DNA of 64,000 nt from Whalleya microplaca (Eukaryota; Ascomycota; Sordariomycetes; Xylariales; Xylariaceae): the NCBI GenBank assembly GCA_022497155.1, contig MU385787.1, forward strand, positions 62,001 through 126,000. Direction: 5' to 3'. Shown here piece by piece: positions 1 to 64,000 of the stretch (the first letter of the stretch is position 1; every line of letters starts with the position of its first letter). Position numbers and translations under genes: made by a program. Below the pieces are notes generated by a model that did no database searches, was not told the DNA's origin, and saw only the letters and a program-made list of their open reading frames with translations.

Positions 1-1281
1 CGCCAGGAGCACTGATGCTAGACATCACCATACTAGGGATAGTTTACAACAATTCTGCGTAGTCTTGGCAGGGCATAATTAGCAACCCTGAAGCTTTCCT
101 GCTTTTCAACGACACCTAGATGGAATTATTACCAATGACAATATTGTGCTATCGAATACTTTGAAACTGCCATTGTCTTCTCAACAAGATTGTTTGGGGA
201 GGGGGGCTTGCCAATTGAAGATCCCGAAGTATGTAGGTACGGGATAAGTCGAGTGTGGTTGGATGGGAAACTTATGGAGGAAAGGGAACGCGGCTGGCCC
301 CAGAGCAGTGGTAGTTAGGTGGCAAATACTTACCCTGGTAGCATACATGTAGGTAGGTAGGCTTTAGATTAATAGGGCCAAAATAAAGTCTCGGGTATGC
401 TCTCATCCGTAGGGCCCCAATTGCCTCACAATGTACGGTATATAGTCCTGATTCCTATAATGGCGCTTAATTACATCATGAAAGGGTATTGTCACCCTAT
501 AGATACTTCCTGCACTCATATTGGACATTCCTTCTAGCGGATGACATGAGCGATTAGGGTCACACGCGCTGATAGGAGGATCGAGGCTGTGGTTATAGGC
601 ACAACTTCGTAGTGCCTTTGCTGTTGAAGTACAACTAGAACGGTAGTTCTTACTACAAGGATAGCACTTAATTCACAATACTTCGAGTGTTCAGGAGGAC
701 TGCTACTCGGTACTGAACTTATTAGTTTCATTGCATATTGTGATATCTTTGTACTTGTTACTACCAATGCGCTACTTATTTTAATATGTTACACCTCTCA
801 CACTTCTGGGGTGCAGTATGTCGCACAAGATAGAGGCCCTTTGATCCCTGTAATTCAACGTTAGAACAGTGTACCACATCTACGCTTTGCTGCAATGCAA
901 CTATGGTCGCTACGGGCACTTCTGGATACGTGGCGCATCCCAGATACATACTACCTTACTGAACGACTACGAACTATACGAAGCAGAACGGTACTGGGTT
1001 AAGGCTAACAGTGTACATCCTTGAGATCCGCAGCACGTGCAGTTAGCCACATATGATAATCAGCGTGCCAAGCCTTGTCTGTAGCAATAAGAAGAAAGCG
1101 TAATACGTTTTCCTCGATGCAAAAGAAAATCAGCTTGAATTCATAAGCCTAGCGTCTATCATCAGTCTAGAATTGGCAGCAGTTAGTATCTCGTGAAACC
1201 AACTACTTCCCCCCCGGGGTTTTGATTAAAGTGGAGTTCTGGTTGAGGAATCTCGTTATCTTGCTTGATTCGCACTTAGAC
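1..1281. other. Upstream intergenic region, no gene seen
   Basis: No open frame here has a recognisable product or a plausible exon chain. The stretch holds a short GTAGGTAGGTAGG run near 350 and a C/G run at 1209-1219, just before the permease. The only possible role I can infer is the promoter of the permease gene at 1282. Confidence 0.5.
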
Positions 1282-3223
1282 ATGGAAGCGATAGAGGATC
1301 AAAATACCTTCCCACGGGATGCGACTCCCGAGGAGATCCAAACACTCATCCACGAAGTTGATGAGATACCGACCACAGTCTGGCTCCTGACATTCACTGG
1401 GGCAGCTTCGCAGCTTGCACGATACGGAATCACAGTGGCATGGCGTGAGTCTGAGCAATCCTAGGAGTGGCAATCTCTCTCACAGAATTTAGAAAACTAT
1501 CTCCAAAATCCGCGCGGGAACGAGCTCCTTCCTGGGGCACTGAACCTGGGCCAGTCCAAGGCGACGATAATCCAAAATTCCTTTTTGTTCTTTCAATACT
1601 TGACTCCGCTGCCATTTGCACTGATATCAGATATGTGGATTGGGCGTTACAAGACCATGCTCATATGTCTTGGGTGAGTGACGTCCATGACTATGAGATC
1701 AAGTCAAGCTTCAATAACTGAGACTGGTTAGACTATTGGTAATAGGATACATGGTGTTAGTTACTACATCTATTCCTGGAGCACTGGAGCACGGAGCCGG
1801 AATTGGGGGTCTAGCGACTACTATGGTGCTAATTGGCCTGGGTCAAGGAGGTTTGTCAGCAGTCATGTATCCATTCATAGGCAAGTAAGATAGACTTTAT
1901 GGAGAGTTGTCCTTGAACTAATAGTAACTTAGCCGATCAGATCCCAGACGCAACCCCGAAAGTAAAGCGGAACAAGAAGGGTGAGCTTTTTGTGACGGAC
2001 CGCATGCTAACTATCCAATACGTTTTCAGCGGTTATTACTGGTAAGGCAACCAATAAAACTTTCAATGTCCCTAGCTCCCCATGAATATTCAAATGCTGA
2101 GGCTCATAGGATGGTCAACGTCGCTTCTCTCTCCTCGATCCCTACTACTTTGATGGAAAAGCACATCGACTTCTGGGCAGCATATCTTTTGCCAACTTGC
2201 ATACTGGTAGTAGCTGTAATACCAGTTACCATTTGGAACAAGCGTCTCAGTGAGTAACAGAATGTATATTGGGAAATAAAGTCGTTTTCTGAAGCCTATT
2301 TAGTCAAGCTATCGCCACAAGGCAATGCCCTTCCTCAAGCCGGCCAAATATTCCTCATTACATGTCGTTCTCGCTTTCGACTATCCGCCGCCAATCCAGA
2401 GTATCAGATCCTACATCACAACCGGCACGTTCCTTGGACAGCTTCTTTCGTTGAAGAAATCAGGCGTGGCTTAAAAGGTTGTCGAGTCATCATTTGTTTT
2501 GTGGTATTTTGGCTCTGCTACAATCAAACTACCAACAATATCATCTCTCAAGCAGGCCAGATGGAACAGCAAGGAGTCTCTAACGACACAATTAAGGCAC
2601 TCAATGCAATTGCATGCATAATTATGGGGCCACTGATACAAAGCGTTATTTTCCCCTTTCTTCGCCGTCGCAGGATTTCATTTGGGCCGATCCTCCGCAT
2701 GACAGTGGCGTTCTTCTTCATAGCCGCAGGTATAGCTTATGCCGCAGGCTTACAACACCTGATATATTCGCGTGGCCCTTGTTACGAGTATCCTCTAGAA
2801 TGTCCTATATCCGTAGATGATATGGGTGATCCAAGACCGAACGAAGTCAGTGTGTGGTTCCAAACGCCGCTGCACTTCTTGCTCGCTGTTGGAGAGATTC
2901 TTGGTCTCGTTTCCTTGAACGAGTACACGTACTCGGAGGCTCCGACTGACATCAAAGCCATGGTCCAGGCCCTTCAGCAAGTGGCTGCTGCCATTGGGGC
3001 GGCGATTGGCATTGCACTGGGGCCAGTCTCGAAGAACCCCTGGCTCCTGATTATGTATGCTAGCTTGGCAGGGACCATGGCTATCTCTGCAATACTTTTC
3101 TGGGTTGCATTTAGGAAGTATGATGCGACATATGCGAATAAAGATGCGAAGACTGCTCGAGATAGAGAGATTCGGGGTGATATTGAAGATAAGGGCGACA
3201 TTGCCAGTGCATCAGGTTTATGA
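1282..3223 (+). CDS. POT/PTR2-family proton-coupled peptide transporter
   Basis: Six exons (1282-1444, 1493-1673, 1732-1880, 1933-2041, 2110-2249, 2304-3223) join in frame to 553 residues, the usual length for fungal PTR2 permeases. Family landmarks in order are the QNYLQNPRG loop after the first helix, LISDMWIGRYKT between early helices, YPFIADQ, the TIQYVF segment before a FYW-like YYW, and near the C-terminus FLLAVGEILG and SEAPTDIKAMVQA, the typical POT signature before the last helices. The family imports di- and tripeptides with protons at the plasma membrane; the substrate here is inferred from family only. Intron 3 (1881-1932) uses a GC donor (GCAAGT). The ATG at 1282 was preferred to a TTG 60 nt upstream. 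The gene looks intact. Confidence 0.9.
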
Positions 3224-3806
3224 GTGGTTCTACAGACCAGTAGGGCCCATACCGCTTCTTCCTCCTACACTATCAACTTTAGAGGCATTTACGACCCGTG
3301 GTCGTATCGAAAAGTGATCCCACCCGCCTCCCTGTAACAAAAGAAGAGAAGGATTTGATTGGTTTTATTTAATTTATATAGCAATTGTTTTTTAGATAGG
3401 GCAGTCCAAGTTAACCGATAGGATTTCGAACTGAGCTTATATCGGAAACGGCGCTTCGAAATTACGTAAGCATATCGGCTTTTAATAGGTAAACCTCTCA
3501 GCTAACCTGCTACGGCTTCCGACGCCGCGCCCCCACATATACACACTAAACTTATCTCCTGATAGCCCTGAAGTGTACTGTAGACAAGTGGAAGGAAAAG
3601 CGGAGCAAAAATAAACTAGCCGAGCAGCCGAGTCACCAGTGTCATTATATTGTATCCCACTACGTTAGGTGCACGTGAGAGTGGTCATGGGGCATGGATT
3701 TCCACATACAATCGTTCTTAATCCTATCATGCTTTGTACATCGCCAGATTTTGAGTAAGAGGGTGATGCTAGACGCATCAATTAGACAGACCGAATCTTA
3801 GCCTAC
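3224..3806. other. Convergent intergenic region
   Basis: This stretch lies between two genes that end towards each other. It is AT-rich around 3350-3420 and shows no coding signal. It probably holds both 3' untranslated regions. Confidence 0.4.
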
Positions 3807-5709
3807 CTAGTATTGTCCCTCCAGTGTCAGTGTGCCAGTCTTGGTAATGAGATACTCGTTGATTGCAACATCCTTGCCCGACTCCTTTCCAAACCCCGAG
3901 TCTTTGATTCCACCAAAAGGCGACTCAGTTGCCGATGAATTTCCTGGATACCATTAGTATTGGATCCCTCCTAGAGCCAGCGATTCATCCAAGTAGCAGA
4001 CTCACCTGTGTTCATACCAATCATACCAGCTTCGAGATTTTCAAACATTCTCCACATCCTATCGATATTCTTGGTGAAGCAGTATGAAGCGAGACCCATC
4101 TCAATTATGTCAGCGCTTCTTTTATTTATCAAGTAACTAATTTCAGAATACTTACACTGGTATTGTTGGCTGCTCTTGTAGCTTCTTCCTCGGTGTCGAA
4201 TGGGAACAGCGCCAGAAGCGGTCCGAACGTCTCTTCAGAAGCAACCTTCATAGATGATGACGCATTGGTAATAACAGTTGGTTCGAAGAAGAATCCGTTG
4301 TTCAAGTTCATGCGGTTTCCTCCTGTCAGGATCGACCCGCCATGGTTTTTAGCATCTTCAACTTGAGCAGCAACTTTATCGATCCCAGTAGGCACTGTCA
4401 GAGGTCCCATCGTCGTGCCCTTGTCCAATCCATGACCGACTTGAAGCTGGCGAGTCTTTTCGGCAAGGACATTCGCAAATTTTTCGTAAACGCCTCTTTG
4501 GACATAAACGCGGTTTGCTGTGACACATGCCTGTCCAGCGTGTCGAAACTTCAGCGTCATCAACGCTAGTAGTCCCACATCAGCTCTAGATTTTTGACTC
4601 TATATATCCATACTCACCATCGGAAGCCTGCTCCAAATTTGCATCATCGAACACCAAGAAGGGGCAGTTGCCTCCCAGCTCAAGTGTGAGCTTCTTAAGG
4701 CTATGGGCGCAATGAGCAGAGAGAATCTTTCCCACACGAGTCTTATGTGTGTGACCATTAGCTGGCTGAACAGTGCAATGTCTTCAATGTAGGCAACATA
4801 CCGAACCAGTGAAAGTCACCTTTTTCACCAGAAGATGTTTACAGAGAGCCTCACTTAATGCGGGGGTATTCTCTAAAGTCGTAGGCATAACATTGAATAC
4901 GCCCTTGGGAAACCCAGCCTTCTCAGCCAAATAGGCCAGAGTCAACGCAGACAGGGGCGTCTCAGGGGACGGTTTAGCGATCATAGTGCAGCCGGCAGCT
5001 AAAGCGGCGCTGGCTTTTCTCAAGACCATACTGGAATGCTATATGAGCGCTGGTCTCTGTCTATGTCAATGGGTGTAACTAACGCAATGGGAAAGTTCCA
5101 TGGCATCAGGGCCGCAGTCACACCAAGTGGCTGTTTGATTGTGAAGACGCGTCGCCCGGGAATCGCAGCTTGAAAGGTCGTCCCTTGAACCCTCTCCGCT
5201 TCGCCAGTGAACCATCGTGTAAAACTTGCCGCATATTCAAATTCGGCATATGCTTCAGCCAGAGGCTTACCTGTCTCATATACCAGGATTGTTGCAATAT
5301 CCTCTTTGTGTTGTCGTATCAAGCCGTCAAATTTCGACAGCAAATCGGCGCGGGCCCTAGGGGTATAAGTACGGTATAACTTAAAGGCCTCGTGTGCTGC
5401 TTGCACTGCGTCGTCGACATCATCTGCTGACATATCTGGGCATGTTGCAAATGTCTTGTTGCATCCAGGATCTAATCAATGATAAGTGATTATGACATCA
5501 AGCTCTCATGCACTCAAGACGAACCGATGATATCGAACCTCTTTCCAGATTTTGCTTCAATCCATTTCCCATTGACATATGCAAGGTCTCGGAACAGCTC
5601 CGGGGATTTCAAATCCAACTATATTCGTAATCAGCTTAACTTGTTCAGTTCGCTCTCTTCTCGTCCCCGTGTCGAGACTTACGTTTACAAACGCATGTGC
5701 TTCGTCCAT
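3807..5709 (-). CDS. Aldehyde dehydrogenase, succinate-semialdehyde dehydrogenase type
   Basis: Multi-exon minus-strand gene. It begins with a tiny 27-nt exon (5683-5709, encoding MDEAHAFVN), followed by 5525-5618 and an exon starting at 5471, and ends at the stop at 3807-3809. Landmarks in order are [22 protein letters not shown], the cofactor-side motif [31 protein letters not shown] with the catalytic glutamate, [11 protein letters not shown] with the catalytic cysteine, [14 protein letters not shown], and [14 protein letters not shown] near the C-terminus. These match fungal NAD(P)-dependent succinate-semialdehyde dehydrogenases (last step of the GABA shunt) at about 490 residues. Other semialdehyde substrates cannot be excluded. 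The checked exon phases fit; I saw no break. Confidence 0.88.
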
Positions 5710-7107
5710 ATTGAATCAATAATACTGAGAACTATTGTTTGTAAGAAGAACTTCCTTTGGCGATACAGATTTACTATTACTAGCCTAAAAATACTCGGAG
5801 TCTCCGATGGTGGCTGTTACATATATTGCGTATGATGAAATTGTCATTATCGTCACGAGAATCCATCCCCGCATCATATCGATAGGTATTCCGAAGCTTG
5901 GTGTAACTATATACTTCTTCTCACCTCAGCCAATCCATGACCGGTTCATCATACTTCCCCAAATTTACCCCAGCTTTCTCCATATAGACCTCAGGAGCTG
6001 CATGAGGAACATTCGACTAAACGGTACAATGACTGCATAAAGGCTGATAACAAACGTTACCCCTGTATTAGTGTATCATTCAAAACTTGGAATGTGTATA
6101 GCCAGGCTCAATAGTTCTCGTGTGCACGATCCAGTCTCTCTCCGGGAGGCTGAACCAACCTATTCTTCAAAATCAGGATTGGATTTGGCTAAGTCTCTGC
6201 ACAATATAATTCAACGTTATCCAAGAGTAGGATGAGCTAATCAGAATAGAGCTATCAGAAAAATCGATTCTCTTGACATTTCTTTTGCCCTTCTATGGGA
6301 TTTTCCATTTCTCAAAAACCCCTCGTATGGTTATAACTCGTCGAAATAGATATATACAGAGAAAATGAACAATCCATTTATACCAATTACACCGAAGACT
6401 AATGGTGCCTTCCATACAACCAACCAACTTGCAATAGTATAGATATAGAATACGACCCAGTGCAACTAATCAATTTATCGAGAAAATAACATGATTTGTA
6501 GTAGCTAGGTAGAATCCTACTTACTCAACTGATACCAGCAGCCTTGGTGAGCCACCCTTTACGGATTCCAGCAGAAACATGTTCCAAGGTCAAAGTCGAT
6601 ATCTCTTTAGCTATTCCCATCGCGAATTTAGCATCTTGTGATAGACGTTGCACCGCGCTGATAACTCAGATTCGATGCGTTCAGACTTGTTGAAATACAT
6701 TAGACTAAATTAACTTGACGATTCGAACCTTTCTCTTCATGGAACTGCATGGTGAATGGCAATATGTTTGAAAATTCACAAATGCGCGAATAAGAGAGAT
6801 GCGATCTGGTAGGAAGTCCTTCACCTACCATAGGAAATCATGGGACCCCCACGTACATCTCAGGCCTTATTCAATGATTTTCAAGACTTGTTGGAGACAT
6901 TCCTATAACTATAACTGACTATCTAATCTACCATAGCTACCTGCAGTAGGCTACATGGTAACCTGGTAGGAAAATTACAATATATCTCTATAAACGACTA
7001 AAACTAAAAAGGAGGGAAAAGCAAAGGAAGGGAGTCTAACTAAGCTGGCCAGGCTGATATATAAGGCGGTGTACTATGTAATCCAGAAATCCATCCTATC
7101 GTAATCC
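5710..7107. other. Intergenic region with a possible broken small gene (about 6333-6670, minus)
   Basis: Mostly AT-rich and non-coding. On the minus strand between about 6670 and 6333 two segments read well. The first encodes AKEISTLTLEHVSAGIRKG. The second encodes a hydrophobic stretch with IASWLVVWKAPLVFG and ends FDEL-stop. They are separated by a GTAAGT...TTAG intron, but the first segment runs into TGA (ATC AGT TGA) exactly at the donor. It may be the relic of a small membrane protein, broken by one C-to-T-type change. No family was recognised. Confidence 0.25.
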
Positions 7108-8273
7108 TTAATTGTTGATTACACTAATCTTGCACAATTCCATAACATACCACTCTATTCAAGTGACGTTAGTCGGTGCACATCAACAAAAGGGGTCCAA
7201 GAATGAGCTTACCGAAAGCAGAGGCGGCGAGACTCTCGGCATTGCGATAGGGCTCAGGGTCGTCAGCTCCTTGTCTACCGGCCTGCCACAGTTTGGCTAA
7301 GTTTCTAGCCTGCTGGACAGGGTCATTTCTCGGCCCTACGTCAGTGTCCTCTGTGCCATGCATACCGTTATGACTGTATCAGAAGGTTAGCATAGCCTCT
7401 AACCACGAGTTCTACTTTATTTCTGTATCTCACTCAACGGGGTAGCTAGCTTTCTTGCCTACAGCATCAAGGTGTGTCATCTCATGTAAAAGAACAAGCC
7501 CTCCAACGGAGAAGTCTCGAAACCTGGCGCCTGGTGTGCACCATGAGTCTTCTCGACGGGTGGGATTCGGCTTGTATGGATGAGAAGTTGTGCTTTGCTT
7601 TGTCCAATCATGCGTGAAGAAGGTAGGACAGATCTTAATCTCACGTGGCGTATCACCATTTTGGGGACGTGCATCGGTGATGGCGAAGCTTATTGAGTTC
7701 CTATAATTCGAGTGGATATCTGTTAGCCAATTTGGCTCAAATATATATAGGTGAGTATATATACGAAACAACTCTTCGGTTGAAGGTGATAGTTTACAAT
7801 TGAGATCACTTACCTGTCTTGACATTCCGTATCGCTCGCTTGTGCGCAACGAACACTAAACTTGAAGGGCGCATTGGTAGGGTCGTTATTCTGGTGAATG
7901 ACATCCCACATCTCCTGAGCCATTTTCCAGTCATCTGTCTTACCCCTGCCTGAGGTACGAAAGTAATGTGTAAATCTAGCAAAAGAACGGTTTCGATCAG
8001 CCATCACACAGAATATAAGCTGTCATTTGGAGACATTGAGACTCACGCCGCTTGGTTGTTGTCCATGCTCGAAGCATGGTCTGCGAAGCTCGACGCATCG
8101 GCGAAGTCCTGCCCGAGCTTTTTCTTCTGGCTATCATCGCAATCAACATAGCCAGTTATGAGACGCCGGCTGATGGTGTGCTCGGGATTGAGGTTTACGG
8201 GTGATGCAAGACAGTGAGTGAGGACGGACATGACTGCTGTCACTGCAAAGCTGAGGTGTCTTTGATGAACCAT
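7108..8273 (-). CDS. Secreted M35-like (deuterolysin-type) zinc metallopeptidase
   Basis: Five exons on the minus strand (8047-8273, 7814-7975, 7434-7700, 7213-7373, 7108-7154) join in frame to 287 residues. The N-terminus is a signal peptide ending near HCLASPVN. The zinc site is HEMTHLD. It is followed about 15 residues on by HGTEDTDVG, which corresponds to the GTxDxxYG aspartate ligand of the aspzincin clan, although the usual YG is VG here. Several cysteines (VDCDD, VRCAQ, TECQD, KICPT, SWCTP) suit an extracellular protein. The role is inferred as extracellular protein degradation. The last exon is very short and ends CKISVINN. The gene looks intact. Confidence 0.8.
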
Positions 8274-9510
8274 CTTGAAGCAATATATCTCAAAGTCACA
8301 ATGGAACAGTTAGGTGCTGAAGATTGCTGGGTAGATAATAGATGTAAGAGGAGTTTATTGAGGTATAAGTAGACAGAAGAAGGTTTTCTACGTGACTTAT
8401 ATACTTGACTGTCTTGTATTTTTAGATAATAATCTTGAGCTGATTTATATGGCCTCGCGAGCATGTTGAATAGTATTATGGCTTGCGATGGAAATAGTAT
8501 GCTCTCCCCTGGTCAAGTAGCCAGGGTCGATCTTGCTTTGGAATGCAATGTTTTTCCAGTTAAGGAGCGATATTGGCGTCTCATTCGAGTTCTAGGTTAT
8601 CACTTACAATGCAGTAATCTATAAATAATGACACTTAAAACAGATTATCTAACAATATATTTGGTGCTTTCTGTAGTCAGTGTTCCAGCGTTACCTATAT
8701 TATGAGTATATTTCAGATAACGTAATTGTAGCAACTACTACCTATCAGTTAGTATAGAGGCTTGTGGCCGTAGATTTGGTGATGAAGTTTTTTGACTACT
8801 TATGTCGTGCTACATGTTATCTCATGTAGGCTAGGAGTGATAAAAATACTCAGTAAGCTCTAGTTGAAGCTAGGAAGCTCATGTTTTTAATTAACCATCA
8901 TGTACCAGGTAGCACAAGACCTTATAGCACCAGGCGTATGACGGCGCCTATATGCCATAACTATGAGCTCATTGACCTACTCAGCCTCCACCAAACATTT
9001 CGATACTATGAAATGGGCCAGATTCTATAGGCTGTTAGGATTATAGCTTAACTTCCACCCAAGAATCTAGATCACAGTGGCGCCAAATTAGGCACCCTAG
9101 CCTGCTTTGAATTGTACGACTTTATTCTATTTTGAATCATCAGGAATATTTTACTCCTTGATTGCTCAGCATTTCCTAACTCATTTAAGGCACATCATCT
9201 CAGTCTGGCATACCGCAAGAGCGGAACGCCCACCTGATCCTTTTTTTCGTTTCATGGCGTATTGCTTGTGTGACGCAATGTGTTGATCGAGACTGTCTCG
9301 GGCAACGACTACAAAAAGGGGCAGGCAACCTCACTCAAATACGAGTGGTCAAAGCGTCTTGTGTGCGCTGTCAAAAGGGCACACTTTGGCTAAGCTTCTG
9401 CATCATCCCTACAAATTTATTACTATCTTCTAGCCTCTTATTCTTCGATTAGTAAAATCGAAACTTTTACGTTATCTCAATATCATATCTCTCTTAGGAA
9501 GATCGCCGAG
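8274..9510. other. Intergenic region, no gene seen
   Basis: AT-rich, roughly 1.2 kb, between two divergently transcribed genes. Stop codons are frequent in all frames and no exon chain could be built. It probably contains the promoters of the peptidase and of the gene at 9511. Confidence 0.4.
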
Positions 9511-10218
9511 ATGGTGTTTCTGAAATACAAGGTCGACCCAGCTGATAAGCAAGGCAAAATTGCTGTCAAGCTTACCACAACACCAGCACTTCCCCTTAGC
9601 GATACGAATGCGAACTTAGACCTCACACTATCTCTTCGCATTGCATCATCAACCCAAGCGGACCGGTCTTTGACCATCTGCGTAGATCGAACAGTCTTCG
9701 AGGTCTATGATCCGCTAGAAGGTGGCATGGACATGCTCTCGCGCGGTGCGTTTGGTAGGATCTACAATACCGAATCTTCTGAACGTAGTATCTCCCTGGG
9801 CCATTTCAAAGTAAACTCAGTCGCGCGTAGCAACTCACCTGACCTGCGCGACCGTGGGTGCCGGTTCATAACTCTACCTGGGGATGGAAGCTGGGTAGAA
9901 GTCACGCACACGATAGGCTGGGAGCGAATTTTCAAGTACGAAGAGAAAATGGTAAAAACAGACCTTAATCCGGGAGAAAAGTTTAAGATGGCTATAAACA
10001 ATGACTTTCTGGGTACGTCGTGGTGGTGCTGGGGAGACATGGAGGGGGAATTAAAAGGGAAGAAGTTGCATGCCTGGCATCCTGAGCCATTTGCAGACCC
10101 GAAGCCGAGCGATGAGTTTGTTAGGGAGGAGAACTGGGTCTTGGGCGAGGAGCCGATGTTGTTGGATTTTGAAGATGCCACGGAGGATGCGAAAGCGATT
10201 TTTACCATTGTAGAATAA
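9511..10218 (+). CDS. Conserved-looking protein of unknown function
   Basis: Intronless frame of 235 codons. It has no signal peptide and no membrane segment, and I do not recognise a domain. It is acidic towards the C-terminus and rich in Trp in the second half (WVEVTHTIGWERIF, TSWWCWGDMEGELKG, LHAWHPEPF). That pattern suggests a folded soluble domain, perhaps beta-rich. Its only close neighbour is the convergent flavodehydrogenase 260 bp downstream. The long open frame, the composition and the absence of a better alternative frame support it as real. Confidence 0.65.
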   Translation: MVFLKYKVDPADKQGKIAVKLTTTPALPLSDTNANLDLTLSLRIASSTQADRSLTICVDRTVFEVYDPLEGGMDMLSRGAFGRIYNTESSERSISLGHFKVNSVARSNSPDLRDRGCRFITLPGDGSWVEVTHTIGWERIFKYEEKMVKTDLNPGEKFKMAINNDFLGTSWWCWGDMEGELKGKKLHAWHPEPFADPKPSDEFVREENWVLGEEPMLLDFEDATEDAKAIFTIVE

Positions 10219-10475
10219 GGGGCCATTATTCGAAGCGAAGGGGTCGGTGCAGTCCGCGTGAGGAAGTTTATCTGACATACAAGGCAATTCTCTAAGTCTC
10301 AATATTCTCGGCGGTTAGCATCTAGGTAAGTAGACTTGTGTTGACTAAGGATTATTCTTTAATCATAGTTTACTAATTTGGTTGATACAACGTATGCGCC
10401 ATAAATGTCCAAACCTATCCCTCTCCCTTTTTAAAAAATCGACGACCATCTTCACCACCCCATAACTATTAGAAG

Positions 10476-12631
10476 TTATAGAGCTAGAATCTTCTCCGCA
10501 GCATGCTCAGCAGCTGCTACAATCATAGCAGATGGATTACCCGTCATCATACCGGGGAATATCGACGCATCCACGACGAAAAGGTTATCCATACCGTAGA
10601 CCTTGGCGTTAGTGTCTACTACAGACGTGCCCTGATCAACTCTGCCATCATCGAGCCCCATCTTGGCAGTCCCTATCCAGTGATTCGATGAGCGCTCAGC
10701 CGATGTTGCAGGAATCTTCCGTGATGTTAGCACTGAATATTCGCCGCCAGTAGGTTGCGTTGCTAGGGGAAGTAATTCGATTCAACTCACCGAATCCACG
10801 AATTCCGTCACGGTCTGGTTCGAAGTGGGTAGGACCCAGGTTAGATTAGTGATAGGTTCGAAGTACTTCCGCACGTTTTCGATGCCTTTGATGACGGCTG
10901 CTTTATCGTTCTCGTCGTGGAGGTAGGGCGCTGTCGACACCCGAGTGTTGAGACTAGGGGTGATCGTCATTCTGCCTCGTGACGTAGATCCTGTACCGAG
11001 GTACTGTGTAATGGTCATGGAAGCTAAATGGTCAGCATCCAGTGCTAATGCATGTCACAGCTGGGAACTCCGCTTGACATACTGTTCGTGCTTCCCTCCA
11101 CTCGAGCTTGCCAGTGCAGATGTCGGTCAATGCCGTCTGCACCAGTTATGCTTTCCCAAAACTATTTAGATGTCAGCATGGAAATATTTTCGGTTTGGCT
11201 GAGACTTACGATCGGCCCCAGGTTGGGTGCAGCCTGAGCCAATATGCCAACTCTAGCGGCTATAGATACATTAGTAGCTGATCTGGTAGACTTTGTGGCG
11301 CTGCTGACCTAAGTATAACTCTGCGTCGCTCAGAATCGGCTCATCCCACGCTCCGTAGAAATCGTAGAAGACAACGTCGGGATGAGCGACTTCAATATCA
11401 GTCTGGGATTTCAAAGTAAGCATACATGAGCCGTAATAAGCTGCTCGGAATAGAACTACTTACACCAACGTGGTCATTCAGGTTATAGCCCACCGGAAGG
11501 TTGATCCAAGAGTCGGATGGTATCATGGAGTCTCCATCCGACGTCGAATTCTTCACGATGTTTAACTGATCTGTCGGTCCGATGCCACCTATTTCAACTC
11601 GGTCAGCCAGCTTCCAAAGATTCGCTTTCATACAAGACCATACTTCTCAATAAGAGCTTAGCCGAGCCAAACGTGCCCGCAGACAAGATCACTCGGCCCG
11701 TCCCAGGAGTCACCGATACTACACCGGAGTAACCAGTAGGATCATTGCTACACTCGATCTCAACGCCCGTAGCACGGCCTCCATCGCGAACAACTCTCCG
11801 CGCCGTTGTATTCATCCACAGCGTGAACTCCTCGCGCTGGCTGGCACTAACCAAGTACGTCGCGAGCGGGCCACCACGCTCCCCATTCGCAAACATGTGG
11901 GTGCTGTGTCCGAACGTCCTGTTCTTCTGGTCCGGGTGATCATTCGGCACGACGTACGCAAACCCGCTAGCCGCGAGGCCGCTCGTCAGCGTCTCGAATC
12001 CTTGCTGCAGGTACAGCTGGCCATCCATGCTAGGCGTCATCGTGCCGGGGATGCGGTCGAAGAGGCGCGCGGTGGCGGGCGCGAGGTCGGCGCTCTTCCA
12101 GCCGGCCGGCCAGTTGGCGTCCCAGTCGGCCGGGTGCGGCTTCCACCAGAGGCCGGCGTTGATGGCGACGCCGCCGCCGAGCACGCACCCGGACATCTGG
12201 TCCACGTCCGTGCAGACGACGCCCGTGGGGTCGCGCCAGATCTGGTTCGCCAGCCCGGGCACGTCGAAGCGCGTCAGCGGCGAGTCCGCCAGCCAGTCCG
12301 GCTTCATCGTGCCGTTCCACGTCGCCGTCGACGGCGGCCCTTTCTCCAGCAGCAGCACCGTCTTCCCGGCTTCCGTCAGCCGGTCCGCCAGCGGGATGCC
12401 CCCGGCCCCCGAGCCGACGATGATGTAGTCCCAGGTCTGCTCCGTGGTGGTGTTGAAGCAGACGGGCGGCGCGAAGGCGATGTTGCCTAAGGCCGCGCAT
12501 GGCTGGATCCCTGCGGTCAGTTAGGTTAGATTGGAGCCTGTCTACTGATAGCGGACACTTCGAGCGTCTTGGCTGTGCTTACAGAGGAGGACTGCTGTCG
12601 CAACAGCACCCAGATATCGATTACCATGCAT
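10476..12631 (-). CDS. Secreted GMC flavodehydrogenase resembling the cellobiose dehydrogenase flavin domain
   Basis: Multi-exon minus-strand gene. The first exon (ATG at 12631) gives MHGNRYLGAVATAVLL, a signal-peptide core. The next exon continues to the FAD-binding fold WDYIIVGSGAGGIPLADRL and LLLEKGPPS. Further on come CVLGGGVAINAGLWWKPHP (GMC signature 1), GRVILSAGTFGSAKLLLRSG (signature 2), EVAHPDVVFYDFY, TITQYLGTGSTSRGR, and at the C-terminus SSNHWIGTAKMG with the active-site histidine and VVDASIFPGMMTGNPSA with the second catalytic position. The order and wording match the dehydrogenase domain of cellobiose dehydrogenases, but there is no haem (cytochrome) domain before it and no cellulose-binding module after it. 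The probable substrate is a cello-oligosaccharide or related sugar. The exon joins I checked keep frame. Confidence 0.85.
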
Positions 12632-13533
12632 GGTTTACTGAGAAGGGTTGTCGCGTGACTGGGAGAGCTGCCACGACTCATCCCAGAGATCTATCGACCC
12701 GAGCGTTCGGGAGCACGCAAAGTCTTTTATTATTAATAGCATAGCTGGGACTGTCACCAGCGGCCGTGCGGCAACATTCGAAAGGGGCCTGCGGCCCACA
12801 GTGATGTCCCGGCCCTCGCATATTCATGCACCACTTGAAAAACTTGAAAGCGTGTATACCCGGTAATCAGTCTGTTTCAGATTTTGAAAATGGACCGGGG
12901 TCGAACGATTTACAGTGCCTTTTCATTTATCTTGATTAGCCAAATTTGGTGTTGTCCGCTGCCTTGGCCGCCCCGCCGTATCGCAGGATTGGCATACTTA
13001 GCCGATAATGAAAAACCTGGGGTAATGCAGGCGATGCAGCTGGCCCAGAGCGCTGGTAAAGCTCATCTGCAACCTTGAAACAAGTGCCGATGAAGCCGGA
13101 ATACCTGATGGCAACGGGTCATGACAGCAAAGTCAGATTATAGCTCTCGTGAAGTTGCGGTTGTCCGTAAAGCGGGGAACGAGTCCTGATGTTCGGAGAT
13201 TATTGCCGCACCATATTGATCAGGATTCGGAGTGGGTTCCGTTTATCACCAATGACGTAAAGCCAATTGACTGAAGCTGAGCAGCCATTTATGTGCCTGA
13301 TAGCAAGCTTCATTTCCTGTATAGGATAAAAGTGAAGTAAGTATAGGCTCTGTCTGGATAATGTCTCTAGACATAAATTTAGAGAACTCTCAGTTTTACC
13401 TAATTTTATCAACTCCATTACTTCCTCAAATCACTTGTCTCACGTTAACATCTTGGAAGAGAATTCCTAAGAAATCAAATCATAGTCGAAAGTATTGACA
13501 ACTAACCACAACAGATATCCCATGTCTTTTAGT
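12632..13533. other. Intergenic region, no gene seen
   Basis: Several short open frames occur (for example around 12884-13078 on plus), but none has domain features or splice partners. The region includes the flavodehydrogenase promoter and the 3' side of the small minus-strand gene at 13534. Confidence 0.4.
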
Positions 13534-13926
13534 TTACAATATCATTGCACCCGCACCGGCGGTGTCTTTGGGCTTCTTCCTAACACTTCCATCCTGACCA
13601 ATTTTCTGCTCCATCTCCTGTCCGTTTCCAGACTACGATAGACCTGTCAGTCAAGTGACTTCCACCCTTCCTTGGTGTCAAAGCAGAGACACTGCGCATA
13701 TACGTACCGTTGCCAGACGGTCAAGCGGTCCGCCAGAAGTCTTTACCTCGGGCTGGCTTTTCTTCGGTGCAGGCCTCTCAGGTGCGCCGTAGATTCCGGC
13801 TGCTGCTTCGTAGATGCCGCTCGCAAGATCTGTGGTCGGCATGGCGCTGACTGAGCCGTTATTGAAGCTTTTGATAGCATCGATGGACGCTGATCTGTTA
13901 TTCTGCGTAGAACTAGGCATCTTCAA
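13534..13926 (-). CDS. Small soluble protein of unknown function, 105 aa
   Basis: Two exons (13708-13926 and 13534-13632, minus) join in phase 0 across a 75-nt intron with a GTACGT donor and CGTAG acceptor. The product starts MKMPSSTQ, is rich in Ser, Ala, Pro and Lys, and ends KKPKDTAGAGAMIL. There is no signal peptide or membrane segment, so it is probably largely disordered. A second methionine two codons in could be the true start. I do not recognise the family. The clean splice join and the compositional continuity across it support it as a gene. Confidence 0.6.
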
Positions 13927-15185
13927 GATTCAGAATAGTATATTATCTAGAGCTTTTTTTCCGAGTAAGAATGTCCTGACTGTCAGTAGAGATGAATTGT
14001 TGCATTTATTCTTTGATTTATTAATGATACTCTTACGATAGTAATGCGTCATCGAGAATGGTACCGTAATACATACAACGCGGTCGGAGACGAACTCAGG
14101 GTTCTGATTGGATACTTACGTCACGGATACGGGATAGGACCCGATCGCGTATATTAAATCGGAGCGTTCTTCTATTTCAGGGCTCTTTTACTATTAAGGT
14201 TTGCCTAAGGGCTAGCTCAAATTGAGGGATAGTCAACTAACTTATAAACTTAATCGACATTTATTAGGTTTAATATTATATGGTGAAGGATAAGGATGGG
14301 CAACAACCATAGTGTTAGTGGTTTCTCATAAACTTCCATACATTTTCAACACCACAAGTTGGCAGAAGTGTGTATGATACATGTCCAGAGCCTCTATATA
14401 ATGTTTCTGTAGTTGATGTCTACTTGAGTTTCTATGTTGTGTGCAATTTAGAGTGGTGGAGATGGAAGTTGTATCTAACTAGAACCACCCAGGTCTCATG
14501 CTCTTCCAATCGTTCATATAACTCGCAGAGGTGCCACAAAGCATGAGGAATTGTCGATGAACCAAGTAGTTTCTATATTAACTACCAACGCCCCAAAACA
14601 AATGCCTCGCCGGCGCATCTTGCATAAATACTGTCCTGTTTTGAAAGTCTCATTAAATCCAACACTTCATTATAATATTCTACTTTTCCACGAGCGAGTT
14701 TCAGGTGAGATTATTATTACATGAAAGTTACCCAAAATGAGCTCATTATTTCTCTATGTTAGACTAACATATAACATGGTATCGTTCAACAAGTTCGGTG
14801 CAAATATTTGTTCATGTGTTCACCTTAGTAACAAATCTAGATTCAAAGGTCCCCAAGTTACTAGACAGAAGCCGAACTAAATTTAACTATAAATAGAGAT
14901 CAGTTACAGAAAGCGCAATAAGAGATAAGTAATAGTAAGTTGATATAGTTTATCTTCTATAGGGATTACGCTGTCTGCTGACTACTAAGTACATAGGTAC
15001 TTTGGTATGTGGTGTAAATCAGGGCATGAAAGATGATTGGCCAATAATCTCCGACGGTAAGGGCCGGATCCACTTAAATCACGACGGCCAAAAAATCATC
15101 TCGACAGCTTCTTCGAGCTCTCCAACGACGCCTGCGGGTGATAAAACGGAATTGGCTCAACCCCGAACAGGCCAATTGTCCCGCA
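13927..15185. other. AT-rich intergenic region
   Basis: About 1.2 kb of AT-rich sequence without coding signal. The last 150 bp before the ribosomal protein gene become GC-richer and pass without a stop into its frame (from 15138), so the exact translation start rests on the choice of the ATG at 15186. Confidence 0.4.
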
Positions 15186-16273
15186 ATGGCAACCCCACGC
15201 CTCGCTCGATCGCCGACATGTCTCAGCTGCCTCCGGCGGCTCGCACGACCCTCTCCGTCGACGTTCTCGCCGCTGCCCCTCACCCAGACCCGAGCGAAGA
15301 CGACCAAGGCTGAAGAAGAGGATCTCCAGGGCATCCCCGTGCGTCTACTTCAGGATATCCAGACGTTCGGCCGTAAAAGTGCGTCTCATATCTGTTGCGC
15401 CCCCCTTCACCCCTCCCTTCTGCCCGATTCCTCACGCTTACCCTCGTCGCATGAACAGATGCCATCATCCGCGTAAAGCCCGGCCGTATGCGCAACTACT
15501 GGTTCCCCAAGAACCAAGCAGAGTACATGACGCGCCTCCGATTCAAGGAGCTCGGATTGAGCGAATCCGCCATCGGCGTGCGCGACCGCACGTTCGGCGC
15601 AAGATTAAAGCTCGGGGACGGCGACAAGGACAAGAGCAAGGGCAAGAAGAAGGAGGCCGCGGAGCCAGAGATTCGGAAAAAGAAGGAAGTTTTAACACTA
15701 TCGGTACGTTGTCTTGGACATGCATCTTTCTATCTACCATACACGCCGAGCAAAGGCTATTATCAAAAGTCCAAGAGTGACTCGATACGACAATGCAGAA
15801 CCTTTGACCATACGATGCTAATCATGTTCCAACGCTAGCCCGAAGACTCTCTCGCTCTCCTCAGGACTCTCCTCCCCTCGACCCTGACCTTCACACGAAA
15901 GCCCATATCGGCGCCCCCACCACCGGCTCCCGCCGCGCCCGCGGTTCCACGGTCTCCCTCTCTAGCCGCGAACGCCGCCACGTCCACGCCCTCTCCGGAC
16001 CCCGAGCCCGCCGGCGGCAAGCCCGAGCCGATCGCGATCTTCGGCTCCGTGTCCACCGGCGACATCCTGGCCGCGATCAAGGAACAGCTGCAGGCGGACA
16101 ACGCACAGGGCGACCGCATAGGCCTGGAGGCCGAGGGCATCGAGATCGTGGGGCTGGAGGAGGGCGAGGACCGCATCAAGCATCTGGGCTCGTTCGAGAT
16201 CCGCATCTCTACCAGCAAGGAACTCGAGACTGTGCGGCGGACGGTGGAGGTTGTTGCTGAGGCTTCGGAGTAA
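15186..16273 (+). CDS. MRPL50: Mitochondrial large-subunit ribosomal protein bL9m
   Basis: Three exons (15186-15378, 15459-15703, 15839-16273) join in frame to 290 residues. The N-terminus (MATPRLARSPTCLSCLRRLA) is Arg/Ser/Ala-rich with no acid, a typical mitochondrial import sequence. The bL9 core follows: VRLLQDIQTFGRKNAIIRV, then KPGRMRNYWFPKNQAEYMT, which is the signature region of L9 proteins. The C-terminal half contains a Pro/Ala linker and a compact charged domain ending EVVAEASE. The protein would belong to the mitochondrial 54S ribosome. The symbol is that of the yeast counterpart. The gene is intact. Confidence 0.85.
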
Positions 16274-16893
16274 GCTGGCGGGCGCGTATGGGATGGCTCG
16301 TGTAGCTGTATGGCCGATGTTTCGCGTTGAAAGATCTAGCTACGAAGGAATATAGGAGACGCCCATTAGAAGATCATATCAGCGGAGACAGTGAGCTCCT
16401 TGGGTATCGACCGAGTGCGGTATGTGTACATTATGCATGGTCAGATAAAAAGGGCGAAGCCTGTGTGGGTTGTATATAGGACGGGAATGTAAGGCCAGCA
16501 TGTACTTATCTACGTCTTCATCCCCCGATCCCAAATCAGAGTGTTCAGTAGTGATAATCACTCTACTACAGGTACAGTAGACCTCCTGTCTTCAGTAAGG
16601 TTATCTCTCCGTCACTAAAACACCTAGGAACGAAAAGTAGGCTGAAGGAATATTGCGTATATAATTCGAGCTAACTATTCTTGAAAGAATACCCCATGGA
16701 ACTGCCTACTGCGGTACATTTGCCAGCTGGAAATTCAGGTAAGCAGCTCTATATCCATCTCTATCTAGAGGTCTTGCATCCGAGTCTATCTAAACCCGTC
16801 GACTCCCTACTGAGTCTATGTAATTAAATAAAAAGCTATCAACAACCGGACTTTGAAGAAGGAATAAACCATTAAATCACCCGGAACTGTAAC
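16274..16893. other. Convergent intergenic region
   Basis: Contains the 3' flanks of the bL9m gene and of the MFS permease. No coding signal seen. Confidence 0.4.
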
Positions 16894-18509
16894 TTAATGC
16901 GCCGCAAGAACACGGCGATCTATCTTCAATCTCGCCGTGACGAGAATCCCTCCGCCAACAACGAGCGTGACGCCCGTCCACATGCCCAGCCCCAGATATC
17001 CGCCCTTCGCGAGGATCTGGCCGCTTATGGGCGTTCCAACTAGCGCCCTATAGTTCCCAGTTAGTCAGCAGGAGATAAAGTTTTGTTGTATCGAAAGTCT
17101 GCAATACGTACGTGATCGCGACAGAACCCGTCACAAGTCCCACCGCAGTCCCCTGGTTCTCGCGCTTGGCGATCTTGCCGGCGCATGCGCCTTGTAAACT
17201 CACGACGGCCTGGGACAATAACCGTCAGCATCAAGTTACACACACGCACATCTCTAGCGATGGCCTCATTCAGGGGTATCCTGGGGGAGTGAAAAGGAAA
17301 AAAGAAAGGAAAGGCAAATAACAGCACTCACCCCCGAAGCAAACCCATACGCCAGACACCAAATCACCAACCCCGCGAGGCTCTCCGCAGCCGTCCACGT
17401 GAACCCGATGACGCCGGCGGCGAGCACGGACAGCGCGCACAGGTTGAAGTGCCCGTAGGCGTCCGCGAGATATCCGGGGACGACGCGGCCCAGGAAGGAC
17501 GCCGCGTTGATGGCGGAGATCAGATAGAACGCCGTCGACGAGGACGTGCCCCGGTGGATCGCGTACGGTGACACGTAGAAGAACGGCGTGAACAGCCCCA
17601 GGTACGTGATCGCAAGCCCCGCGCAGAGAAGCAGGAAGGCGCTCTTTTTGAGTGGGGAGAAATCGGCTTTGTGCTGCTGCTGCTTCGCCGGCTTCTCGGT
17701 GTCGTTTGCTATCGGGGGAGGTCCTTCGTTTTCGTTGCTGTCGTCGGCGGTGGTGGACTGGGCTTGGGATTGGGTGGAGGTGACTGGGGCGTCGACGATC
17801 GTGAGACAGCCCACAGCGAGCAGCGGCAGCATCGTGAACCCGACGATGCGCATGGTCCAGCCAAAGCCCACGCCGTCCTTGTACAGCAGCTGGTCCAGCA
17901 TGATGGGCCAGATGATGCCGCCGATCGAGGAGCCGCCGATGACGATGCCGAGGGCCAGACCGCGGCGGTGGGGCATCCGGCGCGAGATCACGGCGATCGT
18001 GGGGCAGAATAGGAGAGAGATGCTGGCTCCGAGGAGCAGCCCTTGCGTGAGGAAGAGCTGGTAGTATTTGGTGCACAGAGACGCCAGGAAGATCGCTAGC
18101 AACTGCCCGACGCTCCCCACGCAGAGTAGGATCTGGGATGTGCCACATGAGTGTCAGTCTAGTCTGTCCGTGTATCCTATCATCGCCGTGATTCCTTACC
18201 GTCGGACCGGCTTTATCGACTAGCAGACCTGCCATCGGCGCTCCGATGTACAGGAGGAAAATCGAGGCGGAGCCGATCCATGATATATCCGAGGCGGAGT
18301 AGCCCGGAAGATAGGTTTCGTAGTATTCCTGGTAGACGCCGAAGGCATTGACGAAACCGACTGTGCAGAATAGTGTCAGAGAAGCACCGAATACAGCGAG
18401 CCAAGCTCGAACGCTAAATGCAGAATTAGTATATATCGCCAACCAGGTATATGATGGAAGCACACCTGTTGTAATTGGGCGGCGGCTCCTGTGTCGGGGA
18501 AAGAGCCAT
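16894..18509 (-). CDS. MFS transporter, monocarboxylate-permease-like
   Basis: Minus-strand gene from ATG at 18509 to the stop at 16894-16896. The short first exon encodes MALSPTQEPPPNYN. The next gives RAWLAVFGASLTLFCTVGF, NAFGVYQEYYETYLPG and SDISWIGSASIFLLYIGAP, which is the first-helix signature of fungal monocarboxylate-type MFS proteins. The large exon around 17330-18130 carries RGLALGIVIGGSSIGGIIWP, a hydrophilic Q/T/N-rich central loop, and FLGRVVPGYLADAYGHFN in the second half. The last exons carry TAVGLVTGSVAITALVGTP and end DRRVLAAH. About 12 helices are expected, in the plasma membrane. The substrate cannot be read from sequence. It is divergent from the Zn2Cys6 gene at 18812 and shares its promoter, so regulation by that factor is likely. 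Confidence 0.85.
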
Positions 18510-18631
18510 TGGAAAAGTATTTCAGTGATTTAATGCGACCTATATATAATCCCAACGACTAGAATGTATCAATCAGTGTGAATATTTCGTTTCATCATCT
18601 ACTCTTATATGTATGGGATATAGGGGGTTAC

Positions 18632-18648
18632 CCTCGGATTATCCGAGG
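18632..18648. promoter_or_regulatory. CGG-N5-CCG palindrome, site 1
   Basis: A perfect 17-bp palindrome, CCTCGGATTATCCGAGG, with inverted CGG triplets at 18635-18637 and 18643-18645 and spacer ATTAT. Confidence 0.75.
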
Positions 18649-18672
18649 ACGCACCACTATAGTTTGACCCTG

Positions 18673-18689
18673 CCGCGGATAATCCGCGG
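18673..18689. promoter_or_regulatory. CGG-N5-CCG palindrome, site 2
   Basis: A perfect 17-bp palindrome around the central base, CCGCGGATAATCCGCGG. The inner triplets are at 18676-18678 and 18684-18686 with spacer ATAAT. Its centre is 41 bp from that of site 1, close to four helical turns. Confidence 0.75.
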
Positions 18690-18721
18690 ACATCCAGAGA
18701 CACGTTCTTCACCGTATACTC

Positions 18722-18732
18722 CGGATCATCCG
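18722..18732. promoter_or_regulatory. CGG-N5-CCG palindrome, site 3
   Basis: The core CGGATCATCCG has the same GGATNATCC heart as sites 1 and 2, but the outer bases match less well. Its centre is 46 bp from that of site 2. Confidence 0.65.
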
Positions 18733-18811
18733 CGGATCCTTGGGACCATTTATCCCAACACACAAAGAATATTACTATACTCAATTGAATTGAGCATACA
18801 TATTCTTACTA

Positions 18812-21354
18812 ATGAAACGTAAGGCTCCGGTTGCGGCAGATGAGCCGCAGAATCGGCGCCGGCAGCCCCAGATTTCGTGCGACTTCTGCCGTAGTAAGAA
18901 GCTCAAGTGTGACCGCGGAGCCCCGTGTTCCAGCTGTGTAGTTCGCAAACTGCATTGCTCTAGCCAGCCAGAACCGAGACCTATGTAAGTTAGCGTATTT
19001 CTTATAGTATTTATGTATATGGAGATTGGGTTGTGGCTAATGGGCCTATAGTACAGATCCAGACACGGTCGTTGAGGCCGACTCTAGCATCCTTCAAAGG
19101 CTTCAGAATCTAGAGAAGGCACTTTTCGGATCCAAGAGAACAGCTGAAGCTCAGAAGGGCTTTGCTACAGCTAGTCATGCATCGTCACCGTCATACCAGG
19201 ACAGTGAACGTCAACAGACCGCGAAATTTCTCGATTCAACTTACACAAGGGATGACCATGGTGTAAGTAGAACCTGCGTCCCTTCGTCAAGTCATTGCCA
19301 AACGCTCAGCAAGGTAACCAACTAAAGATCCGTAGGTCTCATTACGACCAGGACGCCTACGCTTCCGCGTCGCCCCAGCCGCTTCCTTGGCAAGCCCTCC
19401 TAGTGCTACAGGTATCTTCATAGACGGGGATGGAGCAGCGAAATCAGCCTGGATGATGACGCGCGAGGAAGCCCTGCTCCTACTGCAAGACTTCATCGAT
19501 AGCCCTTACCACCTACTCCCCATCCTCCACGAGTCCTCAACTCGCTCTCTCGTAGAGGACTTCTACACGCAGCTAGAGCAAAACCAGGCCGGCGACCCCG
19601 CCAGCGCGGCCCTCATCCTCAGTATCGCCGCCACAAGCGCGTCGTTCTTCAACGACGACAGCGGCGAGAGCGGACCGCGCGTCTTCGCTTCCACGGAGGA
19701 GGCGGCCCGCGCCTCGGCCGCCTGGAGCCAGTCCGCGCTGAAAATATTGCAGGATCCCGCGCGCCCGACGTCCACGAGCCTCGCGGCGTGCCAGGCGTGG
19801 GCTATCATCGCGTACGTCGTGTATAATGCGGAGGGCTGCTCGGCGCGCTTCCGGTTCCTGCACAGCTGCTCCGTGGCTGTGGCGCGGGATTCGTCACTGC
19901 ATCTCGTTGATAGCCCGACGATGATCGCAGCAGCCGCAGCCGCGGAGAGGCAGGATGATGTCGCGACGAGGGAGATCAAGCGGAGGCTTTGGTGGCATTT
20001 GGCTTCCACAGACTGGTGAGTGGTCTGTCTGCTTCTCGCACTTTTGGGTTTTTTTATCAGAGCAAAAACTAACTCAGCTAGGTTGCTGGGCTTAATGGGC
20101 GGACCTTTAGGTCAGTATTAGATGTTTCTTTCGGTATCCCCTACAGTCACTGACACATATGGGTTTTGATCTTGAAATAGCCAACCGCGAGTCTTATCAT
20201 ATTTTCTTCTTCGAAGATATCTTTGCTACCTCAAAAACCACCTAATAAAGCACTCCATGCTAACTCCCACCCCTAAACCAGACGGCACATACACAATCCA
20301 ACCGCGCCACACCGCCGTCGCCTACCCGCGCAACCTAAACGACAACGACCTCTCCCAGCCTCACTCCGCACACACCACCTACCCCCTGAACACGCCGACC
20401 CAGATGTCCTGCTTCCTGCAGCGCATCCGGCTCTCCGAGATCAGCCGCCGGGTGATCGACGCGCGCGCGCCCGGGTCCCCGGACCTCGAGCTGCTCGACG
20501 CCGCCCGCGTGCGCGCGCTGGACCGCGAGTTCGCGGCCGCGCTGGCCGAGATGCCGCCCTTCCTGCGCTTTGACGCGCCCGTGCCGCCCGGCGCGCCGCC
20601 GCACCTGGCCCTGCAGTGCGCCCTCGTCTTGCTGGGCTTGCACGTCCGTCGGGCGCGCCTGCATCGCCCGTTCCTGCTCCACGGGACCGAGGACCCGAGG
20701 TGCGCGGACTCGCGCGCGCAGTGTCTGGGCTCTGCGAGGACGGTCATCTTGATCTCGGCGGAGCTGCTGGATGGGTCGTTGGCTTTGGGGGTGGGTCGGG
20801 GCCGGGGCCAGGTGCGCGGAGGTAGGGGTGGACCCCTGACTTATCGCCTGGGTTTGGTCGTCGGCGCTATGTTCATGGCATGTACGGTTCTCGCGCTGAA
20901 CGCGGGGCTGAGCGCGAGCCGCGCCGGACGTGTGGACTCTGACACGGAGACGCACGCGGAGCTTGCGCGCGCTTGTCGCGCTCTCTCTGCCGTGGGGAAG
21001 AAGTCCGCAGTGGCGGCGGGACTCGTGCGCAGTCTAAGGAGCGTACTGCGACGGTACCGCGTCAAAGCGCTTGACGAGGACGAAGCTATCGTCGTTCCTC
21101 AGGGTAGTACTAATCATAACGACGTGGATATCGAGGCTGCGGCTACTGCACCTGAGTCGACTGCGGAAGCTTCTGCTAGGATATTAGCTGGAGGGGAAGG
21201 AGAGACACATCGAGTTGGAGAGCAGCAAGTCGACGCGCCCGGTGATTTTGAATTCGATGGGCTATGGGAAGAATTTCTCGGCACAATGCCGATGCCGGCT
21301 GAGGAATATGATCACCTCTTTGCTGGTTTGGATTCCTTTTGCGGACCAACATAA
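18812..21354 (+). CDS. Zn2Cys6 fungal transcription factor
   Basis: Five exons (18812-18984, 19052-19262, 19336-20015, 20082-20110, 20282-21354) join in frame to 721 residues. The DNA-binding domain is at the N-terminus: CDFCRSKKLKCDRGAPCSSC followed by VVRKLHC gives all six cysteines of the binuclear cluster, preceded by basic residues. A short linker and a heptad-like stretch (ILQRLQNLEKALFG) suit a dimerising coiled coil, as expected for a factor reading CGG pairs. The middle region includes the fungal-specific transcription factor domain, with REIKRRLWWHLASTDWWL and GGPLDGTYTIQPRH. The C-terminal part is acidic (DFEFDGLWEEFLG). It is nuclear by inference. It is the likely regulator of the divergent MFS gene and of itself. 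Confidence 0.92.
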
Positions 21355-22617
21355 CTTTCATTACCGTTCATCCTTCACGCCACTGTAGTTAAAGAAATAC
21401 ATACATTATATAGTTTCTGTTGGGCGAGCTTATACGGTTACATGTGACAGACTCGAGCATACGTGCCAACCGCCACCATTGTATCGCGAGGTCCTAATAT
21501 TAAGCTGTATAAAGTCCTGAAGCCGTGAATGATTTATGATAGCATTAGTAGTGATGGCGTGGGATACATTAGATAAGAAGCGACGGGAAGCGATGAGGAG
21601 GGCATGTTGATACAGAAGCCAAATGAAGGCCAGACATCTAAGTTCTAGAAGAAAAGGGGCTAAGGCATACCTAAACCAGTAGATTCTCTCCCAGGAATTA
21701 GCATGACTAACAACTACATATTATTTCCTTCAAGCTCATATGCAGCAAATCCAGATATTCCGATAAAATACTTGTATTTTCTCCACGCCTCAACCCAAAC
21801 TCAAGCCCGAGAAGCCCGAGTTATAGAATAGAGACGTACGTGATGTGATAGCTAGCTAAGGCACCGACAGACCGACAAAGCAAACGGGGTATTTATTCCT
21901 CCTCCACCTCCTCCCCTCTCTCTCTCTCGACAGCAACAATCTCGACCCGAATCCCGTGGTGTGACAAAATCCCCATCAGCCAGAAAACATCCAAAACGCA
22001 ATCCAACCCAACCTCCCCGTCACCGTCACCCCCAATAACCTCTAGGAAAATAGCATGCTGTCTTCTGGTCGCCACGTGGATATCCGTACGCCGCCGCTGT
22101 ATGTATGTATGACGTGCGCCCGTGTACTGCAAACAATCGACATAGGAAAGCAGCACGACACAACCACAACACGCCACACCACGTCCAGCGTACCATGTTC
22201 ATCCAATAGCACCCACACCACACCACCCACATAGGAAAACTCAGCCCACCATGCAAAATTTTCATATCTCCTGCAAATTTAAAACCGCAGGTAGGTAGGT
22301 GGTGATAGAAGGTTAAGTCATCTATCCAGATACACAGGAAAAAGGTAAGTACCTAAGTAATCACTTGCCGGGGTAGCTGACGTCCAGGTTCCACAGCGAG
22401 TCCCAGAGCATGCTCCTCCTCTTGGGGCTGGGGGTAGGGGGCTCGATCGATGCGGCGGCGGTGGCGGCGCTCAGGTCGCGTCGGAGCTGCGGGCGTTGTT
22501 GCTGCTGTGTTCGAGGCTGACCCGCTGGCCTTTGCGGACCTTGCTGCGGATGCGGATGCGGAGGGTCGGAGGCGGCGGCTACGCGGCGGCGCTAAATCCC
22601 ATCAGCCATGTGTGCCG
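21355..22617. other. Convergent intergenic region
   Basis: No coding signal. A minus-strand frame at 21893-22177 is low-complexity and unsupported. The segment 22270-22450 has GGTAGGTAGGTGG and GC-rich runs on the 3' side of the Atg11 gene. Confidence 0.4.
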
Positions 22618-25600
22618 TCAAGGACCAAGGAGACTGTCAACTATTTCGTGCCGCACCTCATTACTCTGCTGCTGCTGGCCCTCGTCCGCGGCCGCTTGCT
22701 TGTCTTTGTCTTTGTCTTTGTCTTTGCTGCTCTTCCCGCTTCTCGAGGATGGTGGATCTTGCTGTTGTTGCGGCTGGTTTCCACTTGGCCCCGCGATGCT
22801 GCCCTGTCTGCTGCCCTGTCCGACAGCAGTCGGACTCGGGCTCTCGGCCGTTGGGCTATCGGCTGCCACCGCACGCACGCTGTTCGTCTCGCTGGCTAGC
22901 GCACTCCCCGGTTTCGTCGCACCGCTTCCGCCGACAGCAAACGGTAGAGCTTTCTTAGAACCCGTACTGCTACGTCGGCTCTCGAGGCTCTTGCTTAAAG
23001 TCCTACTCACGCCCTCGATGCCTCCGTTGGGACCTAGTTTTGATTTCTGCTTGCTGGTTCGCCCATGAGCGTGCATGTTAGCCACCGCCGCAACATTATT
23101 AGCAGCAACAGTGGACTTGCCGAGTCCAGGTGTGGATGGGGCACCGGGTTTGTCCTCGTGCGCATCGATAAGCCACCAGCGCAGACCATCAGACAGGTCG
23201 AATGGGTTATCGTTTTCGTCGCTGGTGTTCACGGAGTCTGTCTCGCCTTCTGATGGGGGCGCGTTGGTCGGTTGCAGGCTCTTTGATAGGTCTACCACAC
23301 GCTCCTGGATGCGTGTTATACGGGCCACAAGCCATTCGCGGCTGCGCAAACGGTGGGGTTCCTGTTCGCGAAGGAAGAAATGGGGGCACCCGACGTTGAA
23401 AGCGGCCCAAGCGCCAGTTGTCTGGTTTCGCGTAGGCAGGAAAAGTGCTAGGTCGCCTTCTTTGAAGTGCTTGAAGGCGATCTTGTCGTGCGCCTCCTTG
23501 GCAATAGTATGTGCTCGGTCTCGATAACTTCTCGCATCTCGGGTCATCTTTCGAGCGGTGTGCTCGATTTCCTTGACGCGGCGATACATTGCGTCCGAGA
23601 ACGCATCTATATTAAAGTTGCCTGGACCAGCCATGAATGCCTGGTATTGCTCGACTTCGGCATCCAAGCCCTCGGCGTTCATCCAGTAGAGCAACTTGAG
23701 GTCGGTACTCTCCGCGAGAAGATTGCTCGTCAACGACACAGACTTCCGTATGGAAGTTCCAGGGTCAGACGAATCATTAGGGTTCTGGGATGGCCGCTCG
23801 GAGCGTGGAATCTTTTGAATAGTCATCGTCTCCCCGTTGCGGGTAATAGAGAAACCTAGTCGTTCAAGAAGTCTGCAAAGCCTTTCGTTCTGGGTGTACA
23901 GACGCTGAGTGAGCTCTTTAGTGCGAATATTGCGACCCTCAAACCGGCGGTTGAGTATTGCTAAGCTAGAATCGGACGACTGTAGCTTTTCTTGGAACAT
24001 TCGGACTTCTTCCTCAAGGCTGCCAACTTGGCATTGCTTTGATGTCAGTTGTTCGGTTAGTTCTGCAACTCGCTTCTCTTCATCTTCGAGCTTCTTTCTC
24101 AGACTCTCAGACCCCGTCTCACCCTCGGTCATCTTCACTCTGAATCGGTTGAGCTGCTCGCGCCCATCATTGACTTCCGCTTCAAGAGTAGCACATCTAG
24201 CTCTCTCCTTATCCACAGATTCACGCAAGTGGATTACCGTCATCTCTTCACTAGAGAGCTTCTCCTTCGTTGTATCGAGCTCGGATTTGACATCCCTGAC
24301 GGTACTCTGCGCACAATCCAGGTCAGCCTTCATCAGAGATATATCCTGCTCGAGAGACCTGAACTTCGCCAAAACGTCGGTCGACTTCGCAGCCACAGCG
24401 TCTACTATATCCGCGAAATCTTGTGGAGCCTCCTCTGTAGGTGAAAGTTGCCCGTGTAGCTCTCTAAGCGAGCGTGCATGCGCCTCGGTACTCTCTTCGA
24501 AGGTTTCGGCATGTTTGTTCAGTTCTTTAATCTTCTCGCGGGCCTCCTTCAACTCTCTTTCGAGTGATACGTTACGATCTCTCTGCACTCGAGCTTCGTT
24601 TCGTAAGAACTCGACTTGACCTTGCGTTTTGAGGACATCGTCCCTCCTCTCTTTAGCCAGGCGCTCAACTTGCTGCTCGAGGGTGCGGACCTTCTCATCA
24701 TATGTGTCTTTCTCGTTTTCTCTGGATTCGCCGAAATGTTCTATCTCATCTTCGGTTTCCTCCAGACGGGCTTTCAGAACCTTGATCTCCTCTTCTAGTG
24801 ACTTCCGTTCCCCCATAAACTCTCTCTTCAATGCTTCCATATTGCCCAAGAGATCTTGTTTTGTAGAGTTAGCTTCGTCTATACGATCTTTCATATGTTC
24901 AGCATGTGCGTTGGCTTCCTTCTCCAGGACTGCAGAATGTTCTTTCTGGGCGTTGAGGTTGTCTTCCAACTGCGCAATTCGATTAAAGAGAGACTCGTTG
25001 TTCTCCGAGACAGATGGCCGCCGACGACCATCGGCTTCTCGTGGGGTCTTCACTGAGGCAGTCGAACCGTTCCTCTCAGGCTGTAATTGTGGCGAGAAAA
25101 GATTTCCGATTGATGGCCTTGACGCCTGTGTCTGTCGGTGCAAGAGATCTTCCAGCCTCCGGACTCGACTTTCTGCTGTCTTCAGTTTACTTTCCAGCTT
25201 GGACTTATCGCCCTGCAGACTTCTCAGAAGATCGTCGTCCCCACGGATGAGCAAGCCGCTCCTGCCGAGCGCTGCCTCATGAACGCTGCCGTTCTTGAAA
25301 GCCTTCAGCCGCTTAGATTGCAGCTTGGTTGGGCCTGTTAGTTCATTAACGAGTTTAGTAATGTCACCCAAGATAGCTGCGTCGGCCTTTTGGTGTTTCA
25401 GAGCTTCCAAGAATTCGTTGAGCGCCTGCTTTGTCACTTGTGGCCATGCTTCATCTTCTCCGCGCAGATTAACCTCAAATCCGAGGACACTGTTCTCGGC
25501 CTTCTCGGGCCCGTAGGTACTGCCGACCATTTTCTGCCACTTTCGCCGCCTCTTCAGTTCTTCGTCTTGGAAAACTGCCATCTCATTGAGCAAGGTCGAT

Positions 25601-27043
25601 GAGTCAACTTTTACCTTCTCTGACCACTCCCTCCGCCGGATGGCCTCGGCGACAAAAGATGCGTACATAAACGGTAGTTGATGGATCAAGCGAAGATAGT
25701 CAAAAGTAGTCATCTCCTCCTCACCTTGGTTAACGACATTCATTTGGGTCTTGACACTGTGGAGTAGGCTCGTGATCTCGGCAATTCTGCGCATGAATAC
25801 GAGAGAGTCCGTGGCAACATCATTACGCGCCTGGGTGGCATAACGAAGCATATCACTCATCTCTACTGCCCGATTCTGAATACTGGGCAGCAGTTGCTTG
25901 GTATGATTAACGGCGGTCTTGGAAGCCTGCGGAAGATCCTTCGTTTGATTCGTATAGGATAAAATCGCTTGATAATCTGTGTCAATCTTCCTAGCAACGG
26001 CTTCGATGTCCTCTAATAACTGGGTGCAGTCATTGCTGTGCTGCATGGCCGAGCGAGCTACGAGCTGGTCAAACTCTTGAAACAGCTCGTCGCAACTGGC
26101 AAACATCTTATCCGCGACCTTGTCGAGTTCGGAGATCTTGCCGTTGAACTTTCGCAAAGACGTGGCTGCCAGCTTCCCGGCTTTCCGCGTCGGCTCCGGA
26201 TCGATAAGATCCTCTAGCGTCGCCTGTCGGGGCTTTCGAATATCCTGGCTGGTCATGAACCGCACCATGGCCGGCGAGATGGCGATGCTCCGGGCCAAAT
26301 TTAGATGTTGCTCCCAATTCTCAGTTAAGGCACCATATTCCTCCTGGGCGGATGTTGCCCACTTCTTTAGCTCATGATACTTTGGGTCTATCGGTTTCAG
26401 GGCGGTGTCGAGATTTGCTACAGCAGCGTCAAGGCATTTCAGCATGACATCCATCTCGCCATAACGAGCCCGTGCCGCTTCTGCCATGACAGCACAGTCT
26501 TCTACAACCTTCAATGCCCAGTCGCGACGCCGCTTGAATAGATCTCGCCATGATTGGAGTGAATGGGTGTTTTCGATAGAATTAGGAGCAGCGGAGACGG
26601 TATAACGCTTGGGCGGAGGAGACTCGGATATGAGGGAGTTGGTAGTGCCGGGCGAAGTGACTTGGGTTATTCGAATATCGTAGACGTATATTTCATGCTA
26701 CGGTGAAGCCAAGATCAGACTGGATGCTCTGGAACACGTCCGAGGGCGGATGGACTAACCTCTGTCTGTATCGTCTGGATTTTCACGGTCTTTCCCTGCG
26801 ATGTAAGAGCAACGATATTCTGTACCGGGATAGAGCTTTGCCGGGCCACCCAGGCCTTGAAGTCATCGAGACTACACGGAGAGCATACATTATTAGTCAC
26901 AATAGGGCAAATACGGGCTAACGGCGAATGCTAGATAGGTCGGATTTGGGGGCGGTGGGAACATACGACTCGAACTGTGAGATATCGACCTGCAGGCGCT
27001 GGCCCGTATGGGCAATCAACACCTGCGTCTGCGCCGTCGCCAT
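22618..27043 (-). CDS. ATG11: Autophagy scaffold protein Atg11
   Basis: Three exons on the minus strand (26967-27043, 26760-26871, 22618-26697) join in frame to 1422 residues. The N-terminus QVLIAHTGQRLQVDISQFES, then LDDFKAWVARQSSIP, is the ubiquitin-like start typical of fungal Atg11. EIYVYDIRITQ and the helical region of the Atg17-like part follow. Long heptad-rich coiled coils occupy roughly residues 550-1000 (for example LEQQVERLAKERRDDVLK). The C-terminal Atg11 domain begins near KELTQRLYTQNERLCRLLER and includes CPHFFLREQEPHRLRSREWL. The tail is disordered, with a KDKDKDKDK run and Gln runs. Atg11 links cargo receptors to the phagophore site in selective autophagy. The gene is intact and divergent from the gene at 28051. 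Confidence 0.9.
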
Positions 27044-28050
27044 GATGCGTACAGTCCATTCCCTTGGGAAATTAGAGGAAGAATACCGAGCGTAAAACTA
27101 ACGAAGACGAACAAGAACAAAAAAGAAGACCAACAAGAAGAAGGAGAAGAAGAAGATAGAGACTAGACGTAGGACCAGGTGCGGGTCGGAAATGAAGCTC
27201 TATCAGAGCTCAGATCAGCTCAGCAGACAGGCAGGAAGACAATTCAATAGTCACAGGTGCTGCTTCGACAAGGCTCTTGATTAGTCTATCAGCGCGCATT
27301 CGTCACCCAAGACACTGACAGCAGACAGGGCTAGCAACGCCGTAGGTCTAGAGCCTAGCAACGCTGTAATACTGCCGCAACTGGGTACGCTTAGGGCGCT
27401 CGGGCCACGTCGGAAGAGGACCCCCAGAAATGTCGGTATGTAGGTTAGGTGTGTGTATGTATATCCGTACCTCGGGCCAATGTGACAGGGCCTCGTGACG
27501 GGTAAATCGTGACGGTGGACAGGTGTTGGATTATATGTGATAGACTTTAAGAAAAAGCATCAAGGGCAGGGTGGGACTACCCAAAGAACCGCGGGCCGAT
27601 ATGGTTTTCATTGTTGTTCATTCGTCTGCGAATCATTGCTTGCAGGTACAGCAGGTACACCAACCAAACCTTGGTCAACGGGCACTTTTTGTTGCTTGGG
27701 TGAGGAAACATGACATGTCTAGCGAGTCAAAAGAAGAGAAGCAAGCCACAACTCTAACCTAGCAATAGGACAAGCCACAACTTGGCCCAGCAGCCCAGCC
27801 ACAGGTTGACTTAGCCGTAAGTTGACTTAGCCATAGATTGACTCGGCCACACACTCACTCAGCCACATTTGACCAGACGCGATGTATGCTTGGAAAGCTA
27901 TTTACAGAACGCGGTCTGAATATTGATATGGAATATGGTCATGAATTGTGATTAACTACCTTGTTAAACATTATAAACTCTTTATCATTGAACCACCACG
28001 TAGCACCTAGACGCGCCCCGAACGCGCTCTAGTGTACCGTCCATATAATC
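27044..28050. other. Divergent promoter region with a short degenerate tandem repeat
   Basis: This is the 1-kb gap between the Atg11 and CENP-H-like starts. From about 27806 to 27872 a 16-17-bp motif related to TTGACTTAGCCATAGA repeats about four times (TTGACTTAGCCGTAAG, TTGACTTAGCCATAGA, TTGACTCGGCCACACA, then a weaker copy). No gene is seen. Purine-rich AAGAAGAAGGAGAAG at 27132-27156 lies in the presumed Atg11 leader. Confidence 0.5.
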
Positions 28051-28932
28051 ATGTCAGACCAAACCCCTGATGCCCCAGGACCACTTCTTCTATCAGACGA
28101 TGAGAAGCGAGCCTTACAGCTACACGACCGTCTTCAGCAGCTCCAGTTGGAAATCGCCTTGTTGACTGCGCAGAAGAACTATGTTCCAGGTAAGTCTTAC
28201 GCCCAATCTCAAATTCATACATAATCTGACAACTGCCCTCAGGTGCAAACTCATCACCGGAAAATGACACCATCGAAGCAGCCCAGAAGGCGCTTCTAGA
28301 CTCTAGATCCCGATACGTCCTACGGAACGGGGTCGTAGAGAGCGTCGTGACGGCCAACCCGATCCTGCAAGCCGTGCACGGGGGCTCCAACGCCTCGCCC
28401 ATCGAGAAGTGAGCCCCCGTTCTCCTCCCCTCCATCAACCGTTCCGCTCTTCCACCCCTCGCTTCACTTCCACTCACCCTTCTCTTCATCCCTTCCTCCC
28501 CTTCTCATCTACTCACTCCCTCCCTTCCCCAACAGGACCAACTAACCACGCCCCAGGGACCTTCTCCCCATCCTCACAGCGCGCGACACCAGCGCCTCAG
28601 CACTAGCGCACCAAAGCACCTCCCTGCGCACCCTGCTCGACGAGATCACGGCCACGGAGGGCGCGAGCCAGCGCCTCGCTCGCGAGAACGTAGACCTAGC
28701 CTCGCGCGTGCTGGAACTGGCGGCGCAGACGGCGCAGCGCCGGGGCGCCGCCGCCGTCGAGGACGCGGAGATCGCGCGTCTGGAGCAGCGCGTGCGCGTC
28801 AGCCGCCAGCGGTGGCGCGTGCTGAAGGAGACGGCGGGCGCGGTCGTCGTGGGCAGTGGTGTGGACTGGGCCCGGGATCCCGGGTTGAGGGATGTGGTGC
28901 TCGATCCGGAGGATGAGGAGGATGGGGTTTGA
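28051..28932 (+). CDS. Probable CENP-H-family kinetochore protein
   Basis: Three exons (28051-28189, 28243-28408, 28557-28932) join in frame to 226 residues. The protein is almost wholly helical and coiled-coil in character: LQLHDRLQQLQLEIALLTAQ near the N-terminus, TANPILQAVHGG in the middle, and RVRVSRQRWRVLKETA before the C-terminal VVGSGVDWARDPGLRDVVL. The last segment resembles the conserved C-terminus of CENP-H/Fta3 proteins, subunits of the inner kinetochore CCAN complex. The assignment comes from remembered family pattern, not a search, so another small coiled-coil kinetochore subunit is possible. The second intron lies in a C/T-rich stretch. Confidence 0.6.
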
Positions 28933-31900
28933 TGGATGGAGGTAGGGATGGAGGGAGGGGTAAGTGAGAAAGAGAGAGAGAGATTTCCCCCTTTCTTGGT
29001 GGGAGGCGGAGATTACGGACGGCTGTTCGTTCACGTTTGATGATACCCATGTTTTCTATGTTTTAATGACAGGATGGATGGATTCTAGGTAGATGGCATA
29101 TTTGCTTTCCATCCTCGAGTATGTCCTCTATTGCATGTTCATTCTAGAACGACTGTCTAGGTTACCACTCACCAGCTTCCTCCGCATCCTAATAGGGTTC
29201 TTAACGATTCCGCCGAAGCAGTTTGTCAAGTATTATGGTAATACTATGATAGAATCGCAACGCATCATCGTAAAATAGATTTCCACTCTACCAAAACATC
29301 GTGAAATTCCCAATCGGCTTCCTATTTTCTCCCACAGAGCCACAATGTTCACCCCAGCCAGCCACATAGGAGAGATCTTGGTGAGCTAACCTAAAACTCG
29401 AGGATGCGTTCCCCTGATTGATAGGGCTTAGCGCCATCACTAACCTTCTCGATACGTATCTGGTCGCTTGGTTGCTCGGTCTTGGCATGGATCACGTGCG
29501 GCGAGTTCTATTTTTGTATGCACAGGCCATGCATCGTCGAATGATGCACATGCGTAGATTGTGGGTGGTAGGTGGTAGGTACATGTAGTCCGACTGGCTA
29601 CCTGGGCAAAGGCGGCGATACATTTTCCTCTAATAACCTCTCGGTTTACCTAATAATAGGGTTCTGAGCAGTGACTTCCTGGTGGGAAAGTGGGAATGGT
29701 TCCTCCGCGTCTACACGTAGAATGATTTACAGCACGTGGGTTCTTTGGGCAAGTTCGCGAGATGTGAATAATCATTGGCACGTCATATTAACTGCTACAT
29801 ACTGTAGCTGGATTCAGAGCTATTTTTGCTCTGCTGCAATCAGGACCCGTTGTGTCGTAGTGTTTTCGCTAGTGGAGAGGAAGTTCTCATATGTACGGAG
29901 TAAGAAAATCAAAAATAAAAAGAGACCAAACCGATGTGAAGGTACCTACGCAAAGTAGACAGGGTGCACAGTAGGTATATGCACATGGACTATTTTTTCT
30001 GATGTCTTTTCTTGGTGTAGCCTGTACATACACTACGTACTTCGCAGTTGGCTGATTTTCTGCTGCAATGATTTCGGCCTAGCAAGACACCCGATGCCTC
30101 ACATTAGGAACGAGAGACAGCGCGCGGCTTGTCGCTGCATAAAGCAGCAAGGTTGACGGATCTAGGCATGACCAAGCGTTTCCCAACTGTACGATCTTGC
30201 CCAGAATGGTGCAGAGCCCGCTCCCTCACCCTACCGCGTTGGTAAGCAGTGTCGCCCTAAAGATGTAGGGACATGATAGGTATTTCACATCCAGTACTCA
30301 ATTGCTACCATGACCTACCGAATCGCGACCTGTTTCACGCGCTTATTCTTCAGAATAATCGTTGAGTATGGTCATTCTCTTGGTCGCAACGCGTGTTCAG
30401 GGAGTGTTGCGAGTACCCATATATGCGCCTTGATAACATGGTAGTACGACACATCTTCCGTGCGACGGCTGCGACGGCCTTGCTTTGTCCATATTGCTAC
30501 AATGTTCAAGGACATGATATACTTGGAGGATGCGCAGACTCAGGAGGCAGGCTCACGGGTCATTGCGGAGTAATGTTGCGCCAGTGCAACAACCTGGAGG
30601 ACTTCCAATGCAGAATATGAATGAAGAGTAGACTATCTATTGGCTGAGAAATCCTTGCGGCCATATTTGCCTGTGAAGACACGCTTATTTTGGATAGTTC
30701 ATCAATACAATCCTGTTTGTGTGGATGATGTAGGCAGTACGGAGGAAAGCGAGGGAGTTCGGTTCATTTACGGACTAGGTCCAATAATAGGTACTGCATA
30801 CGAAGCTGCTAGAAATGGGCACAAAGGTGCAATTGATCCCGTCTAGACCGGCATACCGAAGAATGAAGCATTACAGGTAGAAATGACACCGATCAGTGGT
30901 AGATTTCGATATAAGTGAGAGGATTTTTTATTTTTATTTTTATTTTTATATTTTTTCTTCTTGTACTTGTCGTTGGGTGATATGTTCTTAGGAGAAACTT
31001 ATTATACGGAAACAAATTGGTAGGCGATTGTTTGCTTAGTCAGCCTCCTTGAGGAGTGAGTGGCAGTAGGTGTGCCAGGGGGCAGAAAAGGGGAGAGAGG
31101 GGGAAACCAGCAGGAGCAAAGCAGAGAGGGGGCAGGCAGACTCCCAGAACCGCAGCAAGGATTTTGTGTGGTTGTAATCACCTGCAAGCGCCAGCACCCG
31201 GCAAAGCAAAACATCCACATCCACCAGTGCCTCAACGTGCTGATAAGGTCGCTAATAAGAGGTACCACTAGCGCTAACCAGAATGGGAGAGGTACTTCCA
31301 AGAACCGGTGCTGCAGGTTTTGGAGTGACTGGACAACATGAAGATCCCACTGCCTACCTACAGAACAAGCAATGTCTGCCTACTGCGTAAATGTAGAAGC
31401 AGCACTAGGTAGATTTCAAATGTGCGCGTACTCTCTTACCTACCTAACCTAGCTGCTTTATCAACTACTTGCCTACCACATGTAGAGACAGGTATGTAAC
31501 GAGTTGTCTATCCAAGGATCCAAAGACGTGCAAGGCGAACAAGGTCTCGAAGGGTGCAGCTATTAAAGACACGAGACCAGGAAAGGGAAAGCTGGTAAAA
31601 AGGGCTGATGGGAACAGGAGGGTTTGTGGTCACTTACACAGTAGGAAAGGGGGGATACCTAAGGGGGCAATAGGTGATTGGAGGTGATGTCAACAAAGTG
31701 AAAATGTAGCTTGATAGGCAGTAGGAATAATAAGCATTGACAAAAAGTCATTCCAAGCTTGATAACAACCACTGAAGATCCATAAAATCAATGAGATCAG
31801 GGGTACGCGGTTCAGACCTGTACATTCAAACCTGTACATACATATACGTGTGTCAAAGCCACTTAGCGGAGGTACATGTATTTGCAGGCTGTGTCTAGTC

Positions 31901-33562
31901 TCTAGTCTCTAAGGTAGACTCTAGCAACTGAGGTAACCATGGCAGGCAGCCCATGGTGGGCTGGTTTTCTCAAGAGTCGTGTTCGATATAGTAGGGTTGG
32001 TCCTAGTCAAAAGTGCCCCCTTTTGTCTGATCATGGCCTTTTATGTAGTTAGGCTCTGAGTGTTCTGGTGACTGAATGTCGACAATCAGAGGCGCACACA
32101 TTACCCGTTGTTTCGGTGGGAAACATTGGAAGAGGGGACTGTGGGATGGAGGAATGGAAGCGAGACAGACCATGGAAGCTGGCTGGCTGGCTGTGTTGCA
32201 GCTGAATGAATGAAGATGAATGAATGAATCAATGAGTGGTGAGGAAAAGGTAAAGAGAGGCAGGCGGGCGGGCAAACAGGGTGTCCATGGTAAGGTTGTG
32301 TGTGAAAGCAGCAGCACCAAAGCACCACTACCTGGGCAGCTGGGCTCTTTCCCTCCCAGTAACAGAGAAATGGCCCATACAGTTCCAGGCACACTGTACC
32401 TCATGTACAATGTCTAGGATAGGTAGGTACCTAGGTAAAATGTACCGGTTGCCTCGGACGGAATGTCATACTGTACTCCGTATGTAGGTGTGTCAGGTGT
32501 GTGCCTGCTTGTATTCCCTCCTAGTAGCCTACCTAGGTACCCGATTCGTACAGTATTAGAAGACAGTATGTAGAACTTGCCGTAGTCACCAGAGTGACCG
32601 GGACATCAATGAACAAGCAGGAGCAGCAGCACCCCTTTGACAAATGACAGGATGCCAGCTGCTGCCAGTCGAAATCACTCCAGCAGGTCACTGTGTGCAC
32701 TCTCTGTGCCTGTCTTCTTTTTGCATCCTGCCCGCTTTTTGATGCTGCCCCCTCCCACCTTGTACCCTCCCTTAAGAAATTGGAGTCCTGAGTCTTGCGC
32801 TCACACTCTCCCCAAGCACAATCACCCTCCCGCAGTAAAAAGGCAGTAGGCCAACGCTCCCCCCATACAAATTTCCCTCTCTTCTCCCTCATACAAATCT
32901 CTCACCCAAATCCTCTCCCAAACAAACGCCGCCTACACACAACTTCAATACCCGCACATACAATCGTAAGTACCTCTGTTTATATGGCACTGCACTGCAA
33001 ACACAAAGTCACCACATCGACCACCTCCATCGTCGACTCCCATCTGCTGCTTCTCTCCGTTTAATTCATCCAACACAATTGAATCGTCTTTTTCTTTCTC
33101 GTTTCGTCTGTCTGGAGTCCATCGTCAACTTTCTGGTTGGCCGATACTCCGAGCCTCTTCGAGTCAACATCGTCCAACCTCGCCTTTACGTGACCATATC
33201 CACTGACTGCAATTGCATCAACAGCTTAAGCAACCTCAACACACTCTATTGAATTCTCCAGAAAACTCTCAAGGTATGTGTCTAGGTCTACTTTGATCGA
33301 TTTAGAGCTTCGAAACGCGATTTTCACGCGTTGGCATGCGCAATTGCATTTGCGACAACTTCGCACGCATCTCACCCAAACAACCGCCCACCACCACTTA
33401 CACGCCTGCCCCTCCTCACCTTATCACCATTCCATCTATCGCGCCATCTTTCGCGCCTACAAATCCACCACTTTACCACCTCACAACTTAGTGCAGCTCG
33501 CCTTAATTCTTCTACAAGACCCCAAGGCTAACCTCCCATTCAACACACAGAACTCAATCGCA
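28933..33562. other. Gene-poor interval ending in the long leader of the HMG-box gene
   Basis: About 4.6 kb without a supportable protein gene. Visible items are a GAGAGAGAGAG run near 28973, an (A/T)-pentamer run of TTTTA units at 30927-30960, and many TACCTAGGTA-like and GTAGGTA motifs between 29560 and 32530. From about 32700 the plus strand becomes strongly pyrimidine-rich, the usual look of the promoter and leader of a highly expressed fungal gene. A likely leader intron (donor AAG|GTATGT at 33274, acceptor ACACAG ending at 33550) precedes the start codon of the HMG gene. Confidence 0.45.
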
Positions 33563-34185
33563 ATGCCTAAGGAGACTACCAAGCGTGGCAAGACCGGTAA
33601 GGTCGAGAAGAGAAAGGGCAAGAAGGGTAAGTCGCACATTCTATGTTGTCGTCACGCGCATATGAAGGAGGTCATTTCAGCTTTCTGCATACTCTGCAGA
33701 CTACTCCATTGCACTCCATATGTCATTGGGTCCATGCCACACAGGTCCCCTTCCCATTGCGCATTGCTCGCGTGTATCGCATGCACCTTTGGGCTGACAT
33801 CGGCTAACAATGAACATAGACCCCAACGCCCCAAAGCGCGGTCTCTCTGCATACATGTTCTTTGCCAATGAGCAACGTGAGAATGTTCGTGACGAGAACC
33901 CTGGCATCTCTTTCGGTAAGCCGCCACGCTCCGTTAGCAGCCGCCACCTATTGACATAGTCGCAGGCCAAGTTGGCAAGATCCTGGGTGAGAGATGGAAA
34001 GCCTTGAACGACAAGCAGCGTACCCCGTACGAAGCCAAGGCTGCTGCCGACAAGAAGCGTTACGAGGATGAGAAGCAAGCATACCAGGTATGTTGAGTAG
34101 ATCACAACTTTGATAACCGCCGCTGAACGTGGCTGATTAGGCCGAATCGGAATAGGCTGGCGGCGACGATGAGAGTGATGAATAA
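33563..34185 (+). CDS. NHP6: Nhp6-type HMG-box chromatin protein
   Basis: Exons 33563-33626, 33820-33915, 33966-34087 and a last exon from 34156 give 103 residues. A basic N-terminus ([19 protein letters not shown]) precedes a single HMG box: [57 protein letters not shown]. This is the layout of Nhp6, an abundant nuclear DNA-bending protein that acts with FACT and other chromatin factors. Two acceptors compete for the last exon. The one ending at 34140 gives the tail AESE and stops at TAG 34153-34155. The one ending at 34155 uses that same TAG as its acceptor and gives the acidic tail [10 protein letters not shown] prefer the second because acidic tails are usual. A leader intron is likely. 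Confidence 0.88.
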
Positions 34186-36574
34186 ATAGTTCAATCAGCT
34201 CTCTCCGCTTAGGTCATGAAGTTCAACGATGAGATGACTTGAATGGTCGTCTGCCAATGAAGTTGAACTTAAGGTGGCATGCATGGTTTCTTTCCAGGTT
34301 TAATGTGTATGGGATCGGTCGGTGTTGAAGCATAGGAACAGGACATGCTTCGCTTTGCTTTACATCGTTTTCGCCGCCATGGCTGGGCGGGGTTGGGGGA
34401 TGCCCCTTCAGTCACGTTGTCTCACTCGAGTTAGCTTGCGCGATACTCGAGACCACCAGTATGGTGCCGCTTGACAGCGAGATGTGTACAATATTATTTC
34501 GCAAATGCGAAGAGTTGCACCACGTTTGAGGTTGTTCCCGGCAGCACATGAATCAGTAGTCGTGATAAAATGCGTAACTGGCACAGTCCCACGTGGCTGG
34601 TCCCATCCTGAGGTCACCCACACCCGGCAGACGAATGCGGGTGATGATCCTGTTCCAGAGATCTGGTTTGACTGCCAGGGGTCTGACCTTGATCTAATAA
34701 GGTGTGGGAGCAAATGTGGCTGAGACCCTGTTGCCTAACTTTTGTCAACAACACTTTAGGAACGAGGCTACGAAACTAATCCAATCCCTCTAACCTTTGA
34801 CTACCCAAGAAGTGTTTACATATTCTGTCCATCGTGTATCTCATCCATATGGAACAACAACTCTTGGTAGCTCAGTTGCCAAGGCTCCGGAACGGGCCGC
34901 GACTATCATTGGTAACTATCCCTAGGTTAATTACTTCGTATAATGAATAATATCAGTACCCTAATAGACTCAGATACTTCCCGTTGTTATTAACGATCTT
35001 CAGTGGCGGGCTAGATGTTTATGAAGGTAACGCAAGCGCAACACAACATAACCTGACTCTAGAAGACCTTCCTAGAACAGGATGCATGCAAGCGCTGTAA
35101 GCAACATCTAGAAAGCCCGCCAGTACGCCATCGGAGCCTCAATCGGAACACCGCAGATTTCGGTGAGAGATCAGATCAAACTGTTGTCCTCCCTTTCGTT
35201 CCCATTCCCCGCCCTTTCTAAGCTACTCTCCTCTATGTCGAAAGAGTTAAAAGGATGAGGGCTGTTGTATTTTCGAGAGAGGCTGATATACTTTCTATGC
35301 TCTATCGTGTTCCTCTTACCAGTTAGACTAACACCCAGCCCCTCTATTATTCATTATTTAGCATAGTTCTTGATTGGAACGCACATCTATCGCTCAGTAT
35401 CGTCCAGTACGTAAACGAAGTGCAACAAGTCAGAAGCCGGTCTGTCTTGCGACCGCTTTCCGTTCTTCAGCTGTTTCGTCTCGCGCCATGTCAGCGGCAA
35501 GCAAGCGCCCAAGCATCATCCTATTTTGTCCACTCTTTTCCCTCCCTGCATATTATTTATGCAAGTGCTCTCCCTTCTCCGCGTCGTGAGCGTAGTAACA
35601 CCAATGACAACTACGCCTAATACGGCTCGTGTCCTCGCTCCGTCCAATGTCTAATGCATATTTCTGCTGATAGATTCGCTACGGATTCGTGGCAAACGCT
35701 CACTGAATGTCTATGTTCTAACTGCCCACACAGGGAAATTCCCGAGTGGCTAGCCAAGCAATTGAACTTTCTGTTGCTTTCTCGCTCATCTAGCAACCCA
35801 CCTAGTTATTCACGGGACTCTTATCGACTCTATTCTATGGATAACCTCTCACGGCAAGGGCTTATTTGTGGTCCGTTTCTTCATGCTACTCTATTCACAG
35901 TGACAATGAGGTCAGTAAGCTATGGTCAAGTCTTCCTGAGTTATGAACGTTGATATTTACATGTTTAATTAAAATACAGCGCTTAGAGATAATAGTCTTA
36001 TTTCTATTCTGTTACCATAATCGTATCCTTTTTTTGTTTGTCCTCTTCATTTTTTTTTTTACTCTGCCCCTCGTCTGCGTCGGCCATCACCAATCCGGCC
36101 GTACTATGACTTGGGACCCTAGTCAGGTTCACATATCTGCCACATCACCCCACCATAGAGATTAGGGTCTCAACGCATCATATGAGACTATCTCGGATCA
36201 AAACTCTGCCCTAGGCTACTCTTTGTTGGTTGCGAGCTCAACCTTGAGATCATCTCTTATTTATTGCCTCTACTGCTGAGGTCATTCCCGACTTTCCCCA
36301 CACGGCCACTTGGCCGGCCCTCTAGCGGAGACATAATTGCTATTTCTACATCTTATCGATCATCAAGAGAACTCCTCATAACATTATCAAACACCTTCAA
36401 CTCAGACTCTATCTACCTTTATTCCTATCCTAACAAGGTACAGAGATAGCCGGCAGATATTGGTGTAACAACAAACCATTACCCACGGAGGCTGTGGGGG
36501 AGAAGCTAAAAGGGTCTTATTGAGGAGCTAACTTCACTTACCACCATCATGGAACCGTAGATGCCAAACTCGCT
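34186..36574. other. Intergenic region, no gene seen
   Basis: About 2.4 kb with frequent stops in all frames and no recognisable domain. It contains T-rich runs near 36010-36060. It is probably the 3' flank of the HMG gene and the promoter of the gene at 36575. Confidence 0.4.
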
Positions 36575-38629
36575 ATGGACATTCAGTACCGGCCAAGAAC
36601 ACCTGCTACCACGAGGTGGGCAGCTCAATTCGGCCCTCAACTCCTCAATGGTTGCTGGCTCGAGGCTGATCGTGCCGAGCAGGTCAGTATTAGCCTTCAA
36701 GGACTGCGGAATTGCCTGGCGGAACCATTGCATCCCCACCTCAACGGCCTCATCGACGAGATCCATATAACGAGCCGGCTACTCCGAGATCTCGCGGACC
36801 AATCACAAGTTTACATATCCCGTTTACCCACAGTGTTCGACTACCTCAATGTCATCCTCCCGTGTCTCTCCAAAACTCTTAGGGATATAGTAGAGTACGT
36901 AGAGGACAACAAACGAACCAAAGAAAGCCGCTGGAGGATGATGTACCACATGATGGGCAACGAACTCCCTGGCACGACTCTTCCAGCTAGGTTTATCATG
37001 TACAATCAGTTCTTGACACTGCTCCAGGCGCTTTTGACAAGGTAGTATTCATGAGCCAGAATAACTTGGTGATAAGTGGTGTGCTGATCTACTGCTAGGT
37101 CTGTGAATTTTGATCTGAATGCCGTAGAATCTCTCCGTCTCCGCATTCTGCAATTGCGCGCAGCCAGAAATATGCGTCAGTAGCCGCTTCTCAACGTGTC
37201 TGTTTAAGTCTCTAATTGTTCCCTAGCTCCACCGAGTCCACTAAGAACAGATACGCTCAGACAAGACGAGGCCTTGGACTTTTGGAACTCGGAAACTGTG
37301 GGTTTCTCCTATGTTTTTTTTTCGGTATATATTGTTGATTATGGGTAGAAATCTCATTGGGCTGAGGCAATCTTTACACAACCATTGCCGTCTCGAAGGG
37401 AATTCAAGAAACATGGAACGTAAGTCTTTCACTCCATAAAATGGCTAGAATTGAACTGACATGATGAAGTACACAAGCATGTGGCGTCCTACAGCAACTC
37501 GGTCACTTGCCGCCACTTCCAAGAGACGTCAAAATCCTGGTTAAAAGGTAGTCATTAGTCTTTGTTTGCCGCTGTTTCTACATTCCCATCTATTGATTTC
37601 ATGGTAGCGTGGCAGGCATGATATGCATGAACTAACCAGACATGATAGATCGTTCGACAACAATCGTATTTCTGTCATCTTCTTCCTGCAACTGACAAAC
37701 CAAGCGCCGTCAGTTTTAATTCGCACCACACAACCCAACGGAAGCTGGTGCTCAGTCCGTGGTGTCCATGAGCTGTGCATCTATCGGAAAGGCGAATCAT
37801 CCTTGACTCTAGATCGCTGGAGTCAGTCGGAGCAACGATCGAAACCCTGGGCAAACCTGTCATTTTTGACATGGGAAGGTTAGTATCGTCATCTTCACTT
37901 ACACCGGCGGGCTCATTTGCCTTGGGATATGTCGTCATGATAGAAGGAAGCTAACGCGGGAATAGAGCTAGTTTTGTTCTATTGTACCTTCGTCTGTCTG
38001 AAGGCCCAAAGTCCCAAAATGGTCAATTTTCTTAAACCTAGCAGCCGAAGTCTTCGCAAAGAGCAGAACCTTTTCCAAGCGTAAGCAATCAGTACTGGTG
38101 TACGTCTATGGGAGACTAACTTAGCCTTTCAGCTTAATTCTTGACGACGGGTATCAGCATATCCTTAATGTGTACGAGGACGAACCCACCGGTGGTTGGC
38201 GCCTACAAGCCTCCGTATATGAAGCTGAACTACGATCCTGTCCCGTATGGACAGCCTTCTGTGCGTGCGAACTCCCCACGTATTGATGATGGGTTCCTTC
38301 TCTACTCCACGCGCCATTTATCTTATTCACAAGCAAGCTTACATTAACAAATGTCTTTTCCTATAGTACCCGCAATTGTGCCTCCCACCAACATCGTCCG
38401 CAAAAACAAACACTGTATCTGGGTCTACGACCTCCAGATCTACACATTTTATGAGAGGTACCGGCCGAATCGCCAGCGGAGAGGCAGTCGCGGGGCCTTC
38501 AAGCTAGAATTCATCCACAATGAAGCGGCGGCGCGCTTTGCGGAGCTGTTCTCCCCAACGCCGGCACAAACCGCCGCCACAGAGTCGAGCGATAACAACG
38601 AGCATGAGCCTGAGGCTGTCAGTGGGTAG
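36575..38629 (+). CDS. Nine-exon protein of unknown function, 499 aa
   Basis: Exons 36575-37041, 37099-37175, 37227-37297, 37349-37419, 37470-37547, 37649-37878, 37966-38080, 38133-38260 and 38367-38629 all join in phase to 499 residues, which is strong evidence for a functional gene. The N-terminal third is helical (QGLRNCLAEPLHPHLNGLID, LPCLSKTLRDIVEYVEDNK). The second half alternates short hydrophobic and aromatic strands (NNRISVIFFLQLTNQAPSVL, ILDDGYQHILNVYEDE, GGWRLQASVYEAEL, HCIWVYDLQIYTFYERY), as in a PH-like or other beta-sandwich domain. It has no signal peptide and no clear membrane helix. I do not recognise the family. The ATG at 36575 is the first in frame with the chain; an upstream exon cannot be excluded. 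Confidence 0.7.
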
Positions 38630-41165
38630 TGCGTCGCCCAAAATGAAAGGATCAGAAATATTAACACGAGGAACCGATGTCATAACTGTACGCATTCGAT
38701 AACGAGAGTCGACTCGGGACTGGCACCGATGATACATGTATGCCCACGAACGAACCGACCACCCTCTGTATGCATAGCCACACGCATACACAGATACCGA
38801 CCTGCCCACTGGGTTACGAACGAGCTCGATCATGAACCACCGCTACTGAACACCTGACTCAACCTAGAAACCCGGCGTCCGGCTTTAATATACCACAACG
38901 CGCCCGACGCCCCGAAATACCCAGACCCGCTTCTACTTTCTGTTTGTCTCACCATATTCCAACAGGCCGTCGCCACTCACATATCCATCGCATAGAGGCA
39001 GCACATGACAGCGAGTATGACTAATCAGACATGCAACGTCCACACGAGACTACGAAACACGACAGACAGACGACTAACGAATCACGACTACCTTTTCTTT
39101 TATGTTTCTTCACGATATTGACGACAAGCACGAGATGCAAATTGCATGGTTTGATACCCGAGGCAGCATTAGCGAAATCTTTACGTTTTTCTCTTTTCAA
39201 CTCCGCAGCTTTTTACGTTCACGCATGATGACGAGGAGTGCTGGAGGAGAGTGGTCATTATGAGTATCCATGTAGGCGCTAATAGTTGTACGCATGGCGA
39301 CGGATTCACAAGCCTGTAACTATGTGTACTCGCTTGTTTGTCTGTCGATAATTGAGATGGAGATGAGGGGGATATCCCATTGTTGATAATACTATTGGAT
39401 GTTATGGGAAGACTGTTATCTAAGTAGCAGCCGGCGACTATGCCATTTGCTTCGAGATACGATGAGATATTTGTTGATAGTTACTAGTGGATTATGATGT
39501 TACTATTCAAATCAGTCATCATGATCAATTTCTAGGAATTGCCTTATATTCGTATGTTTCTTCCCTAGGAGAGCCGCCTAACCTACTTGAACTATATCAT
39601 ACCCTGATAATTGCACGCTGTCATATTACAGGCCCATTGGAATGTAATGGAACTTACCATCTGATAGCTTGGGTTGCACCAATTTGACGCCCAATGTTAT
39701 CCTGGTCTACCGAGCCGCGAGTTATGCCGTCTTGTATTATAAGTAACCTAGACGCTTTGAAGTTTATCTTACCTTGAAGTTAGTTTTGGGAACCCTTGAC
39801 AAATTGTGTACACTTTTTCGGGACACTCCATATGTCGCTTGTCAAGCTGCTCAAGCGCCCGTGTAAGCGCCCGTGAGGCCCCCTTACGCATTGTCCCGAG
39901 AACCAGGAGGTTGCAAACGCCATATTACGTAGCGCTTCTACGTGTGTATGAGTAAAACATCAAGTCCAAGTAGGGTTGCAAAGGTGCAGCACTTTTCGGA
40001 AAGGTGCCGTTTTATACACATACCCCTGTAAAGTGCGTATAAAACGTAATGTTTAAAACACTAAGCTTGGACCATATAGCCACCTATATATTATCGACAA
40101 CTTATTTTAAATATGATATATAGCGTATATAATGAAATTTATTTTCTAATATAAAAAATTTATTTTTTTATTTTTTATAAAAAATATATATATACCTTTG
40201 CGACCGGAAGATCTCGCAAAATACAGCTAAAATTAGGTACACTAAGCGAGAAAGCTTAGGCCATAACAGGTCCGTGCGAGTGTATAAAACGCAGCCGATT
40301 TAAAAGGTGCTGTATTATACATGTATAAAACAGCACGTATTTTATTGAATAATACAATTTGCAACCCTAAGTCCAAGTTCCACTGACTTCTACGCATGGA
40401 TTATCCTAATCCACCCTTCTACCCGTTGGGCACGTATCTCCTCACTTCCTGCAAATCAGCCCCTCTATCTACGTCAGAGGGGTTTAGCTGATCAACAGTC
40501 GCAACTAAGTCTATCCGTTATCGTCTGAGTACCAAAGGACCAACGTCTGCTGCACCGTTACGTAGAACTACACTGTGGATTCAGATAATAAATATTCGCG
40601 CTGTTAGATCAGGAGCGTGCCGAGGGTGTGGGTAGGGACATGGTTTACGGCACATATTAAGGAGATAGCCGCCGGACGTCACGCTTGCTAACTCCGTGAT
40701 GTTCGGAGACATTTCTTCGATCCCATCGGAGCTACCAGGTAGTAGTTGTTCCGATAACACACTAAAGACGGTGGGGTGGCCCGGTCCAGCAAGCCCGTAG
40801 TTATTTATAGGGTGATATCTGGATCGCATCGGATTTCCAAGATCTCCGACAGGGAGGGAAATTCCGTGTAGTTACATATAGGTACAGCTTGATGGGCCAA
40901 CATTGCAAGAGAACACACTGAAGAGACATCATAACTCAATTAAATTGCGATAGACGTCGTGAAATTCATATTACAACTAACGTGGGTTAAATAGTACAGT
41001 GTGCTCTTCGTTTCCTACCTTAAAGATTTCTTATTTCACTTAGCTGCCAAGTATTACGCTACTAGATCTATACGCTACATCTCTGAGAGTTAAGATATTT
41101 CGCCGTACTAGTTATCTAGGACTATAGGAGCGCACCCAGGGAAGAAAGAAAGGCAACGCGTAAAG
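38630..41165. other. Intergenic region containing a hAT-type element
   Basis: No protein gene was supported. The mobile element at 39971-40369 is listed separately. Its core around 40095-40195 is almost pure A/T, and the flanks are of ordinary composition. Confidence 0.45.
39963..40377. mobile_element. Non-autonomous hAT-type MITE with target-site duplication
   Basis: A 399-bp element (39971-40369) is bounded by perfect 12-bp terminal inverted repeats: TAGGGTTGCAAA at 39971-39982 and its reverse complement TTTGCAACCCTA at 40358-40369. Both ends are flanked by an identical 8-bp direct repeat AGTCCAAG (39963-39970 and 40370-40377). An 8-bp duplication and TAGGG-type ends are hallmarks of hAT transposons. 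Subterminal copies of a GTGC(C/T)GT(T/A)TTATAC-like motif occur inside both ends, in opposite orientation on the right. No transposase frame fits inside, so it must have been moved in trans. Perfect ends and duplication suggest a recent insertion. Confidence 0.9.
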
Positions 41166-42527
41166 ATGGCTCCTCAACTCGTCTTTGGAACCGCCTCGTT
41201 CGGTAGTGAGTGGTATCTAAAACTGTTTATTGCTTCGCCTGTCTTGGTTCGCGAATCACATCCCTGGATGGGATATAAATTAGTCAAAGGCCTACAAACC
41301 ATACCTTGGGGCTTGCAATTATTCTCCAAATTGCCCAAAGGCAGAATGCTGACTCGGATACTGTAGTGGACAAGACGGAGTTTCAGGATGCCGAATCAGT
41401 CAAAGTGCTGCTCAGAACGCTTCAGGAGCTCGATATCAACCGGTTGGATACGGGTGCACGATACCCGCCACTGAGCCCTGGACGATCAGAGCAACTGATA
41501 GGCGAAGCAAAGGAACTCAGTGGAAGCTTTGTCGTTGATACTAAAGTCTTTACCGACACAAGTAATGACGGCAGTGGAGATCTAAGTCGTGAAGCGATGC
41601 GAAAATCCGTCAGCGGTAGCTTGCAACGTCTGCAACGGCAAACTGGAGTGGGTGTCTACTTACTCATATTATACAATCCAGTCAGATCAAATATATTAAC
41701 CTTGGTACCAGGTGAACGTACTCTATGCCCATAGAGCAGATCCCTCGACGCCACTCGAAGAGCAGATTCAAGCCTTTAACGAACAAATCTCACAAGGTCA
41801 CTGTAAGGCGGTAAGTTATATATCCATTCCTCTTTAATCTATTATCTTAGCATGCATAATGCGGGTATGGAGCTTGGTAACCTGACTTCATTACTCAGTG
41901 GGGAGTATCAAACGTGCCAGTCAATGTTCTTGAAAAGATGCTGCAACTCTGTGAGGAGAATGGCTGGCAGAAACCTAGCTGTTATCAAGGCGACTACAAT
42001 CTAGTAACACGCGGGATGGAAACAAAACTCTTGCCGTTACTCCGAGCTCACAATATCTCGTTCACTTGCTTCAGGTATGTAGAATTCCAATTTACTAAGA
42101 TCTAAGCTACCCATAGCGAGTTTCATAGTATTAATATATGCACTGGGAACACAGGGCCCTGGCCTCAGGGTTCTTAACTGGCAATGCGATTAACAACCAG
42201 AGTTCGGGTACCCGATTTGCAAATGACAATCCGCTGGGTAAAGCCATGCTAAGAGTGTATGGGGACGAAGGCCTAAATAACGCAATGAGAAAGTTCGATA
42301 CTGCGGTCAAAGAAGAGGGGTTTATGCCTACCGAAGTAGCGATTCGCTGGGTATATCATCATTCGGCTCTGGATGACGGTGATAACATCCTGCTTGGAGC
42401 TAGCAAGAAGGCTCAGTTAACCGAGACGGTTGGTTTTATCCGAAAAGGACCATTGTCGGCTACTCTCCTAACGCTGGCGGATGAAATTTGGGATGCCGTT
42501 AAGGAAACACGAGGAGAGATTATCTAA
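41166..42527 (+). CDS. Aldo/keto reductase, AKR7 (aflatoxin-aldehyde reductase)-like
   Basis: Five exons (41166-41202, 41367-41647, 41712-41810, 41899-42074, 42155-42527) join in frame to 321 residues. Landmarks are LVFGTASFG, RLDTGARYPPLSPGRSEQLI with the catalytic-region Asp, VVDTKVFTD with the active-site Lys, VNVLYAHRADPSTPLEEQ with the catalytic His, WGVSNVPV, SCYQGDYNLVTRGMETKLLP, ALASGFLTG and LLGASKKAQLTETV, the NADPH-binding loop. The expected role is cytosolic NADPH-dependent reduction of aldehydes or dicarbonyls. The catalytic Tyr position would fall in the segment broken by the first intron, where the peptide reads FGVDKTEF and has no Tyr. The gene appears complete. Confidence 0.85.
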
Positions 42528-42732
42528 GGGTTGGGATATATGGGTGATTTGGGTTACTTAATCCAGGAATCCGTGAAGAGCAGGTATGATCTGTATATGC
42601 ATTAGCTATCGCAAGTCCATATGTAAGATGACTGGGAAAACCGTTTGTATTATATGGGAAGAGAAACTCAACAATGAAATGGCGTCTCTTCTGTGTAATG
42701 CCACGTCTAGTAGTGGGTGTGTCGAGTGTCAA
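42528..42732. other. 3' flank of the aldo/keto reductase
   Basis: No coding signal. This stretch passes directly into the repeat-rich block. Confidence 0.4.
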
Positions 42733-42797
42733 TGGAGTCCCGCCAGCCACCCGGAAGCACACGAAGTCTTCCGCTCCAATACTAATCCAGGGATTAG
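42733..42797. repeat. Structured repeat element, copy A
   Basis: The first of two related segments. It starts TGGAG, shares CCACCCGGAAGCACACGAAG with copy B, and reaches CTCCA (42774-42778), which pairs with the opening TGGAG. A second hairpin follows at 42782-42797, arms CTAATC and GATTAG around CAGG. Copy B keeps the pairing with different bases. Confidence 0.7.
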
Positions 42798-42996
42798 GAC
42801 ACAGAGGAATAACTATCTGAAAGCTAGTGATTAACCAATTTGCAAAGCTGGACAGGAGGATAGAAGCAAGGGGAGCAAGGGGATGAAGAGGTATTAGGAT
42901 ACTCAGCTGGAGAATTGATTGGCCGTCTCGCCTGATGCGGGAGCAACAATTCGCCCAAATTGTCGTTCAACCAGCATCAGGACCGAGACGGAAGAC

Positions 42997-43060
42997 TGGA
43001 GACCCGCCACCACCCGGAAGCACACGAAGTCAACCGCTCCAGTACCGATCCGAAGATCGG
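42997..43060. repeat. Structured repeat element, copy B
   Basis: The second copy, about 260 bp after copy A. TGGAG (42997-43001) can pair with CTCCA (43037-43041). The following hairpin at 43045-43060 has arms CCGATC and GATCGG around CGAA. Relative to copy A, two base pairs of the stem differ on both sides, so pairing is preserved. The intervening 40 nt are almost identical between copies. Confidence 0.7.
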
Positions 43061-43189
43061 GAAAGTTTGTTCTGTTGTTCTGCCGCGGTCTCCCAATATG
43101 GGGACCATGCCAGGAGAGCAAAGCTCGATCAACTGGCGGTTCTTCTATGCGGTCGAGTCCAACGGGCCTCAAGACCGGGTCAAGTCCAC

Positions 43190-44610
43190 ACAACTCGACA
43201 CCAGAAGAACCAAAGTGGACATCCAAACAGGCCGTAGAGAGATGAAGTGTACTCTAGTGTGCATTCAATCACAATGAGTAGCCAGTATTCAAATCCCCGG
43301 GGACACTGCTGGGGCGTGGTCGCCAAAGCGAACCAAGTGGGTCATCCAAACAGCCTGTAAGAAGTTGAAATTTCCTCTAGTGTGAAGCCAATCACAATGA
43401 GGAGGCGGAATTCAACCCTCGGAGAACTGCTGGGCATATGGCCACCCGAAGTGATACCACGAAAAGGTGGACATCCAAACAGGCTGTAAAGAACTGAAAT
43501 TTCCTCTAGTATGCATTCAATCATAATGAGGAGGCAGCATTCAGCTCTCCGGAGACACTGCTGGGGTGTGGTCGCCGGAGCGATGCCACAGATAGGTGTG
43601 CAACCAACAGGCTGTAGGGAGATGAAATTTCCTCGAGTGTGACGCCAATCACAATGAGGAGGCGGAATTCAAATCCCCGGAGACACTGTGGCGGTGTGGT
43701 CGACAAGCATTGCCACACAAAAGTAGGTCATCCAAACAGCCTGCAAGAGATTGGAATTTACTCGAGTGTGACGCCAATCACAATGAGTAGACGGAATCCA
43801 AATCCCCCGGAGAACTGCTGGGTATGGGTCGACTTAAGCAATGCCACTTGAGTGGACATCCAGACAGGCTGTAGAGAGATGAAATTTCCTCTAGTGTGAG
43901 GCCAATCACAATGAGGAGGCGGAATTCAACTCCCCGGAGACACTGCTGGGTAAAGTGGCCGATGGGGACGATGCCACGTTGTTTTGTTTCATCTCGAGTA
44001 GGCTGCTTGACTGAGGTATACCCTAGTGTGCATTCAATCACAATGGGTAGAGTACAGTCGCTGCATTAACTGCGGTATATCCGAGTGTGCATTCCTGTCA
44101 CAATGGATAGAGTACAGCCGCCACTTCCACTGAGGTATACCCGAGTGTGCATTCAATCACAATGGGTAGAGTACAGTGTCGGTAGCTGCCTGCTGAGGAA
44201 TTGCAAGCGGGAGGAGAACCAAATGCACTTGGACGCATCTCGACCGCTGCAAAAGTGTGTGGGGTGGAGGTAGTGGGTCAACCAATAAGCCAGTATGCCG
44301 GTTGGGTTATACCTTAGAGTGTTCTCACGCACAATAGGCAGGGACCGCCGGTCACAGTGACTTACCAGGTGCATGCGTGGGAGTTTTGCTGCGGTGGGCA
44401 AGAATATCGACGACGCACGACTTCTTTTTTTGGTCATCCGACCCGCCGCGCCGGTTGGAATCGGTATACCCGAGTGTGGTCTCACGCACAATGGGTAGGG
44501 ACCGCCGACATGGAAGGCCAGGCATCCGCAACATCAGAGACTGGTTGAAGTTTACTCTAGTGTGGTCTCACGCACAATGAGCAGGGACCGCCAAAATCCG
44601 AGGAGCGGGG
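43190..44610. repeat. Tandem array of covarying hairpins, 12 copies
   Basis: A 31-nt hairpin motif (one copy 32 nt) occurs at 43250, 43373, 43502, 43630, 43759, 43887, 44019, 44078, 44138, 44310, 44467 and 44553. The layout is a 5-nt outer arm, TAG or GAG, TGTG, an 8-9-nt loop, CACA, AT, and the matching 5-nt arm. The outer pairs are TACTC/GAGTA, TCCTC/GAGGA, TACCC/GGGTA or TATCC/GGATA. Ten copies pair perfectly, and the copies at 44310 and 44553 have one mismatch. In the copy at 43502 the inner stem is TATG/CATA instead of TGTG/CACA. The first seven copies are spaced 122-132 bp and share further sequence (CATCCAAACAGGCTGTA, CCCCGGAGACACTGCTGGG) plus a second TGG...CCA hairpin. Later spacings are 59-172 bp. 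No protein frame runs through it. Confidence 0.85.
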
Positions 44611-44654
44611 GACACCGGGTGATCACATCAGTGCATTGATGGTTCACAGCCGAT

Positions 44655-45350
44655 GTAGCCTGTAGATGATCAGTATGGAAACTTATGGATGGAACTTATG
44701 GATGGGGGAGCGGGAAGGTGGATTAGATCAAGGTGGTAATTATGTATTTACCTCGTTGTAGTTGAGGGAGGCATGGTTGGAAGCTCCAGTCTGTAGCCGA
44801 TTAGTATGCTAAATTATAGATAATAGAGTAGTAGAATGGACGATGGCGTAGGATAGATGATGGAATAGGATAGGTGGACGGGTCAGATCAAGGTGAAGAC
44901 GATTATTTATTTACCTTGTGTTATTGTGGTTGCTGCTGTAGTCTTTAGATAGAGTAGGAGGTTCTGGTAGGAAGGTATATCCTGCAGCAGATTAGTGCGG
45001 ATGAAAAAAATAAACGAGAGAGAAAAGTCTACGCAGGAGAGTGCAAAAGGTGGATGATAATTGAACGAGGGCAGTTGGAAGCTAGCTCGGGTTGTTATAG
45101 TTGAAGGGTGCGCAGTTGGAAGCTGTAGTGGGGAGGTGTAGTCTGTAGTTGATGGGTATGGAAATTCATGGAGGAAGAAGTGGGAACAGTAGATGGGACT
45201 TGAGTGAGGAGAATCATTTATTACCTTGCGTTGCTACGTTGCTGAGTTGCTGCCTTGCCTAGTTGCTGCCTTGCCGAGTTGCTGTGGTTGTTGTGGTTGT
45301 TATGGGTCAGGGACGCGTGGTAGAAGGTTGAAGTTGGAAGCTGTAGCGTG
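44655..45350. repeat. Degenerate G-rich tandem repeat
   Basis: A motif related to CTGTAGNNGATNAGTATG recurs at about 44657, 44792, 44982 and 45142. Blocks like AGATCAAGGTG followed by TTATTTACCTTG and GTTGGAAGCT recur between copies. The copies are 135-190 bp apart and strongly diverged. At the right end (45225-45300) a GTTGCTGCCTTGC-like motif repeats. No gene is seen. Confidence 0.55.
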
Positions 45351-45454
45351 TGGCCTAAGGAAAACTGGTAAGCGAAAACACCAAGCTGAATATTGATGAA
45401 TATGACAAGAATAAATGCCTCTGAATACCTAGACGAAGAATTAATGTTGATGAA

Positions 45455-45506
45455 GGAGGATGGTTGAGGATGGTTGAGGATGGTTGAAGTTGGTTGAAGT
45501 TGGTTG
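45455..45506. repeat. Short tandem repeat GGATGGTTGA/AGTTGGTTGA
   Basis: About five consecutive 10-bp units: two of the form GGATGGTTGA, then AGTTGGTTGA-type units. Confidence 0.7.
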
Positions 45507-45578
45507 GTGTGGACTGAGGTAAGAAAGGAATTGGAGTGTGAAGGTGGAAGAATTTTTTTTAAAAGTTGGGAGGGAAGG

Positions 45579-45850
45579 TCTGAGGTATTTATGTACTAAC
45601 AATCAATTGTAGTGGAAGGTGATTGTAGGAAGGTGATTGTAAATTGGAAGGGAAAATCTGAAGTACCTATGTATTTATAATTGCAGTAGAAATGGAAGTG
45701 ATTGAGTACAGGTATTGGATGGGAATTTCTCAAGTACCTATGTACTAACAATGGCAGTGGAAAGTGATTGTAAATCAGAACAAAATATCTGAAGTACCTA
45801 AGTACTACCCAGAATGGCAGTGGGAAGTGATTGCAAATCAGAATCGAGTG
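45579..45850. repeat. Tandem repeat, four diverged units of 60-78 bp
   Basis: Units start at 45579, 45657, 45728 and 45788 with TCTGAAGTACCTATGTACTA-like heads and GCAGTGGAAAGTGATTGTAA-like tails. The period shrinks from 78 to 71 to 60 bp. This suggests expansion with internal deletion. Confidence 0.75.
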
Positions 45851-46305
45851 AGGTTGTGAAGTAATTGTGAGTGATAGGTGAAGTCAAGAAAATTGGTACA
45901 AGTTGGAAGGAACTGTGAGGTAGGTACTTCAATACCTGAGTCCTCGAACCCGGATCTATATTCTATTGGTCTAAGAACTGTTGGAATACAGGGTTGACGA
46001 GATTTGATTACCTTGAGGTTGGTTATCTGGAGGGGTGGATGGCCTGTATATACGCACATGTTCACGAGATGCCCTGTACTGTACCAGTCCTTGGCCCCTC
46101 AAATCAACAAAAGCTATACAGAAGGTTCGTACAACCTATCTACTATCAGTTACACTATCTAACCTTTTGCACCCTATCAATCCACATCAAGAACTCGAGA
46201 TTAGGGTCCAGGTGTAGTCCCGTCTTGATGGTCTACAAGACTACTCCGTCAGTCATCCAAGAATCAAATCGATCCACACTCGGTCCTGCGATTCCCATGC
46301 GTTCT

Positions 46306-48230
46306 TCATGCGTCCTTCATGCGTCCCAAGGCCTTCCGGTACGCGGTGTCTGCCTTCCACTCGATCCACAACACGAAGTAATACTCATAAAGCGGCTGTC
46401 TCTGTGGCCTCCGCTCGTGATACCACTCGTCCAACACTTGGCCCAGATGGTTCTCGTACTCGTGGGCATTACACTTCACGTAGCCTTCAGCTATCTCCAC
46501 CAGTTCCATTACCTGGCCAGGTACTGGCTGTATGATCTTAGCGTTTCCATCATGCTGGCAAAAGCCTTCCTGCAACCGCACCCATCTTCGACCGTCATTG
46601 CCGATACACGAGTCCACATCTTAGGGGTAAATATCTCGCCAGCTCGTAAGAAAGTTCTCCTCGTCCGACAAGAGATGAACAAAGCAGGAGTCTGGAGTGG
46701 TGAACGGAACGGCAGTAGGTAGAGGAATAGGATACCAAAAGAATAGGATACTAAAACTCGGACTCTGGCTCCGAATCGTGCTTGTAGAAGTAGCGTGGTG
46801 GAGATGCTGGCTCTGGTAGCCTCATGACACTCCAGTCATCTACATGGGGACGCCTTGGCAGTACATGACGAGTCCATCCGCTTGGGCATGGGGCGTTGCT
46901 ACTCGCGTTGTGATATCTATCCTGAAACTCAACCCAGCTATTGTGTATAAGCGTTTTTTGGCCCATTCCTATTCTTGTGCTAGCTCTAGGTCACCAATGG
47001 TTTGACCCTGTCAAGTTGCCTCGATGGTTCCCTGTGAGGGGATTGCTCCATGAACCCTATGGTCCAAAGCCGAAGGTCTAGGGATCCTTCCCAACCTGCC
47101 CAACTCCAGCTGGGAAGACAACCGTCATTTACAGTGCTCTTTCGGACTCGACGAGTGACCATAGTGTACGGATTCCATAATAATGCAGCATAGAAGAAGG
47201 CTTCCGGAAGCCCAGGGATGAAACCTTCCACGAATGACCTAGACATAGCGAAAAAGCAACCTCCGATCGCATGTAGTGCATCTTCGGGATATGTCAGATC
47301 CCTTCGATTGTATGACGATATCATAAGTTGAAGTAGCCCCAAATTGGGAATAATTCGAGAGAACGCCGTCCGTGAATCATCTGGACGCAAATGTCCCTGG
47401 CTGCGAATACTACCTACCTCGCACCAAACCGCATCATCACACTCCCATCGCATCCATCCATTTTCGAAGTAAAGTTTACGGCGCGAAAAGATATCTTCTT
47501 GAAAGGTCCAACCTCTTGTGTGCCAGACTGTCCGTTGTGATTCCATCTCTCGACCGTTTCCTTTACTCTCGATTATGCGAACATTTCTCGAGAATGTGTG
47601 GACCGTTTGCCTTGCCGATCGAGGTTTTGAAATTCCTGGTAAGCCATATTAGAAATATCGGTATGTTTGTTGGCGTCGTCCTGGACAATGCATAGACTGT
47701 CAACCCAGAGGTATCATACCTAATCTCTCAGCTAACCCCATAGTTTTGCGAATTGTCCTCGGGATGTTGACATCTTCCTGGGCTACCGACAAGGAGAAGG
47801 GTTCTTGGAGATGATTTATATTACTTTTCAATGCCACGGAAACTGGTGTACCGCCCCATACGTAGCCCAAAGCCACATATTCATCGTTTGGAGAGGACCG
47901 CTTCAGGCATTGACACCATATATCAATAGCCACGACGGCCTAATGTCTTAGAGATGTGCCATTGCAAGCCGATGCTCAGGGAAACACTTTTCTTTCCAGC
48001 GCCGGGGGAGACTATAATCTACCCAACGAACATTCACAGGTGTCCCATAGTTCGCTCGTGACCCATGGAGGCGTGACCAGAGCTGCAATTCCCCGAGAAT
48101 TCGCCTCGAACTTCCCAGATGTAGTATCATATGCCATGATTTGAAGGTGGTCATGGTCTTTAAAACTCATCAACGTGATTTTATCCAATTGCGTAGAGTC
48201 GAAGTTTACGTTGAGCACATCAGCAACCAA
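46306..48230 (-). pseudogene. Decayed heterokaryon-incompatibility (HET) domain gene
   Basis: Minus-strand remains of a HET-family protein in the expected order: YVALGYVWGG (HET motif 1), LAERLGM, then in another frame YLWVDSLCIVQDDA (motif 2), WHTRGWTFQEDIFSRRKLYF (motif 3), LPSWSWAGWEG, PSGWTRHVLP and the C-terminal VLWIEWKADTAYRKALGR. Breaks seen: a frame change near 47710-47718 between LAERLGM and YLWVDS; the stretch between motifs 2 and 3 is far shorter than in the family and out of frame; a stop after KPLVT; TAG at 46751-46753, where relatives have Trp before YPI; and a stop (TAA) at 46621-46623. HET proteins trigger cell death on fusion with incompatible strains. This copy cannot make a full product. 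The first part (48012-48230) is weakly assigned. Confidence 0.75.
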
Positions 48231-49691
48231 ATTTATGATGATTCTTGCATTGCGATTGTTCGAGTGTTTCTGAAGTACCTAACTCTAACTGGAACTCGGG
48301 GGTACCTCTTACATTAAGAGGAGCTTAAAGAAGATGTATGATACGCTCACAAATTTCGCACTGGGGATAGATCAGCTAACATAGCTTCCGCGCGTACTCT
48401 GAAGCTACGAGGGGGCTAAGAACCACCTTCATCTTCCTGTCCCGAGCAGCTTGCTTCCGTTCGCTACCGTAAATGTATTTTCTTGATCGTATGGCTCAGT
48501 GCAGAGGCCCATGTTGAGCCATCTTCACTCAGGCGCTAGATGGAGTAAAAAGGAGCCTGAGTTGAGCTCATGAAAGACTTGACAAGCGGACTCGACGATA
48601 TTGCTAGGCAGTCAGCCCTTTCTCAGTAGCTGTACAGGTTTCTTTAGAAAAGTCGTTTTCGTTAGTCTCTCGAGCTGTGTTCTAACTATAAACATAGAAT
48701 TATCTCTTTTTGATGATGATTAGTCTCGAAGCCATTTGTTACGAGGCAGGAAAAGGGACATAAGGCTAGCTGGACATGATCTGACATATTCAGGCACAAG
48801 CTATTGGACGTCTTCAAAGTCTTTACTAAGCATGTCCTAAAACAGTCTGAATCAAAGTATTACATAACCATTCCAGGCCTGGGACATTTACAGCAGACTC
48901 ACGGCCATTGGACTTCTCCGAGACATCTCGCCTCCCTCTTGGGATATAAATCAAGAGCAATATAGATTATGACAGTGTAGTGTTGATGTCCTATTAGTGC
49001 ACATGTTGATAAGTTTCGACAACCATAGACGCTATTGCGTCATCTCCACTCAGGGAGCTAGAATACTTAGATAAGTCTATCGGCTGTCTACTTAGTCCTG
49101 TACGAAAGAATATCCCGCTCTAACTTCTGTGGAGCTAGTGGAACTCCGGACCTTTGACTTATAACTAATAGTGGGGTAACTACATGAATTGGTAGAGAGA
49201 TAGGTGACCTCCGGCTGTAATGTCGTCGGTCAGTTAACATCACCCTGCGGATCGACCCGGTCTCGGACAAAAGCACCAATGGACCGTCAAATATGGTGTG
49301 TTAAATTCCCAAAGCCGATAAACGTTACTCCCAGATAGGCATGTCCAATTAAGACTTACAGAGTGATTTTGCTATCCCTACCTTTACTCATTATATCTTC
49401 GAGACTTCCCAACATCCCCGACTTATGATATAATTCTATGACTATAGACCTAACTATGCGTTGTTGACTTCTTCGAAGTTTATCGCAAGTACTTACTCCA
49501 CTGTAGCAAAGTGGCCTCATCAACTGAATAGCCACTACAACATTCAACTAGGCATTTATGCCCAAGGACAACAAACTTATATCCACTGAGATTTAACAGA
49601 AACCTTCACGATCAAGATATAAATACATGTTAAGGAGTAGGATAATTGCCTTAGGTATCGGCCTAGCATTCCAGGATAGACCATCGTTGCC
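48231..49691. other. AT-rich intergenic region
   Basis: About 1.4 kb without coding signal in any frame. It precedes the hydantoinase-fusion gene and probably holds its promoter. Confidence 0.4.
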
Positions 49692-52600
49692 ATGAAAAAC
49701 CCAACGCTGAGAATCGGGGTCGATGTTGGCGGGTGAGATACGACCGAATTCTATTGGAAGCTTATATGCTGAATCGGAAATCGTAGGACTAATACAGATG
49801 GAGTCATCCTAGATCCGACAAAATCTACTGGCTCTGATCGGGGTATTGTTGCATGGAAAAAGTCGAGTACGACGAAGAACCCGAGCGACGGCATCAATAA
49901 CGTAATACAGGAGATGTTTCGGGAGTCAAAGGTGGAACCTGGTGATATCGCCAGCGTCACTATTGGAACAACGCATTTCATCAACGCAGTAGTTGAGATG
50001 GACAAATCGCGTTTAAGCAAGGTTGCCGTCATTCGCCTGTGTGGGCCATTCTCAAAAGCGATACCTGTTGGAGTGGACTGGCCGCCGAAGCTCCGAAACA
50101 TAATATGCGCGTATCGAGCTACTGTAGATGGTGGCCTCGAGATCGATGGTAGTTTGATCTCAGAGCTTAACGAAGACGAGATCCGGCGTCAGGTCGACAT
50201 CATCAAAGATATGGGAATTAGAAGCATTGTCGTTGTTGGAATCTTCAGTCCGATTGATATCGTTTACAGACAAGAGGAAACAGCAGCAGAGATCATCCAC
50301 AAACTATACCCCGAAGCCGATGTGGTGATTTCGAAAGAGGTAGCGAATATCGGGTACCTTGAAAGGGAGAATGCGGCAATACTGAATGCTTCAATCCTCC
50401 GTTTTGCTCGAAACACCATTCATTCATTCCAAGATGCTGTTGCTCGGTTAAACCTCCAATGCCCAGTTTTCGTCACCCAGAATGACGGCACGATATTACC
50501 AGCTAGCTCTGCAGCTCGGCTCCCTATCAGGACGTTCTCGAGCGGTCCAACTAACAGCATGAGGGGTGCCGCTTTCTTGACCCAAGACTTGGATAAAGAG
50601 CCCATGATGGTTGTGGACATCGGCGGAACAACGACAGACGTTGGCCTCTTGCTACAAAATGGGTTCCCAAGGCAGGCTGCAGCGTACAGCGAAATCGCGG
50701 GCATCCGCACTAATTTTTCATATCCCGACGTTAAGAGTATTGGCTTGGGAGGTGGATCAATCGTTCGAAAAGACAGAGATGGGCGACTAACGATCGGACC
50801 AGAGAGTGTGGGGTACCAGATCCAGGAGAAAGCTTTAGTTTTTGGAGGAGATATTCCCACGGCCACAGACTACACCGTTCTAGGGAATGCGAACGTGCAG
50901 ATCGGTGATCGTTCTGGAGTTGAAGGGAGCCAATTAGAAGCTGGTATATCAGAGTTCAAGGCGGAAGTGAAATCGATGCTAGAGCGTATCGTGGACACCA
51001 TGAAGACGTCTCCCCAAGACTTGCCAGTTGTGCTGGTGGGAGGTGGAGCGATCATAGCTCCAGATATACTTGTAGGAGCTAGCAGAGTTATCAAACCAGA
51101 TTGGTCCGGTGTTGCGAATGCTATCGGGGCGGCCACCGCTCGCGTTAGCGGCGTAGTGGACTCGATTGAAAGTACGGAATCAAGGACAATCTCCCAAGTG
51201 ATCGAACACTTATCAATGAGAGCCATAGATAAAGCAGTGGAAAACGGGGCGACGAGAGAAACAGTGATAATTGCCGAAATGGAAAACTTTCCTCTGCAAG
51301 TAGGTAAAACCCAATCTAATAGTCAACAACTTGAATGAGTTGATTGCTAACTAGATGCCCCAGTACGTGGCAAACCAATCGCGGATCATAATCAAGGCTG
51401 TTGGGGACTTTAACTTTTCTAGAACCGATTTAATGAGAAGCCTGACGAATGGTAACAGTCGGGACGACTTTGCAGACCAGGCAATCGACATTGCTGAAAA
51501 GCAAATTCATACGGATGGCAACGAGGATGAACGCTCCACCCCTCAGTCCTTGGAATATACCCAAGATTACATTGATACATATAAGCCAAATGTTGTCAAC
51601 CGGCAATGGTATATGTCGGAAACAGACCTTCAATGGATTGCCACAGGATGTTACATCCTTGGGACAGGTGGAGGTGGCAGCCCGTATCAACATATGCTAA
51701 GACTTCGAGAGATGCTGAGGGCTGGAGCAACAATAAGAATCATCTCGCCGTGGGATCTAAAGGATGATGACATAGTCGCATGTGGAGGTGGTAAAGGATC
51801 TCCACAAGTATCAATTGAGAAGCCATATGGTGACGAGTAGGTTACACCTTTTCTCTACTGCAAAATACTTCTACTGACAAGGTGGTATAGGATCTTGGAA
51901 TCGCAGAAAGAGCTGTACGAATTTCTCAAAATTAAACCAACTGCTGTGATCCCTTTGGAAATAGGAGGTGGGAATGGTCTACAAGGGCTTATAATAGGAG
52001 CGTCATCGAACTTAGACATCCCAGCGATTGATGGTGACTGGATGGGAAGAGCCTATCCAATATCGCATCAGACAACTCCTGTGGTATTTGAGAAGAAAGC
52101 AACCATGATACCATCTTGTATTTCCGACGGCAATGGACGTATTATGGTTAGTATTCCCTATGCTTTGTTATGAAGTCTATGGTACTTTCTTTACTTACCT
52201 AGGCATATTTAGTTCATGACTAAAGCCCACACAGAACTGGATGTAGAGCGCGCATTCCGCGCAGCTCTCTCCCAGATGGGCTCGCATGTCGGATGCGCAA
52301 AAGGACCCGTCAGTGGAGCCAACACGAAGTCCTGGGTCGTTGAGAACACAGTGTCCTTGTCGTGGAGAATTGGACGCGCAGTTGCTTTATCACGATGTTC
52401 AAACACAATTGACAACGTAGCTGAGGCTATTATCAAAGAGGTCGGCGGCACGGACTCGGCAAAAACTCTTTTCAAAGGGAAGATTGTGGGAGTTGAAAGA
52501 ATCACAAAAATGGGACATGCCTATGGCGAGGTTATCATAGAGTCGACAGTAGCCAATGACTCATACAGTGGCAAGGATAGCCACTATGTTAGAGAACGCC

Positions 52601-52993
52601 TTACGATTCCGTTCAAAAATGAGAATATCGTGGCGAAGAAGCTGAGTTCAAATGGAGAGGAAGAGGTAAACAAACATCCTTTGGAATATGATTGGTACGA
52701 TCATTTAATAAGCACAGGCTGACATTGTCATGGTCTAGATACTTGCAATCGTGCCGGATCTTATCTCAGTAATCGATGCACAAAATGGTGAGGCGTTGGG
52801 GACACAAGAATATCGATATGGCCTACTTGTTGTTGTTATTGGAATAACCGCATCGGAGAAGTGGACGTCAACGACAAGGGGAATTGAAATCGGCGGTCCG
52901 AAAGGCTTCGGCTTCAATGACCTTGTTTATAAACCCCTTGGAAAGTTTAAGAAACCGAAGAGTGTCATAGAGGAGTTTGACCAGTTTATTTGA
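49692..52993 (+). CDS. Hydantoinase/oxoprolinase-DUF917 fusion protein
   Basis: Six exons (49692-49732, 49787-51299, 51364-51836, 51891-52146, 52213-52665, 52739-52993) join in frame to 996 residues. The N-terminal Hydant_A_N part starts RIGVDVGGTNTDGVILD (nucleotide-binding loop) and continues to SVTIGTTHFINAV. The Hydantoinase_A part carries YLERENAAILNASI, VFVTQNDGTI, FSSGPTNSMRGAAFL, VVDIGGTTTDVG, SIGLGGGSIV and VVLVGGGAII. After YVANQSRIIIKAVGDFNFSR begins a second module with TGCYILGTGGGGSPY, IPLEIGGGNGL and IDGDWMGRAYP, typical of DUF917. The ATP-dependent amide or lactam opening role is by family. The DUF917 function is unknown. The enzyme is probably cytosolic. An upstream acceptor ending at 51354 would add three residues (MPQ). 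Confidence 0.88.
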
Positions 52994-54401
52994 GAGGATC
53001 TGGTGTCTAGAGGTCAAGTAAATGATTGAGATTTGAACAAATACGGTACCATAATCACACACATGAGAAAATTAGAGGAGTGAAAGGGAATTTCACACTG
53101 TTGGGGCAGGAGCTCAGCCCAGGCGAAACCGACATTTCCTGTGTGTAACGCTTGATTATGCCGCTAGATTAAAAAATTGCACGTTTGACGATGCCTGCAC
53201 GGGAAGGTGGGCTTGCTAGACTGTTGTCTATCAAATTGAGAACACAAGCAGATAGAGCTTTGTATAACATTGGTCACGAAATCCTTCATTAGTAGGCGCA
53301 AAGAAAATCTTCCCTGGATAATCGAAACGATTATTTTAACAGTGCTCACTAATAATATCAACTAAGTTTAATCTATACCGTATTTAGTTCCTACTGGTAA
53401 TTACCTGATTCGACAGCAGGTGTAAATGACAGGGCCGTATTGTTAGATAGTGTGGTGGTAGTCCGTGCCCACAGCTCTTAAGGGATCTGTAGGTACCATC
53501 ATTAATACACCACTTTTGGTCACCATAATCCTTGCCCTCGACCTCCCTCCTAATCCACAACTACAGTATAGATTGTTATATTATAGCTACTAAGCTTAAG
53601 TCACGTTCGTTTCCTAACACCGCCTTGATATTAGCCTTGGTACCTCATCTGGTGCATAGAGCCATCAGACTATTTGATAGCGCTTCTCATAAAGTTTCTG
53701 ATGTATATTCTCAATAAGCACATATTTTCGGCTGAGACAGATTCATCTAGGAAATCTTCACCGAGCTCATTCTCTGGGGGTATAAGGCCTTCAGATAAAT
53801 GTGTGCTTCGTTCTATAAAACCCTTTGGGAAATTTGTGACACTCTATTATTCTAGGGTATTTAATTGGCCCTTAGAATTTGTTGTAGCCGATAGTGCTAT
53901 TCTCTCGCAGCTATATATAAAGAGTGTGACGAGCTTACGAGCTTCTGACGAATTAAGATATCTTAGATAGATAGCAGTATCTTTTGCTTTGCCACCCAAC
54001 TTATTGCAGGGAGCGGCGCATTGCATACGTGGATCTGAACCTGGAATCTGAGACGCTTCTTGAGAAAAACGATATATTTGTAATACTCGACTGCTATTTG
54101 TTTATGTTGCTGACGCTGCTGTGTAACTCCGCAGCCTACATGAGACCCCCGGTCCAGCTTCTCTTGCTTACTTATGACACTCTGCTCCTCCAAAATTGGC
54201 TGTAGATATTGGCTCGCATGCAGATGCAGGCGTCTTATTGGAAGTTTTTTTTTGTGGGCGGACTGAGTCGGCAAATTGAGAAGACCGACTCATATCCCTC
54301 GTTGCCCCCTCTCCCCGAGTTCCTGTCTCTGACTTCATGTGTTTTGTACTGACACCCTAGCCACAACGCATTTTAGATACAAGAACCACGATCGATATGT
54401 C
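52994..54401. other. AT-rich intergenic region
   Basis: No supportable gene. A plus-strand open frame at 53674-53970 and a shorter one around 53984-54205 have no recognisable motif and no splice partners, and could be relics. A T/G run lies at 54244-54256. Confidence 0.4.
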
Positions 54402-57400
54402 ATGGCAACACAATATGAGAAACCAACCGTGGATTACGAAGAAGGAGAAGAAGAGCCAAGCAAGCAAAATTTGCCAAGTTTCGAACAGCCAGATCAACAC
54501 GAAGATCATATGACTCCAGGCAGCAATCCAGCGCATCCTTCTGGCCGTGACGAGAGTCGTCAGACGCCTGCATCAGATAATAATACTCCAGAGAAAGAGG
54601 TGATTTACTTGAAAGATGCCACAGGAAGGAAGTTCACATTCCCGTTTAAGCTGGCGAGGACATGGCATGTATGTATATCCATCCTTCTAGCTCTCCATAG
54701 AAAATTGACGTTAGCAGGGAATGGTGGATTTGATCGAACAATCCTCGCATCGTATAGAAATAATTGGTCCGCTTATTAAGGCAGGCCACTATGATCTTAT
54801 TGCCCCTGATGGAAGTACAATTCTCCCTTCAGTCTGGGAGCAATGTATTGAACCGGGATGGTTAGTATCTATGCGCTTGTGGAAAGATGCTGACGATGCG
54901 AAAAGGGAGGAGGAATATACTTTGAGGAAGAAGGTTATGGAGGAAGCAAGGGTAAAGGCCGAGGAGGAGCTAAAAAGGTCTTTAAAAGATGAAGCCCCTA
55001 TACGATTCAAAGATGCTGTAGGAAGGAAATTTAGTTTCCCTTTCGAAATCTGTAAAACTTGGCGAGTAAGTTCTGTGTTGGGCCATGTCTTGCTTTGTCG
55101 GATTTAACTAAGAGTTAATTTTATAGGGCATGGAGGAGCTGATAAAAGGTGCCTTCATACACCTAGATATAGTCGGCCTGCATGTTCAAAAAGGACATGA
55201 TGACTTGGTCGGACCGAACGGCGAAGTCATTCTCCCGCAAGTCTGGGAGAAAGTGATCCAACCTGACTGGGCGGTCACCATGGCTATGTGGCCTATGGAT
55301 AGCTTGCGGGATGGCATTCGTGCGCATCGCACACGTCCACCTCCGCCTGGTATGCAATATCCTCCACCTCCACCTCCACCTCCTATACAGTATCCACCAG
55401 CTCACGCCCATCTGCAAGGGCCAAATCCTAGTGTTCCGCATTTTGGCGTTCCGTATCCGTCCATGGGTGAACCTCAATTGGAAGCTGAACCGCCATTGAA
55501 GAAGGCAAACAAGAATCCGGATGGTGTATTGCAGTGGATGGTGCCCGACGCACGCTCTAGGCTAAACCAAAAGAAACCAGATGCGCCAGTACTTGAGCCT
55601 GATTTAGGTGTTACCAAGGTAAAGATAGCTAAACCTCTTAAAAAACAGGGAAGACCCCCACCTTTTTACCTCAACCCAAACCTGTTGCCAAAGGGTCTGC
55701 AGAATCGTCTACAGTCTCAAACGAGTCTATAGCAGACGGCAACGGCGATGACCCGGACTCAAATGAGATTGATTTCACCGAGTTAGATACTCGACGGGAA
55801 GCTCAGAGAAGGAATTTGATCGTAGTCTGCAAATATAGAAACCCATCCAGTCTACAAGGTCGAACAGTCCGACGCCAGACTATCCCGCTGGTAGAGAGGG
55901 CAATTGCTACACCTAGACGGCTCGAGATTAGCTCAGCTCGTGTGTATTTTGAAGGCCCTATGATGATCCAGCCCTCTTCGTTGGAACTCATTCGACGTCC
56001 GAATATAACTCCCGCGCCTGGTATTAAAGTGGCGCAAAGTGAACGAGACCAAATGACTTGGTTGTAAGTGTTTACTTATATGATACAATCCTCTTTTATA
56101 TCTGCGACTCGCACCTCTAGGCACGTCACTAGAAACTTCATGAACTTTCAAGAATTTGAGGTATGCGATCATTTTTGACTCACCGTTATGAGCAAAACTC
56201 AAGGATAGGCGTACAGGACATTGCACTGTTCGACCTCTCATCAGATCCTGAAATTCGACGACTAATAAATCATTTACTTGATACAGTCAAGTCTAAAATG
56301 ATTGATGAAGACTGGTACATAAGGCCTGGGACTGTCCTCCGATGTGATACGAATCCAGCGGAAGATACATTTAACTCCACGCTGTTCGTCTCCTTGCCAA
56401 ATCTGCACTCATGCCCTTATGATAGTCGTCCTTTTCAAAAGGGCGAGGCGATTTGCCGAGACCGGAAACTCCATGAAGCCTTTGATCGTATCAGCACTAC
56501 GAACTTTGGCCAAGAGAAAGGCTGGTATAGCAGACGTGATGGGGGGTTAGGGAGGAATCAAGTATTGTGGGTGCGACAAACGTGGATATTACTTGCTGGT
56601 CAAAGTAAGTCATCCTCATGTGCTGAAAATGAGTTAGAAGTGCCTAATATGATGCTAGATATCCTCACATACGGTAGCTTTTCGAAGGATGTACTTGAGG
56701 CTAGTAATATCACAATACAAGACGAGATATCTCATGCTGACGATGGCGACCGAATCATCCAAATTATGGATCAGGATAGAAGACTGTTCTACATACGCTC
56801 TAGCAAATGCAAGAGTTTCTACGTAAGTAACGATTAGTTGATATTCCCTTGGACTGAAACAATCCTCTGTAGGAATTGCAAGTGGCTTTGATCCGCCAGT
56901 TCGTCCGAATAGGACAAGTGAATATAGAAGATAACCCACTTCACTTTTATCTTCAGGACGGCCAAGAAGTGACTCCGAGGAAATGGTCTAAACTTCTAAA
57001 ACAGGTTGATATTCCGTTGATCAGGGTTATTCTGAATCCGATTTCCACAGCCAAGCAATTTGATGAAGGCTCCTCGTCTTCGGTGATGACCCAGGTTTCA
57101 AAGAACATAGATGACGATATGCTTTCACTGGACGGATCTCAATCGGACGAAGGCACCGACAACACAGGGTCCCAGACATCCAAAAAGGATGCCTATGGAA
57201 ACAATGATTGTGGGTTCTTACTCATAAATTCGGAATCAGCAACAATCAGTACGTATTTACCCGTGCACAATTATGTCCTCTTGTTGGGGCTAAGCCAGAC
57301 GTAGCCCCGGAGTATGATCTTCCAGAATTAAATCGAAAGGTTCCGCCCTTTCTTAGCTGGTTAAGCGAAGCAGGTAGCGGAAAGCCGAAGAATATTGCTA

Positions 57401-59333
57401 GTGGATTCAAGGAAGCCATAATACGCATTGAGTTGAAGCTTCTTCGCGTGGACGAGAAAGAGTACTCTGATAACTTGATGGAAGAATTCTACCAAACTTT
57501 TGACTCGACTGATTTCTATCGAGAAACGAATGCGCTCGAATACGAGGAATTTAAGCACCAAAGAACGAGGTTCCATAAGGGGAAATACAATCAGAAATAC
57601 CCCTATACTTCAAGCCTGTCCGATGACAAAGCCTTGAAGCTGGTGGACGAATACTTCGATGTCAGAATTCTCACACTGGAGTCGTTTATATTAATCGATT
57701 TTGAGTCGAAGCCAACATCCAAGTTCCTCGGTGCCTTGGCAGATATTATGAAGGTATAGTATGACATAGAAATGCACATATATTCTTGACAGGAGTGACT
57801 AATTTGTAGGATCCTACTTTCAGTCTACTTGTTAATGACAATGGTACTGAGGCTTCAGACCCAGATATTCCAGACACATCTATGCAGGAAAGAAAGTCTA
57901 GGTGGGTCGTCTCCCAAACTAGGATGCTTACCGGTAGTCATGAGCTACGCAACAGACCTCGAACGGTAGACGATACGAAATGCAAAGAGTGTGAACGAGG
58001 AACCGTATATTCGAACATGGAAAGCGCCATCACTCACATTCGTCGAGCACACGTCGCAGATTCCATGACTGAAGAAAGTCCCCGCTACTATGTTCTACCA
58101 TTACTAGACGCTTTACACGAAAGGCTAGCAGATAGTCAATTCGACTTGCTTCGGTGTAGTCGCGATACAATGGCTTCAATCCTCCAAAAGCTAGTATCTA
58201 TTCAAGATGGGGTCATTTATGATAACGAGTTTCGAGAACAACGAGGTCTTCCGTGGCAATTGCTCGAGGCATTCAAATGGATATTCATATATGTCAGCGG
58301 GGTCTCCCATCTTCTTCACCAGATATCATGGTTCTACAAGGATGAGCTCCGTCATAAAAATATCAAATACCTGACTAGCGCCAAAATTCGAATAAAGAAG
58401 CACTTGCTTTCTAAGGTCGGCTTGACAATTGAAGACCTTGTCAGGAAGGCCGAGAGAGTCCTTGTGTCCCCGACCACTCTGATGGAAGAAGATAATCCAG
58501 AGGGTTTCGTCAAATCCGTCGGGCAACACTATGTGGCAGCAAGAATAGTGTGCAACCTCCTAAGGATGCCACTTAGGAATAACAAGCAGATATCCAATAC
58601 ATGTGAAACATATACAAGAAGTCTCGTAGGTACTTTATTATCAGATTTCTTCTAGGACTATGCTAATTACAGACAGGCATCCCAAATTACGCGCAATCCT
58701 ACCAAGCGCCAGATCCTCAGTATCGGTGCTCTAAGAAATGAATTAAATATGATCAAGGAATTCCATGAATGGCAAAGGGAGACTCTCTACAACTTTGATC
58801 TTGTCATCAATCCCGATTCATATCCACGCGGTTTCAAACACGAAGAGCGAGCCAAACTCTTCTCGAGCGAATACGGTCTCATAATATGGGAGGACAAGAA
58901 ACTTGAGAAGGACATCCATCAGATTTCACAACTACTGTTAAATTGCGATTGGATGGTCGAGCAAGTCCGCGAACTGACTGAAATTATGAAAGATGATCAA
59001 GGGCGCGCGATCTTTATCTTCACGACAGTTACCATCATCTTTCTTCCCCTGAGCTTCGTAGCTACATACATTAGCATGAGTGGAGGAACGACTGGACAGG
59101 ACTGGAGCGGAATTCAGGCTCTGTTCTGGGAGGTTGCCGGCCCGCTCACCCTCGGAGTCCTTACTTTTTGTCTGTTTGTAGCCCAGAGAGAAAATATTGC
59201 AAACGCAATTCTAGCTCAATGGGTTGAGAAGGCAATGACTTGGAGAGATGTAGAGATGTGGAGATCGCCCAGATCCTGGAAATGGGGAATGAATTCCGAG
59301 ACTAAAGAGGAAGTTCTAGAAGAGTTAGACTAG
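54402..59333 (+). CDS. Tandem ubiquitin-like-domain protein with CorA-like membrane C-terminus
   Basis: Ten exons (54402-54668, 54718-55065, 55127-55607, 55649-56063, 56121-56160, 56217-56822, 56873-57248, 57305-57753, 57810-58625, 58677-59333) join in frame to 1484 residues. Two copies of the fungal ubiquitin-like domain lie near the N-terminus: IYLKDATGRKFTFPF...WEQCIEPGW (about residues 68-145) and IRFKDAVGRKFSFPF...WEKVIQPDW (about 190-265). A poly-Pro stretch follows, then a long region without known domain, then CKECERGT...HIRRAH, a C-X2-C...H-X4-H motif near residue 1045. The C-terminus has two helices, IFIFTTVTIIFLPLSFVATY and GPLTLGVLTFCLFVA, placed as in CorA-type channels, but SMS replaces the GMN motif. 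Function unknown. Intron 4 (41 nt, 55608-55648) is unusually short. Confidence 0.82.
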
Positions 59334-60190
59334 TAACCTGTCTAGTAGCGGCCAGATAATAGAGCAAATTCAGAGCTATGCTTGGCTCTTTCCGGGCACC
59401 TATGTAGCTTGACAAGTCACAAGGGAAGACAACGAACTACAGTACGCCATGGTTGCAGATGAAGTGGATTGTGAGGGTGGAACTAAAAGAAGAGGAATTT
59501 TAAAGTGAGAAAATGGGCAAGACTTAGATAGAAACGAATATGAAATTGGTGACAATACTAGTAGTGACGTATTCGTTAGGAAAGTTAGAACCAGGGAACA
59601 AATATTCCTTTCCCTAGTCAGAAGTATCAGATAAGTTACCCGATCTTTAATAGCTTATACCATATTGATAACATAGCCGCTCGTTTAGGTATTCAATTGA
59701 AAAAGCTAGCTAAGAAAGTAAATATTGAAAAACTGAAAGTGTAAAGGGAGAATGGAGATAGTATGCTAAACACTGTTTAATCAAATGAAAAATTATGATT
59801 CCTAGACGAGTTTCTACAAAAATAAATGTTAGGCAGGTGCTTCCGATCAAAGCGTTGTCAAATGTTATGTCCATAGCAGTAAAGAGAAACAGGCAGAAAG
59901 TAGGTATGCAAGGTATTCTATGACGCACTCAGAGTCTTAAGTGCTTTGTGGAACTTAGTAAGCAAGGTCACTCCATAGGCTTGTAACTATAGAAGCAACT
60001 AACTTTTGAAGTTATTTACTTTATGTTGCTATCCACCAACCGGGAACCTGAATCTTTGCACAGCAACCCCCTTACCCCGCCGTCACCAAGGTCGAAATAG
60101 CCAAATCAAGTTTAACAGGACCAAAAGAGACACCAAATGAAAAACGCTAGAGAGTCAGCAGATTTCATAAGACACTGGGCCAAGTTTATT
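59334..60190. other. Convergent intergenic region
   Basis: AT-rich 3' flanks of two genes pointing at each other. No coding signal. Confidence 0.4.
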
Positions 60191-60928
60191 CTAGTCATAC
60201 CTATACACAATGGCGATTATCCAAGTTGCTGAGACACACCCACACTGCGTCAACTCGTCTCCGAATTTCTCACACTCGGGCAACTTGCGCATTCCTAGGA
60301 TGGGAACATACGTGGATTGAAATACGATCAGGATGATACACACAGCGAGGCACAAGGCATGCCACGGAAACGAATACTTCAGGATGGACAGCCGTGTCTG
60401 ATCGATGCTGAGTTGGTTGAAAGGGTAACGATTCATCCGAGAAAGATGGATCGCCGCAATAGTGATGAGACAGCTGTGTACAATAAGTCCGAGCGACGGC
60501 TGGGAGTGTCAGAATTTGCCTATATGTTTTTAATCCGGGTTGTGAGTAGTCACCAGTGCGATCTCTGTCCGTTGAATGTGGTGGCCTGCGGGCGAAAACG
60601 TAATCCAGGTGTGTTTGAGGACTGCCCTGTCATCTTCACCCTGCGCACCAGTGTACGCTAAGACGGAGACGATGAGCATCCCTATGTCAATCAGTATACC
60701 AAATATGTACAGCCATATGGCCGTGGTCATGAGACAATGCAGCAAAGCAGGCGATCGGGAGGAGCTGATTTCAGGCATCGCAGGCGATGGGAAATTTTTG
60801 GTAGCTAGGATTCCCGTATCTTGTACAGTCGACGTTTTTTGATATCCTTGCTTCGAGTTAAGCTCCATGATCGGGACTGCCGGGCCTGGCGGAGGCATCA
60901 TCGTTTTCAGCTCATGATGCCAAGACAC
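60191..60928 (-). CDS. Small multi-pass membrane protein of unknown function
   Basis: Two exons (60554-60928 and 60191-60499, minus) join in phase 0 across a 54-nt intron with donor GTGACT, a CTGAC branch-like site and acceptor CCCAG, giving 227 residues. The N-terminus is Pro/Ser-rich and cytosolic-looking. About four hydrophobic segments follow: CLMTTAIWLYIFGILIDIGM, SLGLIVHSCLITIAAIHL, FPWHALCLAVCIILIVFQ and a weak C-terminal one (ATWIIAIVYRYD). Acidic and cysteine-containing loops (PECEKFGDELTQCGC) lie between the last two. I recognise no family. An alternative start ten codons in (MPPPGPAV) is possible. Confidence 0.6.
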
Positions 60929-62217
60929 ATAACTTCACTTTAGAGCGTGAACCTGTCAGTCCGTCAGCTCTGCCACTGCCAAGGCGCTACAGATGCAAAA
61001 AATCAAGGAACATTGCTGCTGTTTTATCCAGCTACTTACCTATGACCCTCCAAGATCATTCGAATTTCGTAGAAGAATTTGATAGCCACGGGAGCCAAGG
61101 AGCCATTCTTCGCACAATGAAAACGCCGCCTCAAATGCCAACTACAACGGAGAAGCAATCTAGTAGAACCTAGAGTAAAACATGATATCCTTGAAGGTCG
61201 ATGACATTAGGTGGTTAGCCTATAGTTCGCGTTTCACCAGATGAAGTGGTTAAATTGAATTGGGGACTTTTACCGGCAGCCGTATATGAGTTGGGTATCG
61301 TCTGAATGCGTCTTCATAGGGTAGTGGAAGCCCCATTTTGTATCCAGAGTTATATTTCTCTTTTTAAACAGTTTCGAAAGCTCTATCATTTGCCCCCTAC
61401 AGTTTCAGCCCTCGAAACTTCATGAATAAGAAAAGAAGTACTGAAATACTTACTCCAGGTTTCAAACAGGAATATTGTACTTAGGTAGCCTATGGTATCA
61501 GCTTGGGGAAATGGCAGTGACCTTGCATATCACACGGATGAACTGTTAACATACGCCCTATAGGGCTGAGTGGAGGTACGGGCCTACATATGGCCGATAC
61601 GCCTATACATGTATATATAAGGTGGCGTAGCCACCTTCCTATAGCTTCACCTTGCACTAATCAAGTCACTATACTCCTCATTACTTTGTCCCATATTGAC
61701 ATGAACAAGGACTCTTGCTATAGTAGACTCTAACGAGACATACTCTACTTTGATATGAATATTTTTCGCATCTGATTAAATAGCAGTTTTCATTCCTACA
61801 TAAATCGCAATTAAGCAGTAGTTAGGTCTAAGATTTACCAGTATTGTTGTGTTTGCTGCCGTATGGGCGGGAAATATTTCCAAAAAATACACACCCCATT
61901 ATGCTTAAACGCTCGCCTAGGACAATGTATTGTCTTATGATATGGCAAATGGTTGATCTATACAGTACAGTGCAAAAGCTAGTCTTACTACAGAGAGTGT
62001 AATGTCAACACGAGAGTTGAAGAAAACCCGACAACTCTACTGCGGTAAGGTATGTTGAAAGTGCTGGAAATGATGAAAAAGGCAGCGACGCAGCAATCTA
62101 TTTGGAGATCAAATGCTAGCAGTTTGAGTAGGGCAAGGACCTTGATTGGGATCGGCCCTAGTAGATATGTCAGTTATTCATTTTGTACTCCAAGCCGCCA
62201 ACACGGATAGAACTGGC
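60929..62217. other. Intergenic region, no gene seen
   Basis: About 1.3 kb, AT-rich. It includes TACATGTATATATAAGG near 61606-61622, a TATA-like run facing plus, but no gene follows on that strand. It presumably also contains the promoter of the membrane protein. Confidence 0.4.
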
Positions 62218-62565
62218 TCACTTATATTCCCAGTTTGTGTATCTTGATCTTCCTCCGGACTCTCGGCACCCCTTGATTTCTGCTTTTAGTCCCTTGGTAC
62301 ACTCGTCTGTGCTGAGAATGCGTTCGCCCTCTTGAATGTGCCATATCTGGAACTGGATTTGCTTATTGTTCCAATCTACACAATTCCCTTTGTATCCGCC
62401 GACAGTTCCAGCGGCGGTGTATGTACCATTGAGTTCTGGGCATACTTTGTCGGCTTCCTTCAGAGCACCCTCCATGTCACCCCAGCGTTCCCCTCCCGGA
62501 TAGCATCTGGCATAGACCATGCTCATCAAGAGAGCTAATGTAGAAAGAACGGTGGTGGGTAGCAT
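62218..62565 (-). CDS. Small secreted cysteine-containing protein
   Basis: Intronless 115-codon frame. The first 20 residues (MLPTTVLSTLALLMSMVYAR) form a clear signal peptide. The mature part of about 95 residues holds five cysteines (ARCYPGG, KVCPELN, GNCVDWN, DECTKG, KGCRES), several Trp and Tyr, and no membrane helix. Small secreted proteins of this kind in fungi are often effectors, antimicrobial proteins or cell-surface factors; the choice cannot be made from sequence. An odd cysteine number would leave one unpaired or pairing between chains. It is isolated from its neighbours by more than 1 kb on each side. Confidence 0.7.
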   Translation of the reverse strand: MLPTTVLSTLALLMSMVYARCYPGGERWGDMEGALKEADKVCPELNGTYTAAGTVGGYKGNCVDWNNKQIQFQIWHIQEGERILSTDECTKGLKAEIKGCRESGGRSRYTNWEYK

Positions 62566-63665
62566 TGATCTTTGATATAATGACCGAGTATTAATGGTAA
62601 AATGATGCGATAACTGCCGAGAAGAACGTTTTTATTTACGTGGAGTAATAGTAGGTCCTACGAATTCTATGTATATATATCGTGGCTAGATAGGCTATGT
62701 TACTGCTTTATACAACGTTGGTATGAGCGATTTCAGGTAAAGGAAGAGAGACTGGGAACAAGGGCTAGCCCTCTTCCACGTCACACTACCTGAGAGAATA
62801 TATCCAACGGCTCTATTCATTCCTGTTTGTGGAGGCATGGGAGTCAACTATACAATTCTCAAATACATCCAAGTCTTTAATGGGGTGGACCCGGTGTGTA
62901 GTGGAGCCACTTGGATCGTTAATAGTAAGTATGAGGCTTTGGTAGGGGGCTCGGTGACTATCTGAGGTCTAGGTTTCCATTTGTTATATTGGAGAAAGAT
63001 ATAACCCGATGGTTATCTCCTAGGCTAGATATTTATAGGCCGTCAAACTTGTTAGGGAACGCAGTCTGAACTTACGGTTAAAGTTTATCTAATAGCTCCA
63101 CACGGGGCAGGGGTTTACATCTCGCTGCACGAATGCTACAGAACAATGACCCTTGTGACCTGTAATGGCCATTTGCTTCTAACAAGAGTTATATTAAAGG
63201 AACTTTCCGAGAAAATGCTGTAAAAACGAACGAAGTTTGGTGGAGCTTAAGGAAGCTTAAGGAGTACAACCATGTTCAGTCCCAAGCTTTGATCTACCCC
63301 CAGCAGAGCCTCTTACATTTATTCGTAGTCCAGCCCACAGTAACGACTTTAAATAAACCAGCTTGGCAGAATGGAGATTGATGAAAAAGATTTCATTTAT
63401 GACACAATTATCGTACCCTCAAAGTCAAATGATACATTTCATGCTAAGCAAGCGACTTATAGTAGGTTGTTCTTAGAGAAGACTGAGCCTACAAAGATAG
63501 GACTAGGTTATACGTATACTAGACTTCCGGGATAAAGCCACATGTTACTGAGCAGCCCCCTTCTATGCGACACCTACATACATGTGGCAGCCTCATCTCG
63601 GTCCAGGCTCCAGCCCCGGCCTACCTACCTGATTCTCAGGACCCGGGGCCGTCGAACCATACACC
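62566..63665. other. Intergenic region, no gene seen
   Basis: AT-rich for most of its length, turning GC-rich after about 63590. Runs such as CCCCCCCC near 63690 lie at the edge of the next gene. No exon chain was found. Confidence 0.4.
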
Positions 63666-64000
63666 TCAAGACATACTCGCCCCAGCGCCCGCCCCCCCCG
63701 GCATCCCAGCAGCTCCCCCGGAGTAGTAATCCAGACCAAGCTTCAACCTCTCAACCTCCGCGAACCCGCAGCTCGCGAACAGCCTCCGCACGCCCCCGGA
63801 CGCGTGCACCCAGACTAATACGACCGCGCGGTCCGCCTGCGCCGTACCCCACGCCACGAGCGCGGCCCCGATGCCCTGCCCTGGTGCGTCGGGCGTACGG
63901 CCATGTTGGCGAGGTATAGGCACCGCGTCCTCGGGGGTATGACGCGGGCCACGAAGGCAGCCAGGTGGGTGGTGGTTAGGTTGATGAGTGCTGCGATGCG
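63666..64000 (-). pseudogene. GNAT-family N-acetyltransferase, partial and frame-broken
   Basis: The gene runs off the right edge of the window, and only its C-terminal part is present. One minus-strand frame reads ALINLTTTHLAAFVARV, then LYLANMAVRPTHQG, the strand before acetyl-CoA motif A. The next frame continues QGIGAALVAWGTAQADRAVV, LVWVHASGGVRRLFASCGF and AEVERLKLGLDYYSGG, then a Gly/Ala-rich tail. The two frames meet around 63876-63884, inside the Q/R-x-x-G-x-G/A pantothenate-binding loop, and are out of register by one base. Either the gene is broken or the assembly lacks one G in a GGGCAGGG run. Confidence 0.65.

Follow-up and report, generated by a model that had tools for sequence, protein, structure and literature searches.

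A single-locus array of twelve covarying hairpins in the fungus Whalleya microplaca suggests a structured non-coding RNA

Between positions 43250 and 44583 of the window (the whole 64,000-nucleotide stretch of Whalleya microplaca DNA analysed here), one hairpin of 31–32 nt occurs in twelve copies, and the twelve-copy covarying hairpin array described in an initial annotation is confirmed. The two arms of these hairpin repeats have changed in step, which points to a structured non-coding RNA as the likely product of the region. Specifically, the reading we favor, at just under even odds (about 0.48), is a minus-strand structured non-coding RNA that would carry repeated, putatively protein-binding hairpins.

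On the plus strand each copy follows the layout NNNNN-KAG-TGTG-N8-CACA-AT-NNNNN (with N9 in the copy at 44078), in which the outer five bases are paired—i.e., an outer stem of 5 bp, a KAG/AT internal loop, an inner TGTG/CACA stem of 4 bp and an 8-nt loop. The array and its cores are listed below by window coordinates, the strand being the inferred RNA strand and the paired sequences those of the outer stem unless stated otherwise.

43250..44583, minus (inferred RNA strand): array of twelve hairpin cores
43250..43280, minus: core 1, TACTC/GAGTA
43373..43403, minus: core 2, TCCTC/GAGGA
43502..43532, minus: core 3, TCCTC/GAGGA, inner stem TATG/CATA
43630..43660, minus: core 4, TCCTC/GAGGA
43759..43789, minus: core 5, TACTC/GAGTA
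43887..43917, minus: core 6, TCCTC/GAGGA
44019..44049, minus: core 7, TACCC/GGGTA
44078..44109, minus: core 8, TATCC/GGATA, 9-nt loop
44138..44168, minus: core 9, TACCC/GGGTA
44310..44340, minus: core 10, TACCT/AGGCA, with an A-C on the plus strand (G-U on the minus strand) and one A-A on the plus strand
44467..44497, minus: core 11, TACCC/GGGTA
44553..44583, minus: core 12, TACTC/GAGCA, with an A-C on the plus strand (G-U on the minus strand)

The hairpin layout thus recurs 12 times, as the initial annotation had it. Across the twelve cores, with nine pairs each, 105 of 108 stem cells are Watson–Crick, two are A-C and one is A-A. All nine pairs are Watson–Crick in ten of the twelve cores, in agreement with the earlier count of 10 copies with matched arm changes; the exceptions lie at 44310 and 44553, where the second outer pair is A-C on the plus strand and hence G-U on the minus strand, and the core at 44310 contains the additional A-A. 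The TATG/CATA inner stem reported for the copy at 43502 is present, and the four paired versions of the outer stem that had been listed are each found with matching arms, but that list was incomplete, given that a fifth left arm (TACCT) stands opposite AGGCA. The asymmetric KAG/AT internal loop is present in 12 of 12 cores. Within the hairpin, variation is concentrated in the loop and the outer arms; TGTG/CACA and most bases of the internal loop hardly change.

Three classes of copies emerged: A (six units), B (three) and C (three).

43212..43977, minus: class A, six units at a spacing of 123–129 bp, with the core inside a longer rod and a small side hairpin (consensus structure)
43999..44180, minus: class B, three units of roughly 60 bp, built around the cores at 44019, 44078 and 44138
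44297..44592, minus: class C, three irregularly spaced copies, with cores at 44310, 44467 and 44553 and a common GGGACCGCC flank

Folding of class B predicts an additional CTG/CAG stem, external to the core, in every unit on the plus strand and in two of the three (44019 and 44138) on the minus strand. Just before core 10, 24 nt (44272–44295) match class A unit 2 at 83%, so class C probably derives from class A-like units.

Flanks of different classes are mostly unalignable, yet the hairpin is kept. BLAST matches between classes end at 35–42 bp around the core, and when the 60-nt flanks outside the hairpin were compared with gaps, between-class pairs beat shuffles at p < 0.01 in 0 of 45 cases downstream and 4 of 45 upstream, as against 15 of 15 on both sides within class A, 1 of 3 within class B and 0 of 3 within class C. 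Ungapped identity at 40–60 nt was 16–29% between classes, and within class A it too was only 29% and 60%; we prefer the gapped comparison because small indels break the register of the ungapped one. The hairpin appears to have outlasted most of the sequence that surrounds it, and constraint on the core relative to its flanks is supported as well, if more weakly.

Double changes, affecting both partners, are found at five of the nine pairs and in 12 cells of the twelve cores. In a shuffle test with five measures, four gave observed values that 0 of 500 shuffles reached, whereas the count of further pair types was not raised (5 observed vs. a shuffled mean of 5.8). Sliding the partner by 1–3 columns lowers pairing from 97.2% to 31–63%. 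The initial annotation had proposed an R-scape-type covariation analysis as a check, and our own implementation of such a test, which uses the twelve paralogous copies of this one genome, finds a signal above the phylogenetic null. It used two trees of the copies, the first built on all core columns and the second on the non-stem columns of a wider alignment, and for each tree the parsimony changes of every column were placed on random branches in 5000 simulations. The first tree shows 7 same-branch double changes and the second 8, vs. null maxima of 5 and 6, and the 105 observed paired cells likewise exceeded null maxima of 102 and 101; the number of pairs with any double change was less extreme (p about 0.014–0.015). 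Since the 7 and 8 same-branch double changes lie above the null maxima, shared descent is insufficient to explain the pairing, and covariation above the phylogenetic null, by which structured non-coding RNAs are recognized, was found here among paralogous copies.

As a control, each copy was folded alone and its pairs were transferred to its sisters, both for the array and for decayed repeats in the same interval (44654–45844). Double changes made up 0.29–0.35 of the changed pairs in the cores, 0.11–0.15 in class A and 0.19–0.29 in class B, vs. 0–0.08 in the control repeats. Changed pairs were kept paired at fractions of 0.29–0.63 in the cores and in classes A and B, vs. 0–0.40 in the control repeats, with class A on the plus strand (0.29) falling within the control range; because cells are not independent, all of these fractions are descriptive only. 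The earlier contention that neutral decay of a satellite would not keep such pairing is backed by the phylogenetic null and by this neighboring-repeat control, on the basis of which simple neutral satellite decay was rejected. Gene conversion alone was rejected on the basis of the double changes private to cores 3, 8 and 10, which have no donor among the other copies; among these three, only that of core 3 has a CpA context on both arms (by eye). Repeat-induced point mutation (RIP) was rejected too, as 43200–44620 carries no RIP signal (TpA/ApT 0.64, (CpA+TpG)/(ApC+GpT) 1.24) by the generally known cut-offs for these dinucleotide indices. For pairing that is kept beyond descent, selection is the likeliest cause.

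The main rival to selection is template switching, in which replication copies one arm of a quasi-palindrome onto the other, such that a decaying satellite would look covarying without selection. The creation and repair of hairpin arms by this process is documented in the accessible portion of PMC8794818, and the nine-pair core has no G-U intermediates on the plus strand, as if both sides change together. Moreover, the double changes of the array are isolated single pairs, which the same portion of that paper calls uninformative about mechanism, so these changes alone cannot decide against template switching. Yet the KAG/AT loop, flanked by the two supposedly repaired helices, has stayed unmatched in all twelve copies, few double changes (0–8% of changed pairs) occur in the neighboring decayed repeats, and departures from pairing in the class A rod are often G-U on the minus strand. 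On balance we regard template switching as an unlikely source of the pattern, but one to be taken seriously.

Beyond the hairpins that had been listed before, a predicted longer rod is common to all six 128-bp units and fits the minus strand better. On the minus strand, the class A consensus folds into this rod, which measures about 90 nt and has the core near its tip, together with a small side hairpin; unit 3 is an example.

43475..43565, minus: longer rod as predicted in unit 3, about 91 nt; core towards the tip

Two further helices of the minus-strand rod, absent from the initial annotation, are 96.3% and 98.1% paired, with G-U variation; the pair count for this rod covers the 205 of 210 cells that have letters on both sides. 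The class A consensus reaches −24.2 kcal/mol on the minus strand (z −4.2; 1 of 150 column shuffles as low) and −16.5 kcal/mol on the plus strand (z −2.4; 2 of 150 as low), and an energy gap this large between the strands arose in 5 of 150 column shuffles. None of the six class A units reaches a z of −2 on either strand (range −0.6 to −1.8), and single cores have fold z values from −2.2 to +0.5. The evidence for rods is therefore comparative, not energetic, because single units are not unusually stable.

The minus strand as the RNA strand is supported, though more weakly than the pairing itself. Under the structure predicted for the minus strand, class A contains 27 G-U vs. 3 A-C among 205 cells; under that predicted for the plus strand, 19 G-U and 8 A-C among 184. 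Changed pairs are kept at 0.45 on the minus strand vs. 0.29 on the plus strand in class A, and at 0.63 vs. 0.42 in class B, while for the 12 cores alone the strands are nearly equal (0.45 and 0.45). A strand-symmetric alignment of the arms of all 12 copies gave 283 Watson–Crick, 31 minus-wobble, 16 plus-wobble and 56 other cells, counts from which no probability is claimed because many mismatches are shared by descent. UNCG loops occur on the minus strand as C(UCCG)G in one of the six class A units and as C(UUCG)G in one of the two copies of a second element, introduced below; such loops serve as a strand argument in the part of PMC5640933 available to us.

A structured RNA read from the plus strand instead would draw on the lack of strand preference in the cores alone, on core 11, which folds better on the plus strand (−27.8 vs. 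−19.8), and on a single-copy hairpin at 42923 whose z is stronger there. Nearby intron-like patterns are also commoner on that strand: within 42.5–46 kb there are 10 candidates on the plus strand (42713–42863 and 45519–45757) and 1 on the minus strand (44791–44914), none of which overlaps the cores. This reading is nevertheless quite improbable to us, as the consensus fold, the G-U departures and the kept pairs in classes A and B favor the minus strand. The intron scan, which used splice matrices drawn from general knowledge, gave nothing convincing on either strand, and a spliced host transcript was rejected. Further decayed tandem repeat families adjoin the array at 44654–45844, with positive GC skew of up to 0.36; their GTAAAT...CTACAG stretches resemble weak minus-strand introns, one of which passed the intron scan.

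The initial annotation had left the choice between a structured RNA and dyads read as DNA. Function at the DNA level would mean dyads or cruciforms bound by a transcription factor, a recombinase or a chromatin protein, and would be in keeping with stems that are both perfectly matched in 10 of 12 copies, with the placement of the array in a non-coding interval and with the near-invariance of TGTG/CACA. A protein that reads sequence should, however, fix the arms, and the outer arms vary with pairing kept. The spacing of the half-sites is asymmetric (3 nt vs. 2 nt), the interval lies between gene 3′ ends and not at promoters, and the genome pattern search found no dispersed sites. RNA fits better than DNA, in that arm sequence varies while pairing is kept, departures in the 128-nt units tend to be G-U on the minus strand and the internal loop with its unequally spaced half-sites is asymmetric; RNA rather than DNA is accordingly supported, again less firmly than the hairpins themselves, and we hold a DNA-level function to be improbable.

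Were the transcript instead a hairpin RNA diced into milRNA-like small RNAs, the tandem rods of about 90 nt would resemble clustered precursors, and fungi are reported to produce milRNAs. But the consensus rod is interrupted after every 2–5 pairs (unit 3 taken by itself does have a run of 11 bp), and a typical Dicer substrate is longer. Furthermore, conservation is highest in the core and not in a single 21-nt arm. We consider dicing very improbable.

Structured sequence is also found upstream of the array (by plus-strand coordinates), as follows.

42733..43066, minus: span with two copies (42733–42803 and 42997–43066) of a second element
42923..42991, no strand assigned: long single-copy hairpin with 8-bp and 8-bp arms and a further inner stem, between the second-element copies
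43138..43211, no strand assigned: long single-copy hairpin with 9-bp and 7-bp arms, abutting unit 1

One 6-bp stem of the second element differs between the copies by double changes at two pairs (CTAATC/GATTAG to CCGATC/GATCGG), and in the second copy its minus-strand loop is C(UUCG)G (both by eye). The element's small stem was matched in stability by 5–8 of 300 shuffles; with each copy folded alone, the double-change fraction was 0.67 on the plus strand and 0 on the minus strand, and 0.67–0.81 of the changed pairs were kept paired. For both long hairpins, 0 of 300 shuffles were as stable on either strand (42915–42999, z −5.6 on plus and −4.5 on minus; 43136–43212, z −4.1 on plus and −3.6 on minus), while a third upstream hairpin (43075–43140) was not significant, with 14–19 of 300 shuffles as stable. 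On the strength of the second element and the upstream hairpins, we place the left boundary of the structured sequence near 42.73 kb.

The array occupies a non-coding interval between two genes, and because these point at each other the interval lies between 3′ ends. To the left are the plus-strand exons of an aldo/keto reductase ending at 42527 (PF00248 in both frames tested). To the right are minus-strand pieces in several frames (46306–47939) that look HET-domain-like by eye and may belong to a broken or intron-rich gene; a relative carries PF06985, the domain match being that of this relative. A 220-residue open frame among the right-hand coordinates (46986–47648, minus strand) aligns over 98% of its length, at 100% identity, with a predicted protein of Whalleya microplaca, an ascomycete of the Xylariales. 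Minus-strand open frames at 42520–42966, 44153–44533 and 45221–45595 gave no Pfam match at E up to 1, and a protein-coding repeat was rejected, the 128-bp period not being a multiple of three.

The genome searched comprises 48.1 Mb in 114 contigs, of which contig C78 contains the window as its positions 62001–126000, and no second array was found in it. DNA searches with 43190–43700, 43975–44620 and 42530–43260 returned matches at their own locus only, bearing in mind that such searches give lower bounds on copy number. The 25-base core pattern has nine exact matches in the genome, all in the array, and two one-mismatch matches elsewhere. Allowing up to three mismatches, it has 136 forward and 103 reverse matches vs. 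88 and 88 for a reversed-pattern control, an excess that is only partly made up by the array's own copies. A covariance model built from the twelve copies finds exactly those twelve in the window at E up to 10, as expected of a model built from them, with scores of 46.9–60.8 bits; applied to ten out of 19 places outside the array that match the pattern with at most two mismatches, it gave two matches, of 9.6 and 8.7 bits. The initial annotation had looked to dispersed copies for support, but the DNA and pattern searches of the genome found none, and a dispersed transposon or MITE family was rejected since no further array copy turned up in these searches, which give lower bounds. One of the one-mismatch matches to the core pattern (contig C28, 261120–261240; 8.7 bits) has TGTG/CACA and is probably due to chance; different outer arms, TAGAT/ATCTA, lie further out (by eye).

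Searches for known families in and around the array were negative. Against Rfam release 15, 40000–47500 gave no match in the array on either strand at E up to 1; the two matches obtained lie outside it, both far below the gathering score. A self-cleaving ribozyme satellite of the hammerhead type was rejected, there being no ribozyme family among the Rfam matches at E up to 1, as was a tRNA or tmRNA cluster, with 0 genes reported by ARAGORN in the window. A scan for viral-contig patterns gave 8 stretches with one match each, which we take as chance.

Other features of the window are noted for completeness. Strong nested inverted repeats lie at 18640–18860, and the 150-base stretch from 18676 has the strongest fold in the window scan (z −7.5 on the minus strand, −5.0 on the plus strand). 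Long hairpins are found at 40180–40430 (z −4.1 on the minus strand), one of them with 7-bp and 5-bp arms (GTGCTGT.TTATA...TATAA.ACAGCAC on the minus strand). On the plus strand, 49773–52722 encodes hydantoinase/oxoprolinase domains followed by S-Me-THD-like domains, perhaps as one multi-domain gene, and 54333–59333 holds a row of open frames with matches to the ubiquitin-like ULD_2 and to DUF7896, together with a CorA-like match below the Pfam cut-off.

We propose that a structured non-coding RNA gene, present at this single locus, spans about 42.73 to 44.6 kb. Its RNA would most likely be that of the minus strand, running from about 44.6 kb down to about 42.7 kb, and the gene may have grown through tandem duplication of a small hairpin element. 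All copies would present one common landmark, in which a short helix is followed by the conserved asymmetric internal loop, then by the UGUG/CACA helix, which hardly varies, and finally by a loop of variable sequence; in six copies it would sit towards the tip of the predicted rod of about 90 nt. This repeated landmark could be the binding site of an RNA-binding protein, in which case one RNA with about a dozen sites would act as a scaffold or sponge, like the Xist A-repeat or CsrB. Transcription, protein binding and scaffold or sponge action are all inferred from the DNA. A larger claim, that the locus is the founding case of a fungal multivalent structured non-coding RNA, outside Rfam, whose dozen paralogous hairpins are under RNA-level selection and bind one protein, is a speculative one to which we give perhaps a minority chance. 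Should the RNA reading prove correct, the paralogous repeats of one genome would have revealed, by their covariation, a structured fungal RNA that cross-species screens could miss, and the locus would offer a compact test bed for multivalent RNA–protein scaffolds in fungi; if template switching is right, the array is an unusually clean natural record of mutation keeping hairpins paired without selection.

Among known systems, the Xist A-repeat and the Drosophila roX RNAs carry tandem short structured elements with divergent spacers that form a multivalent protein platform. The predicted fungal RNA is like them in its several tandem structured copies and divergent spacers, whereas it differs in being fungal and known here from DNA, with no sequence relation expected. 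The bacterial sponge RNAs CsrB and RsmZ resemble the predicted RNA in that a single molecule bears many hairpins of a similar kind. Their site is the GGA loop, whereas the conserved parts of the array are an internal loop and the UGUG/CACA helix, and the domain of life is another.

We found no literature on such a hairpin array among open-licence papers, in the portions accessible. A closer parallel at the level of DNA is the pDo500 hammerhead satellite of Dolichopoda cave crickets, a family sampled across 12 species in which, according to the portion of PMC2837043 at hand, compensatory changes and a conserved core are explained by a ribozyme within the repeat. Both are tandem DNA repeats in which compensatory changes occur and the core is better conserved than the remainder; in contrast to pDo500 as described there, our array is one 1.3-kb locus that matches neither the hammerhead nor any other ribozyme family. 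Structured RNAs of Ascomycota, some of them intergenic and supported by covariation, have come from cross-species screens (PMC8216456; PMC5640933, in the sections available), and the 17 described in the former are predominantly single copy per genome; the words "tandem" and "repeat" are absent from the main texts of both papers. The array shares with the RNAs of these screens, as reported in those sections, a fungal RNA structure backed by covariation, but where their support is cross-species, that of the array comes from paralogous copies within one genome.
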